In this document: positions 1-45,843 of the stretch, in pieces
Layout: every line of letters starts with the position of its first letter
Position numbering within the stretch: the stretch's first letter is position 1
Assembly: GCA_017458145.1 (NCBI GenBank)
Contig: JAFTGA010000036.1
Coordinates: forward strand, 1 to 45,843
DNA from: Bacteroidales bacterium
Lineage (GTDB): Bacteria; Bacteroidota; Bacteroidia; Bacteroidales; UBA932
Length of the DNA: 45,843 bases
Direction: 5' to 3'
Notes under the pieces: model-generated
The model's input: the letters and a program-made list of their open reading frames with translations, nothing else
What the model was told of the DNA's origin: nothing
Database searches by the model: none
Made by a program: the position numbers and the translations under genes

Positions 1-1716
1 GATGAACTCGGCGGCGATGCGGAGCTGGACGATGCGCGGCACAAACGGCTTGTAGTCCTCGCGCGGCTCGCTGATGGTCTTCATCATTTCGCCCATGATG
101 TGGAGGCGGCCCTGACGGGCCTGCTCCAGGGCTTTCTCCAGCACTTCGTAGGACAGGCCGTCCACCTTGATGTCCATCTGGGTGGCAGTGATGCCGTCCT
201 TGGTGCCGGTGACCTTGAAGTCCATGTCGCCGAGATGATCCTCGTCGCCGAGGATGTCGGTCAGGATGGCGTAGCGGTCGTTCGGACGGGTCTCGTCGGT
301 GATCAGGCCCATGGCCACACCGGCCACCGGCTTCTTGATCTTCACGCCGGCGTCCATCAGGGCGAGGCAGCCGCCGCACACGGAGGCCATGGAAGAAGAA
401 CCGTTGGACTCGAGGATATCGGAGACGACGCGCACGGCGTACGGATTCTCGGGGGCGAGGGGCACGACCGGCTTGAGGGCGCGCATCGCCAGGTTACCGT
501 GGCCGATCTCGCGGCGGCCGGGACCGCGCTGCGGCTTGGCCTCGCCGGTAGCGAACGGCGGGAAGTTGTAATGGAGCACGAACTGCTGGTCCTCCTGGAT
601 GAGCACCTCGTCCATCTCCTTCATGTCCATCTTGGTGCCGAGAGTCACGGACGCCAGGGACTGGGTCTCGCCGCGCGTGAAGATGGCGCTGCCGTGGGCG
701 CAGGGCAGGTAGTCCACCTCGCACCAGATCGGGCGCACCTCGTCACAGACGCGGCCGTCCAGACGGATGCCCTCGTCGAGGATCATGTTGCGCATCGCTT
801 CCTTCTCCTCGGCGTGGTAGTAGCGCTCCATGAGCGGGGTCTTCTCCTCCAGCTGCTCCTCGGGGATGGTGGCGAGGAAGTCCTCCTTGATGGCCTTGAA
901 ACCGGCCTCACGCTCTTTCTTGGGCTTGGCGGCCTTGGCGAGGGCGTAGCACTTGTCGTAGCAGAAGTCGTGCACGGCCTTCTTCAGCTCCTCATCCTCG
1001 GGATCGTGGGGATAGTCGCGCTTGTTCACGTCGGTGCCGAGCTCGTGCATGAGCTCCTTCTGCACGCGGCAGTGTTTCTTGATCTCTTCGTGGGCGAACT
1101 TGATGGCCTCGAGCATATCGTGCTCGGACACCTCGTTCATCTCGCCCTCGACCATCATGATGTTCTCCTCGGTGGCGGCGACCATCAGTTCGAGGTCGGA
1201 GTCCTTCATCTGGGAGAAGGTCGGGTTGATGACGAATTCGCCGTTCACACGGCTCACGCGGACCTCGGAGACCGGGCCGCCGAACGGCAGGTCGGAGGTG
1301 GCAAGCGCGCAGGAAGCGGCCAGACCGGCGAGGGCATCCGGCTGGATGTCCTGCTCGGCGGATATCAGGGACAGCTGGACAAACACTTCCAGATGGAAAT
1401 CATCCGGCCACAGCGGGCGGATGGGGCGGTCCACCAGGCGGGCGATCAGCACCTCATAGTCGGAGGGCTTGCTCTCGCGCTTCAGGAAACCGCCGGGGAA
1501 GCGGCCTGCGGAATAATACTTCTCACGGTAGTCCACGGTGAGGGGCATGAAATCTGTGCCTTCCTTCACTTCTTCGGCACAGGTCACGGTGGCGAGGATC
1601 ATCGTACCTCCCATCTTGACAACGGCGGAGCCGGCGGCCTGCTTGGCCAGTTTGCCGGTCTCGATCTCGATCACGCGGCCGTCCGCGAGTTCGATTTTTT
1701 TGTTGATTACGTTCAT
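1..1716 (-). CDS. pnp: Polyribonucleotide nucleotidyltransferase (PNPase), 3' end cut off by the window edge
   Basis: PNPase degrades RNA 3' to 5' phosphorolytically in the cytoplasm. The frame runs 572 codons from ATG at 1716 to base 1 with no stop. Visible: first RNase PH domain (start [13 protein letters not shown], then [19 protein letters not shown]), the helical linker near 250-330, and the second RNase PH domain with GRREIGHGN near residue 400, [13 protein letters not shown], and the acidic [14 protein letters not shown] stretch near 480-500 that holds catalytic aspartates. The frame leaves the window at [13 protein letters not shown], where the KH domain begins, so KH and S1 (roughly 150 residues) are missing only because the window ends. 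The start is preceded by AGAAGAA. It lies 86 nt behind rpsO, the widely conserved rpsO-pnp order, with a terminator-like hairpin between them. Confidence 0.97.
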
Positions 1717-1750
1717 TTCTTCTATTGCGTCTTTATACGTCTTTTTCAGC

Positions 1751-1784
1751 AAAAAGGGGATGGTCCCGTCCGGGAACCATCCCC
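1751..1784 (-). terminator. Hairpin terminator/attenuator between rpsO and pnp
   Basis: Inverted repeat GGGGATGGT (1756-1764) / ACCATCCCC (1776-1784), extended inward by CCC/GGG with one bulged base and a 4-nt loop. On the minus strand it is followed by five T (1755-1751). It lies 18 nt after the rpsO stop and 35 nt before the pnp start, so it probably lowers readthrough from rpsO into pnp or acts as a processing site in the rpsO-pnp transcript. Confidence 0.8.
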
Positions 1785-1802
1785 TGCCTTTTCCTATCGT
1801 GC

Positions 1803-2078
1803 TTATCGACGGAGACCCAGCTCCTTGACGATCTTACGGTATCTCTCAATGTCCACCTCCTGGAGGTAGTCCAGGATCTGGCGGCGCTTACCGACGAGGC
1901 GCAGAAGGGAACGACGCGTCACCACGTCCTTCTTGTTCTTCTTCACGTGCTCGGTAAGGTGAGCGATACGGTAGGAAAATAAAGCAACCTGACTCTCAGG
2001 AGAGCCGGTGTCCTTATTGGACTTCCCGTACTTCGCGAAAATCTCTTGCTTCTTCTCAGGCATCAGATATTCAGCCAT
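1803..2078 (-). CDS. rpsO: 30S ribosomal protein S15
   Basis: S15 binds 16S rRNA early in assembly of the small-subunit platform. The 91-residue product has the full family length and conserved stretches: [22 protein letters not shown], then [21 protein letters not shown], then [13 protein letters not shown] at the C-terminus. The start [11 protein letters not shown] has an alternative internal Met at residue 6; the first is kept because it gives the usual N-terminal length. It is transcribed from a strong promoter at 2141-2171 with a leader of about 60 nt and is followed by a hairpin and pnp. In other bacteria S15 represses its own leader; no known S15 leader fold could be recognised here. 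Confidence 0.97.
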
Positions 2079-2140
2079 CTCTCAGCAAAAAAATTAAAGG
2101 TTAATACTCAAATCTTTCTCCCACAGCGGGAAAAAGCGTG

Positions 2141-2171
2141 CAAAGTTATTCAATTTTCCGGAGATTCCAAA
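2141..2171 (-). promoter_or_regulatory. Bacteroidota-type promoter of rpsO
   Basis: On the minus strand, TTTG (2171-2168), a 19-nt spacer, then TAACTTTG (2148-2141). This is a perfect match to the Bacteroidota primary-sigma form TTTG-N19-TAnnTTTG, and it points into rpsO. Confidence 0.8.
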
Positions 2172-2182
2172 ACGTTTTGGAA
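2165..2182. promoter_or_regulatory. Perfect 18-bp palindrome covering the rpsO -33 box
   Basis: TTCCAAAAC/GTTTTGGAA is a perfect palindrome just beyond the 3' end of the GT4 gene (stop at 2187). It contains the TTTG -33 element of the rpsO promoter. It could be a repressor operator or, in RNA, a terminator stem for the GT4 transcript; without a loop the DNA-operator reading is more natural. Confidence 0.45.
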
Positions 2183-2186
2183 ATAA

Positions 2187-3392
2187 TTAGCTGTCTTTCC
2201 GTTCGATAAGCGGCAGGCCGCGGCTCCGGAGCAGGGAGTTGTAGCGGTCGATCACTTCCTCCACGCAGTCCTCCCAGGAGCGGACGATGGTCCGGGAAGC
2301 CTGCACGCCCACGCGGTGGACGCGCTCGGGATCGTGGATCAGTTCGCGCAGCAGCGCAGCCATCTTGTCCGGATCATTCTCCACCAGGAAACCGTTCTCG
2401 CCGTCCTTGAGGATGGTGGCGGCCGTGGCGCCCTCGGCCATCACGGCCGGGGTGTGCAGGGCCGCCGCTTCACGTACCACGAGCGGGGCGTTGTCGTAGA
2501 GCGACGGGAAAAGGAACAGGTCGGAAGCGGCATAGTAGTCCGTCAGTTTCGCCCGGTCCGTGATGGAACCCACGAAGGTCACCTTGTTGTCCAGGCCCTT
2601 CTCGCTGACCAGGCTCTTCATCTCTTCCGCGGCATAACCGGTGCCCACGAAATACATCCGGAACGGCACGTCCTGGATGCGGGACAGGCTCTCGATGACC
2701 AGGCGCGGATTCTTCTGCCAGATGTGCTGGCCCACGAAAAGCATCACGAATTCTTCCGGGCCGATACCCAGGCGCTGCCGGGCCTCCACGAAGTATTTCT
2801 CCGGATAATCGGCCACCAGGTCGGATCCGTTGTCCATCACCTCCACGTGACCCTTGAATCCGTATTCCCGGATCACGTCCACCACCGACTCCTGCGGCAC
2901 CCAGACCATGTCGGCGCGCTCATAGAAATCCACGATCGCATCGACGATCATGTCCACCGCCAGTTTGGGCAGCACCCCGGCGAAGTCGTCGCGGTACTTG
3001 GAGTGGAACGTCGCCACGACCGGGACCTTCTGGAGGCGTCCGATCCGCATCGCCGCCATGCCGGAACCGAACGGACAATGCGCGTGCAGGATCTTGAAAC
3101 GGGTCGTGGCCACTTTCGCCAGGAAGGTCGGATCGATCTCGGCGATGCCCGTCACGTACGGATGCCGCTTGGGCACCGGAATGGACAAATAGTCGAAGAC
3201 CTGATAGTCGTGCACGCTGTAATCCGCCTTCGGGACGGTGGGCGTGATCACGACCACGCCGCCCGCCTTCTTCTGGATCCAATAGGCATAATTCTCCATA
3301 CACACGGACACGCCGTCCATCACGGGCGGGAACGCATCGCAGAACAGGCCCACGTTGGCCTGCGCCGGAGAGAAAATGGTCGGTTTGTCCAT
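2187..3392 (-). CDS. GT4-family glycosyltransferase, diacylglycerol glucosyltransferase-like
   Basis: A 401-residue GT-B retaining glycosyltransferase, expected to move a nucleotide-activated sugar onto a lipid or glycan at the inner face of the membrane. N-terminal Rossmann half: NVGLFCDAFPPVMDGVSVCMENYA, and HAHCPFGSGMAAMRIGR resembling membrane-lipid glucosyltransferases. C-terminal GT4 half: MLFVGQHIWQKNPRLVIESL, FVGSITDRAKLTDYYAASDLFLFPSLYDNAPLVVREAAA, whose acidic EAA-type region contacts the donor sugar. No membrane segment is seen. An in-frame Met lies five codons upstream (3407), but the start at 3392 forms TAATG with the stop of the upstream membrane-protein gene, so coupled translation from 3392 is preferred. 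The substrate is not determined; a glycolipid is inferred from family resemblance. Confidence 0.85.
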   Translation of the reverse strand: MDKPTIFSPAQANVGLFCDAFPPVMDGVSVCMENYAYWIQKKAGGVVVITPTVPKADYSVHDYQVFDYLSIPVPKRHPYVTGIAEIDPTFLAKVATTRFKILHAHCPFGSGMAAMRIGRLQKVPVVATFHSKYRDDFAGVLPKLAVDMIVDAIVDFYERADMVWVPQESVVDVIREYGFKGHVEVMDNGSDLVADYPEKYFVEARQRLGIGPEEFVMLFVGQHIWQKNPRLVIESLSRIQDVPFRMYFVGTGYAAEEMKSLVSEKGLDNKVTFVGSITDRAKLTDYYAASDLFLFPSLYDNAPLVVREAAALHTPAVMAEGATAATILKDGENGFLVENDPDKMAALLRELIHDPERVHRVGVQASRTIVRSWEDCVEEVIDRYNSLLRSRGLPLIERKDS

Positions 3393-5524
3393 TACAGCCC
3401 CATCCACTTGAGGTTACCGGTAAAATACAGCACCGCGAAAGCGATGACCAGCAGGGCCAGGCACCACCACAGGCACTTCACCCAGACCGGCGTCTTCCTG
3501 GCATACGGGTCGTCGAGCTTCATCTTCGGATACCGGGCCACGCTGGTGAGCGTCTTGCCAAAGAGGATGTTCACGAGCACCGTGGAGTTGATGGCCCAGC
3601 CGTTGGCATTCAGCACGGGCCCGAGGTTGCGCTTGCGCAGTTTGCGCCAGGCGATGAAGCAGGACGGCAGCGAGATCACGAGGATCACGGCGGCGATGAT
3701 CACGAGCCACTTCCACCAGGCCAGCCCCCGGACCCCGTTCACGATGAGGGCCAGGGCGGCGCCGATACCGGCGAAGGCCATGCCGATCGCGGCGGAGATA
3801 CCGGCGAACTTGGCGATGTCGAACGGCTGCCTGGCGGCACCGTCGGCGGGCTTGTCCGCCGTCGTCTGGAGTTTGGCAAGCGCGTCGGCATCCTTGTCGG
3901 CGGCATTTTTGTCGATCTTGTCGGAGATGAAGCGGGCCAGCTTGCGGTAAGGGCTCCAGAAGGCCTCCTTGATGCTGATCGGATTCTCCACCACTTTGGT
4001 GATCACCGCATCCCAGTCGTTGCCTTCCAGGTCATAGAACAGTCCGTTCTTGCCGGGACGCAGGTCGGCGGTCTTGCCGTCGGTCATCACGGCCACGATA
4101 TCCATCGTCTTTCCCAAGGTCTTGGACACGCATTGGCAGTACAGCAGGAACATCCCGCTGAGCTTGGGCATATCGCCGTGGGCGCCCATGTCGGCCACCT
4201 TGATACAGAGGTCGCAGCAGCGTTCGTCGATATAGAGTTTGCCGGTCTCGAAAATGCCGCGCGAGCCCTCCGAACGTCCGTAGAAATCCGTAAATATCAC
4301 ATAATTGCGAAGCAGACGGGCGAAATCGCGGTAGTAGAGCAGCAGCTTTTTGACCTCGTCGATCGAGCTGGCTTCCACCTCCATGGCCTTGTCGGCCTCG
4401 ATCAAGGTCAGCAGCGCGCCCTTCTGGTCGGCCTTGAGCAGGGCCTTGACCTCGTCCAGACCGAGGGACTCGACCACCTCGCCCTTCTTGTCGGCAAGCC
4501 AGGCGCGGTACGGGCCGAATTTGGCGAGCACCCCGTTCCACTGCTCCTCGGTGATCCCTTCCGCCTTCGGGAAATCCACGTCGAGCACCAGGGCCTTGAG
4601 GGTGGCGAACGCCGGCTGCCAGGCCGGATTCACGGCGCCGAACGGCAGGACGGCATCCTTCGTCGGACGGGCCAGCGGATACGAGGCGATCTCCTCGGAC
4701 TGCGTGGCGAGGTTCCGGTCGCTGATCGCGCCCAGCTTCTCCGCCGACACGTCCACGGCGCCGGCCACGGCCTCGTCGAAACGGATGAGTTTGCAGCGCA
4801 TGAAGTAATCGGCCACCTTGTCCCCCACGGCCTCACAGGCGGCGAGGGCCGCCGCGGTGTTCTCCCCATACGGGAAGACGGCCGCCTTGTCGGCCTCTGC
4901 CGCGGCCTGCCAGGCGGCATAGTCCGCAAGGGCCGTATAGAAGGCCTCGATGTGGTCGGCGGTGATGCCCGGTTCGCCGCTGCGGTCCGTCACGGAGCCG
5001 GCCTTCTCCGCGATCGTCGCGATCAGCGGCCGGAGCGACTCCACGTCGGCGGAGGCCTGCGTGATCACGCCGTCGCCGTTGTATTGCGTCTTCGCGAAGA
5101 TGGCCACGCTGTCCGAGGCTTCGTCCACGGAGATCTCGTTCTTCTCCAGTCCAAGATTCTGCAGGATCTGCTTCGCGGACTTGTAGAGCTGCTGTCCGGC
5201 CTCATTCTCCGTGTTGATCTGGTCCAGCCGGAGGACGCTCTCCCCTTTCAGGATGGCATCCTTGTCCTTGACCACGGAGGTGAGCCACTGCGCGGCGGCC
5301 ACGATCTCCGCGACACGGACGCGTCCGTCTCCGTCGGTGTCAATCAGCTGCAGGGTGCGGCTGTCAAAGTCCAGATCCTGCGTCGGGCAGCTGAGGACCG
5401 TCCAAAGTTTCTGGTCGAGTTCGCCAAGATGGGCGATATCTTCGCCCGAAGTGATGTTTACGCGGACCACTCCGCCCAGGGAGCAGTATTTCCAGGGATA
5501 ACCGGTGTTCTGTTTTTTTGCCAT
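3392..5524 (-). CDS. EF-hand-containing multi-pass membrane protein, function unknown
   Basis: I do not recognise a named family. The 710-residue product has no signal peptide. A canonical calcium-binding EF-hand loop, DTDGDGRVRVAE, lies at about residues 62-73, and a weaker NGDGVIT loop near 148. A long helical soluble region (to about 570) carries a cysteine pair in LYIDERCCDLCIK. The C-terminus has three hydrophobic helices, around 575-600, 606-630 and 683-705, with a basic loop RKLRKRN after the second. A TTG start at 5548 would add eight residues; ATG at 5524 is chosen because GAGAG precedes it. It shares TAATG with the GT4 gene, so the two are co-translated. Calcium-dependent membrane signalling or envelope function is inference only. 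Confidence 0.8.
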   Translation of the reverse strand: MAKKQNTGYPWKYCSLGGVVRVNITSGEDIAHLGELDQKLWTVLSCPTQDLDFDSRTLQLIDTDGDGRVRVAEIVAAAQWLTSVVKDKDAILKGESVLRLDQINTENEAGQQLYKSAKQILQNLGLEKNEISVDEASDSVAIFAKTQYNGDGVITQASADVESLRPLIATIAEKAGSVTDRSGEPGITADHIEAFYTALADYAAWQAAAEADKAAVFPYGENTAAALAACEAVGDKVADYFMRCKLIRFDEAVAGAVDVSAEKLGAISDRNLATQSEEIASYPLARPTKDAVLPFGAVNPAWQPAFATLKALVLDVDFPKAEGITEEQWNGVLAKFGPYRAWLADKKGEVVESLGLDEVKALLKADQKGALLTLIEADKAMEVEASSIDEVKKLLLYYRDFARLLRNYVIFTDFYGRSEGSRGIFETGKLYIDERCCDLCIKVADMGAHGDMPKLSGMFLLYCQCVSKTLGKTMDIVAVMTDGKTADLRPGKNGLFYDLEGNDWDAVITKVVENPISIKEAFWSPYRKLARFISDKIDKNAADKDADALAKLQTTADKPADGAARQPFDIAKFAGISAAIGMAFAGIGAALALIVNGVRGLAWWKWLVIIAAVILVISLPSCFIAWRKLRKRNLGPVLNANGWAINSTVLVNILFGKTLTSVARYPKMKLDDPYARKTPVWVKCLWWCLALLVIAFAVLYFTGNLKWMGL

Positions 5525-5554
5525 ATCTCTCGGTTCTTGATTTGTCAATATTCA

Positions 5555-5562
5555 CAAAGATA
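5555..5562 (-). promoter_or_regulatory. Probable -7 element for the EF-hand/GT4 operon
   Basis: TATCTTTG on the minus strand fits TAnnTTTG and lies 31-38 nt upstream of the ATG at 5524. No good TTTG is found 19 nt further upstream, so only the -7 box is supported. Confidence 0.55.
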
Positions 5563-5582
5563 TAAATTTTCCGTTTATCTTT

Positions 5583-5613
5583 TTTGCGAACCGGGCAGAG
5601 TTTCGTATCTTTA
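5583..5613 (+). promoter_or_regulatory. Probable promoter of the first SGNH hydrolase gene
   Basis: TTTG (5583-5586), 19-nt spacer, TATCTTTA (5606-5613): the Bacteroidota promoter form with one mismatch at the last base. It lies 22 nt before the ATG at 5636 and is divergent from the EF-hand operon promoter. Confidence 0.6.
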
Positions 5614-5635
5614 TCCAACAAAAACGGACCATCTT

Positions 5636-6310
5636 ATGAAGAAAACGCTGATTCTCATGGCCGCCCTGGCCCTCTCCCTCACCCCGCTGGCGGGACAGGG
5701 GCGTCTGCGGGTGTCCATCCTGGGCGATTCCTATTCCACCTTCTCGGGCTATATCCCCGCCGAATACGAACAATGGTACACGGGAGACACCCGGAAGACC
5801 GATGTCACGGATGTGCGGCAGACCTGGTGGTGGAAGGTCATCAGCGAGGGCGGCTACCTGCTGGAGAAGAACGACTCCTACAGCGGGGCCACCATCTCCT
5901 ACCACGGCTATCACGATCAGGACTATAGCGAACGATCCTTCATCACGCGCCTGACACGGCTCGGAAGCCCGGACATCCTGCTCATTTTCGGCGGCACGAA
6001 CGACAGCTGGGCCGGTGCGGAAGCGGGGGTCTACAAGTATGAGGGCCAGACCCGGGAAGACCTGTTCACCTTCCGCCCGGCGATGGCCAGGCTGCTCTCC
6101 GAGGCGCAGAGCCGCTTTCCCAACGTCCGCATCGTCTTCCTGATCAACACAGGACTGCGGAAGGAGATCGCCGAGTCCATCGTCGAAATCTGCAGGCACT
6201 ACGGCGTAGAATACCTGCAGCTGAAGGACATCGGCAAGCAATCCGGCCATCCCAACATCGCCGGAATGGACGCCATCGCCCGTCAGGTGATCGACGCCCT
6301 GAAGAAATAG
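5636..6310 (+). CDS. Exported SGNH/GDSL-family hydrolase
   Basis: A 224-residue esterase-type protein. Residues 1-20 form a signal peptide (MKKTLILMAALALSLTPLAG), so it acts in the periplasm or outside. SGNH blocks: nucleophile Ser in ILGDSYSTF (block I), Asn in FGGTNDSW (block III), and the Asp/His side in SGHPNIAGM near the C-terminus (block V). The length is typical of a single SGNH domain. It is convergent with another SGNH hydrolase gene only 4 bp away, but the two proteins align only at the motifs and are not a recent duplication. Being next to a pectin locus, it could deacetylate or de-esterify glycans, but the sequence does not fix the substrate. Confidence 0.85.
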   Translation: MKKTLILMAALALSLTPLAGQGRLRVSILGDSYSTFSGYIPAEYEQWYTGDTRKTDVTDVRQTWWWKVISEGGYLLEKNDSYSGATISYHGYHDQDYSERSFITRLTRLGSPDILLIFGGTNDSWAGAEAGVYKYEGQTREDLFTFRPAMARLLSEAQSRFPNVRIVFLINTGLRKEIAESIVEICRHYGVEYLQLKDIGKQSGHPNIAGMDAIARQVIDALKK

Positions 6311-6314
6311 GCCG

Positions 6315-7028
6315 CTACAGCCCCAGCAGGAAGTGCTCCATCTTCGGCAGGAACAGGTCGTGTCCCGCCGCGTTGAGGTGTGCCGTGTCGCCGGGCGACT
6401 GGAAGTAGATCGAGCGGAAGTTCTCGTCCATCACATAGATACCGCTGTTGCGAGTGGCGTCGAAGACCGGGATGCTGTAGGAGGCGCAGACCTCCAGCAG
6501 GACAGCCGTCATCTCCGGGAACATCGGGCGGGGCACCGCCCAGGGCGTGACGAAGCACAGTTTCGCCCCGGGATACTTGTGGATCAGCCCTTCGCAAAGG
6601 ACCTTCAGTTTCTCGCGGAAGAAATCCGTCCCTTCGCCGGTATACATCATCCGGGAAGCGTCGTTGTGCCCGGCACAGACGATCACATAATCGGCGTGTT
6701 CCGGCAGGACCTGGTAGCGTTCGAACATCGCGGGGCCGAAGTTCTCAGCCGTGCGGTCATAAGCCACGCAGTTGCCGTTCCAGCCGAAGTTGCGGTATTC
6801 CATATTGTATTTGGCGGCCAGCTTGTAGTGCCAGGTCTCCTCGACGGGACGGACGTGGTTCTGGACATAGCTGTCGCCGAAGATGACGAGGGTCTTGCCG
6901 TAGAGCGAGGCGCCGCGGATGTATTCCGGGGCCTGGAAATCAGGATCGACCGTGCGGTGGAGGCGCTCCTGGGCCTGGACGGAGAGCGAGAGCAGCAGGG
7001 CGCAGAAAAGTGCAGCGAAGGGTTTCAT
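6315..7028 (-). CDS. Exported SGNH/GDSL-family hydrolase (second)
   Basis: A 237-residue product starting MKPFAALFCALLLSLSVQAQ, a clear signal peptide ending VQAQ. Motifs: VIFGDSYVQNH (Ser block), NGNCVAYDR (Gly/Asn block II region), VCAGHNDASR (block III) and DTAHLNAAGHDLF (Asp-His block), so the full SGNH set is present. An upstream ATG at 7049 adds seven hydrophilic residues before the signal peptide; 7028 is preferred because it places the Lys and hydrophobic core at the true N-terminus. Its 3' end faces the first SGNH gene across 4 bp with no visible terminator between them. A carbohydrate esterase role is inferred from its neighbour, the GH53 galactanase gene in the same orientation. 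Confidence 0.83.
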   Translation of the reverse strand: MKPFAALFCALLLSLSVQAQERLHRTVDPDFQAPEYIRGASLYGKTLVIFGDSYVQNHVRPVEETWHYKLAAKYNMEYRNFGWNGNCVAYDRTAENFGPAMFERYQVLPEHADYVIVCAGHNDASRMMYTGEGTDFFREKLKVLCEGLIHKYPGAKLCFVTPWAVPRPMFPEMTAVLLEVCASYSIPVFDATRNSGIYVMDENFRSIYFQSPGDTAHLNAAGHDLFLPKMEHFLLGL

Positions 7029-7100
7029 CGTAGTATGATTCAGATTCAAACAATTTGCAAGTTACGCATTTATTTCCGGATCGGCAAATCCGGGCGGCGC

Positions 7101-8246
7101 CTACGGCCGCTCGCCCGGCTCAAAGTCCCAGATGCGGGGATTGCCGTCCGGGCGGACGGACGGGAGCGCGTACTTTTCGAAGGCCTCCATCACGGGCTTT
7201 GCGACGCCGGTCGCGTCGTCGAAAAAGCCGCGGCCGCGCGACATCGGCTCCCACCAGAAGACGCCGCGGCCCAGGTTGTCCGGCGCCGCCATCACGATCT
7301 CCGCCACGCCCTGCAGCCATTCCTTCTGGCCCAGCGGCGTCTCCGGCTCGGGACCGCGGACGCCCTTCTTCTCAAAATAGTCGGACGGGACGCTGTAGTA
7401 GCCGGTTTCGATCACATAGACCGGCTTGCGGTACTTGCGGATCGTATAATACAGATTGTCGCGCAGGTCCATCAGCGTGCCGTGGGACCAGGGATAGAAG
7501 GAGAAGCCGACCACGTCGTAGTCCACCGCGTACTCCGCCATTCTGCCGAAGAAGATGTCGCTCATCTCCAGGTCGCCGCCGAAATCCACATGGAGCATAA
7601 TCCGGATGTCCGGATCCACCTCGCGGATGGCGCGGCAGCCGGCGTTGAGATAGTCGGTAAATTCCTTCCAGTGGCTTTGTGCACGCTTTTCTTCTCCATA
7701 GTAAATGCGGCCTTCGGGCCAGAAGGCGCCGTTGCCGATCTCGTTGCCCACCTGGACGATCTCCGGGGTGGTACCCTGCGCCTGGAGCGCCGAGACCACC
7801 CGCAGCACGTAGTCGTGCCAGGCCTGTACCCGCTGCGCGTGCGGCAGGTCCCGCAGGCTCGCGGGCGTGGGCTGGGTCATCGGGTTGGACCAGCCGTCGG
7901 ACATCATGAAGTCCAGCGCGAAATGATAACCGTATTCCTGGAGTTTCCGCGCCCCGGCGAGGACATAGTCCAGGCCCTGGCCCAGACGGGAGGGTTCGTT
8001 GCAGATCATCAGGCGCGCCCAGTTCCAGCCGTGGTCGCGGAAGATCTGCCAGGGAGCTTTCTGCACCCCGTCGGTGTCATAAAAGACGCGCCCGCGCTGC
8101 TCCGCCTGGAGCACGAAAGACATATCCTGCCCGAAGGCAAAAGGGTTGGCATAGGGCAGCTGCCCCTGCGGATAACGGACATCCTGGGCGCCGAGCGGCA
8201 GCGCCAGGACGGCGGCCAGCAAAAGAAGGGGTAATGTGGTTCTCAT
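7101..8246 (-). CDS. GH53 endo-beta-1,4-galactanase, exported
   Basis: GH53 enzymes cleave beta-1,4-galactan side chains of type I arabinogalactan and rhamnogalacturonan-I. The 381-residue protein has a signal peptide (residues 1-20, ending LPLGA) and a single TIM barrel. Acid/base Glu169 is in IVQVGNEIGNG and nucleophile Glu280 in PVYVIETGYY; other family markers are FGQDMSFVLQAE near 38-49, WNWARLMICN near 74-83 and FALDFMMSDGWSNP. No carbohydrate-binding module is seen. The gene is divergent from GH78 across 77 bp. A minus-strand TAAATTTG (8258-8251) lies only 4 nt from the start codon; if used, the mRNA would be almost leaderless, which makes it doubtful. It would release galacto-oligosaccharides for the GH35, GH42 and GH2-like enzymes downstream. 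Confidence 0.93.
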   Translation of the reverse strand: MRTTLPLLLLAAVLALPLGAQDVRYPQGQLPYANPFAFGQDMSFVLQAEQRGRVFYDTDGVQKAPWQIFRDHGWNWARLMICNEPSRLGQGLDYVLAGARKLQEYGYHFALDFMMSDGWSNPMTQPTPASLRDLPHAQRVQAWHDYVLRVVSALQAQGTTPEIVQVGNEIGNGAFWPEGRIYYGEEKRAQSHWKEFTDYLNAGCRAIREVDPDIRIMLHVDFGGDLEMSDIFFGRMAEYAVDYDVVGFSFYPWSHGTLMDLRDNLYYTIRKYRKPVYVIETGYYSVPSDYFEKKGVRGPEPETPLGQKEWLQGVAEIVMAAPDNLGRGVFWWEPMSRGRGFFDDATGVAKPVMEAFEKYALPSVRPDGNPRIWDFEPGERP

Positions 8247-8323
8247 TTTGCAAATTTATATCTTGCCATCCGGAAAAACAAGCGCAAAAAAGCGTATCTT
8301 TACCCAAACAATCGTCAACCGCA

Positions 8324-10648
8324 ATGACACCGCTGAGACTTTCCGTCTTCCTGTTCCTTTCCGTCCTGGCCTGCCAGGGTCCCGCCGCCTCCGACGCACC
8401 CCTCCCCGATCCGTCCTCCGATCCCTTTGCCGGCGCACAGTGGATTGCGATGGAGCCCGATTCGACCCTTCTCTTTCCCCACGTCCATCTGCTGGCGGAA
8501 GATTCCCCGCAGGGACGCTCGCTCAAAGAATACACGCTTCCCGAACTGTCGCGGGACTTCCACCTGCGCGGCAAGGTCCGGAGCGCCCGGCTGAACATCT
8601 GCGGACTCGGCCAGTACACGCTCACGCTGAACGGCGAACCGGTCGGGGACTATTTCCTCTCCCCGGGCTGGACGCTCTACAACAAGCGATTGATGTACAA
8701 CGAATTCGACGTGACGCAGCTCCTCCGGAAAGCCCGGCGCGGGGAAGTCTCCGTCCGCGTCCGGCTCGGAGGCGGGATGTATGACATTCCCGTCCGGGGC
8801 TACCACAAAATGGCCGGCTCGGCAGGAGCGCCCAAACTGATCTTCCGCCTGCACGTCGATTATGCAGACGGCACGGCGCAGGACCTGGTCAGCGACCCGT
8901 CCTGGACCGCCTCCCCGTCGCCTGTCCGCTATGCAAGCATCTACGCGGGCGAGTGGTTCGACGCCACCGTCGAGCCCGCTCCGCGACCGGCGGTGTCCAC
9001 CCATCCCCATTGGGACGTTCCGCTCGTCCGGCAACGGCCCGGCACCTTCATCCGGATCCGGCAGGAACTTCCTTCAAAGCGGATCGCGCCGGAGCTGTAC
9101 GACCTCGGGCAGAATAGTTCCGGCATCCTGCGCATCCGGGTGAAGGGGCGCAGGGGGCAGCGGATCACGCTCCGTCCCTCGGAAGTCCTCCGGGACGGCG
9201 CCATCTACCAGCGCAGTCTCCCCGGCTACACCTGGACCTACACCCTGCGGGGCGACCGGCGCGGCGAGACCTGGCAGCCGGCATTCTCCTATACGGGTTT
9301 CCGCTATGTTCAGGTCGAAGCCGACGAAGGCGTGGAGGTGCTGGAACTCACCGGGCTGCACACCACCACGGATGCTCCGCAGACGGGCAGCTTCGCCTGC
9401 TCGGACACGCTGCTGAACCACATCCACTCGCTCATCGACTGGGCCATCCGCAGCAACCTCGTGAGCATCACCACCGACTGCCCCACCCGCGAAAAACTGG
9501 GCTGGCAGGAGCAGAACCACCTGATGGCGCATTCGATGATGTACCGCTACGACATGCGCGAACTGATGAACAAGATCGCCGACGACCTGGCCGACTCGCA
9601 GCACCCGGACGGCGCCATCCCGACCACGGCTCCGGAATACACGCCCTTCGAGCCGGGCAGCGGCTTCGAGGACACGCCGGAATGGGGCGCCTCGTTCATC
9701 CTCTGCCCCTGGTACACCTATCTGTGGTATGGCGACGACTCCGCCTTGCGCAGACATTTCGGGGCGATGGACCGCTACATCGCCTATCTGGCGACCCGGG
9801 CGGAAGGAGGCATCCTGGACTACGGTCTCGGCGACTGGTTCGACATCGGTCCCCGGAAGCCCGGCAAGGCCCAGCTCACCAGCGTCGCACTGTCCGCTAC
9901 GGCGACGTACCACTACCTGCTCACCACGATGGAGCAGATCGCCCGGCATCTGGGCCATGATGCCGACGCCGCCCGCTATGCCGGGATGGCCGCACAGGTC
10001 CGGGCGGCTTTCAACCGGCGGTTCCGGACCGGCGGCCGGACCGTCTATGAACACGGCAGCCAGACTGCCCTCGCGATGGCCCTCTATATGGGGCTGGTCC
10101 CGGAAGAACTCCGCGCACGGACGGTCGAAGCGCTCGTGCGCGACATCGAGTTACGCGGCTATGCGCTGACCGCCGGAGACATCGGCTACCGCTACGTCGT
10201 GCAGGCCCTGCAGCAGAACGGCCGGAGCGATGTCATCTTCAAGATGAACCACAACGACGCCATCCCGGGCTACGCCTATCAGCTCAAACAGGGCGCCACC
10301 GCGCTCACGGAGAGCTGGCAGGCCTACGACGACGTGTCCAACAACCACCTGATGCTGGGCCACCTGATGGAATGGCTCTACGGCGGACTCGGCGGCATCC
10401 GCCCCGACGCCCCGCAACATTTCGTCTTCGACCCGCAGATGGCCGGGGACGTCACCTGGGCCAGAACTTCCCTGCAGACTCCCGGCGGCCAGGCCCGCTG
10501 CGACTGGACGAAAAGTCCCGACGGGACGCGCTGGACCGTAGAAATCACCGTTCCAGACGGCTGTGAGGCCGAAATCCGTCTGCCCGACGGGCGCGTTCTC
10601 GATGTCCCGGCGGGCGCCTACTCCTATTCCTCGACAGAAAAGAAATAA
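8324..10648 (+). CDS. GH78 alpha-L-rhamnosidase, exported (possible lipoprotein)
   Basis: Releases terminal alpha-L-rhamnose from rhamnogalacturonan or glycosides. 774 residues. The N-terminus MTPLRLSVFLFLSVLAC is a signal sequence with a weak lipobox before Cys17. N-terminal beta-sandwich domains (about 30-360) include LNICGLGQYTLTLNGEPVGD, FLSPGWTLYNKR and YDLGQNSSGILRIRVKG. The (alpha/alpha)6 barrel carries TTDCPTREKLGWQEQNH, DSQHPDGAIPTTAPEY and GATALTESWQAYDDVSNNHLM, where the glutamates of GWQEQ and TESW sit at the usual catalytic positions (canonical members mostly have GWTGD; here GWQEQ). ATG at 8324 is chosen because the signal peptide starts there; codons upstream run back into the promoter region. 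The stop is 8 nt before the broken PfkB kinase gene, so the two formed an operon. Confidence 0.9.
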   Translation: MTPLRLSVFLFLSVLACQGPAASDAPLPDPSSDPFAGAQWIAMEPDSTLLFPHVHLLAEDSPQGRSLKEYTLPELSRDFHLRGKVRSARLNICGLGQYTLTLNGEPVGDYFLSPGWTLYNKRLMYNEFDVTQLLRKARRGEVSVRVRLGGGMYDIPVRGYHKMAGSAGAPKLIFRLHVDYADGTAQDLVSDPSWTASPSPVRYASIYAGEWFDATVEPAPRPAVSTHPHWDVPLVRQRPGTFIRIRQELPSKRIAPELYDLGQNSSGILRIRVKGRRGQRITLRPSEVLRDGAIYQRSLPGYTWTYTLRGDRRGETWQPAFSYTGFRYVQVEADEGVEVLELTGLHTTTDAPQTGSFACSDTLLNHIHSLIDWAIRSNLVSITTDCPTREKLGWQEQNHLMAHSMMYRYDMRELMNKIADDLADSQHPDGAIPTTAPEYTPFEPGSGFEDTPEWGASFILCPWYTYLWYGDDSALRRHFGAMDRYIAYLATRAEGGILDYGLGDWFDIGPRKPGKAQLTSVALSATATYHYLLTTMEQIARHLGHDADAARYAGMAAQVRAAFNRRFRTGGRTVYEHGSQTALAMALYMGLVPEELRARTVEALVRDIELRGYALTAGDIGYRYVVQALQQNGRSDVIFKMNHNDAIPGYAYQLKQGATALTESWQAYDDVSNNHLMLGHLMEWLYGGLGGIRPDAPQHFVFDPQMAGDVTWARTSLQTPGGQARCDWTKSPDGTRWTVEITVPDGCEAEIRLPDGRVLDVPAGAYSYSSTEKK

Positions 10649-10656
10649 GATTCGAC

Positions 10657-11224
10657 ATGGCACATCCCCTTCAGGACAGAATGGTCGCCGGCATCGGAGA
10701 GACGGTGCTGGACATCGTATTCAGGAACAAGCAGCCGCAGGCGGCCGTGCCGGGCGGCCGGCGCCATCGTCTATTACGACATCAATTTCCGGAAGAACCA
10801 CCTGGCGGATCCCCGGACAGTAGCGGAAAACATCGCCCTGAGCGACATCGTCCGCGGCTCGGACGAGGACATCGAGTACCTCTGGGGCGACCCGGATCCC
10901 GGACGGGCGTATCGGGAGCACATCGCCCCGCACTGCCCCAACTTCATCTGCACGAAAGGGGCGCAGCCGGCGGAAGTCTTCTCGCCGGGGGTCCGCGCCT
11001 CCTTCCCGACGGCGCCGGTCGCGCAGGTGCTCTCTACGATCGGCGCCGGGGACAACTTCAATGCGGGCATCGCCTTCGGCATCCTGCGGCACAGGCTCAC
11101 CCGGGCGCGGATCCGGAGCCTGTCAGAAACCGACTGGAGCCTGCTGGTCCCCACGGCGATGCGCTTCTCGGCCGCCGTGTGCGGCAGCCTGCAGAACTAC
11201 GTGGAGCCGGACTTCCGGCCGTGA
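10657..11224 (+). pseudogene. PfkB-family sugar kinase pseudogene (internal deletion plus frameshift)
   Basis: The first codons read MAHPLQDRMVAGIGETVLDIV...AAVPGG, nearly identical to the intact kinase at 27903-28826. Homology then jumps, in another frame, to AGAIVYYDINFRKNH and continues to NYVEPDFRP and a TGA at 11222. Against the paralog, 368 bp (residues about 31-152) are missing; 368 is not a multiple of three, so the frame is lost. The junction near 10755-10762 lies in a short GGCCGG repeat, consistent with a microhomology deletion. The ATP/anion-hole motif STIGAGDNFNAG and the C-terminal NYV signature remain but cannot be read from the original start. It lies 8 nt after GH78 and its end is convergent with GH35. 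Bases 11027-11224 could still make a C-terminal fragment, which would lack the sugar site. Confidence 0.92.
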
Positions 11225-11233
11225 CAGGGCTTC

Positions 11234-13348
11234 CTATTTCGTGACCCGGTGCAGCAGCCGCACCCCGCGCAGGGTAAGCAGGGTGTCGCCGGGAGCGGCG
11301 TCAAGCACAGCACGCTGGTCGCGCTGCAGATAGACGGGAGCGTCCTTGCGCAACGGCAGGATCTGCAACTGCACTTCCTTCCCGACGAGCTCGCTGACGC
11401 GCACGAGCATCGTGCGGCCGTTCCAGAAATTGTCTTCCACAAGACGGCCGTCCGCACAGACGCGGGCCACGTCGCCGTCGTAGTCGATCTCCAGGAACCA
11501 GTCGTCGGGGTCGGCCAGCTGCGGGACCGGCAGGTCCCAGACCGCCGCGGCGTCGAAATCGGCCTCCGAAGGCTGCTCAGCCACACCCATCGCCCCGAGG
11601 CCCACCACCCGGGCCGGACCTGCCTTGCGGACGGCCGCGGGCTCCAGGGCCTCCCCGGCCACCCAGCGCTCCTCGACAAGCCGCCGGCCATCCCGGTAGA
11701 GGATACCCTCGCTGAAGCGGACCTTCCGGTCCGAAATCTTATAAGCCGTCAGGGCGCGCTCCGGGCTCATCACGACGATCTTGACCCCCTTCACGCGGAA
11801 GGGCCTGTCCAGACGCGGACGATAAACCTTCCCATGGATGCTCAGGACGGGTTCGATCCCCTCGACGGCCGTGAAATACAGGGCGCGACGCAGCTTGCAG
11901 AAGGGCTGCGCCGTGGCCCAGTCTACGTGCAGGCGCCTGAAATCCAGCCCGAAGGGGAAGCAGAAACTCGCCCCTTCCGGGACGGTCAGTTCCTGTCCGA
12001 AGAAGCTCCAGGACTGCGCCCCGAGCGCGGCCAGGCGCTCATAGTTGTTGACGAAGACGAACCCCTTGTCCCCGGCGCGACGCGTCGCGGTACGCAGCGG
12101 CCCTTCGCCGAATTCCGGCTGCATCGGGGCCATTTCCGCGCCCCAGTCGCGCAGCAGCTGGTGCAGCAGGCGCAGGTGGTGGAAGGAGGGGTTGGGCTGC
12201 CCCATCTCGCCGAGCGGCGCCTGGAAGTCGTAAGTCCTATGCGGAAGGTCGTTCCAGTTGGTATATTTCGATGCCTGGAACTCCGCCATCGAGTGCTCCG
12301 CGCAGTAAGGATTCGTACCGCCGTGGTACATATAATAGCCGGGCAGGTTGCTGCCGGAGCCGACTTTGCAGACGGCGAGCGCCAGGGCATCCCGGTCGAA
12401 AATATGAATCCTGCGGTGGTAGGAGGTCATCATCCCGCCGCCCAGCTCACAGGTCAGGTAGGGGTAGGACAGGTCCGCGGCATTCATCTCGGTGCTCTGG
12501 TCCGTGCCGAAGACCTCGGTGGCAATCACGGCCGACAGGCGGCTGTCCTTGAAACGGAACGCGGCCCGGTAGTCGCCGGGCATCTCGTCGAGCGAACGGT
12601 CCCAGAACCCGTCGGCATAGTCGCCGTAAAGCGGCAGGATCTCACCGAACACGGCCGGGCCCTGCATCTTCGGCCAGCCGGTGCGGGTGTAGAAGGGCAC
12701 ATCCATCCCGGCGGCGATGATAGCCTGCTTGAGCGCGGCGAAATACGGCCAGGGGCCGCTGCTCTCGTTGTCCACCTGCACCCCGATCACCGGGCCGCCG
12801 TCCTTCCAGAGCAGGCCTTCCGCCTGCTTCCCGATGGCATCATAGAAACGCGACACGGCCGCGAGGAAGCCGGGTGCGGTGGTGCGGACCCGATACTGCT
12901 CCGGGTCGGCCAGCGCCTTGTCCACCACCCATTCCGGGATGCCGCCGAGATAGACTTCGCCGTGGCAGAACGGGCCGACACGCAGCACGACCTTCATGCC
13001 GCAGTCGCGGCAGACCTCCAGGAACGCGCGCAGGTTGCGGTTGCCGCTCCAGTCGATCTGTCCTTCCTGCATCTCGTGGTGGCCCCAGAAGATGTAGCAG
13101 GCGGCGATGTCGATGCCGCCGGCCTGCATCTTGCGGATCTCCCGCGGCCAGTCCCGCTCCGGGACGCGGCTGAAATGGATTTCGCCCATCACGGGCAGCA
13201 CATATTCCCCGTTCAGGAGGATGCCCGTGCCATCTACATAAAGCGTCTGCCCGTCCGGGGCAACGGCAGTGCCGAAACGGAAGGGTTCACCGGCCCGGAG
13301 GACCGTGCCGGCTAACAGAAGAAGGATCGCAAGAACGACTTGTCTCAT
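11234..13348 (-). CDS. GH35 beta-galactosidase, exported
   Basis: Hydrolyses terminal beta-galactosides. 704 residues with a signal peptide (1-20, VLAILLLLAGTVLRAG). The TIM barrel contains the family entry motif GEIHFSRVPERDWPREIRKMQAGGID, acid/base Glu195 in GVQVDNESSG and nucleophile Glu301 in YLTCELGGGM. CELGGG replaces the more usual TEYWTGW-type context, so this is a divergent subfamily. C-terminal beta-domains follow to residue 704. It is the last gene of an operon: MFS porter, DUF5107 protein, GH35, with 32 bp separating it from DUF5107, all read from the operator-bearing promoter at 18060. It probably trims galactose from galacto-oligosaccharides or arabinogalactan. The 3' end is convergent with the kinase pseudogene, 9 bp apart. 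Confidence 0.9.
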   Translation of the reverse strand: MRQVVLAILLLLAGTVLRAGEPFRFGTAVAPDGQTLYVDGTGILLNGEYVLPVMGEIHFSRVPERDWPREIRKMQAGGIDIAACYIFWGHHEMQEGQIDWSGNRNLRAFLEVCRDCGMKVVLRVGPFCHGEVYLGGIPEWVVDKALADPEQYRVRTTAPGFLAAVSRFYDAIGKQAEGLLWKDGGPVIGVQVDNESSGPWPYFAALKQAIIAAGMDVPFYTRTGWPKMQGPAVFGEILPLYGDYADGFWDRSLDEMPGDYRAAFRFKDSRLSAVIATEVFGTDQSTEMNAADLSYPYLTCELGGGMMTSYHRRIHIFDRDALALAVCKVGSGSNLPGYYMYHGGTNPYCAEHSMAEFQASKYTNWNDLPHRTYDFQAPLGEMGQPNPSFHHLRLLHQLLRDWGAEMAPMQPEFGEGPLRTATRRAGDKGFVFVNNYERLAALGAQSWSFFGQELTVPEGASFCFPFGLDFRRLHVDWATAQPFCKLRRALYFTAVEGIEPVLSIHGKVYRPRLDRPFRVKGVKIVVMSPERALTAYKISDRKVRFSEGILYRDGRRLVEERWVAGEALEPAAVRKAGPARVVGLGAMGVAEQPSEADFDAAAVWDLPVPQLADPDDWFLEIDYDGDVARVCADGRLVEDNFWNGRTMLVRVSELVGKEVQLQILPLRKDAPVYLQRDQRAVLDAAPGDTLLTLRGVRLLHRVTK

Positions 13349-13380
13349 CGGTGGCTATTTTATTACGATTGTACTTAATA

Positions 13381-16300
13381 TCAATTCTTTACAGAAATGC
13401 AGGCGGCCAGGCCCGTCCGGCCCATGGCGGCCATCCGGTCGCAGTGGGCGATGTTGCGCGTCTTGAGGTCTTCGTCCCAGACGGCCAGGTCGGGCAGCGA
13501 GACAGCGAAGTAGTCCATCACCACCTCGTCGTCGCGGTGCGCCTCGCCGTAGTCGAGAAGCATCCGGAATTTAGCCTCCGCCTCTTCGCGGCGATCCAGC
13601 GCGGCGAGCGCGAGCCCCTGGTAGTAAATCTTTTCGGGCTTGGCGTCGTTGTAGTAGAGCGCAGGGACGGGCTTGAGGTCTCCCTTCGCAGCCTGCTCCC
13701 AGCATTCCTGCGCACGGGCGGCATCTCCGGCCCCCTGCCAGGCACAGCCGAGCCAATAGTAGAAGTCCTGCTCCTGGGCGCCGTAGAGTTTCCCTTCGCC
13801 CAGGTGCTCCGGATAGACCAGACACGCTTCCAGCAGGGAAACGGCCTCCTGCCAGCGGCCCCCGTCCATCGCCTGTTTCGCGAGTTCGACGCGGCAGCGC
13901 TGGTACTGCGCCGGGACCTTGCCCTCGCCGCCTTCCCAGGGGTGGAAGTGATGGGCGTCCAGTTTTTCCTTTGCCTCGGCGTAGCGGCCCAGGTCATTGA
14001 GCAGGGTGATTTCGGAGAGCACCAGGTCGTCGCGGCACTCCACCTGCGCCCGGTGGGCCTGCAGGCGGTCCAGCCGCGCCTGCGCGGGGCTGCCGAGTTT
14101 CGCGTGGAGCTGGTCCAGCTCCATCAGGATACGGGCGTCGGACTCGTCCAGGGCATAGGCCCGCTCCATCGCGGCCAGGGCGCTGGGGGCATCGTGGCGC
14201 TTGTTGTAGCGCACGAGCGCGAGGCAGCGCCAGGCCGCCGGGAAGTCCGGGTCGGCCGCAACGGCACGCTCCCAGCACGCCTCTGCCAGCTCGTACTGCC
14301 GCTTGTCGTACCACAGGTTGCCGAGCAGCCACGCCGCCCGTGCGTCGCCGGGCTCCGCCGCCGACAGGACCTCGATCGCTTCCAGCCGGTTCGGGAAACA
14401 GATTCTGTTCTGCTCCCGCCGATTGCCGGACAGGCAGTGCTGCCCGGAAACCGTGGCCGCCCGTGGCCTCGTGAACGGGAGGGGCCCGCCGCCGCAGGCG
14501 GTGGGAGGGATAGCGCGAAGCGCGTAGTTTCCGGACGGCAGCTGCCTGTCCGCAGGCGGAGCAGAACAATAATATTTCCAATAATAATACGACATTTCAG
14601 AAAGGGCATCCTGATCGGCGCCGAAGGCCCAGAGGGCGTCGGCCTCCTCGAAGAGCCCGGCGGCGCAGAAATCGAGGGCGATCTCGTCGTAGTTCTCGCT
14701 CTCGCCGCGCATCAGCGAGACGAATGCCGCGCAGTCGCCGGCGCCGAGCAGCAGCTCCACCCAGCGGCAGCCATAGTTGAACTTGTCCAGCGCGAGCGAA
14801 TCCGCACACAGCGCAAGCGCTTCGCCGCCGCGCCCCAGACGCCGAAGCACCGCGGCCTTGAGCGCCCGGGCCTGGTGGTGGTGCCAGTTGCGGGCGAGCG
14901 CGTGGTCCAGCTGGTCCAGCGCATCGTCCCAGCGGCCCTGCACGGTGCTGATCTGCGCACAGGCGAAATACCCGGCATCCTGCCAGGCGGCATTCCAGGT
15001 GGCCTTGTAAAACCAGTCGTAGGCCTCGCCCAGGCGGCCCTGGCGGCGCAGGCACAGGCCCAGGTTGTAGAGCGGCTCGCCGTCGTAGGGATTGGGGTTG
15101 CGCCGCTGCAGGACCTTCACTGCCCGGCGGAAATGCGGCTCAGCGAGCGTGAAACGCCCGCGCCGCAGGTACCACAGACCGAGGGCGTTGTTGTTGCGCA
15201 CGTCGTCCGGATCGCGCCGCAGTGCCTCCTCGTAATAATCCCGGGCGCTCCAGGTCGCATGGCGGTACTGCTCCAGGTGCAGGCCCGTCAGGTAGAGCTG
15301 CTCCGTGGTAACAATCTGAGCCGGCTTCAACGCGGCCTCGGCGGGCGGCGGGACCGGACGGCCTTCGGCGGGCTCCGCGTGCCAGTGCAGGCGGTTCACC
15401 TGCAGGTCCAGCCCGTCGAAGGGGATCTCCCCCACCGGGATCAGTTCGTCGAAGACACGCTCCGGTCCGAGTTCCAGGTCCCGTTCATACAGGGTTTTGC
15501 CCGCGTCGGAGCGCAATAGCACATGCACCGGCTGCTTCGAGGTGGCGAACAGGCGCAGACGCACCCGGCCCGCTTCCGCGGGATCGATGTTGAGCACGAG
15601 GTCCTTGTCGGCGTTCTTCACCACGCCCAATTCCCGGTAGGGGAAGAAATACTGCACGAAGGACTTCTCCTCATAGGGCATCAGCCAGCTGAAATCCGGC
15701 TGGTTCTCCGTATAGACGCCCGCCATCAACTCGATGTACGGGCCGTCCTCGTCGGTGAGGTTGCGGTCCCAGGCCCGGCCAAAGTCGCCGTTACCCCAGG
15801 TCCACTGCTTCTTGCCCGGCGCGAAACGGTGGTCCGCCACGTGCAGCATCCCGCACTGCGTGTCGTTCTCGTAGCCGCCCTCGAAATCGTAGTCCGAAGC
15901 CGCCACCATATAGGAAGTGGGAACCTTGATGTTCTTGTAGTTGGAGATGTCCACCCCGGCGGAGTAGTCCATCTTGTAATAGACGCCCGTCGCGACCGGG
16001 AAGGTGCTGACGGCACGCTTGCCGTGGTCAAAGACGGCGTTGACGTCCGGCGGGAAGACGCTCTGGTAGGCGTCATTGACCTTGACGGCCGGATTGGCCC
16101 ACCACAGGAAGGTCTGCGGCACCTCGGTGCGGTTGTAAAGCACGCCGCGAATCTCCAGGTACGCACAGCCCGGGCGCAGGGTGAAGCCCGCCATGCCCTT
16201 CTGGTGGAACATCCGCTCCATCTCGCTGCACCACACCGTCACGCTCCCGTCGGCGTGTTCCTCGATGGTGCAGTCCACCGGCATGAAAGTGCTCGGACGG

Positions 16301-16662
16301 TGGTGCTGCGGCCAGTTGAACTCGATGCCGCCGCTGATCCAGGGGCCCGCCAGGCCCACCAGGGCCGGCTTGATCACCTGGTTGTAGTAGATGAAATGCC
16401 GCTGCGCAATCTTATCGTATGCCATCTGCACGCGCCCGCCCAGCTCCGGCAGGATCATCACCTTGATGTACTCGTTCTCCAGCCAGACGGCTTCGTACTC
16501 CTTATCCACTTTCTCGTCCGCGATGGACTCGATCACGGGATAGGGATAGACCACCCCGCTGCTTCCCTGATAGACGCGCTTCTCCAGGAAAATCGGATTC
16601 TTCTCGGGCACTCCCGCCTCATAGGTCGGGATGACGACTTTTTCTTTCCAGGCCTTGACCAT
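13381..16662 (-). CDS. DUF5107-TPR protein carrying an in-frame palindromic-repeat insertion
   Basis: 1093 residues, no signal peptide, so probably cytoplasmic. The N-terminal part (about 1-400) is a DUF5107 beta-sandwich related to galactose-mutarotase-like folds: LENEYIKVMILPELGGRVQMAYDK, ISGGIEFNWPQHHRPS, GMLHVADHRFAPGKKQWTWGNGDFG. From about 470 onward TPR-like helical repeats follow, with family signatures FHPWEGGEGKVPAQYQRCR, YPEHLGEGKLYGA and YNDAKPEKIYYQGLAL. Residues about 699-753 (CSAPPADRQ...NRREQN) are encoded by the palindromic element at 14406-14568 and look foreign within the TPR array. It begins 4 nt after the MFS stop, so it is tightly coupled to sugar import. The biochemical role is not established; the mutarotase-like fold next to a porter suggests it handles a sugar or disaccharide. 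The insert may impair it. Confidence 0.85.
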   Translation of the reverse strand: MVKAWKEKVVIPTYEAGVPEKNPIFLEKRVYQGSSGVVYPYPVIESIADEKVDKEYEAVWLENEYIKVMILPELGGRVQMAYDKIAQRHFIYYNQVIKPALVGLAGPWISGGIEFNWPQHHRPSTFMPVDCTIEEHADGSVTVWCSEMERMFHQKGMAGFTLRPGCAYLEIRGVLYNRTEVPQTFLWWANPAVKVNDAYQSVFPPDVNAVFDHGKRAVSTFPVATGVYYKMDYSAGVDISNYKNIKVPTSYMVAASDYDFEGGYENDTQCGMLHVADHRFAPGKKQWTWGNGDFGRAWDRNLTDEDGPYIELMAGVYTENQPDFSWLMPYEEKSFVQYFFPYRELGVVKNADKDLVLNIDPAEAGRVRLRLFATSKQPVHVLLRSDAGKTLYERDLELGPERVFDELIPVGEIPFDGLDLQVNRLHWHAEPAEGRPVPPPAEAALKPAQIVTTEQLYLTGLHLEQYRHATWSARDYYEEALRRDPDDVRNNNALGLWYLRRGRFTLAEPHFRRAVKVLQRRNPNPYDGEPLYNLGLCLRRQGRLGEAYDWFYKATWNAAWQDAGYFACAQISTVQGRWDDALDQLDHALARNWHHHQARALKAAVLRRLGRGGEALALCADSLALDKFNYGCRWVELLLGAGDCAAFVSLMRGESENYDEIALDFCAAGLFEEADALWAFGADQDALSEMSYYYWKYYCSAPPADRQLPSGNYALRAIPPTACGGGPLPFTRPRAATVSGQHCLSGNRREQNRICFPNRLEAIEVLSAAEPGDARAAWLLGNLWYDKRQYELAEACWERAVAADPDFPAAWRCLALVRYNKRHDAPSALAAMERAYALDESDARILMELDQLHAKLGSPAQARLDRLQAHRAQVECRDDLVLSEITLLNDLGRYAEAKEKLDAHHFHPWEGGEGKVPAQYQRCRVELAKQAMDGGRWQEAVSLLEACLVYPEHLGEGKLYGAQEQDFYYWLGCAWQGAGDAARAQECWEQAAKGDLKPVPALYYNDAKPEKIYYQGLALAALDRREEAEAKFRMLLDYGEAHRDDEVVMDYFAVSLPDLAVWDEDLKTRNIAHCDRMAAMGRTGLAACISVKN
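14406..14568. repeat. 163-bp palindromic, multi-hairpin repeat element inserted in the DUF5107 gene
   Basis: Terminal inverted repeats begin TGTTCTGCTCC (14406-14416) and end GGAGCAGAACA (14558-14568). The pairing continues imperfectly for about 40 bp each side through GGACAGGCAG and CTGCC...CGGAAAC blocks. Inside are two smaller hairpins: GCGC-GAA-GCGC near 14513-14523 and CCGCC/GGCGG near 14490-14502. There is no ORF or transposase of its own, and no clear target duplication. Size and structure fit a MITE- or REP-like non-autonomous element. It is read through without a stop by the host gene. Confidence 0.8.
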
Positions 16663-16666
16663 ATCG

Positions 16667-18043
16667 TTATTGCAGTTCGTTTTCAAGTTGTTCGAGGCTC
16701 TTGCCCTTCGTCTCCGGGCAGGCCTTGAGGAAATACAGGAAGCCGCACAGGCAGATGCCGGCATAGATCAGGAAGCTGCCGCTGCAGCCCAGGGCCGCAT
16801 TCATCGACGGGAAGGCGAAGGTCAGCGTGCAGCTGCCCACCCAGAGGGCGAAGGTGCAGACCGCCATCGCAATGCCGCGCACGCGGTTCGGGAAGATCTC
16901 CGACAGGAGCACCCAGGTGACGGGGGCCAGCGTCAGGGCATAGCAGGCAATGGCGGCGACGGTCAGGACGACCATCACGATGCCGGTCACGCCGGCGCGG
17001 AAGCACAGGCCCAGCACCAGGTAGATCAGCGCCAGTCCGCCCGCGCCCAGCAGCATCAGGCTGCGCCTGCCCCAGCGATCGACCACCTGCAGGGCCAGGA
17101 TGGTGAAGACGACGTTCGCCACGCCCGTCACGATGATATTGAGGAAGGCCTCGCTGACGGAATAGCCCGCCCCGGCGAAGACGTCCTGCGCGTAGATGAA
17201 GATCACGTTGGTGCCGCACCACTGCTGGAACACGGCGAGGATGATGCCGAGCGCCAGGACGCGGGCGTAGCGCTTGCGGAAGAGTTCCTTCAGGCCTGCC
17301 TTGCGCTCCGGAGCATCCGCCACCGAAGCGGAAATGGCTGACAGTTCCGCTTCCGCGTAAGCTGTCCCGCCCACGCGGGAAAGGACGGACAGGGCCTGCT
17401 CCCGGTGGCCGTTGAGCGCCGCCCAGCGCGGACTTTCCGGGATGAAGAAAGACAGGACGAGGAACGCGGCGGCCGGGACGGTCTCCGCCCAGAACATCCA
17501 GCGCCAGCCCATCTCCACGTTCCACGGATTGATCTGTCCGCCAATGTCCGGCCGGGCGATGGCCCAGTTGGCGATCTGCGCCGCCAGGATACCCAGCACG
17601 ATGGTCATCTGGTTGAGGCTCACCAGGCGGCCGCGCACCTCCGAAGGCGACACTTCGGCGATATACATCGGCGAGATGGCAGAGGCCAGGCCGATGCCCA
17701 CGCCGCCCACCAGGCGGGCGATGCAGAACAGCCAGAAATCATTGAAGAGGCCCGTGGCGATGGCGCTCACCGTGAAGAGCACGGCCGCGGCCATCAGCAG
17801 CGGCCGGCGGCCATAGCGGTCCGCCAGGGCACCGGCGGTCAGCGCGCCCGCCATGCAGCCCATCAGGGCCGCACTCGTGGCGATGCCCTGCAGGACCGGG
17901 CTGCCGCCCAGGCCGAAGAACTGTTCATAAAACTTGACAGCCCCGCCGATCACGACCCAGTCGTAACCGAACAGCAGCCCGCCCATCGCCGAAACCAGGC
18001 AGATGAAATAGATGAAACCTTTGTTGTAAGATGATGTGGCCAT
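16667..18043 (-). CDS. MFS sugar porter (sugar:proton symporter type)
   Basis: 458 residues with about 12 membrane helices. Sugar-porter signatures: GGLLFGYDWVVIGGA in TM1, ADRYGRRPLLM between TM2 and TM3, IGLASAISPMYIAEVSP and RGRLVSLNQ around TM4-5, PESPRW before the central loop, DRWGRRSLML between TM8 and TM9, and PETKGKSLEQLE at the C-terminus. These place it with XylE/AraE/GLUT-type proteins of the inner membrane. ATG at 18043 (MATSSYNKGF) is chosen; the open frame extends upstream to 18118, but that stretch is the promoter and operator. It starts the operon with DUF5107 (4 nt away) and GH35. The likely cargo is a monosaccharide released from pectin side chains, such as galactose, arabinose or rhamnose; which one is not shown. 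Confidence 0.92.
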   Translation of the reverse strand: MATSSYNKGFIYFICLVSAMGGLLFGYDWVVIGGAVKFYEQFFGLGGSPVLQGIATSAALMGCMAGALTAGALADRYGRRPLLMAAAVLFTVSAIATGLFNDFWLFCIARLVGGVGIGLASAISPMYIAEVSPSEVRGRLVSLNQMTIVLGILAAQIANWAIARPDIGGQINPWNVEMGWRWMFWAETVPAAAFLVLSFFIPESPRWAALNGHREQALSVLSRVGGTAYAEAELSAISASVADAPERKAGLKELFRKRYARVLALGIILAVFQQWCGTNVIFIYAQDVFAGAGYSVSEAFLNIIVTGVANVVFTILALQVVDRWGRRSLMLLGAGGLALIYLVLGLCFRAGVTGIVMVVLTVAAIACYALTLAPVTWVLLSEIFPNRVRGIAMAVCTFALWVGSCTLTFAFPSMNAALGCSGSFLIYAGICLCGFLYFLKACPETKGKSLEQLENELQ

Positions 18044-18059
18044 AGTCCGTGAATTTCCA

Positions 18060-18121
18060 CAAAGGTACGCGGAATCCCCGCAGGAAAGAATAGAAAATGT
18101 AAATAAAAAGATGGACAAAAT
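18060..18121 (-). promoter_or_regulatory. Promoter and AraC-type direct-repeat operator of the MFS-DUF5107-GH35 operon
   Basis: On the minus strand: ATTTTGTCCATCTTT from 18121, with half-site GTCCAT (18116-18111), then TTCTAT (18095-18090) exactly 21 bp later, then 22 nt to the -7 box TACCTTTG (18067-18060). The same sequence and spacing occur before GH2 (20057-20118). On the other strand, GTCCAT lies where the -33 box of a candidate fic-araC promoter (TAACTTTA, 18135-18142) would be, so binding could also adjust the regulator's own expression. Confidence 0.78.
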
Positions 18122-18158
18122 CGCAAGTTATTACTAACTTTACGGAAAGAATCAGCTT

Positions 18159-19169
18159 ATGGGAAATGAAGCTAAACTACTCTATCTGGACTTTGACCAA
18201 TACATCCGTCAGGGAGAGCCTTCCCGGCGGAAACGGGCGGAGGCGTGGAGCATCGCTATCGGTCTCCAGGCCGTTGACGGACTAACCACATCGGACTACC
18301 TGCAGCAGACAGCCCGAAGGAATATTGAAGGAGATATCTCCATCGATGAAGCCCGGGAGCTCATCCGTTCCTATTATTTGTCCAAAACCACGCGGGAAAC
18401 TCAGGAGGAGGACAAAGAAGAAGCAGACAAAGTATCTGCGAACATCGCCAAAAGAGAATGGGTCCTGGACGGGGATACCGTTTCCTACCTGAACTGGGAA
18501 GACCTCCGCCGTGCGCTGGATTACGATATTGCGCAAGAAAAAGCATTCAGCTATAAAGGAATCACGCCGGACACGCTCATCACCCACCTTGCTTCCTTCA
18601 TCTCAGGCATCTGGCAGATTCACCCGTTTGAGGAAGGGAACACGCGTACCACCGCGGTTTTCGCAATCCTGTATCTAAGATCGCTCGGGTTTCCCGTCAA
18701 CAACGACATGTTCGCCCGCCACTCCTGGTATTTCCGCAATGCCCTGGTCCGCGCCAACTACAAGAGTGCCGTGAAGGGCATTGACTACACGCCCGACTAT
18801 CTTGAGCGGTTCCTGCGCAACCGTTATCTGCACATCCACCCCGCTCCCGAATGGAGTGTGCAACCTCGTCTCGACACCCCGGCAAGCACCCCGACAAGCA
18901 CCCCGACAAGTTTGTCCCTTCCTGACAATACAAACATTCTCAACGTCATTCTGGCAATAGGGCAGAATCAGCTGTCAGTAAAGCAAATCATGCAAACAGT
19001 CGGGCTTCGGGACAGAGAAAATTTCATGGAATATTCCCTGCACCCTTCTATCACCGGAGGATATGTCCGGCTACGTTATCCCGACAAGCCCCGCCATCCG
19101 CAACAGAGCTATCTGCTGACAGAAAAAGGGACACTGGTGCTGGAAAGTCTGTCAAAGAAAAACGTCTGA
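18159..19169 (+). CDS. Fic-family protein (probable AMP transferase) with C-terminal winged-helix region
   Basis: Fic domains usually transfer AMP from ATP to a hydroxyl side chain of a target protein. The 336-residue product has the complete active motif HPFEEGNTRT starting at His155, including the catalytic His and the phosphate-binding GNTR. The N-terminal helix region TARRNIEGDISIDEARELIRSYY resembles the inhibitory VbhA-type antitoxin helix fused in many Fic proteins, but Arg stands where the usual S/TxxxEG motif has Ser or Thr. A proline/threonine linker (TPASTPTSTPTS) encoded by a short tandem repeat near 18886-18910 leads to a C-terminal winged-helix-like domain (LSVKQIMQTVGLRDRENFMEY...YLLTEKGTLVLE). 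Base composition is less GC-rich than its neighbours, hinting at transfer. The stop is 1 nt before the AraC gene, so they are co-translated. Confidence 0.9.
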   Translation: MGNEAKLLYLDFDQYIRQGEPSRRKRAEAWSIAIGLQAVDGLTTSDYLQQTARRNIEGDISIDEARELIRSYYLSKTTRETQEEDKEEADKVSANIAKREWVLDGDTVSYLNWEDLRRALDYDIAQEKAFSYKGITPDTLITHLASFISGIWQIHPFEEGNTRTTAVFAILYLRSLGFPVNNDMFARHSWYFRNALVRANYKSAVKGIDYTPDYLERFLRNRYLHIHPAPEWSVQPRLDTPASTPTSTPTSLSLPDNTNILNVILAIGQNQLSVKQIMQTVGLRDRENFMEYSLHPSITGGYVRLRYPDKPRHPQQSYLLTEKGTLVLESLSKKNV

Positions 19170-19170
19170 T

Positions 19171-20055
19171 ATGCTCAAACTCAAAGACGGATTCAGGGGC
19201 AGCCGGATGATCGTCCTGCCGCCGCCGGTGGTGGAAGCGCTGGAGCGCGATCCATTTACCTCCAAGCTCTATCTGACCGACATCGGCCATTTCCCCCATG
19301 CCGCCCACCACTACCGCCAGCGGCCGGGAGGCACGGACGCCTGGATCCTGCTTTACTGCACCGACGGGCGGGGCTGGGTTGAGTACCAGGGGACCCAGCA
19401 TGAGCTCAAGGCTGGACAATCCTTCATCATCCCGGCCGGGGCGCCGCACACCTACGGCGCCGACGGGGACCAGCCCTGGTCGCTCTACTGGGTCCACTTC
19501 AAAGGGGAACTGGCGCCCTACTTCGCCGAAGGCTGCGACCGCGTCTGCTCCATGGCCGCCCCGGACCACGACCGCATCACGGGCCGCACCACCCTCTTCG
19601 AAGAGCTCTACCTTGCCGTCGAGACCGGTTTCGGCGATGCGCAGCTGCGCTACGCCTGCGCCACGCTCTACCATTTCCTGGGCACCTTCCGCTACCTCCA
19701 GGCAGGCTACGCCCCCCGCAAGGACGGCAGTTCGCTGGGCATCATCGAGCGCTGCCGCAACTATATGCAGGAGCATCTGGAAGAGCACATCTCCCTGGAG
19801 GACCTGTGCCGCTTCACCGGCTTCTCCCCTGCCCGCTGCAACGCCCTTTTCAAGGAGCATACCGGGATGAGTCCCATCGCCTACCTGCAGGAGCTGCGCA
19901 TCCAGACCGCGATGCAACTCTTCGACCAAACGGACATGCACATCAACCAGGTCTGCCACAAGGTCGGCATCGAGGACCCCTACTATTTCTCCCGCCTCTT
20001 CCGCAAACGCACCAGCCTCTCCCCCTCCGCCTGGCGCCGCCAGGGGCGGAAATAG
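19171..20055 (+). CDS. AraC-family transcriptional regulator with cupin sensor domain
   Basis: 294 residues. The N-terminal cupin-like sugar-sensing domain (about 35-130) shows the family pattern DAWILLYCTDGRGWVEYQG...LKAGQSFIIPAGAPHTYGAD...WSLYWVHFKG. The C-terminal double helix-turn-helix (about 190-290) has the first HTH in HISLEDLCRFTGFSPARCNALFKEHTGMSPIAYL and the second in MHINQVCHKVGIEDPYYFSRLFRKRTSLSPSAWR, the AraC signature. It is a one-component cytoplasmic regulator, not a hybrid two-component sensor. The start is 1 nt after the fic stop. It sits between two promoters that share a 21-bp-period direct repeat, the usual AraC-dimer geometry, so it most likely activates the MFS and GH2 operons in response to a pectin-derived sugar. 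Confidence 0.93.
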   Translation: MLKLKDGFRGSRMIVLPPPVVEALERDPFTSKLYLTDIGHFPHAAHHYRQRPGGTDAWILLYCTDGRGWVEYQGTQHELKAGQSFIIPAGAPHTYGADGDQPWSLYWVHFKGELAPYFAEGCDRVCSMAAPDHDRITGRTTLFEELYLAVETGFGDAQLRYACATLYHFLGTFRYLQAGYAPRKDGSSLGIIERCRNYMQEHLEEHISLEDLCRFTGFSPARCNALFKEHTGMSPIAYLQELRIQTAMQLFDQTDMHINQVCHKVGIEDPYYFSRLFRKRTSLSPSAWRRQGRK

Positions 20056-20056
20056 A

Positions 20057-20118
20057 ATTTTGTCCATCTTTATTTTTTTATCTTCCATTGTAGGCATGCA
20101 GTGGATAGGATAACTTTG
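20057..20118 (+). promoter_or_regulatory. Promoter and AraC-type direct-repeat operator of the GH2-GH42-GH43/28 operon
   Basis: ATTTTGTCCATCTTT from 20057 holds half-site GTCCAT (20062-20067); TTCCAT (20083-20088) follows 21 bp later, overlaps the TTG -33 box (20088-20090), and is 22 nt from the perfect -7 box TAACTTTG (20111-20118). The layout is identical to that before the MFS operon. A site abutting the -33 box is the classic position of an AraC-type activator touching RNA polymerase. Confidence 0.8.
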
Positions 20119-20141
20119 CAGGAAAACCACTTATCCTATCC
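20103..20141. promoter_or_regulatory. 11-bp perfect inverted repeat across the GH2 transcription start region
   Basis: GGATAGGATAA (20103-20113) and TTATCCTATCC (20131-20141), spacer 17 nt. The left arm runs into the -7 box and the right arm ends 3 nt before the GH2 start codon. Because transcription should begin around 20124, only the right arm would be in the mRNA, so this is better read as a DNA site for a second regulator than as an RNA hairpin. No equivalent exists before the MFS operon. Confidence 0.55.
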
Positions 20142-20144
20142 CAT

Positions 20145-23100
20145 ATGCTCCGGAAAACCCTGCTGCCTGTACTGTTCCTGCTGCTGACCTGCACCGCCCT
20201 GCAGGCCCAGAAGCGGCAACCTGTGTCGCAGTCCTTCGAACTGCGCTATGTCACCTCCGACCCCGCCGCCGACGGAGAGACGGATTTCAAGGGAGCGACC
20301 GCATGGTTCGACACGCCCCGGCGGGTCGAATACCTGCAGAAATACGCCGCCTACGCCTCCCGCTGGTTCGATGACCGGACGCTTGCGGAACAGGTCGTCC
20401 CGGACGAAGAGGTAGAGCGGGCGATGGCAGCGCTCAAACCCCAGCCGCTCCCGCAGGTACGCCGGACCCTCCGGCTGGAGGACTGGGCCGCCTACGGCTA
20501 CCGGGAGGGACAGGAAGCCGCTTCGCGGCAGCGCATCACCTTCTGGAACGCCCTGGCTCCCGGTGGTGCGGCCGTGCGGGACGGACGCCTGGTCTTCGGG
20601 GCCGCGAAAGATCTGGTCCTGGACATCCCGGAGCAGGCCTGGCGCTTCCGCTTTGAGTTTTCCCTGGAAGGGGATGGCGGCGTAGCCTTCAGCGACAGCC
20701 GCAGCGGCCGGACGGTCGCCAGGGCGGACCTGCGCGGCGGGAAGGCATTCTTCGTTTCCGACGGAAAAGAGCGCAGCAGCACTACTGTAGGCGCAGGCGT
20801 GCACCGCGGCCTGTTGGAGATCGACCTGGCGGCGGAAGGGCGACGCTATAATTTCAGCGTCGATGGGGTTCTGGTGGCCGATTTCGTACCCCTGACCGAT
20901 GCGGAGGCCGTCCGGGCGGACCGGCTGGTGCTCTCCGGCGGCGCCGGAGCCGCTTTCGATGCGCTCTGGGGCGTAGGCTACACGCCGACCACCCGCACCG
21001 ACCGGCTCAACATGCCTTATTATGTGTCCACCTTCCTGGATGACAGTTTTGACATCAAGCCGGATGTGGAGGGATGGACACGCGCCGGGTTCGACGACAG
21101 CGCCTGGGAGCGCACGGACCTGCCCCGCGCCCACGGCAGCGAGCGCCATGCGGGCGAAGACCTCTTCCTGCGCAAGACCCTGCACGTCGATGCGTTCGAG
21201 AAAGCCTGGTTCGAACTGGAATCGCTCTTCCCGTGCGGCGAACTCTGGATCAACGGCCGAGTGGTCGAGGTGATCCGCGAGCCGCATCCGCAGATGGTCG
21301 ACGTCTCACCGTATCTCAAAGCTGGGGAAGATAATATCATCGCCTTGAAAATCAACAGTTTCTCCGCGCCCGAAGAGCAGATGATGCACCACTGCCCGAC
21401 CGATCCCAACATCGGCTGGTTCGCCGGACGGGCCCGGCTGCACCTCACCGCGCCGGTCCACATTACGGATATCTATGTCTATACGAAAGACCTGCAGGGT
21501 GCGGATGCACTCGTCAGCGCTGAAGTCACGGTGGAGAATATGCATTACACCCGCTACCATGGGAAACTTCAGCTCCTGCTCAAGGAGTGGTTCCCTGTCG
21601 AGGCCGCCACGGAAACGGCTGCGGCCGCCCTGGAGGTCGAGTTGGAACCGCAGCAGACCCGGACCTTCCGCACTACGTTCACCGTCCGCGACGCCCGGCT
21701 CTGGAGCGCCGCAGATCCGCAGCTCTACCAGGTCCGGGCCTTGCTTGTCAATGCCGAGAGCGGCACGAGGACGGAGGTCTTCCGCGCCCTGGACGGCGAT
21801 GAAGGCGTGCGCCGCGAGGTCAGCACGGCTCATTTCACGGACGACTACGTCCTGACCACCGGCCTGCGCACAGTCGACCAGGACGGCGGGACCTTCCGGA
21901 TCAACCGGAAGCCGGAGTTGCTGCGCGCTCCGCTCGTCTTCGGGCAGCGTTTCCCGCTGGAGCGGCTCGCGACCGACCTGCTCTGCGCCTCCTCCCCGGA
22001 TATGATGCGCGAACTGCTCGCCATCAAGAAGATGGGCGGCAACGGCGCCCGGATGAGCGTGCACTGGTCCAACAACTTCGGTCGGGACGGCACCAACGAC
22101 CCCCGCTGGCTGGAGATGGCAGACCAGCTCGGCCTGATGTACGCCTGGACCACAGCTTCCTGGACCCGGGTCTACTCGCCGTTCACCACGGATTTCGCCG
22201 GGATGGAAAAGGACGTCCGGCAGACACGCAACGCTCCCAGCATCGTGATCTGGCAGACGGCCAACCACCCCGACCTGTCCCGCTGGGATGATGCGATGGT
22301 CTATTTCAACCGGGTCTATGACATCATCTACCCGCTCGACACCACGCGCCTGATCACCCCGACGGCCGATCTGCGCCACATCGGGCCGCACAACGACGAC
22401 GGATCCCTGGACAAGGACGGACGGCCCGACCCGGCCTGCGACCCGGTCTGGACGGCACACCGCATCGCCCGTGGCAGCATGGACTATCCGACCGGCTTCG
22501 GCCAGGACTGGGAGTACCTGCGCCGCTGGCCCTTCCCGCACCAGTGGAAAGGCAACGTGCCCATCAACGACTACCTGCAGAGTCCCGTACGGGCCTATTT
22601 CAACTTCGAGCAGGAAGAGTCCATCGGGCAGATGAACTGGGAGCTGTACAAAGGCAGCCCGGTCTACAAGTACCACTCCTACGAATGGGACTACGACACA
22701 GGCAGTATCGGCCGCCTGCTGGAGGCGGACGAATGGCGCGAGAGCCAGGCCTGGCAGGCCTTCAGCGCCTATGAATGCATCCGCAAGATGCGCTGGCTGG
22801 ACTACGACGGGCTGTCGTGGTGCTGCATGTGGGGCGGGCCCAACATGGGCACTTACCAGAAGCCGCTCATCGATGCCCTGGGCAACAAGAAACTTGCCTT
22901 CTATGCCCACCGGATGGGCTTCCAGGACCTGCTGGCCGGATCAGGCAACGTGGATATGGTCTATGGCCCGGGCGACAGTCCGGCGCTGGTCGCCCTCAAC
23001 CTCGGCGATGCCCGCAGGGTGGAGGTCGTGCTGACCGTCCGGAACGACAAAGGCAAGCAGGTGCTGCAGCGCCGCTACAAGGACCTCCTTCTGGGAGAAG

Positions 23101-23189
23101 GGCGCACGGCGCAGGAGTTCGCGCGCCTGTCGCTCCCCAAACTCCCGGACGGATATTATTTCTTTGAATATCAAATCTTTGACCGTTAG
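20145..23189 (+). CDS. GH2-like exported glycoside hydrolase with altered acid/base motif
   Basis: 1014 residues with a signal peptide (MLRKTLLPVLFLLLTCTALQAQ). The N-terminal third includes a laminin-G/concanavalin-like insert (about 130-280). GH2 architecture follows: sugar-binding jelly roll around 320-445 (WTRAGFDDSAWERTDLP, LHVDAFEKAWFELES, LWINGRVV), an immunoglobulin-like domain around 450-550, and a TIM barrel beyond 600 (KKMGGNGARMSVHWSN, NAPSIVIWQTANHPD). Where GH2 beta-galactosidases and glucuronidases have the acid/base Glu after Asn (GNE), this protein has Asn707-His708. A clear SEFG-type nucleophile motif is also not evident, YFNFEQEESIGQ being the nearest. It may be a different linkage specialist or catalytically reduced. 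It is first in the operator-controlled operon; GH42 starts 2 nt after its stop. Confidence 0.8.
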   Translation: MLRKTLLPVLFLLLTCTALQAQKRQPVSQSFELRYVTSDPAADGETDFKGATAWFDTPRRVEYLQKYAAYASRWFDDRTLAEQVVPDEEVERAMAALKPQPLPQVRRTLRLEDWAAYGYREGQEAASRQRITFWNALAPGGAAVRDGRLVFGAAKDLVLDIPEQAWRFRFEFSLEGDGGVAFSDSRSGRTVARADLRGGKAFFVSDGKERSSTTVGAGVHRGLLEIDLAAEGRRYNFSVDGVLVADFVPLTDAEAVRADRLVLSGGAGAAFDALWGVGYTPTTRTDRLNMPYYVSTFLDDSFDIKPDVEGWTRAGFDDSAWERTDLPRAHGSERHAGEDLFLRKTLHVDAFEKAWFELESLFPCGELWINGRVVEVIREPHPQMVDVSPYLKAGEDNIIALKINSFSAPEEQMMHHCPTDPNIGWFAGRARLHLTAPVHITDIYVYTKDLQGADALVSAEVTVENMHYTRYHGKLQLLLKEWFPVEAATETAAAALEVELEPQQTRTFRTTFTVRDARLWSAADPQLYQVRALLVNAESGTRTEVFRALDGDEGVRREVSTAHFTDDYVLTTGLRTVDQDGGTFRINRKPELLRAPLVFGQRFPLERLATDLLCASSPDMMRELLAIKKMGGNGARMSVHWSNNFGRDGTNDPRWLEMADQLGLMYAWTTASWTRVYSPFTTDFAGMEKDVRQTRNAPSIVIWQTANHPDLSRWDDAMVYFNRVYDIIYPLDTTRLITPTADLRHIGPHNDDGSLDKDGRPDPACDPVWTAHRIARGSMDYPTGFGQDWEYLRRWPFPHQWKGNVPINDYLQSPVRAYFNFEQEESIGQMNWELYKGSPVYKYHSYEWDYDTGSIGRLLEADEWRESQAWQAFSAYECIRKMRWLDYDGLSWCCMWGGPNMGTYQKPLIDALGNKKLAFYAHRMGFQDLLAGSGNVDMVYGPGDSPALVALNLGDARRVEVVLTVRNDKGKQVLQRRYKDLLLGEGRTAQEFARLSLPKLPDGYYFFEYQIFDR

Positions 23190-23191
23190 AC

Positions 23192-25204
23192 ATGAAACAA
23201 ATCCTCTCTATTCTAATCCTGGTCGCCCTGGCGCTTCCCCTCCCGGCGCAGCAACTTTATGTCGGTGCCAACTGGCATCCGCACGATCTCACGTCCGACG
23301 AAATCTCGCGGGACATCCGCCTGATGCAGGAAGCCGGGTTCAACGTGGTCCGGCTCGGACACCTGGCTTGGGACAGCTACGAACCCCGGGAAGGCGAATA
23401 CAGTTTCGCGTGGTTCGATCCTGTGCTTGACCAATGTGAAGCGGCCGGTATCAAGGTCATCCTGGACATTCCGGTACGTCCTGCGCCGATGTGGCTGCAC
23501 AAGAAGTACCCCGGTGTCAATATCGTGGACGGCAGGGGAGGGATCACCTATCCCAACCACCGATACATGCAGGACGTCGGCGATCCGGACTACCAACGCT
23601 GCGCCCTGGCCCTTACTGAAGCGATGACCGCCCGTTATGGATCTCATCCCGCTGTAATCGGTTTTGGCTTGGATAATGAAGCCGCCAGCGGAGCTACCTC
23701 TTATTCTGAATACGTGCGCAAGCGCTTTGTATCCTGGCTGGAACGCAAATACGGCACCACCGATGCGCTCAACACGGCCTGGGCCGGTCAACGCTGGTCC
23801 CGGCGCCTGTCAGACTTCGATGAAGTCGTCCTGCCCAACGGCAACGGGCAGCCGGAGAAGAGGCTGGACTTCCAGCGGTTCATCTCCGATGAAGTCAACG
23901 GGTTTTATATCAAGATGCTTGATATCATCGAGCGCAACGCCCCGGGTGCCCAGACCTATTCCAATTGTTGGTATTATGCGGACGGCAAGCCCTACGACTA
24001 CGCTCCCTTCGTCTATACAGGGCGGATGACACGCGGCGGGGCCGGTATCTATCCGGGTAGTTTGTTATCTTCCGATGTCCACAGTACGCTGTTCGGCATC
24101 GCACGAATCCAGTACGAGAGCCCGACCCCTTTCTGGTGCTGCGAATTCCAAACCCGCAATTCCACGCCGGGTGCCGTCCGTCGTTTCGCCTACCAGACCC
24201 TGATGTATGGGTCTGAAATGGTCTGCGGGTGGACCTAGCAGACCATGCACGGCGGAGAGGAGCAGTTTTATACCGGCATGATGGACTGGGACGGCACCCC
24301 CAATGAAAAATACGACGAATACCGTCAGATCGCCTCGGAGTTCAAAAAGATTCAGGCTTGGTTCCCTTACAAGCTCAAGGCTGAAGCGGCCATCGCCCTT
24401 TCTTTTGACAGCCGTATCCACCCGGGATTCCTGGGAAGTCGGCATGAGCGGAGTATCCAGGAGGCGTTCAACCTGTTCTATGATCGCAATCTGGATGTGC
24501 GTGTTGTGGATCTGGCGCGCAGTTCCCTGGATTACAAATTGCTGATCATCCCAGACGTATCCGTAATCGATAAGGCGTCCGCTGAGAATATCAGACGTTT
24601 CGTGGAACGGGGCGGAACTGTCTTGATGACCGGAGATTCCGGACAGCTTGATGCCACGGGACAGGTCTTCCGGACCACGCTGCCAGGACGTTTGGCAGAC
24701 GTGTTCGGCATCCGGGTGGGGAAATTTATGGATACCGCTTCGGTCAAGGAACTGGCCGGCCTTTCTGCAAACGACCGCAATATGACCGTCAACTATAAGG
24801 GATCACCCATTCATGTGCAGGCCGCGTATTTCGACATTATCGAGCCGCGTGGAGCCACCGTCACCGGGACCCTGTCCGGCATTGACAGTGAGCGGCCTAT
24901 CATTACTGAGAACCGTTATGGGCTGGGACGCGCTATTTTTGTCGGATTGGCTGAGACCCCTGCCTACCTCTCCGTCCTTCTGGATGAAATGATTGGGCAG
25001 TTGGGCATCCGGCGTGCTCCCGAAGTCCCCACCGGCGTGCAGGTGCGCCGGATCGATGAGCAGCACTTCCTCTATTTCAATTCCACTCCTAACCCGCAGA
25101 CCATCCTCGTCGGAAGGCCCTCACGCAGTCTGCTCCACGATGTCCGGCTTGACGCCAGTTTCACGCTTTCACCCTATGAGCCTGAGTTTATAGAGATCCG
25201 ATAA
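23192..25204 (+). pseudogene. GH42 beta-galactosidase interrupted by an in-frame amber codon
   Basis: The frame encodes a normal-length GH42 enzyme (670 codon positions) except for TAG at 24236-24238, codon 349. The first part (1-348) has a signal peptide, the barrel, acid/base Glu163 in GFGLDNEAAS and nucleophile Glu318 in FWCCEFQTRN. The second part (from QTMHGGEEQFYTGMMDWDG) has the end of the barrel and the glutamine-amidotransferase-like trimerisation domain (LLIIPDVSVID...GGTVLMTGDSG). The family expects Trp in GWT-W-QTMHGG, so TGG to TAG is the simplest change. The sequence is otherwise intact, without frameshifts, so this is a very recent nonsense mutation, a base error or a readthrough site. 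TAG is an ordinary stop elsewhere here. The operon continues with GH43-GH28 8 nt after the final stop. Confidence 0.88.
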
Positions 25205-25212
25205 CAAACGAT

Positions 25213-27837
25213 ATGAGAAAATATTCCACCATTCTCTTCTGCCTTTCCGTTTTCTGTGCAGGCATTGCCGCCCAGGCGCAGACCCGGCAGCACTATGACA
25301 GCATCAAGCCCGGCCAGGTCTGGCTGGACACCTCCGGCAAGCCCATCCAGGCCCACGGATTCCAGATTTTCGAGCAGGACGGTACCTATTACTGGTACGG
25401 CGAGAACAAGGAGCACACGCTTCGGGGATCCAATGTCTGGACCTGGGGCATCCGCGCCTACAAGTCCACAGACTTCTACAACTGGGAAGACCTGGGCCTG
25501 ATCATCCCGCCCGACGAGGAGAATCCCCTCTCCCCGCTGCACTATTCCCAGTCGCTCGACCGGCCCCATATCCTCTACTGCAGCAATACCGGCAAGTGGG
25601 TCTGCTGGATCAAAAGCATGGCCACCGACGGCTATTTCGTGGTCCTGCAGGCAGACCGCTTCGAGGGCCCCTATACCCTGATCCGATCCTTCAAGCCCGA
25701 GGGTTTCGGCGTGGGGGATTTCGATATGTATGTGGATCCGGACACAGGTCATGGATACGTGTGGTTCGAACGTCCACACTGGGAGATGATCTGCGCGGAA
25801 CTGACCGACGATTTCCTCGGCACGAACGGCACCTTCTCCGAGCATTTCGTCGGGCTGCGCCCTCCCTATACGCGTGAGGCTCCCGCGCATTTCGTGCGCG
25901 ACGGCAAGCACTACATGTTCACCAGCGGTACTTCCGGCTATACACCCAACCCTTCGAAGGTGGCCGTATTTACGGATTACCATGGGGAATACACGGATCT
26001 GGGCTGCCCGCATATCGACGATGCATGGCAGGATTCCTTCTGCTCACAGATCTCCGGTGTAGTCAAGATCCCCGGACGGGACCTTTATATCGCCCTGGCG
26101 GACCGGTGGCTTCCGCATATTGCCGGCACGGATGTCGCGATGCGCACCTGGAAGAGCTATGAGACCCGCTATGTGAACCACCAGCCCAATGAAAGGGATT
26201 TCTCGGAACCGCAGGTCCGGGACAAGTCCGGCAGTCGCCGCGGTGGATCTGATACCACCGTCGGCTCCACCTATGTCTTCCTGCCCGTCACGTTCGACGC
26301 CGACGGCAAGCCCACGCTCGTCTGGCAGGACGAGTGGCGTCTGGAGGACTATCAGATCCCGACCCGCCTGGAAGTAGGCCCCGCCGTAATGCCTGCGGAG
26401 ATTGAGCCCATCGAGGCGCCCTTCCCGATGCCGCAGCTCGGCCGGCCGGAAATCCCGTCCCGGGAAGTCACGGTCAAGATGAAGAAGAAAGGCTTGTCCA
26501 CCGGAGTTATCCAGACAGCAATAGACAAACTCGCTGCCCAGGGTGGAGGCACGGTCGTCATTCCCGCAGGCATCTGGCAGTCCGGCCGGATTGAACTGCG
26601 CAGCCGGATCAACCTGCAGCTCGCCGAAGGCGCCGAACTGCACTTCAGCGGCGAGATCAAGGATTATCTGCCCGTCGTCTTCACGCGCGACGAGGGCATC
26701 GAGATTTATTCCCTCGGCGCTTTTATCTATGCCTGCGACGCAGAGGATATTGCCGTGACGGGCAAGGGCCGCATCGTCGGTCCGTCCACGGAGTGTGAAA
26801 TCTATCGCAACAACGCCGAAAAGGCCCAGAACATCGAGGTCATCACCCACAACGGCGAGATGCCGCTGTCGGAGCGCATCTTCGACGGGGTGCACAACAG
26901 CGGCGAGGTGTTCCTGCCCAAGACCATTGCGCCCATTCGTTGCAAGAATGTCCTCATCGAGGGCGTGACCCTGGATGCCGGCCTCTACTGGAACGTGGTC
27001 CCGCAGTATTGCGAGAACGTGGTCATCCGCGGCGTCACCGTGCGCTCCCACGGCCATGGCCGCACCGACGGCGTGGACGTCGAGTCCTCCCGCAACGTAC
27101 TTGTGGAATACTGTTCCCTGGACTGCCAGGACGACAACTACACGCTCAAGTCCGGCCGCGGCGTGGACGGCGTGCGCGTCGGCATCCCGACGGAGAACGT
27201 CGTGATCCGCAAGAGCCTGGCACTGCGCGGTGGGGGCGGGATCGTATTCGGCACGGAAGTCGCCGGCGGTATCCGCAACGTCTATATGCACGACTGTGTC
27301 TTCGACGGCACCGGCCAGGGCTTCCGTTTCAAGACCCTGCGCCCGCGCGGGGGCGGCGTGGAGAACGTTACGGTGGAGCGCATCCGCGCCAACATTACAG
27401 GCAACGCCCTGCTCTGCGACCAGCTGAACAGCGTGAAATGGGCGGGCGACCTGGCCTACCGCTACGCCGTACCGGGCAAGGAATCCGCCACGGCGGTGGA
27501 GATCGCCACACTGAAGGGGCCCTACACCCCGAACTTCCACACGGTCTCTATCAGCGATGTACTCATCGAGCACTGCGACCGCTTCCTGAACTTCGTCTGC
27601 ACCCCGGAACTGCCCTTCCGCGACGTCCTGTTCCGCAATGTAAAAGCTAAGGCCAACCATTTCGGCTCCCTGCGCGACGCCCGCAGCCTCGTTCTGGAGA
27701 GCGTGGACCTCAATACCCCGGACCCTGAGCTGAGGGTCGATGGCAGCGAGGGGATCTTCCTACTGGATGTCTCGGTCAATGGCGAAGCGCCCGTAATCCG
27801 GCAGACCGGTGTGCCGTCCTCGGTCGTGATTCGCTGA
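25213..27837 (+). CDS. Bimodular GH43-GH28 exported pectin-side-chain hydrolase
   Basis: 874 residues with a signal peptide (ending AGIAAQAQ). Residues about 25-395 form a five-bladed GH43-type propeller resembling the exo-galactanase-like subfamily: AHGFQIFEQDGTYYWYGENKE, SLDRPHILYCSNTGKWVCWIK, GVGDFDMYVDPDTGHGYV, REAPAHFVRDGKHYMFTSG. Residues about 430-860 form a GH28 polygalacturonase-type beta-helix: GVIQTAIDKLAAQGGGTVVIPAG, RTDGVD (619 Asp), CQDDN (Asp640-641) and RFK (705-707). The conserved GHG histidine is replaced by GGGG (673-676), so activity may be changed. The fusion would cut a galactose linkage and a galacturonate linkage in the same substrate. It is third in the GH2 operon, and the PfkB kinase gene begins 65 nt later. 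Confidence 0.88.
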   Translation: MRKYSTILFCLSVFCAGIAAQAQTRQHYDSIKPGQVWLDTSGKPIQAHGFQIFEQDGTYYWYGENKEHTLRGSNVWTWGIRAYKSTDFYNWEDLGLIIPPDEENPLSPLHYSQSLDRPHILYCSNTGKWVCWIKSMATDGYFVVLQADRFEGPYTLIRSFKPEGFGVGDFDMYVDPDTGHGYVWFERPHWEMICAELTDDFLGTNGTFSEHFVGLRPPYTREAPAHFVRDGKHYMFTSGTSGYTPNPSKVAVFTDYHGEYTDLGCPHIDDAWQDSFCSQISGVVKIPGRDLYIALADRWLPHIAGTDVAMRTWKSYETRYVNHQPNERDFSEPQVRDKSGSRRGGSDTTVGSTYVFLPVTFDADGKPTLVWQDEWRLEDYQIPTRLEVGPAVMPAEIEPIEAPFPMPQLGRPEIPSREVTVKMKKKGLSTGVIQTAIDKLAAQGGGTVVIPAGIWQSGRIELRSRINLQLAEGAELHFSGEIKDYLPVVFTRDEGIEIYSLGAFIYACDAEDIAVTGKGRIVGPSTECEIYRNNAEKAQNIEVITHNGEMPLSERIFDGVHNSGEVFLPKTIAPIRCKNVLIEGVTLDAGLYWNVVPQYCENVVIRGVTVRSHGHGRTDGVDVESSRNVLVEYCSLDCQDDNYTLKSGRGVDGVRVGIPTENVVIRKSLALRGGGGIVFGTEVAGGIRNVYMHDCVFDGTGQGFRFKTLRPRGGGVENVTVERIRANITGNALLCDQLNSVKWAGDLAYRYAVPGKESATAVEIATLKGPYTPNFHTVSISDVLIEHCDRFLNFVCTPELPFRDVLFRNVKAKANHFGSLRDARSLVLESVDLNTPDPELRVDGSEGIFLLDVSVNGEAPVIRQTGVPSSVVIR

Positions 27838-27902
27838 CGCAGCAGATCATCATCATTTTTCCCGATTATTTGCTAACTTGCCGGGAGAATAACAATCGCG
27901 CT

Positions 27903-28826
27903 ATGCAGAACAGGACCATCGTCGGCATCGGGGAGACGGTGCTGGACATCGTTTTCAGGAACAACCAGCCGCAGGCGGCCGTGCCCGGCGGCTCTGTCTT
28001 CAACGCCATGGTTTCGCTGGGCCGCACGGCCGGGCGGCTCATCCCGGGCACCCGGCTGATGATGGCTTCCCAGGCCGGCGACGACGCCGTGGCCGGCATC
28101 ATCACGGATTTCATGCGGGAGAACCATCTGGACACCTCCTTGATTCAGCAGGACCCCGGCCAGACGACCATTTCGGTCGCCATGCTCAACGACGGAGGCA
28201 ATGCCCGCTATGAATTCTACCGCGACAAGGGGCTGCCCGCCTTCCGCACGCCGCAGATCCGCTTCCAGCCGGAAGACCTGATGCTTTTCGGTTCTTTCTT
28301 CGCCGTGAGCGAAGCCACGGGACGGCAGACCCGGGAGCTCGTGCAGGCCGCTCGGGAAGCCGGGGCCATCGTGTATTACGACATCAATTTCCGCCGCAAG
28401 CACCAAGTGCCGCCCTGCGTCATCGAAGCCAACATCGCCCTGTGCGACGTCGTCCGAGGTTCAGACGAGGACATCGAGGCCCTGTACGGCTGCGCCGACC
28501 CCGCCCGGGTGTACCGCGAACACATCGCAGCGTGCTGCCCCCGTTTCATCTGCACCCGGGGCGCGCAGCCCACGGAGGTATTCTCCCCTGGACTGCACCG
28601 CTCCTTCCCCGCTCCGGAGGTAGAACGGATCGCCTCAACGATCGGAGCCGGGGACAGTTTCAACGCCGGTTTCCTCTTCGGACTCTTGCGCCACGGCTTC
28701 ACGCGCGAACGCCTGCAGGCGATCACCGAAGCCGACTGGGAGCGGCTCGTGCCCACAGCCATGCGCTTCTCGGCCGATGTCTGCGCGAGCCTGCAGAACT
28801 ATGTCCGTCCGGACTTTCAGCCCTGA
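27903..28826 (+). CDS. PfkB-family sugar kinase (intact copy)
   Basis: A 307-residue ribokinase/fructokinase-type enzyme that phosphorylates an imported monosaccharide in the cytoplasm with ATP. The N-terminal substrate side includes IVGIGETVLDIVFRNNQPQAAVPGGSVFN (GG sugar-binding motif); the C-terminal signature STIGAGDSFNAGFLFG has the anion hole and catalytic Asp. The length is normal for the family. ATG at 27903 follows a 65-nt gap after GH43-GH28; TAACTTGC near 27872 only weakly resembles a promoter, so readthrough from the GH2 operon is likely. A paralog inactivated by a 368-bp deletion follows GH78 (10657-11224). The stop is 2 nt before a dispersed palindromic repeat acting as a terminator. 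Substrate specificity cannot be read from the sequence. Confidence 0.9.
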   Translation: MQNRTIVGIGETVLDIVFRNNQPQAAVPGGSVFNAMVSLGRTAGRLIPGTRLMMASQAGDDAVAGIITDFMRENHLDTSLIQQDPGQTTISVAMLNDGGNARYEFYRDKGLPAFRTPQIRFQPEDLMLFGSFFAVSEATGRQTRELVQAAREAGAIVYYDINFRRKHQVPPCVIEANIALCDVVRGSDEDIEALYGCADPARVYREHIAACCPRFICTRGAQPTEVFSPGLHRSFPAPEVERIASTIGAGDSFNAGFLFGLLRHGFTRERLQAITEADWERLVPTAMRFSADVCASLQNYVRPDFQP

Positions 28827-28827
28827 C

Positions 28828-28906
28828 GCTGATTCTCTGGCAATTACAAATTAACCTTCGGAAAAACATCCGAAGGTTAATTTGTAAACTACTGATAATC
28901 AATAGC
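28828..28906. repeat. Dispersed palindromic repeat, copy A; bidirectional terminator
   Basis: Core stem of 19 perfect bp: TTACAAATTAACCTTCGGA (28844-28862) and its complement (28869-28887), with a 6-nt loop. It lies between the convergent kinase gene and GH106; its right end contains the GH106 stop (28899-28901). The flanks GCTGATT... and ...ATCAATAGC also match copy B at 33963-34040, so the repeat unit is about 79 bp, longer than the stem. The AT-rich stem base supplies T-rich tails on both strands. Confidence 0.8.
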
Positions 28907-31214
28907 CGGTAGTCAGGGAAACAGGACCCAGCAGGCCCGAGGGGTGGAGCGGGGCATCCTTGCTGAAGAATTTGTAGCTCACGACGGCATGGCGGCCCTG
29001 CGAGGGGCGGGGTTGGTTCTTCTCCAGCCACTCCGGGATCTCCTTCATCGTGCTGCCGATGATCGGGTTGCCGGGCGCATACCTGTAGCGGGCCGATTCG
29101 CCCCAGACCACGTCGTCGGGTTCGAACTCGTCGCCGATCATCCGGTTGACCCAGAGGTTCGTCACGCGGATCTCCAGCTCGTTGTCGCCATCGCGCAGCG
29201 CGTCCGTCACCTCGACGGAGAACGGCGCGTGCCAGAGGATGCCGAGGTCCCGGCCGTTGAGCGAAACCTGCGCCATATTCTGCACCTCGCCGAGGTCCAG
29301 CCACACGCGGCCGCTCCCCTTGGCGTAGCTGAAGGTCTTGCAGTAAGTCGCCGTGCCTGAGAAATACCGTACGCCGGGCTCGGCGTGGTCCTTCCAGTCC
29401 GTCAGGCCTTCCAGCACGATCTGCGCCGGAGCGCCCGACCCTTCGGGGAAATCCACTGTCCAGGCGCCGTCAAGCGGCGTGCTGCCGGAGGATGCGAACG
29501 CGGAGCGGACACCGCCGGGATGCAGCGTGACGGGCAGGCGCCGGCCTTCCCGCGTGACGACGAACTCGGAGCCGTGCGCATCGAGCTGCACGCCCCGGGC
29601 GAAGTCCTGCTGCACGGTCACCGGGGCGTCCGTCTGGTTGGACAGGAAATAGATGTCGATGTCGCCCTCGCGGCGGTGCATCCACCACAGGTCTCCTTCG
29701 ATGCAGTTGTCCACGAAGTCGCCGCGCTGCAGCAGGGCCTGGCACTGCGCGAAATAGCGGTAGAGCTCCCGCGCGCCGCCGGCCTTCCACCAGGTGTTGC
29801 CGGGCGTGAACTGCGTGCCCCATTTGCCGAAGGTCATCCCGGGCTCCGCCCAGGGCCAGGGATTGGCCGCCCCGGCATGGAGCATCAGGCGGTTGATGCC
29901 GACGCAGAACACGCGGTCGGCGATGACTTTGAGGCTGTTCGGGTCGTCCTCCCAGGCATTGAGCGGCCAGCAGGTGAAGCCCTCGGCATAGACTTCCCGG
30001 CGGCCCAGCTTGTGCGCCAGGTCGGACATCTGGTAAATGCTGCGCCCGCCCCAGGTGTCCGGGTGGGTCCAGAATTCGCCGCAGAGGATGAAGTCCTCGT
30101 CCTGTACGGCCACCTTCTCCGGATCGAGCGGCTCGCCGTAGGGCTGGACCAGCAGGCGCATCCCAGGCGTCTGCTTCACGAGTTCGGACATATAGGCGTA
30201 GTAGTTCTCCGCGAAAAGGTCTTCGATGGTGGCCTGCCAGTCAGCGCGGAAGGCCTCGCTGCGTTCCGCGGACTCCACCGTCCGCCCGGCCAGCACCGGC
30301 AGCCAGGCGCGCAGGACATAGCCGCGATGGGAGGCGAACTCCTGCTCCATCAGCGGCGTCCAGCTCTGGCTCTTCTGCTCATAACTGTCGATCTCGAAAT
30401 TCACCAGCGTCTTGCCGGCCAGGTCCCCCGCCAGGTTGAGCACCATCGTCGGGTAGCCGTCCCAGAAGCGCTTCACCGCCTCGCGGCTCATCTTGTCGCA
30501 CTCCAGGCCCGCACCGGAGCGGGGCGAGGTGCTGTCGTCCCGCTTGTTCAGCGTCGTGTAGCCGAAGCGGTAGATCTCCCATTCCTTCTCTTGCGGATCC
30601 CAGACCAGGGTGCCGTCCGGGGCCATCGCGGCGCTGAGGTCCTGCACGGCGTCCGGAGCCACCGGATCCTGCCCCGCGGGCAGCGCCAGCACGCAGACGT
30701 CGCGGTAGAAGCCCAGGCGTTCCGTGGGCCGGGCCAGTTGTGCGCTACGCTGTCCGGCCCGCCAGGGCGTCACCGTCCAGACCAGCTCCAGCATCGAGTA
30801 TTCCGGCGTCACGTCCGGATAGGCGCTCGACGACCAGCCCGGGCAGTTGTGCGTGCCGAAGGTCAGGCCCAGCCGGGCGCATTCCTGCATCGCGAAGCGC
30901 ATCAGCTCCTGCCATTCGGGGGAACCGATCGTGCAGCCCTCGCGCACGAAATCCGTCTGTGCCGGACCGCCCACCTGGAAATTCTGCACCCCGCCGAGCC
31001 CGGCGGCGGCAAACGCCTCCAGGTCGTGGGTGATGCCTTCTTTCGTGACCCAGCCGTCCATCCATTGCCAGATGATCACCGGCCTGGCCTGCTGCGGCGG
31101 ATTCTCGAACGCGTCCAGCAGGTCCTTCTCCGCGCGCGGCGTGCAGCCGGCGGCCAGCAGGCCCAGCAGCATGAAGGCCACCGGCACAATTCTTTTAAGG
31201 GAAGGGATTCTCAT
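28899..31214 (-). CDS. GH106 alpha-L-rhamnosidase-like lipoprotein
   Basis: 771 residues. Lipoprotein signal [24 protein letters not shown] with lipidated Cys24, so it is probably displayed on the outer membrane or periplasmic leaflet. GH106 traits: N-terminal barrel [95 protein letters not shown]. The C-terminal GH2-like jelly roll has [30 protein letters not shown] and [19 protein letters not shown]. It is shorter than typical GH106 proteins (about 1000 or more), lacking middle domains. It would release rhamnose from the pectin backbone or side chains, complementing GH78. A -7 box TAACTTTG at 31244-31237 precedes it. The stop codon lies inside the palindromic repeat shared with the kinase end. 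Confidence 0.87.
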
Positions 31215-31236
31215 CGGGATTTGCTTATGGTCCTGA

Positions 31237-31244
31237 CAAAGTTA
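31237..31244 (-). promoter_or_regulatory. -7 element upstream of GH106
   Basis: TAACTTTG on the minus strand, 23-30 nt before the GH106 start at 31214. No TTTG lies at the expected spacing, so an activator may be needed. It lacks the GTCCAT repeat found at 18060 and 20057. Confidence 0.5.
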
Positions 31245-31338
31245 ACAATAAAAATGCTATCTTCGCGCAGACCAAAACCTCAACCCGATGAATGCAACCC
31301 GCTTAATTCTTTTTTTTGTGGACGTCCGCAACGTCGTG

Positions 31339-31363
31339 ATCAACGGGGCGACGGTCCGTTGAT
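31339..31363 (+). other. 8-bp stem hairpin just before the DUF389 promoter
   Basis: ATCAACGG (31339-31346) / CCGTTGAT (31356-31363), 9-nt loop, followed by TTTTG. The T run is also the -33 box of the promoter at 31364. It could be a terminator isolating the DUF389 operon or an operator site. The rest of the gap 31215-31338 holds only an eight-T run at 31311-31318 and a GGACGTCC palindrome. Confidence 0.4.
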
Positions 31364-31394
31364 TTTGACAACCCCCTTTTTTATTGTATCTTTG
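31364..31394 (+). promoter_or_regulatory. Bacteroidota-type promoter of the DUF389-reductase operon
   Basis: TTTG (31364-31367), 19-nt spacer, TATCTTTG (31387-31394): a perfect consensus match, 21 nt before the start codon. Confidence 0.8.
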
Positions 31395-31415
31395 TAAGTT
31401 GAAAGGTTGGAAGGA

Positions 31416-32759
31416 ATGAACAGGATTTCCCATTTTCTCAGGGATCTGGTCAATATGAAGGACCACGTGGATGTGCAGGCGGCTTCCGTCAGCATCCGGA
31501 GTGGTATCTATTTCCGCGGCCCCAACGTATTCATCCTGACCTGCGCCATCATCATCGCCTCCGTGGGACTCAACCTCAACTCCATCCCCGTGATCATCGG
31601 CGCGATGCTCATCTCCCCGGTGATGGGCCCGATCCTCGGATTCGGCCTCGGGCTGGGCACCAACGACACCGCGCTGGTCAAGGATGCACTCAAGAACTTC
31701 ATCGTGATGGTGGCGATCAGCATCCTGGCCTCCACGGTTTTCTATCTGATCTCCCCGCTCCAGCTGGAGCAGCAGACGGAGCTGCTGGCGCGCACCAACC
31801 CGACCATCTATGACGTGCTCATCGCCCTGTTCGGCGGCTTTGCCGGCATCCTGGAGAATTCCCGCAAGGAGAAGGGAGGCACCGTGCTTCCGGGCGTGGC
31901 TATCGCCACGGCCCTGATGCCGCCGCTGTGCACGGTGGGCTACGGCATCGCGCACCTGGCTCCGAAGTTCATCCTCGGCGCCTTCTACTTGTTCATCATC
32001 AACACGGTATTCATCTCCCTGGCCACCTTCGTGACGGTCAAGTATCTGCACTTCCCGATCGCCAACGCCACAGACGAAGCCCGCCGCAGGCGCAGCACCC
32101 GCTGGTCCGCCGTGATCGTGACCCTGCTCATCGTGCCGAGCGTGTACTCCGCCGTCCAGATGATCCAGGACACGAACTTCGCCCGCAGCGCCCAGCGCCT
32201 GGTCCAGGACAACAAGAATTTAGGCAAGAGTTACATCTACGACTATCATACAGACTTGGAGAGCAATCCGCCCACCATCGACCTCTATCTGGCCGGGGAG
32301 CGGATGACTGACACCGAGCGTGAACGCATCTGCCGCCAGGCGGAGGAATACGGCATCACGCGCTCCCAGCTCCATTTCCATGAAGACGCCGCCTTCCAGA
32401 ACGAGATGATGACTGAATCGGAGATTATCCGCGGCGTCATCGAAGGGCACAACCGGCAGGTCGACGAGCTCGTCGCCCAGGTCGATTCGCTGCAGGGCAC
32501 CCTCCTGGCCCTCGAAGCCGGGAAACTGCCCTCGGCGCTGATCACCCGCGAGATTGCCGCGCAGTACGCCGGTGTGCAGGAAGTCACGCTCACCCGGGGC
32601 GAACGCGTCCGGGCTGACGGAGCGGACCCCCTCCCGGCCGTCGTGGCCATCGTGCGCTGCAGCAAGGCGCTCAAGGAAGGGGAACGCGAGCGGATCGAGC
32701 AGTGGCTCCGAGTCCGGCTGGCTGTCGAAGATGTGACCGTGATCATCACTACGAAATAA
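31416..32759 (+). CDS. DUF389-family membrane protein (TIGR00341-like)
   Basis: 447 residues. The N-terminal and middle part is the DUF389 membrane region: SIRSGIYFRGPNVFILTCAIIIASVGLNLNSIPVIIGAMLISPVMGPILGFGLGLG, then VMVAISILASTVFYLI, LIALFGGFAGILENSRKEKGGTVLPGVAIATALMPPLCTVGYGIA and FILGAFYLFIINTVFISLATFVTVKYL, about six helices. A soluble C-terminal region of about 200 residues contains a coiled-coil-like stretch (EIIRGVIEGHNRQVDELVAQVDSL) and an acidic/basic sensor-like fold. Function is unknown in the family. ATG at 31416 is preceded by AAGG; a TTG nine nt upstream is less likely. The stop overlaps the reductase start as TAATG, so their translation is coupled. Confidence 0.88.
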   Translation: MNRISHFLRDLVNMKDHVDVQAASVSIRSGIYFRGPNVFILTCAIIIASVGLNLNSIPVIIGAMLISPVMGPILGFGLGLGTNDTALVKDALKNFIVMVAISILASTVFYLISPLQLEQQTELLARTNPTIYDVLIALFGGFAGILENSRKEKGGTVLPGVAIATALMPPLCTVGYGIAHLAPKFILGAFYLFIINTVFISLATFVTVKYLHFPIANATDEARRRRSTRWSAVIVTLLIVPSVYSAVQMIQDTNFARSAQRLVQDNKNLGKSYIYDYHTDLESNPPTIDLYLAGERMTDTERERICRQAEEYGITRSQLHFHEDAAFQNEMMTESEIIRGVIEGHNRQVDELVAQVDSLQGTLLALEAGKLPSALITREIAAQYAGVQEVTLTRGERVRADGADPLPAVVAIVRCSKALKEGERERIEQWLRVRLAVEDVTVIITTK

Positions 32760-33937
32760 TGATTTACCATCAGCTAGCAGACAAAGAAGTTTCATCGCTG
32801 GGATTTGGGACGATGCGGTTCCCGCTCAGGGAAGACAAGACGATAGACAAGGAGGCCACGGCACAGATGGTCGATTATGCGATCCGCCACGGCGTGAATT
32901 ATTTCGACACGGCTCTCCCCTACCACGGCGGCAATTCCGAGACCGTCATCGGAGAGATTCTCTCCCGCTACCCGCGGGAAAGCTGGCTGCTGGCCGACAA
33001 GTTCCCCGGCCACCAGCACAGCCGCACCTTCGACCCGAAGGGCACTTTCGAGCGCCAGCTGGAGAAGTGCCGCGTGGACTATTTTGATTTTTACCTCTAC
33101 CACAACATCTGCGAGAACAGCCTGGACGACTATATGAATCCTCGCTGGGGCATCCTGGAGTATTTCGCCGAGCAGCGGCGCCTGGGGCGCATCCGGCACC
33201 TCGGCTTCTCCAGCCACGCCACGGCGGAGAACCTCGAGAAGATCCTGGACGGCCCCTACGGCGAAGTGGCCGAATTCGTGCAGATCCAGCTCAACTACCT
33301 GGACTGGACCCTGCAGGACGCCCGCCGCAAGGTGGAAATCCTGAACAAGAGGGGCATCCCGATCATTGTGATGGAACCGGTGCGCGGCGGCAGGCTCGCC
33401 CACCCGGGCGAAGCGGCCGAGCAGCGGATGCAGGCCCTGCGGCCCGGCGAGAGCGCCGCGTCGTGGGCATTCAGATGGTTCCAGGACATCCCGGGCGTAA
33501 AGATCGTACTGAGCGGCATGACGCAGATGGACCAGGTAGTGGACAATGTCCGCACCTTCTCCCGGCCGGATCCCCTCTCTGCGGAGGAGCGGCAGGTGCT
33601 TGATGAAGCCGCCGAAGGGATGAAGAATTCCGTGCCCTGCACCGGCTGCCGCTACTGCTGCGCCGGCTGTCCGGCCGAACTGGATATCCCGGGCCTGCTG
33701 GCCGAGTACAACGACCTGCGGACCATGTTCAGCCACACTCCGATGATGCGGCTGGAGCAACTCCCGGACGACAAGAAGCCGCACGCCTGCCTGGGCTGCG
33801 GCGCCTGTATGCAGATCTGCCCGCAGGGCATCCGGATCCCAGACGCCCTCGCCGATCTCGCCGCCCTCTACGACAAGTACCCCAAGTGGTCCGACATCTG
33901 CGAAGAGCGCAACCGCATCGTGGAAGCCGGCGCGTAA
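32759..33937 (+). CDS. Aldo/keto reductase with two C-terminal [4Fe-4S] cluster motifs
   Basis: 392 residues. The N-terminal AKR TIM barrel has the complete catalytic tetrad: Asp50 (YFDTA), Tyr55 (LPYHGG), Lys81 (ADKFPG), His115 (LYHNIC). The C-terminal ferredoxin-like extension carries Cys294, 297, 300/301 and 304 (VPCTGCRYCCAGCP) and Cys344, 347, 350 and 354 (HACLGCGACMQICP), two 4Fe-4S sites. It matches the cytoplasmic oxidoreductases annotated as 4Fe-4S aldo/keto reductases in anaerobes; the electron donor and carbonyl substrate are unknown. ATG at 32759 is used rather than the upstream open frame because it gives the exact family N-terminus (MIYHQLADKEVSSLGFGTMRF) and overlaps the DUF389 stop. 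It ends before the repeat at 33963. Confidence 0.93.
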   Translation: MIYHQLADKEVSSLGFGTMRFPLREDKTIDKEATAQMVDYAIRHGVNYFDTALPYHGGNSETVIGEILSRYPRESWLLADKFPGHQHSRTFDPKGTFERQLEKCRVDYFDFYLYHNICENSLDDYMNPRWGILEYFAEQRRLGRIRHLGFSSHATAENLEKILDGPYGEVAEFVQIQLNYLDWTLQDARRKVEILNKRGIPIIVMEPVRGGRLAHPGEAAEQRMQALRPGESAASWAFRWFQDIPGVKIVLSGMTQMDQVVDNVRTFSRPDPLSAEERQVLDEAAEGMKNSVPCTGCRYCCAGCPAELDIPGLLAEYNDLRTMFSHTPMMRLEQLPDDKKPHACLGCGACMQICPQGIRIPDALADLAALYDKYPKWSDICEERNRIVEAGA

Positions 33938-33962
33938 GGTCCTCACCCGGCCCAAGCCTGCG

Positions 33963-34040
33963 GCTGATTATCAGGCATTTACAAATTAACCTTCGGAGGA
34001 TTCTCCGAAGGTTAATTTATAAGTACTTGATTGTCAATCC
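33963..34040. repeat. Dispersed palindromic repeat, copy B; bidirectional terminator
   Basis: 20-bp stem (33979-33998 with 34003-34022), one mismatch, 4-nt loop. It lies between the convergent reductase gene and ppdK and ends one base before the ppdK stop. It aligns with copy A over about 79 bp, including the flanks GCTGATT and TCAAT, while the loops differ. Loops diverging while stems are kept shows the pairing is selected. Confidence 0.8.
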
Positions 34041-36767
34041 CTACTCAGCCTGCCGGATGGCGGACTGGGCGGCAGCGAGGCGGGCGATAGGCACGCGGAA
34101 CGGGGAGCAGCTGACGTAGTCCACGCCGATCTTGTTGAAGAAGGCGATGGAGTCAGGGTCGCCGCCGTGCTCGCCGCAGACGCCGCACTTCAGCTCTGGA
34201 CGACGGGCGCGGCCGCCCTGGATGCCGATCTCAACCAGCTTGCCGACAGCCTTGGTGTCGATGGTCTGGAACGGGTCGGCGTCGAGGATCTTGTGGCCGA
34301 GGTAGTTGCCCATAAAGGTACCCACGTCGTCGCGGGAGAAGCCGAAGGTCATCTGGGTGAGGTCGTTGGTGCCGAAGGAGAAGAATTCGGCGGTACGGGC
34401 CATCCTGTCGCCGGTCAGGGCGGCACGCGGGATCTCGATCATCGTACCGAACTTATAGGTGATGATCATCTCGTAGTGGACCTCGACCTCGGCTTTGATG
34501 CGCTCGCAGATGGCACGCTGGAAGCCCAGCTCGCGGGCGGACACCGTGACCGGGATCATGATCTCCGGCTGCGGGTGGAAGCCCTCGCGCGAGAGCTCGG
34601 CCACGGCCGTGAAGATAGCGCGGTACTGCGTCTCGGCGATGAGCGGATAGGCGACGTGCAGACGCACACCGCGCAGACCCATCATCGGGTTGACCTCGTG
34701 GAGGTTCTCACCGCGGCGGGTCACCTCGTCGGCGCTGATGCCCAGCTCCTTGGCAACCTCTGCGGTCTTCTCCTTGGTCGTCGGGACGAACTCGTGGAGA
34801 GGCGGATCAAGCAGACGGAAGACGACCGGCTTGCCGTCCATCACCTTGAGGGTGCTCTTGACGGAAGCCTTGATGAACGGCTCCAGCTCGGCCAGCGCGT
34901 CCTTGCGCTCCTGGTCGGTGGTGCAGAGGATCATCTTGCGCAGCTTGGCGAGCGGGGTCTCGGCGTTCTTGCCGTAGAACATATGCTCGATGCGGAACAG
35001 GCCGATGCCTTCGGCACCGAAGTCGAGGGCCTTCTGGGCATCCTCCGGGGTATCGGCGTTGGTGCGCACGCCCAAGCGGCGGTACCTGTCCACGATGCTC
35101 ATGAACTTCAGGAAGGTCGGGTTCTCGCTGGCATCCATCATCTCGATCTGCTTGGCGTAAACGTTGCCCTTCGAGCCGTTGAGGGAGATCCAGTCGCCCT
35201 CCTTGTAGACTTTCTTGTCACCGGCGAAGGTGAGCGTCCTGGCTTCGAGGTTGATCTTCATCGCCTCGCAGCCCACGATGCAGCACTTGCCCCAGCCGCG
35301 CGCCACGAGGGCGGCGTGGGAGGTCATACCGCCGCGGGTGGTCAGGATACCGGCGGAAGCGCGCATGCCCTGGATGTCCTCCGGGGAGGTCTCCTCACGG
35401 ACAAGAATGGTCTTCTTGCCGGCGGCAGCGGCCTCCATGGCAGCCTCGGAAGTGAACACGAGCGTACCCACGGCTCCGCCCGGAGATGCGGGCAGGCCCT
35501 TGGCCACGACCTTGGCTTCCTTCTCGGAGGCCGGGTTCAGGATCGGGTGGAGAACTTCGTCGAGCTGGGAAGGCGTGACGCGCATCACGGCGGTCTTCTC
35601 GTCGATCATTCCCTCCTCGAGCATGTCCATCGCCATCTGCAGGGCGGCCAGGCCGGTGCGCTTGCCGATACGGCACTGCAGCATCCACAGGGTGCCCTCC
35701 TGGATAGTGAACTCGATGTCCTGCATATCGTGGAAGTGGCTCTCCAGGCGCTTGCGGATGCCGTCGAGTTCGGCATAGACCTCCGGCATCGCGACCTCGA
35801 GGGACTCCAGGTTGCGGTTATGGTCGTTCTTGGTGGCTTCGTTGAGCGGGTTCGGGGTGCGGATGCCTGCGACCACGTCTTCGCCTTGGGCGTTGATCAG
35901 CCACTCACCGTAGAAACGGTTGTCACCGTTGGCCGGGTTGCGGGAGAAAGCCACGCCGGTGGCGGAAGTGTTGCCCATATTGCCGAAGACCATCGACTGG
36001 ACGTTGACGGCCGTGCCCCAGTCATCGGGAATCTTCTCGATACGGCGGTAGGCGATGGCGCGCTTGCCGTTCCAGGACTTGAAGACGCCGCCGATGGAGC
36101 CCCAGAGCTGCTCCTGGGCCGTATCCGGGAACTCGACGCCGAGGACTTCCTTCACCTTGACCTTGAACTGCTCGCAGAGGTCCTTGAGCTCGTCGGCGGT
36201 GATTTCGGTATCGGAGGAGTAGCCCTTCTTCTCTTTCAGTTCGGCCATCATCCGGTCCAGCTGCTGGCGGATGCCCTGGCCGTCGGCGGGCTCGATGCCC
36301 TCGGCCTTCTCCATCACGACGTCGGAATACATCATGATGAGACGGCGGTAGGCGTCATAGACGAAACGGGGGTTACCGGTCTTCTTGATCATGCCCGGAA
36401 TCGTGGCGGAGCAGAGACCGATATTGAGGATGGTGTCCATCATGCCCGGCATGGAGCTGCGGGCACCGGACCGGCAGCTGACGAGCAGCGGGTCCTTGGG
36501 ATCGCCGAATTTCTTGCCCATCAGGGCCTCGGTGGCATTCAAGGCGCCACGGACCTCCATCTTGAGGTCTTCGGTGTAGCCGCCACCCAGCTGATAATAC
36601 TCAGCACAGCACTCGGTCGTGATCGTAAAGCCGGCCGGGACCGGCATACCGAGTTTGCTCATCTCGGCGAGGTTAGCGCCTTTGCCGCCGAGGAGTTCAC
36701 GCATGGATCCATCACCTTCGGCCGTCTTTCCACCGAAGCGATAGACACGTTTTTTCATCTCGAACAT
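34041..36767 (-). CDS. ppdK: Pyruvate, phosphate dikinase
   Basis: Interconverts pyruvate, ATP and phosphate with phosphoenolpyruvate, AMP and pyrophosphate in the cytoplasm; in gut Bacteroidota it links glycolysis and gluconeogenesis. 908 residues, full length. ATP-grasp domain: GGKGANLAEMSKLGMPVPAGFTITTECC, CRSGARSSMPGMMDTILNIG. Swivelling phospho-His domain: TTRGGMTSHAALVARGWGKCCIVGCEAM with His484. PEP-binding barrel: FGAEGIGLFRIEHMFYG, MMGLRGVRLHVAYPLIAETQ, SFGTNDLTQMTFGFSRDD and catalytic CGVCGEHGGDPDS. Start ATG 36767 (MFEMKKRVYRFGG); an internal Met at 36758 is equally possible. No strong promoter is seen (only TAAATTCG at 36813-36806), so it may be read with phoH 60 nt upstream. The 3' end meets copy B of the palindromic repeat. 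Confidence 0.97.
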   Translation of the reverse strand: MFEMKKRVYRFGGKTAEGDGSMRELLGGKGANLAEMSKLGMPVPAGFTITTECCAEYYQLGGGYTEDLKMEVRGALNATEALMGKKFGDPKDPLLVSCRSGARSSMPGMMDTILNIGLCSATIPGMIKKTGNPRFVYDAYRRLIMMYSDVVMEKAEGIEPADGQGIRQQLDRMMAELKEKKGYSSDTEITADELKDLCEQFKVKVKEVLGVEFPDTAQEQLWGSIGGVFKSWNGKRAIAYRRIEKIPDDWGTAVNVQSMVFGNMGNTSATGVAFSRNPANGDNRFYGEWLINAQGEDVVAGIRTPNPLNEATKNDHNRNLESLEVAMPEVYAELDGIRKRLESHFHDMQDIEFTIQEGTLWMLQCRIGKRTGLAALQMAMDMLEEGMIDEKTAVMRVTPSQLDEVLHPILNPASEKEAKVVAKGLPASPGGAVGTLVFTSEAAMEAAAAGKKTILVREETSPEDIQGMRASAGILTTRGGMTSHAALVARGWGKCCIVGCEAMKINLEARTLTFAGDKKVYKEGDWISLNGSKGNVYAKQIEMMDASENPTFLKFMSIVDRYRRLGVRTNADTPEDAQKALDFGAEGIGLFRIEHMFYGKNAETPLAKLRKMILCTTDQERKDALAELEPFIKASVKSTLKVMDGKPVVFRLLDPPLHEFVPTTKEKTAEVAKELGISADEVTRRGENLHEVNPMMGLRGVRLHVAYPLIAETQYRAIFTAVAELSREGFHPQPEIMIPVTVSARELGFQRAICERIKAEVEVHYEMIITYKFGTMIEIPRAALTGDRMARTAEFFSFGTNDLTQMTFGFSRDDVGTFMGNYLGHKILDADPFQTIDTKAVGKLVEIGIQGGRARRPELKCGVCGEHGGDPDSIAFFNKIGVDYVSCSPFRVPIARLAAAQSAIRQAE

Positions 36768-36827
36768 AGATCTTAAGTATAGTATGATTAGTTTATTTCG
36801 GACCGCGAATTTACGATAAAATTCTCA

Positions 36828-38168
36828 TTATAGCAACTTTGCAGCCAACTCGGAAAGTTCGCTGCGCTCCCCCTTGCGCAGGAAGACGTGCTGGAACAGC
36901 GCCTGCCCGTACATCTTCTCCCCCAGATGCGTCAGGCCGTTGGACCACTGGTCCAGATAGGGCTGGTCAATCTGGAAGATATCGCCCGTGAAGACCATCT
37001 TGGTCCCTTCGCCCGCCCGGGTAATGATCGTCTTCATCTCGTGGGGCGTCAGGTTCTGCGCTTCGTCGATGATAAAGAAGCACTTGCCGAGACTCCGGCC
37101 GCGGATGTAGGCCAGCGGCTCGATGATCAGTTTCTCCTGCGTGAGCATGCTGTCGATCCGCTGCGCCTCGCGCGAGGAGGGCTTGAACTGGGCCTTGATC
37201 ACGCTGAGGTTGTCCATCAGCGGCTGCAGGAAGGGACTCATCTTCTGCCGCTGGTCTCCGGGGAGGAATCCGAGGTCCTGGTTGCCCAGGATCACGGTCG
37301 GGCGGGAGAGGTAGATGTGTTCGTAGTCCTCCTCCTGGGCCAGCGCCGCGGCCAGGGCGAGCAACGTCTTGCCCGTGCCGGCGCCGCCGGTCAGCGAGAC
37401 AAGGTCGATCCGGGGATTGAGCAGCGCATCGAGCGCGAACTTCTGTTCGTCGTTGCGCGGACGGATGCCGTAGGCAGGCTTCGCCTTGACGAGGACGATG
37501 CGGTCGCGCGCGGCGTCATAACGCGCACAGACGGTCTCGTCGCGCTCCGTCTCCCAGCGGAACTTGAACATCTGGTTAGGCTGGGGCTTGACCTTCAGCA
37601 CACGGTTCCACCCGACGGCCGTCTCCGGCCCGTAGGCCAGGTCCTGAAGCACGTCGGAGGGGAGGCTCATCAGCTGGACTTCCCGCTGCGCCTCCTCGAT
37701 CCGTTCGTCCTGGACCTTGTCGGTCAGGTAGTCCTGTACCGCCATCCCGACCGCCTTGGCCTTCATCCGCAGGTTGATGTCTTTCGTGACCAGGGCCACG
37801 AAGGTCCCCGGATTGTGGTCGCGCATCCACATGGCCGTAGCGAGGATTCGGTGGTCCGGGATGTCGTCCGTGAAGAAATCGGCGGCCTCCTCCGGGAACG
37901 GATGATTCGGTTCGACTTTGATCCAGCCCAGGTTGGGGCCGATCGGCAGGCCGCCGGCGCCGAAGTCCCTGCCGTTGGTGATCCTGTCCAGGTCGCGCAT
38001 GAAACCGCGGGCATTAAAGGAAAGCGTGTCGGTTCCTTTCTTGAATTTGTCAATCTCCTCGATCACGGTCACGGGGATCACCAGGTTGTTGTCCCGGAAC
38101 TTGCGGATCGCCTTGTGGTCGTGCAGGATGACATTGGTGTCAAGTACGAAGATTTTCGGTTTTCCCAT
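36828..38168 (-). CDS. PhoH-family ATPase with N-terminal PIN domain (PhoH2 type)
   Basis: 446 residues. PIN RNase-like domain at about 1-150: VLDTNVILHD with Asp10, EEIDKF with Glu38, DIPDHRILATA with Asp105, TKDINLR with Asp130, the acidic set that binds metal. PhoH ATPase domain from about 235: Walker A GGAGTGKT (261-268), GFLPGD, Walker B FFIIDEAQN (364-372), and TGDIFQID. PIN-PhoH proteins are linked to RNA unwinding and cleavage. The start MGKPKIFVLDTN (38168) is chosen over an upstream ATG at 38204 because that would overlap the preceding gene and add residues not seen in the family. It follows the AIR-synthase-like gene by 16 nt, so co-transcription is likely. Confidence 0.93.
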   Translation of the reverse strand: MGKPKIFVLDTNVILHDHKAIRKFRDNNLVIPVTVIEEIDKFKKGTDTLSFNARGFMRDLDRITNGRDFGAGGLPIGPNLGWIKVEPNHPFPEEAADFFTDDIPDHRILATAMWMRDHNPGTFVALVTKDINLRMKAKAVGMAVQDYLTDKVQDERIEEAQREVQLMSLPSDVLQDLAYGPETAVGWNRVLKVKPQPNQMFKFRWETERDETVCARYDAARDRIVLVKAKPAYGIRPRNDEQKFALDALLNPRIDLVSLTGGAGTGKTLLALAAALAQEEDYEHIYLSRPTVILGNQDLGFLPGDQRQKMSPFLQPLMDNLSVIKAQFKPSSREAQRIDSMLTQEKLIIEPLAYIRGRSLGKCFFIIDEAQNLTPHEMKTIITRAGEGTKMVFTGDIFQIDQPYLDQWSNGLTHLGEKMYGQALFQHVFLRKGERSELSELAAKLL

Positions 38169-38184
38169 ATTAATTATGCAGTTC

Positions 38185-39312
38185 TCAATCTTCCCCTTCC
38201 GCATTGCGCATCAGGGATTCCAGAATGGTCTGGATGCCGGATTTGGCGCAGGCCCTCACCCGAAGTTCGTCCGTGCCCGGGACAGGATGTCCGAGCGGAA
38301 AGAAGGCGACGTCCTGCAGGAGCAGTTCGGCATCGAGATAGTCAAAGTCTGAATCGTGGATCTGGATCACGGCCCCCGGCACTTCGGAGAAGAGGATCCG
38401 CACCGGATCCTGCTCCTGGCAGGCGCGCATCACATCGGACAGGTCCAGGGTGAGCCCGCACCCGTCCGCCATCCGGCGGACCGTCCGGAGCAGGCCGCCT
38501 TCGCCCACGGTGGCGCCGGAGAGCAGGATGCCGTCCTCCACGAGTTCCCGGACCACTTCGTAGCAGTCCTGGAAATAGTCGGCGTCCGTGACCTGCGGGG
38601 CGGGACCCCCGCCCAGACCGAGCTCCTGCGAAAGCAGGGAGCCGCCCAGGCGGAAATCCGCCGTATCGAAGGGAATGTAGACCACCCAGCTCTGCGGGTC
38701 CGGGGCGAAGGTCCCGGCGCAGGCGCGGCGGGCGCCCAGCACGGGATGTTCGGAGCGGAAGGGTCCTCTGACGAAGGCATAGTCCTCCTCGTCGGTGTCG
38801 CGGGCGATGCGCGGGCGCAGGACCAGCTCCGATCCGGCCGTCGTCCGGGCATAGCGGTAGCCGCTGAATTTCAGGCCGAGGGCGTCCACATAGTCCGCCG
38901 CGGCACGCACGGAGTCATAAAAAGCGGCACGTGCGCCGACCGGACGCTCGTCCCAGCGCCAGGCCGCGTCCAGCCGGAGATCCCCCAGCCGGAAATGCCC
39001 GCTGCGCCAGAGCGCGTCCAGCAACGCGGCAGCCACCCGCAGCCGCGCATAGGCATCGGCAGCGGCGGCGGGGACGCGCTTGTCCGCATCCACCACGGCG
39101 GCCAGATAGGCCTCCAGCCGGTCCGGATCCGGATCGCCGTCCCGCAGCGCGGGATCCAGCGACTCGTCCACCACACGCTCTTCCGCCGGCGCGGCGAAAG
39201 GGTGCCGGCCCTCAGGCTCCGTCACGGCATCGAGCAGCTGGGCAGGGGTATATTCCTGCGGAATGCCGTCGATGACGTAAATAGCGTGCAATGCTGCTGT
39301 TTTTTCTGCCAT
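38185..39312 (-). CDS. AIR synthase (PurM/PurL C-terminal)-like protein, function unknown
   Basis: 375 residues. The C-terminal part (about 190-345) looks like the AIR-synthase C-terminal fold of PurL/PurM: VVYIPFDTADFRLGGSLLSQELG, DADYFQDCYEVVRELVEDGILLSGATVGEGGLLRTVRRMADGCGLTLDL, VRILFSEVPGAVIQI. In PurL the matching stretch is a HDxSDGGL motif; here it is SGATVGEGGL, and no ATP-binding N-terminal PurM half is seen, so it is not a complete purine enzyme. The N-terminal region (1-180) is unrecognised. ATG 39312 (MAEKTAALHAIYVIDG) is chosen; the longer frame to 39360 overlaps the divergent folC promoter region. It heads the minus-strand group with phoH and possibly ppdK. A role as a purine-related paralog is inference. 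Confidence 0.7.
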   Translation of the reverse strand: MAEKTAALHAIYVIDGIPQEYTPAQLLDAVTEPEGRHPFAAPAEERVVDESLDPALRDGDPDPDRLEAYLAAVVDADKRVPAAAADAYARLRVAAALLDALWRSGHFRLGDLRLDAAWRWDERPVGARAAFYDSVRAAADYVDALGLKFSGYRYARTTAGSELVLRPRIARDTDEEDYAFVRGPFRSEHPVLGARRACAGTFAPDPQSWVVYIPFDTADFRLGGSLLSQELGLGGGPAPQVTDADYFQDCYEVVRELVEDGILLSGATVGEGGLLRTVRRMADGCGLTLDLSDVMRACQEQDPVRILFSEVPGAVIQIHDSDFDYLDAELLLQDVAFFPLGHPVPGTDELRVRACAKSGIQTILESLMRNAEGED

Positions 39313-39339
39313 ACGCTGATAAAATCGTGTAAATTTAAC

Positions 39340-39347
39340 TAAATTTG
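39340..39347 (+). promoter_or_regulatory. Possible -7 element of folC
   Basis: TAAATTTG fits TAnnTTTG and ends 15 nt before the folC ATG. There is no TTTG at the expected -33 spacing. The whole divergent gap (39313-39362) is AT-rich, unlike the flanking genes. Confidence 0.4.
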
Positions 39348-39362
39348 GGTTCAGTTGCAACT

Positions 39363-40610
39363 ATGACCTTTACAGAATCCTCTTACGACGCGCTTCTTCG
39401 TGCGCTATATGCCCGCCATCCTTCCGTGCAGGACAGCGGTTTCACCGCCGGTGCCTACAAGCCCGGACTGGAGGGAATGCGGCGTCTGGACGCCGGCCTG
39501 GGGTCCCCCTCCACCCGTTTCCGCTCCATCCACGTAGCCGGGACCAACGGCAAGGGCTCCGTCAGTTCGATGCTGGCGGCGGCGCTCTCCGGAGCCGGGC
39601 TGCGCGTGGGCCTGTACACGTCCCCGCATCTGGTGGATTTCCGCGAGCGCATCAAGCTCGTGGAGCCCGGCGGCTGGTCGATGATCCCCCGGGAGGAGGT
39701 CTTCCGATTCCTGACGGAGCAGGATCTCGAAGGGCGCTCTTTCTTCGAGATCACCACAGGTCTCGCCTTCCAGTGGTTCGCACGGCAGGAGGTGGACATC
39801 GCCGTGATCGAGACCGGCCTGGGCGGCCGGCTGGACAGCACCAACATCCTGAACCCCGAACTCACCGTCGTGACGAGCATCGGGCTGGACCACTGCGCCC
39901 TGCTGGGCGGCACCCGGAGCGCCATCGCCGCCGAAAAGGCAGGCATCTTCAAGCCCGGCGTGCCGGCGCTCTGCGGCGAGCGGGACCCCGAGACGGCCCC
40001 GGTCTTCGAGGCGCGCGCCGCCGCGGCCCCCTGCCCCCTCTTCTTCGCGGAAGACTTCGACGCCGAACCGTTCGCTACGGACCTCACCGGCCCCTGTCAG
40101 GAACAGAACCTCCGCACGGCGCTGGCCGCGCTGGAACTGCTGGGGATCGGAGCCGGCCGCGACGCCCTCGCCCATACCGCCGCCCGTACCGGGCTGCGCG
40201 GCCGCTGGGAACGCCTGCTGGAGCGGCCGGAGGTCATCTGCGACATCGGACACAACCCGCCCGCGCTGGAAATCAACTTCCGGCGCCTGCGTGAGAGCGG
40301 CCGCCCGCTGCTGATCGTCTACGGCATCATGGCCGACAAGGACCTGGATGCCATCCGGCCGATGATGCCCCGGGACGCACGGTATTTTCTCGTGGCCCCG
40401 CAGGGGGACCGGGCCCTGCCCGTCGCGGAACTCGCCGCCCGGCTGCAGGGGCTGGACTGCACCGCCTGCTCCAGCGTGCAGGACGGCGTCCGCCAGGCGC
40501 TTGATGCAGCGAAAGACCGTCCGGACTGCATCTTATATATCGGTGGCAGCAATTTTGTTGTAGCGGAAGCCATCGGATTGTTCAACCCCGATAACCCGAC
40601 TGCCTTATGA
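39363..40610 (+). CDS. folC: Bifunctional folylpolyglutamate synthase/dihydrofolate synthase
   Basis: Adds glutamate to dihydropteroate and to folates with ATP, in the cytoplasm. 415 residues. Mur-ligase-type P-loop HVAGTNGKGSVSSM (GTNGKGS at 60-66), LYTSPHLVDFRERI next to it, the central FEITTGLAFQWFARQEVDIAVIETGLGGRLDSTN with the conserved Glu and Gly-rich turn, TSIGLDHCALLGGTRSAIAAEKAGI, and the C-terminal domain GRWERLLERPEVICDIGHNPPA. ATG 39363 (MTFTESSYD) is preferred over an upstream GTG-type extension, since it restores the usual N-terminal length. Its stop overlaps the next start as ATGA (40607-40610), coupling it to the alpha-2-macroglobulin gene, an unexpected partner for a folate enzyme. 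Confidence 0.95.
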   Translation: MTFTESSYDALLRALYARHPSVQDSGFTAGAYKPGLEGMRRLDAGLGSPSTRFRSIHVAGTNGKGSVSSMLAAALSGAGLRVGLYTSPHLVDFRERIKLVEPGGWSMIPREEVFRFLTEQDLEGRSFFEITTGLAFQWFARQEVDIAVIETGLGGRLDSTNILNPELTVVTSIGLDHCALLGGTRSAIAAEKAGIFKPGVPALCGERDPETAPVFEARAAAAPCPLFFAEDFDAEPFATDLTGPCQEQNLRTALAALELLGIGAGRDALAHTAARTGLRGRWERLLERPEVICDIGHNPPALEINFRRLRESGRPLLIVYGIMADKDLDAIRPMMPRDARYFLVAPQGDRALPVAELAARLQGLDCTACSSVQDGVRQALDAAKDRPDCILYIGGSNFVVAEAIGLFNPDNPTAL

Positions 40611-43600
40611 AAGCACTCAGACTGATAACATTCATCCTCTTAACCCTGACGAATATGACTCTCCCCGCCTGCGCAAAGGACGATCAGGACCACACCCTGA
40701 CCCGGCTCTGGGCCTCCTACCGGAAAGCCGTCGACGCCGACAAACCCAAAGACCAGGCCGACATCCTGGCACAGATCAAGCAGGAGGCCGCCGCCCGGCA
40801 CCGGGCCTGGGACTACTACGACGCCTGCTGGAAGTACGTGGACGCCCGCACCAGCACCAACTGGAAACTCCGCGATGAGCTTCGCGCCGAAGCCTACAAT
40901 GATATCATGAAATTCGGCGAGCCCGTAGCCGTCTATTTCACCCGAAAGGGCGAGGGCAACACCAGCGACGGCCTGCGCCAGTACATCCTCTCCCAGAAAG
41001 ATGCGATGCTGCAGGCACACAACCCGGAGTTCTACGGCCAGGACGGCCATATCACCGGTCTGCTCTACGGCGAAGCCCTGGTCCCCCTGCTGCAGAACGA
41101 CTATGAATACGCGCTCTGGAGCCTGTTCGGACGCTTCATCGACAGCGACACCGAGACGCTCATCCGGGAGCACTTCTCCGGGCGTTACCCCTTCGACGCG
41201 TTCATCGAATATAGCACGATCCGCCGCAAGGCCGCCGACATAGATGCCCGGATGGCAGAATACGTCGACAGCCACGCCGGGCAGGCCGTCTCGATGCTGG
41301 GCCGCCAGCATCTGCTGCAGCGCCGCCAGGACAAACTCCGCTGGAACGACGGCACCTCCGGGCAGTACCGGCAGCTCGCCCTTGACTGCGAGGCGTTCAT
41401 CGCCGACCGGAAGAAATTCTCCGGCAGCGAGAAGGCCATCGCCGGCTGCTGCGACGCTGCCGACGGTATCCTTGCGGAACTCACCTCCCAGGAAATCAGC
41501 CTGGACGCCACCCTCGGCCACGCCACCCTGACCGTGCGCAACCTGCCCTCCGTGCGCCTGCGCATCCTGGACGGCAAGAAAGAAGTCTGGGACCACACGG
41601 TCCAGAACCCGGACGGCAAATTCTACCTCAAGGATACCCTCGAGGTGGACCTGCCCGCCCTCGACGACAAGACCTACACGCTCAAGTGCTCCGGCGGAAA
41701 GACCACCACGGAGAGCGAATACCGCAAATACACCCTCTCTATCGCCCACAAGCGCGACCTGGACGGCTATGGCGTCTATGTGGCCGACTTCATCACCGGA
41801 GAGCCGGTGAAGCGCTGCGACATCCTCCTGTACGACAGCGACGGCAAGCAGGCCGACAAAGCCGGGGGTCTGGTCATCGACGGCTTCACTTACCTGCCGG
41901 AGTCGCTGACCGCCCGGCTGGAAAAAGATCACTGGGGCTGGACCATCCAGGCCGAAACCGTCATCGACGGACGCATCCGCCGTTCGCAGAAGCACAGCTT
42001 CGACTACAACCGGCTCAGGACCGTCGGCACGGACAACCCGGCCACGCACCACGCGATGCTGCTGACGGACCGCAGCGCCTTCAACCCCGACGAGACCGTC
42101 CACTACAAAGTCCTGCTCTACGAAGGGACCTATGAATACGCCGTGCGCCCGCAGGGCATCTCCCTGAAGGCCACGCTTACCGACCCGAGCGGCAAGCAGA
42201 TTGACGAGCAGACGCTGACCACGAACGAATTCGGCACGGCGGCAGGCTCGTTCGTGCTCCGGAAAGGCGAGCGCGGCGGAATGTACACGATCAGCGTCTT
42301 CGAAGGGGACAAGAAGATTGCGGACACCGAGGTACGCGCCGACGAGTTCATCCTGCCTACTTTCGAGCTGACCTGGAAGAGCGACAACCGCTTCTGGCTG
42401 CCCGGCGACGATGCTCTGGCCGAGGGGACGGTACGGAGCTATTCCGGCCACAACCTCGCCAGCGCCACGGCCACTTATAGAGTTGAATACCAGGGCAATG
42501 TGATCAGCGACGGGGAGCTTCCCCTCTCCCCCGCCGGCGATTTCAAGATTCGTTTCCGGACCTTGGAGGATCAGAGCTGGTACAGCAACTACGTCGTGAC
42601 CGTCCGCGTGACCGACGCCACCGGCGAGACGCTCGAGTTCCGCAAGGGCATCAGCGTCTCCCCGCACCTGCCCTTGAGCATCCGGATCCTGAACCGGGCC
42701 GACGGCCGCTTCGAACAGCCGAACCGTTACAACGGAGGCTCCATCGTGGGCGAAGACATCGTCCGCGCCCGCATCCAGCTCGGCATCGGTCAGGCGCAGA
42801 CGCATCCCGGCCTCAAGATCGAATACACCCTGCTGCGCGACGGCAAACCCGTGCTCAGCGGCTTGGCCGCGAACGGCGAGGAGCTTTCCCTTGACCTGAC
42901 CGGCCGCCCGACGGGCCTTTACACCCTCGAGGCCACGGCCTCCTCGAAGAGCGATTCCGGCAAGGACTACTCCGACACTGAGCGGCACGACATCGTCAAG
43001 GCCTCCGACAGCGACAAGGCCCTGGACCTCGACGCCCGCTGCTTCTTCAAGGAGCTGCCCGACGACGGCACCGGCATCGCCCTGCAGGTGGGCACCACCA
43101 CCGGTCCCGCCTGGATCGTGGCCGAGCTCTACGGAGACGGCAACCGCCTGCTGGACAAGCGCCTGGTACGCCTGGAAGGCGTGCGGGGCAAGGCAGGCTC
43201 GCTGGAAGTCATTCGCTTCGCGCGCCAGGGCAGCTACCCCGAGACGCTGACCCTCAAGGTCTTCTGGTTCCGCGACGGGCGGAGCTTCGAGTATGAAGTC
43301 TCCTCCTACAAGCCGAAGAGCATCGCACAGCTGCCGCTGAGTTTCAGCCGCTTCCTGGACACCACGGCCCCGCACCTCGACTACGACTTCACGATCCGCA
43401 CGGCTGCGGGAGCGGAGGTGGCCGCCACCATCTTCGACAAGAGCACCGAGACCATCGAGCGGAACGTCTGGACCACCGACTCTCCGAGACTCCGCTCCCT
43501 GCCGGATGTCCGCTACAGCAGCACCACCGGCACGGACTCCTCCTATGCCTTCCAGCACGAACTCGCCGCCGCGAGCGGCAAGGCCCTGTTCCGCTCCAAG

Positions 43601-45784
43601 GCCGCGGCGGGCAACGCCGCCATGCCGGAAATGATGATGGCGGAAGACTCCGCGACGATGGATGCTGCGGAAGAAGCCGCCCCGGACGGGAGCGAAATGG
43701 AGGAGAACACCGCGATCCGCGAAAACTTCGCGAACACCATCGCCTGGGAGCCGTTCCTGCGCTCCGACAGCGACGGCGTCGTGACCTTCCACTTCACCAC
43801 GGCGGACAAGCTCTCCACCTATTATGTACAGTTGTTCGCGCACGACAAGGCCTTCCACAACACCACCCTGCGCCGCGAGATGGTCGTCACCCTGCCGGTC
43901 AAGGTGGCCGTCGTGCAGCCGCAGTTCCTCTACGAAGGCGACCGCTACTCCGCCCGCGTGACCGTGGCAAACAGCAAGGGCACGCCCGTGTCCGGACGGC
44001 TCTCCGTCCGTTTTCTGGACGGCAGGGACTACAAGACCGCCCCGGAGATCGGAGGCAGGTCCCAGCACGTCACCGTACCGGCCGGCGGCTCCTTCGACTT
44101 CGTCTGCGAGATCGCGGCGCCGAAGGTCAGACAGCTCGGGATGCTGGTCAACTTCACTGCCGACAACAAGGAATTCGGCTCCGACGGCGTGTTCGTCGTG
44201 ATGCCGGTCTCCCCCGCCGTCCAGCAGATTACCGAGGCCCATTCCGCCCTGCTGCTCGCCGGCATGGAGCGCGACGCGGTCCTCGCCTCGCTGCGCAGCC
44301 AGTTCGTCAACGTCCAGGGCGCTGAAGCCGCCCTGCGCGAGATATCCATCCTCGGCATGATCCAGGAGGCCATCCCCGAGAAGGTCCTGCCCCGGAGCGA
44401 GAATGTGCTCGACCAGAGCGAGTCGCTCTTCGCCAACTACCTGATCGACCGCCTGCCGGGCTCCAAGGGTTCCGCCGCCACGGCGGAGCAGCGCGCCGAC
44501 ATGGTGGACAAGATCCTCGCCAGCCGCACCCGGGACGGCGGCTACGGCTGGTTCCCCGGGATGAGCGCATCCCCGCTGCTGACCGCCGTGCTGCTGGAGC
44601 GGTTCGCCGCGATGGGCGACGCCTGCCCGCAGGAGCTCGCCGCCACCCTCCCCGATGCCGTGAAATTCCTTGACGGCGAGTACTTCGGCGATGGCAAGCG
44701 CCCGTTCTGGTGCGGCGGACTCAGCCTCGCACAATACCTGCACGTCCGCGCCCTGTTCCCGGAGGTCAGCTTCGCCCCCAAGGCCGGACTCAAGGCGATG
44801 CGGGAGTTCAAGAAAGAGGTCCGGGACTACCTCGTGCCGGGCAAGGTCCGCGGTCTGAACGGCCAGGTCTTCGCCAAGGCGCGCCGGATGAAAACGCTGC
44901 GCGCCCTGCTCGGGGACGACCGCGGCGCCGCGCTGGCCCGCGCCCTGGGCATTTCCCTCTTCGCCAAGGGCCGGCTCCGCCGTTCCCTGGACAAGGACAT
45001 CGCGTCCCTGCTCCAGTATGCCGAGCCGCACCGCAGCGGCGGCACCTACTACCCCAACGCCGTGATGCCGTGGCGGGGCCTGCTCGAGAGCGAGCTCTAC
45101 GCCCATGCCCTGATCTGCGACCTGCTGACCGACTGCGGCCACCATGAGGTCGCCGAGGGCATCCGTCTCTGGATCATGGTCCAGAAAGAGACCCAGCAGT
45201 GGGCCGACGACCCCGCCTACATCCAGGCCATCGGCAGCGTGCTGCACGGCACGGAAGCCACCCTGCAGACCAAGGTCCTCGCCCTGAGCGCCACCACCAC
45301 CCTGCCCTTCGCGCAGATCAAGGCGGCCGGCAACGGTTTCACCGTCTCGCGCACCTTCACCCGCGACGGACAGGTGCTCCGGGAAGGAGACGTTCTGCAT
45401 GTCGGCGACAAGATCATCGCCTCCTACCACATCTGGAACGAGGAAAACCGCAGTTTCGTGCGGCTGACCGCGCCGCGTCCGGCGGCCTTCCGGCCCGTCG
45501 AGCAGCGTTCCGGCCGCTACGGCTGGTTCGGCCGCCCGATCTCCATCACCGGCTGGGTGAGCTTCAGCCCGCAAGGCTACCGCAGCGTGCTCGCCGACCG
45601 CACGGAATACTGGTTCGACTCCTACCCCGAGGAGAAGACCACCCTCACCGAAGAGTACTTCGTCACCCAGGAGGGCAGCTTCCAGTGTCCCGTCCCGGTA
45701 ATCGAATCCCTGTATGCACCCCACTATAGAGCCAACGGTGACGGGACCGTGCCCGTCACCGTTGGCCCTAAGCTTAGCCCATGA
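40607..45784 (+). CDS. Bacterial alpha-2-macroglobulin-family protein, probable lipoprotein, no thioester
   Basis: 1725 residues. The signal sequence MKALRLITFILLTLTNMTLPAC has a lipobox-like LPAC, so it is likely anchored in the periplasm. The protein follows the bacterial A2M plan: helical N-terminal region, macroglobulin domains (MG2-like YGVYVADFITGEPVKRCDILLYDSDGK, MLLTDRSAFNPDETVHYKVLLYEG, ADEFILPTFELTW), a low-complexity Met/Glu/Ala-rich bait-like segment (AAMPEMMMAEDSATMDAAEE near 1004-1030), the A2M core (NFANTIAWEPFLRSDSDGVVTFHFTTADKLSTYYVQLFAHD), and the alpha-toroid thioester-type domain. The thioester motif CxEQ is absent: the place reads SENVLDQSESLFANYL, so it cannot form covalent bonds with attackers. 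Such proteins are thought to trap or inhibit proteases or support the envelope. The C-terminus YAPHYRAN then runs 15 residues on through a palindrome before TGA, which looks like a recent extension. Confidence 0.88.
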   Translation: MKALRLITFILLTLTNMTLPACAKDDQDHTLTRLWASYRKAVDADKPKDQADILAQIKQEAAARHRAWDYYDACWKYVDARTSTNWKLRDELRAEAYNDIMKFGEPVAVYFTRKGEGNTSDGLRQYILSQKDAMLQAHNPEFYGQDGHITGLLYGEALVPLLQNDYEYALWSLFGRFIDSDTETLIREHFSGRYPFDAFIEYSTIRRKAADIDARMAEYVDSHAGQAVSMLGRQHLLQRRQDKLRWNDGTSGQYRQLALDCEAFIADRKKFSGSEKAIAGCCDAADGILAELTSQEISLDATLGHATLTVRNLPSVRLRILDGKKEVWDHTVQNPDGKFYLKDTLEVDLPALDDKTYTLKCSGGKTTTESEYRKYTLSIAHKRDLDGYGVYVADFITGEPVKRCDILLYDSDGKQADKAGGLVIDGFTYLPESLTARLEKDHWGWTIQAETVIDGRIRRSQKHSFDYNRLRTVGTDNPATHHAMLLTDRSAFNPDETVHYKVLLYEGTYEYAVRPQGISLKATLTDPSGKQIDEQTLTTNEFGTAAGSFVLRKGERGGMYTISVFEGDKKIADTEVRADEFILPTFELTWKSDNRFWLPGDDALAEGTVRSYSGHNLASATATYRVEYQGNVISDGELPLSPAGDFKIRFRTLEDQSWYSNYVVTVRVTDATGETLEFRKGISVSPHLPLSIRILNRADGRFEQPNRYNGGSIVGEDIVRARIQLGIGQAQTHPGLKIEYTLLRDGKPVLSGLAANGEELSLDLTGRPTGLYTLEATASSKSDSGKDYSDTERHDIVKASDSDKALDLDARCFFKELPDDGTGIALQVGTTTGPAWIVAELYGDGNRLLDKRLVRLEGVRGKAGSLEVIRFARQGSYPETLTLKVFWFRDGRSFEYEVSSYKPKSIAQLPLSFSRFLDTTAPHLDYDFTIRTAAGAEVAATIFDKSTETIERNVWTTDSPRLRSLPDVRYSSTTGTDSSYAFQHELAAASGKALFRSKAAAGNAAMPEMMMAEDSATMDAAEEAAPDGSEMEENTAIRENFANTIAWEPFLRSDSDGVVTFHFTTADKLSTYYVQLFAHDKAFHNTTLRREMVVTLPVKVAVVQPQFLYEGDRYSARVTVANSKGTPVSGRLSVRFLDGRDYKTAPEIGGRSQHVTVPAGGSFDFVCEIAAPKVRQLGMLVNFTADNKEFGSDGVFVVMPVSPAVQQITEAHSALLLAGMERDAVLASLRSQFVNVQGAEAALREISILGMIQEAIPEKVLPRSENVLDQSESLFANYLIDRLPGSKGSAATAEQRADMVDKILASRTRDGGYGWFPGMSASPLLTAVLLERFAAMGDACPQELAATLPDAVKFLDGEYFGDGKRPFWCGGLSLAQYLHVRALFPEVSFAPKAGLKAMREFKKEVRDYLVPGKVRGLNGQVFAKARRMKTLRALLGDDRGAALARALGISLFAKGRLRRSLDKDIASLLQYAEPHRSGGTYYPNAVMPWRGLLESELYAHALICDLLTDCGHHEVAEGIRLWIMVQKETQQWADDPAYIQAIGSVLHGTEATLQTKVLALSATTTLPFAQIKAAGNGFTVSRTFTRDGQVLREGDVLHVGDKIIASYHIWNEENRSFVRLTAPRPAAFRPVEQRSGRYGWFGRPISITGWVSFSPQGYRSVLADRTEYWFDSYPEEKTTLTEEYFVTQEGSFQCPVPVIESLYAPHYRANGDGTVPVTVGPKLSP
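45731..45766. terminator. 15-bp perfect inverted repeat inside the alpha-2-macroglobulin 3' end
   Basis: GCCAACGGTGACGGG (45731-45745) and its exact complement (45752-45766), loop ACCGTG. It encodes the last residues after YAPHYRAN. It is very GC-rich and not followed by a T run, so it is a strong hairpin but not a classical intrinsic terminator. After the stop comes a G10 run (45786-45795), then AAATA and two C5 runs; nothing else is seen to the window end. Confidence 0.6.
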
Positions 45785-45843
45785 CGGGGGGGGGGGAAAT
45801 ACCCCCAAACCCCCACGGTCGCCGGCTCCGCCTGCCCGCGCCA

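Follow-up and report, generated by a model that had tools for sequence, protein, structure and literature searches.

Two direct-repeat sites beside an AraC-family gene as predicted operators of a one-component sugar regulon in a Bacteroidales bacterium

Two sites with the same sequence and the same promoter spacing lie on either side of an AraC-family gene in a Bacteroidales bacterium (assembly GCA_017458145.1, contig JAFTGA010000036.1; the window, i.e. the whole stretch of DNA analyzed here, comprises positions 1-45,843 of the forward strand). Judging from the sequences, we consider it highly probable that both sites are direct-repeat operators of the protein encoded at 19171-20055, and that this protein activates both of the adjoining operons. 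The regulon is most likely one for pectic galactan, predicted to be controlled by a one-component AraC-family activator. The core of this proposal, that the intervening AraC protein binds both sites and joins a porter and hydrolases in one regulon, was made in a first-pass annotation and is supported by the comparative tests and by co-occurrence within the genus.

Paired sites, regulator and target genes

That the two sites agree in sequence, period and promoter spacing proved to be exact. The 15-mer ATTTTGTCCATCTTT occurs twice in the window without mismatch, at 20057-20071 (+) and 18121-18107 (-), and the full pattern GTCCAT-N15-TTCYAT-N22-TAnnTTTG also matches exactly twice, at 20062-20118 (+) and 18116-18060 (-). 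In both sites the two half-sites begin 21 bp apart, and the -7 box follows the second one after 22 nt (Table 1).

Table 1. Features of the window around the two predicted operators
Feature	Position	Strand	Remark
GH35 beta-galactosidase family gene	11234..13348	-	Pfam
DUF5107-TPR protein	13381..16764	-	Pfam; ORF overlaps MFS ORF
MFS sugar porter, predicted target 1	16667..18043	-	Pfam Sugar_tr; NCBIfam sugar porter family
-7 box TACCTTTG, MFS-DUF5107-GH35 promoter	18060..18067	-	22 nt past half-site
Operator 1, promoter-proximal half-site TTCTAT	18090..18095	-	21 bp from distal half-site
Operator 1, extended distal half-site ATTTTGTCCATCTTT	18107..18121	-	GTCCAT at 18116-18111
Candidate -7 box TAACTTTA, fic-araC transcript	18135..18142	+	position varies among relatives
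fic gene, between operator 1 and araC	18159..19169	+	Pfam Fic, Fic-like_C
AraC-family regulator	19171..20055	+	Pfam AraC_binding cupin domain and HTH_18; 294 aa
Operator 2, extended distal half-site ATTTTGTCCATCTTT	20057..20071	+	GTCCAT at 20062-20067
Operator 2, promoter-proximal half-site TTCCAT	20083..20088	+
-7 box TAACTTTG, GH2 operon promoter	20111..20118	+
GH2 gene, first under operator 2	20145..23189	+	Pfam
GH42 gene	23192..25204	+	Pfam GH42, GH42M; ORFs 23192-24238 and 24245-25204
GH43-GH28 gene	25213..27837	+	Pfam
PfkB-family sugar kinase	27870..28826	+	Pfam

When the whole assembly (2.18 Mb, 80.5% complete) was scanned with up to three mismatches, the full pattern gave three matches, namely the two exact window sites and one with three mismatches; no further exact match exists in these 2.18 Mb, and the reversed control pattern gave none at the same tolerance. 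The random scatter against which the proposal was to be checked is thus not seen in the bacterium's own assembly. The 15-mer alone, with up to two mismatches, has 11 matches there versus three for its control, and only the two window copies are exact. Twenty letter-shuffled windows, searched on one strand at periods of 21-22 and gaps of 21-23, contained no match with two or fewer mismatches in 16 positions and 13 with exactly three.

By its two predicted domains, the regulator is of the cupin-sensor type of the AraC/XylS family. The C-terminal double HTH matches PF12833 (HTH_18) with 76.1 bits against a cut-off of 33.6, the N-terminal AraC_binding cupin matches PF02311 with 65.3 bits against 21.1, and its five Pfam matches are all to AraC HTH or cupin families. 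Pfam detects neither a kinase nor a receiver domain in the 294-aa protein, so that it does not have the make-up of a hybrid two-component regulator. Residues 48-291 align with the arabinose regulator AraC, although the score of 106.2 bits lies below the curated cut-off of 208 (NCBIfam equivalog NF007860). The DNA-binding domain matches the AraC structure 2k9s, and the closest solved sensor domain by sequence is that of BgaR (6nwh, E 1e-6, residues 59-118). By sequence geometry, the two sites have the form of AraC/XylS operators, a direct repeat with a period of about two helical turns close to the core promoter. The 21-bp period differs from that of the SusR family, whose direct repeats are described as 67 or 77 bp apart (PMC3878776, parts consulted).

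Pfam agrees with the gene labels of the first-pass annotation, except that GH42 is not one intact gene: its frame is broken by an in-frame TAG at 24236-24238, giving two ORFs in the window, and is open over 670 codons in the relative L029. Alignments of the DUF5107 protein begin at residue 35 in L030 and L031 and at residues 1-2 in L029 and L033; since they begin near residue 35 in several relatives, the true start may lie near 16662. A PfkB homolog directly follows araC in L032, L033 and G089. The 27 window ORFs scanned include no SusC/SusD. The window's GH53 gene (7101-8246) was considered as a third target and rejected, because no such site lies upstream; all seven close genomes have a GH53 gene, but sites preceding GH53 were seen only in G089, G248 (period 19) and L035.

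Conservation, spacing and co-occurrence with the regulator

The layout recurs at a fixed promoter distance beside many homologs of the regulator across Bacteroidota, as read from their sequences; the sites, their conservation, the constraint on spacing and the co-occurrence with the regulator are established by such comparison. Among seven close orthologs, the TCTAT of the second half-site is invariant in 5/5 columns and the 22-nt spacer in 2/22, and TTTT and TCCATCTTTTT in the distal part of operator 1 are invariant in all seven. Operators 1 and 2 each have conserved counterparts in L029 and L030, and even homologs with no more than 33-44% identity have the site adjoining their own gene.

The spacing was surveyed over 110 combinations of period and gap, allowing one mismatch in 16, at the divergent promoters of 37 homologs, six of which come from genomes picked by the motif; L024, L025, L027, L028, L057 and L105, which are misses and either truncated or below 30% identity, stand outside this set. 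Seventeen homologs match at period 21 and gap 22, and four at period 22 and gap 22. Every other cell holds at most one, apart from (26,17) with four and (26,18) with two, which probably re-read a T-rich stretch past the second half-site with the total length nearly unchanged. The same-strand control gave one match over the 110 cells. At gap 22 with period 21 or 22, 13 of the 37 have three or more mismatches, among them L019, whose site has period 20; the Pedobacter homolog L041 has no site. In 19 held-out homologs, (21,22) is matched by nine with up to one mismatch and by 13 with up to two, compared with at most one and four, respectively, in any other cell and none in the same-strand control (up to two mismatches). 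The close orthologs, the 37-homolog survey and the held-out set therefore bear out the expectation that orthologous promoters conserve the half-sites and the 22-nt spacing.

Some homologs have several sites or other targets. In L040, three sites precede SusC/SusD, MFS-DUF5107 and a GDSL gene, and two of the three -7 boxes are one letter off; in L035, all three sites have period 22 with the gap unchanged. In G217, a homolog of 33% identity is accompanied by a perfect site that precedes a glycyl-radical enzyme operon instead of a sugar gene. In L093 and L094, which belong to one genus, a similar site comes after another AraC-family gene.

Across 400 genomes of the genus we searched for the pattern TNNTCCAT-N16-TCYAT-N22-TANNTTTG, which had been relaxed after the first relatives were seen. 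It occurs exactly in eight genomes, our own included, all of them among the 19 with an araC homolog, and in 7/7 of those whose homolog is at least 80% identical. None of the 381 genomes without a homolog has it, and the reversed control gave none. This co-occurrence (Fisher p 5e-12, or 1e-10 without our own genome) mostly reflects linkage, because most of the sites adjoin araC. Unlinked sites occur in two of the 19 homolog-bearing genomes versus 0/381 of the others (p 0.002): in G089, before GH53 and GH2 at a distance of 28 kb, and in G015, before GH2 on another contig. G248 is a third genome with a distal site, of period 19. At the level of the order, the pattern is found in 10/393 genomes, five of which lack a homolog, and in a sixth, G729, it adjoins a different AraC-family gene; there was one reversed-pattern match, and the enrichment has p 0.002, or 0.011 without our own genome.

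Predicted mode of action and alternative explanations

Binding, inducer, operon limits and activation rather than repression are what we infer, as follows. A dimer of the regulator would detect a sugar inside the cell through its N-terminal cupin domain, the inducer probably being galactose, a small beta-galactoside or another RG-I side-chain sugar. In the sugar-bound state, the two HTH domains would occupy both TCYAT half-sites, which lie on one face of the DNA at a distance of two helical turns. The promoter-proximal half-site would abut or overlap the -33 region at 22 nt from the -7 box of the Bacteroidota promoter, a position that would place the activator beside the primary sigma factor. 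Activation would turn on the MFS-DUF5107-GH35 operon together with the GH2-GH42-GH43/28-PfkB operon.

The same protein might instead act at the same sites as a repressor that is released by the sugar, which we regard as unlikely. Operator 2 has a TTG 20 nt before its -7 box, so that its promoter might work unaided, and in several relatives the exact -7 box on the araC side is only 9-11 nt from the operator, as would suit self-repression. However, only on the target side is the 22-nt placement constant, and among 32 araC-adjacent sites of period 21 the G completing a -33 TTG is present at only four (20 nt before the box) or three (19 nt before it), which fits a promoter dependent on an activator. 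Most AraC-type regulators of sugar use are activators. RhaR of B. thetaiotaomicron, which belongs to the AraC family, is described as positive in the parts of PMC3870299 consulted.

Assignment of the sites to a hybrid two-component system (HTCS) or to another paralog with an AraC-type HTH seems very improbable. The first-pass annotation had taken the 21-bp period to indicate AraC; the direct-repeat geometry is indeed present, but the period is not diagnostic and was discarded as proof of AraC over HTCS, because the motifs predicted for HTCS are direct repeats as well, with a mean of 21 bp, and BT4673, an HTCS of B. thetaiotaomicron, serves pectic galactan (PMC3878776, parts consulted). In favor of a paralog is the site that accompanies another AraC-family gene in L093 and L094. 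Against it, the pattern is absent from the 381 genus genomes without an araC homolog, and the site stays beside the gene in homologs as distant as 33-44% identity. Chance likeness, or recent copying of one AT-rich promoter without a regulator, can practically be dismissed: both operators lie in AT-rich intergenic DNA and have 15 identical bases in common, but their spacers differ, conserved counterparts of each one are present in L029 and L030, the layout recurs in the held-out homologs, and the genus scan and the spacing survey contradict it.

The first-pass annotation had also suggested autoregulation. In the window, operator 1 does cover the candidate -33 of the fic-araC promoter: TAACTTTA departs from TAnnTTTG by one letter, with 19 nt between it and the operator's ATGGA edge upstream. 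The geometry on this side is not conserved in relatives, however. Of 37 araC-side promoters whose site has up to two mismatches (24 from the first set and 13 held-out), 25 have an exact TAnnTTTG between the operator and the start codon, at 9-105 nt from the operator edge, and some of these boxes may be due to chance, the DNA being AT-rich; no common autoregulatory arrangement was found in the 37. Autoregulation is therefore only suggested, since the -7 box stands at very different distances.

The fic gene is present in only two of the seven close orthologs. The annotated Fic-AraC pair thus does not hold as a unit, and we rejected it as a conserved functional pair, fic being accessory. Inspection by eye shows the window's fic promoter to be similar to the promoter of araC in L031, where fic is absent.

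Wider meaning and known systems

If true, the assignment would make both the operator and its promoter spacing legible in the DNA for an AraC subfamily that accompanies an MFS porter, often with DUF5107, in many Bacteroidota, and would tie this subfamily, by way of a one-component regulator, to the use of pectin side chains by bacteria of the gut and the rumen. From the fixed 22-nt distance it would follow how an AraC activator is seated on the unusual Bacteroidota promoter, a rule that would help to predict regulons and to design inducible promoters.

The enzyme operon beneath operator 2 is near-identical in two species, between which the operator DNA differs. It looks recently exchanged between species, suggesting that operons change hands without the operator and promoter above them. 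A wider reading, somewhat less likely than not, is that many one-component AraC-type activators across the phylum, outside this subfamily too, read a TCYAT direct repeat of 20-22 bp set exactly 22 nt before TAnnTTTG, with the operator as a fixed port for exchanged enzyme operons. Hints in this direction are the sites of G217, L093 and L094, the period of 22 in L035 and the near-identical operon under differing operators.

Among the papers listed, none describes this operator, judged by titles and abstract openings. E. coli AraC at araBAD (araI1-I2) likewise combines a cupin sensor with the AraC HTH and binds direct-repeat half-sites about 21 bp apart beside the core promoter, although its half-site sequence differs. 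The present system differs further in its Bacteroidota-type -7 box, its divergent MFS-DUF5107 target and its score of 106 versus the cut-off of 208. BgaR of Clostridium perfringens senses lactose; its likeness as the closest solved sensor by sequence consists of one 60-residue match. HTCS_Pga (BT4673) shares the AraC-type DNA-binding domain, direct repeats of about 21 bp and pectic galactan as substrate (PMC3878776, parts consulted), whereas here the 294-aa regulator has no kinase or receiver domain by Pfam and no SusC/SusD is encoded by the 27 window ORFs scanned. RhaR (BT3768) of B. thetaiotaomicron, as far as the consulted parts of PMC3870299 and PMC3878776 describe it, is likewise a one-component AraC-family activator of Bacteroidota with a predicted direct repeat of 21-bp period, and it differs in serving a rhamnose regulon with a single target operon.

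The operator pair and its locus

The pattern GTCCAT-N15-TTCYAT-N22-TAnnTTTG is present in the window sequence at 18116-18060 (minus), in the promoter of the MFS-DUF5107-GH35 operon, and at 20062-20118 (plus), in that of the GH2 operon, exactly where the first-pass annotation had proposed two operators. A search of the whole assembly (2,182,661 bases, 64 contigs, 80.54% complete) allowing up to 3 mismatches returned 2 exact matches, both of them these sites, and 1 match at 3 mismatches; the reversed control pattern gave 0 at the same threshold. In the genome scan which that annotation had called for, the exact pattern is thus confined to the window pair, with none scattered elsewhere in the assembly. 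Among 20 letter-shuffled windows, scanned on one strand, there were 0 matches at up to 2 of 16 mismatches and 13 at three of 16.

Pfam was run on 27 of the 73 ORFs of at least 150 aa in the window (many of the 73 overlap), and its content shows a predicted pectin side-chain locus. Besides the genes tabulated below, GH35, MFS sugar porter, GH2, GH42, GH43-GH28 and PfkB kinase genes were labelled; neither SusC nor SusD was found among the 27 ORFs. The DUF5107 gene has MFS on one side and GH35 on the other, and is found together with MFS in many relatives. The regulator, with 294 aa, consists of AraC_binding cupin and HTH_18 domains (Pfam). Its similarity to AraC extends across residues 48-291 at 106 bits, not reaching the curated cut-off of 208. 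Among solved structures, the AraC DNA-binding domain is one of its nearest relatives by sequence, as is BgaR for the sensor.

Pfam-labelled genes of the locus with their coordinates in the window
Gene	Position	Strand	Basis
GDSL-family gene	6315-7049		Pfam
GH53	7101-8246	minus	Pfam
alpha-L-rhamnosidase	8234-10648		Pfam
DUF5107-TPR (PF17128)	13381-16764	minus	Pfam
fic	18159-19169	plus	Pfam
araC (regulator)	19171-20055	plus	Pfam
GH106 rhamnosidase	28899-31214		Pfam

Seven close orthologs were compared, namely the window, five at 81-87% identity and G089 at 80%. The fic gene occurs only in the window and in locus L029, and operator 2 only in these two and L030; L031 has a remnant-like TTTTGTCGATC after araC, and in L032, L033 and G089 operator 2 is absent, a PfkB homolog following araC instead. 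Below operator 2, the first gene varies: the window has GH2, L029 a different, weakly GH2-like gene, and L030 GH43-GH28. Between ~20300 and ~29000, the window and G274 (the genome to which L029 belongs) share about 97-100% identity, whereas adjoining 600-base pieces show 77-95% on the left (13201-20091) and 85-92% on the right (28801-31103). The left edge of this block falls inside the first ~150 bases of GH2, after the operator and promoter, and the right edge just beyond PfkB. Because of this difference in identity, the comparison fits a recent exchange of the GH2-GH42-GH43/28-PfkB operon between species, in either direction. An in-frame TAG at 24236-24238 divides the GH42 gene of the window, of which L029 has an intact, otherwise near-identical copy; it is either a recent nonsense mutation or an assembly error.

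Spacing of the half-sites in relatives

In the upstream DNA of 37 homologs of the regulator (divergent strand, up to 350 bp; upstream of fic for the two fic-bearing loci), we counted homologs showing no more than 1 mismatch in 16 at each period from 17 to 26, measured between half-site starts, and each gap from 17 to 27 between the second half-site and the -7 box, TAnnTTTG. Period 21 with gap 22 holds 17 homologs, followed by (22,22) and (26,17) with 4 each, (26,18) with 2 and (20,22) with 1; every remaining cell holds 0 or 1, and the same-strand control gave 1 match across 110 cells. At period 21 or 22 with gap 22, there is a perfect site in 14 of the 37, a single mismatch in 7, two mismatches in 3 and at least three in 13, the last group including L019, which is the period-20 site. 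Six of the 37 (L100-L104, L106) came from genomes chosen by motif, and 3 of these fall within the 21 having at most one mismatch. Second loci from genomes already in the set, L047 (a near copy of L048), L027, L042 and L057 (all three truncated), and L024, L025, L028 and L105 (under 30% identity) were left out; L024, L025, L027, L028, L057 and L105 scored as misses and L042 has no score.

A held-out set of 20 new loci, not used in shaping the pattern, was reduced to 19 as the upstream DNA of one was too short; 16 further matches lie outside the set, and the remaining ones were already known from the earlier loci. The (21,22) cell holds 9 of these at up to 1 mismatch and 13 at up to 2, the remaining cells at most 1 and 4, respectively, and the same-strand control 0 at up to 2 mismatches. 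The half-sites and 22-nt spacing on which the first-pass annotation had staked its proposal are therefore kept in relatives' promoters (17/37 and 9/19 held-out at up to one mismatch). Period 22 replaces 21 in L035, L036 and L037, and held-out L139 has gap 23.

Across the seven close orthologs, 5/5 columns of the second half-site and 7/8 of the -7 box are invariant, against 2/22 in the spacer, which is conserved in length and not in sequence. The -7 box of the araC-side promoter shows no constant distance comparable to the target side; therefore, the fixed geometry is a property of the target side. In the araC-side promoters of 37 homologs with a site at up to 2 mismatches (24 of the first set, 13 held-out), distances from operator edge to the -7 box seem clustered near 9-11, 17-20 and 38-42 nt, perhaps reflecting helical phasing.

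Outside Bacteroidales, the direct repeat adjoins the homolog in Maribacter (perfect) and Mucilaginibacter (one mismatch), the -7 box at 22 nt being matched in neither, and in Niastella vici (perfect, with one mismatch in the -7 box at 22 nt); the Pedobacter homolog has no site in the grid scan of its upstream region. Niastella (L040) carries three sites, one each ahead of a GDSL gene, a SusC/SusD pair and MFS-DUF5107. L035, a Prevotellaceae assembly, likewise carries three, with period and gap both 22 throughout; the genes that follow them are an MFS gene, one unidentified gene and a GH53 gene. The last reads on into SusD, possibly by an assembly or deletion effect. At L074 9537 (G217:C60), a perfect operator with 22-nt spacing precedes a pyruvate-formate-lyase-like glycyl radical enzyme gene, the adjoining homolog having 33% identity.

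Co-occurrence of site and regulator

Homologs (E 1e-40 or better, up to six candidates scored per genome) occur in 19 of 400 genus genomes, 7 of them, the own genome counted, reaching at least 80% identity. The exact pattern TNNTCCAT-N16-TCYAT-N22-TANNTTTG, scanned in 400 genomes of apparently the same draw, occurs in 8, all among the 19 and including all 7 close ones, and in 0 of the 381 lacking a homolog (Fisher p 5e-12; own genome removed, 1e-10); the reversed pattern gave 0 matches in 400. Since most sites adjoin araC, this largely measures linkage, and unlinked sites are the better test. Such sites are found in 2/19 homolog-bearing versus 0/381 other genomes (p 0.002): 28 kb away in G089, preceding GH53 and GH2, and on a separate contig in G015, preceding GH2. 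A third distal site, before GH53 (L089 16938, G248:C77), has a period of 19 and an unchanged gap of 22, and is outside the 2/19 count.

Across the order, the pattern occurs in 10 and the homolog in 44 of 393 genomes (enrichment p 0.002; own genome removed, 0.011). Five of the 10 have both: in the own genome, G476 and G526 (in the latter two the site sits between homolog and MFS gene), in G785, where it precedes MFS ~9.6 kb from the homolog, and in G729, where it adjoins a different AraC-family gene (L093). Among the five without a homolog, the site of G567 (L094) adjoins a relative of that other gene, frame-broken by eye. Those of G596, G624, G672 and G734 may be chance, as the reversed pattern also gave 1 match. 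At 1501-1559 of both L093 and L094, from one genus, a TCCAT direct repeat and -7 box follow the different AraC-family gene, and the genes after them look thioredoxin-like by eye.

Proposed mode of action and known systems

A cupin-HTH dimer would occupy both half-sites, which lie two turns apart with the second one next to -33, as AraC does at araBAD. Since the target-side spacing is fixed and the -33 letters are poor, we infer that the regulator acts as an activator. The sensed sugar would be indicated by the galactosidase families GH35, GH2 and GH42 (GH53 in relatives) together with the BgaR-like sensor, and it may instead be arabinose or another RG-I sugar. By sequence, the window sites are a real, conserved operator pair, behind which a phylum-wide promoter rule is possible. 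Titles and abstract openings of the literature searched gave no description of this operator and its 22-nt placement. Its general kind is already known, because the 21-bp period of the window sites is shared with two systems. HTCS motifs are described as direct repeats with a mean of 21 bp, and BT4673 (HTCS_Pga) is given for pectic galactan (PMC3878776); for rhamnose use in Bacteroides, the AraC-family regulators likewise have a 21-bp direct repeat (PMC3870299).
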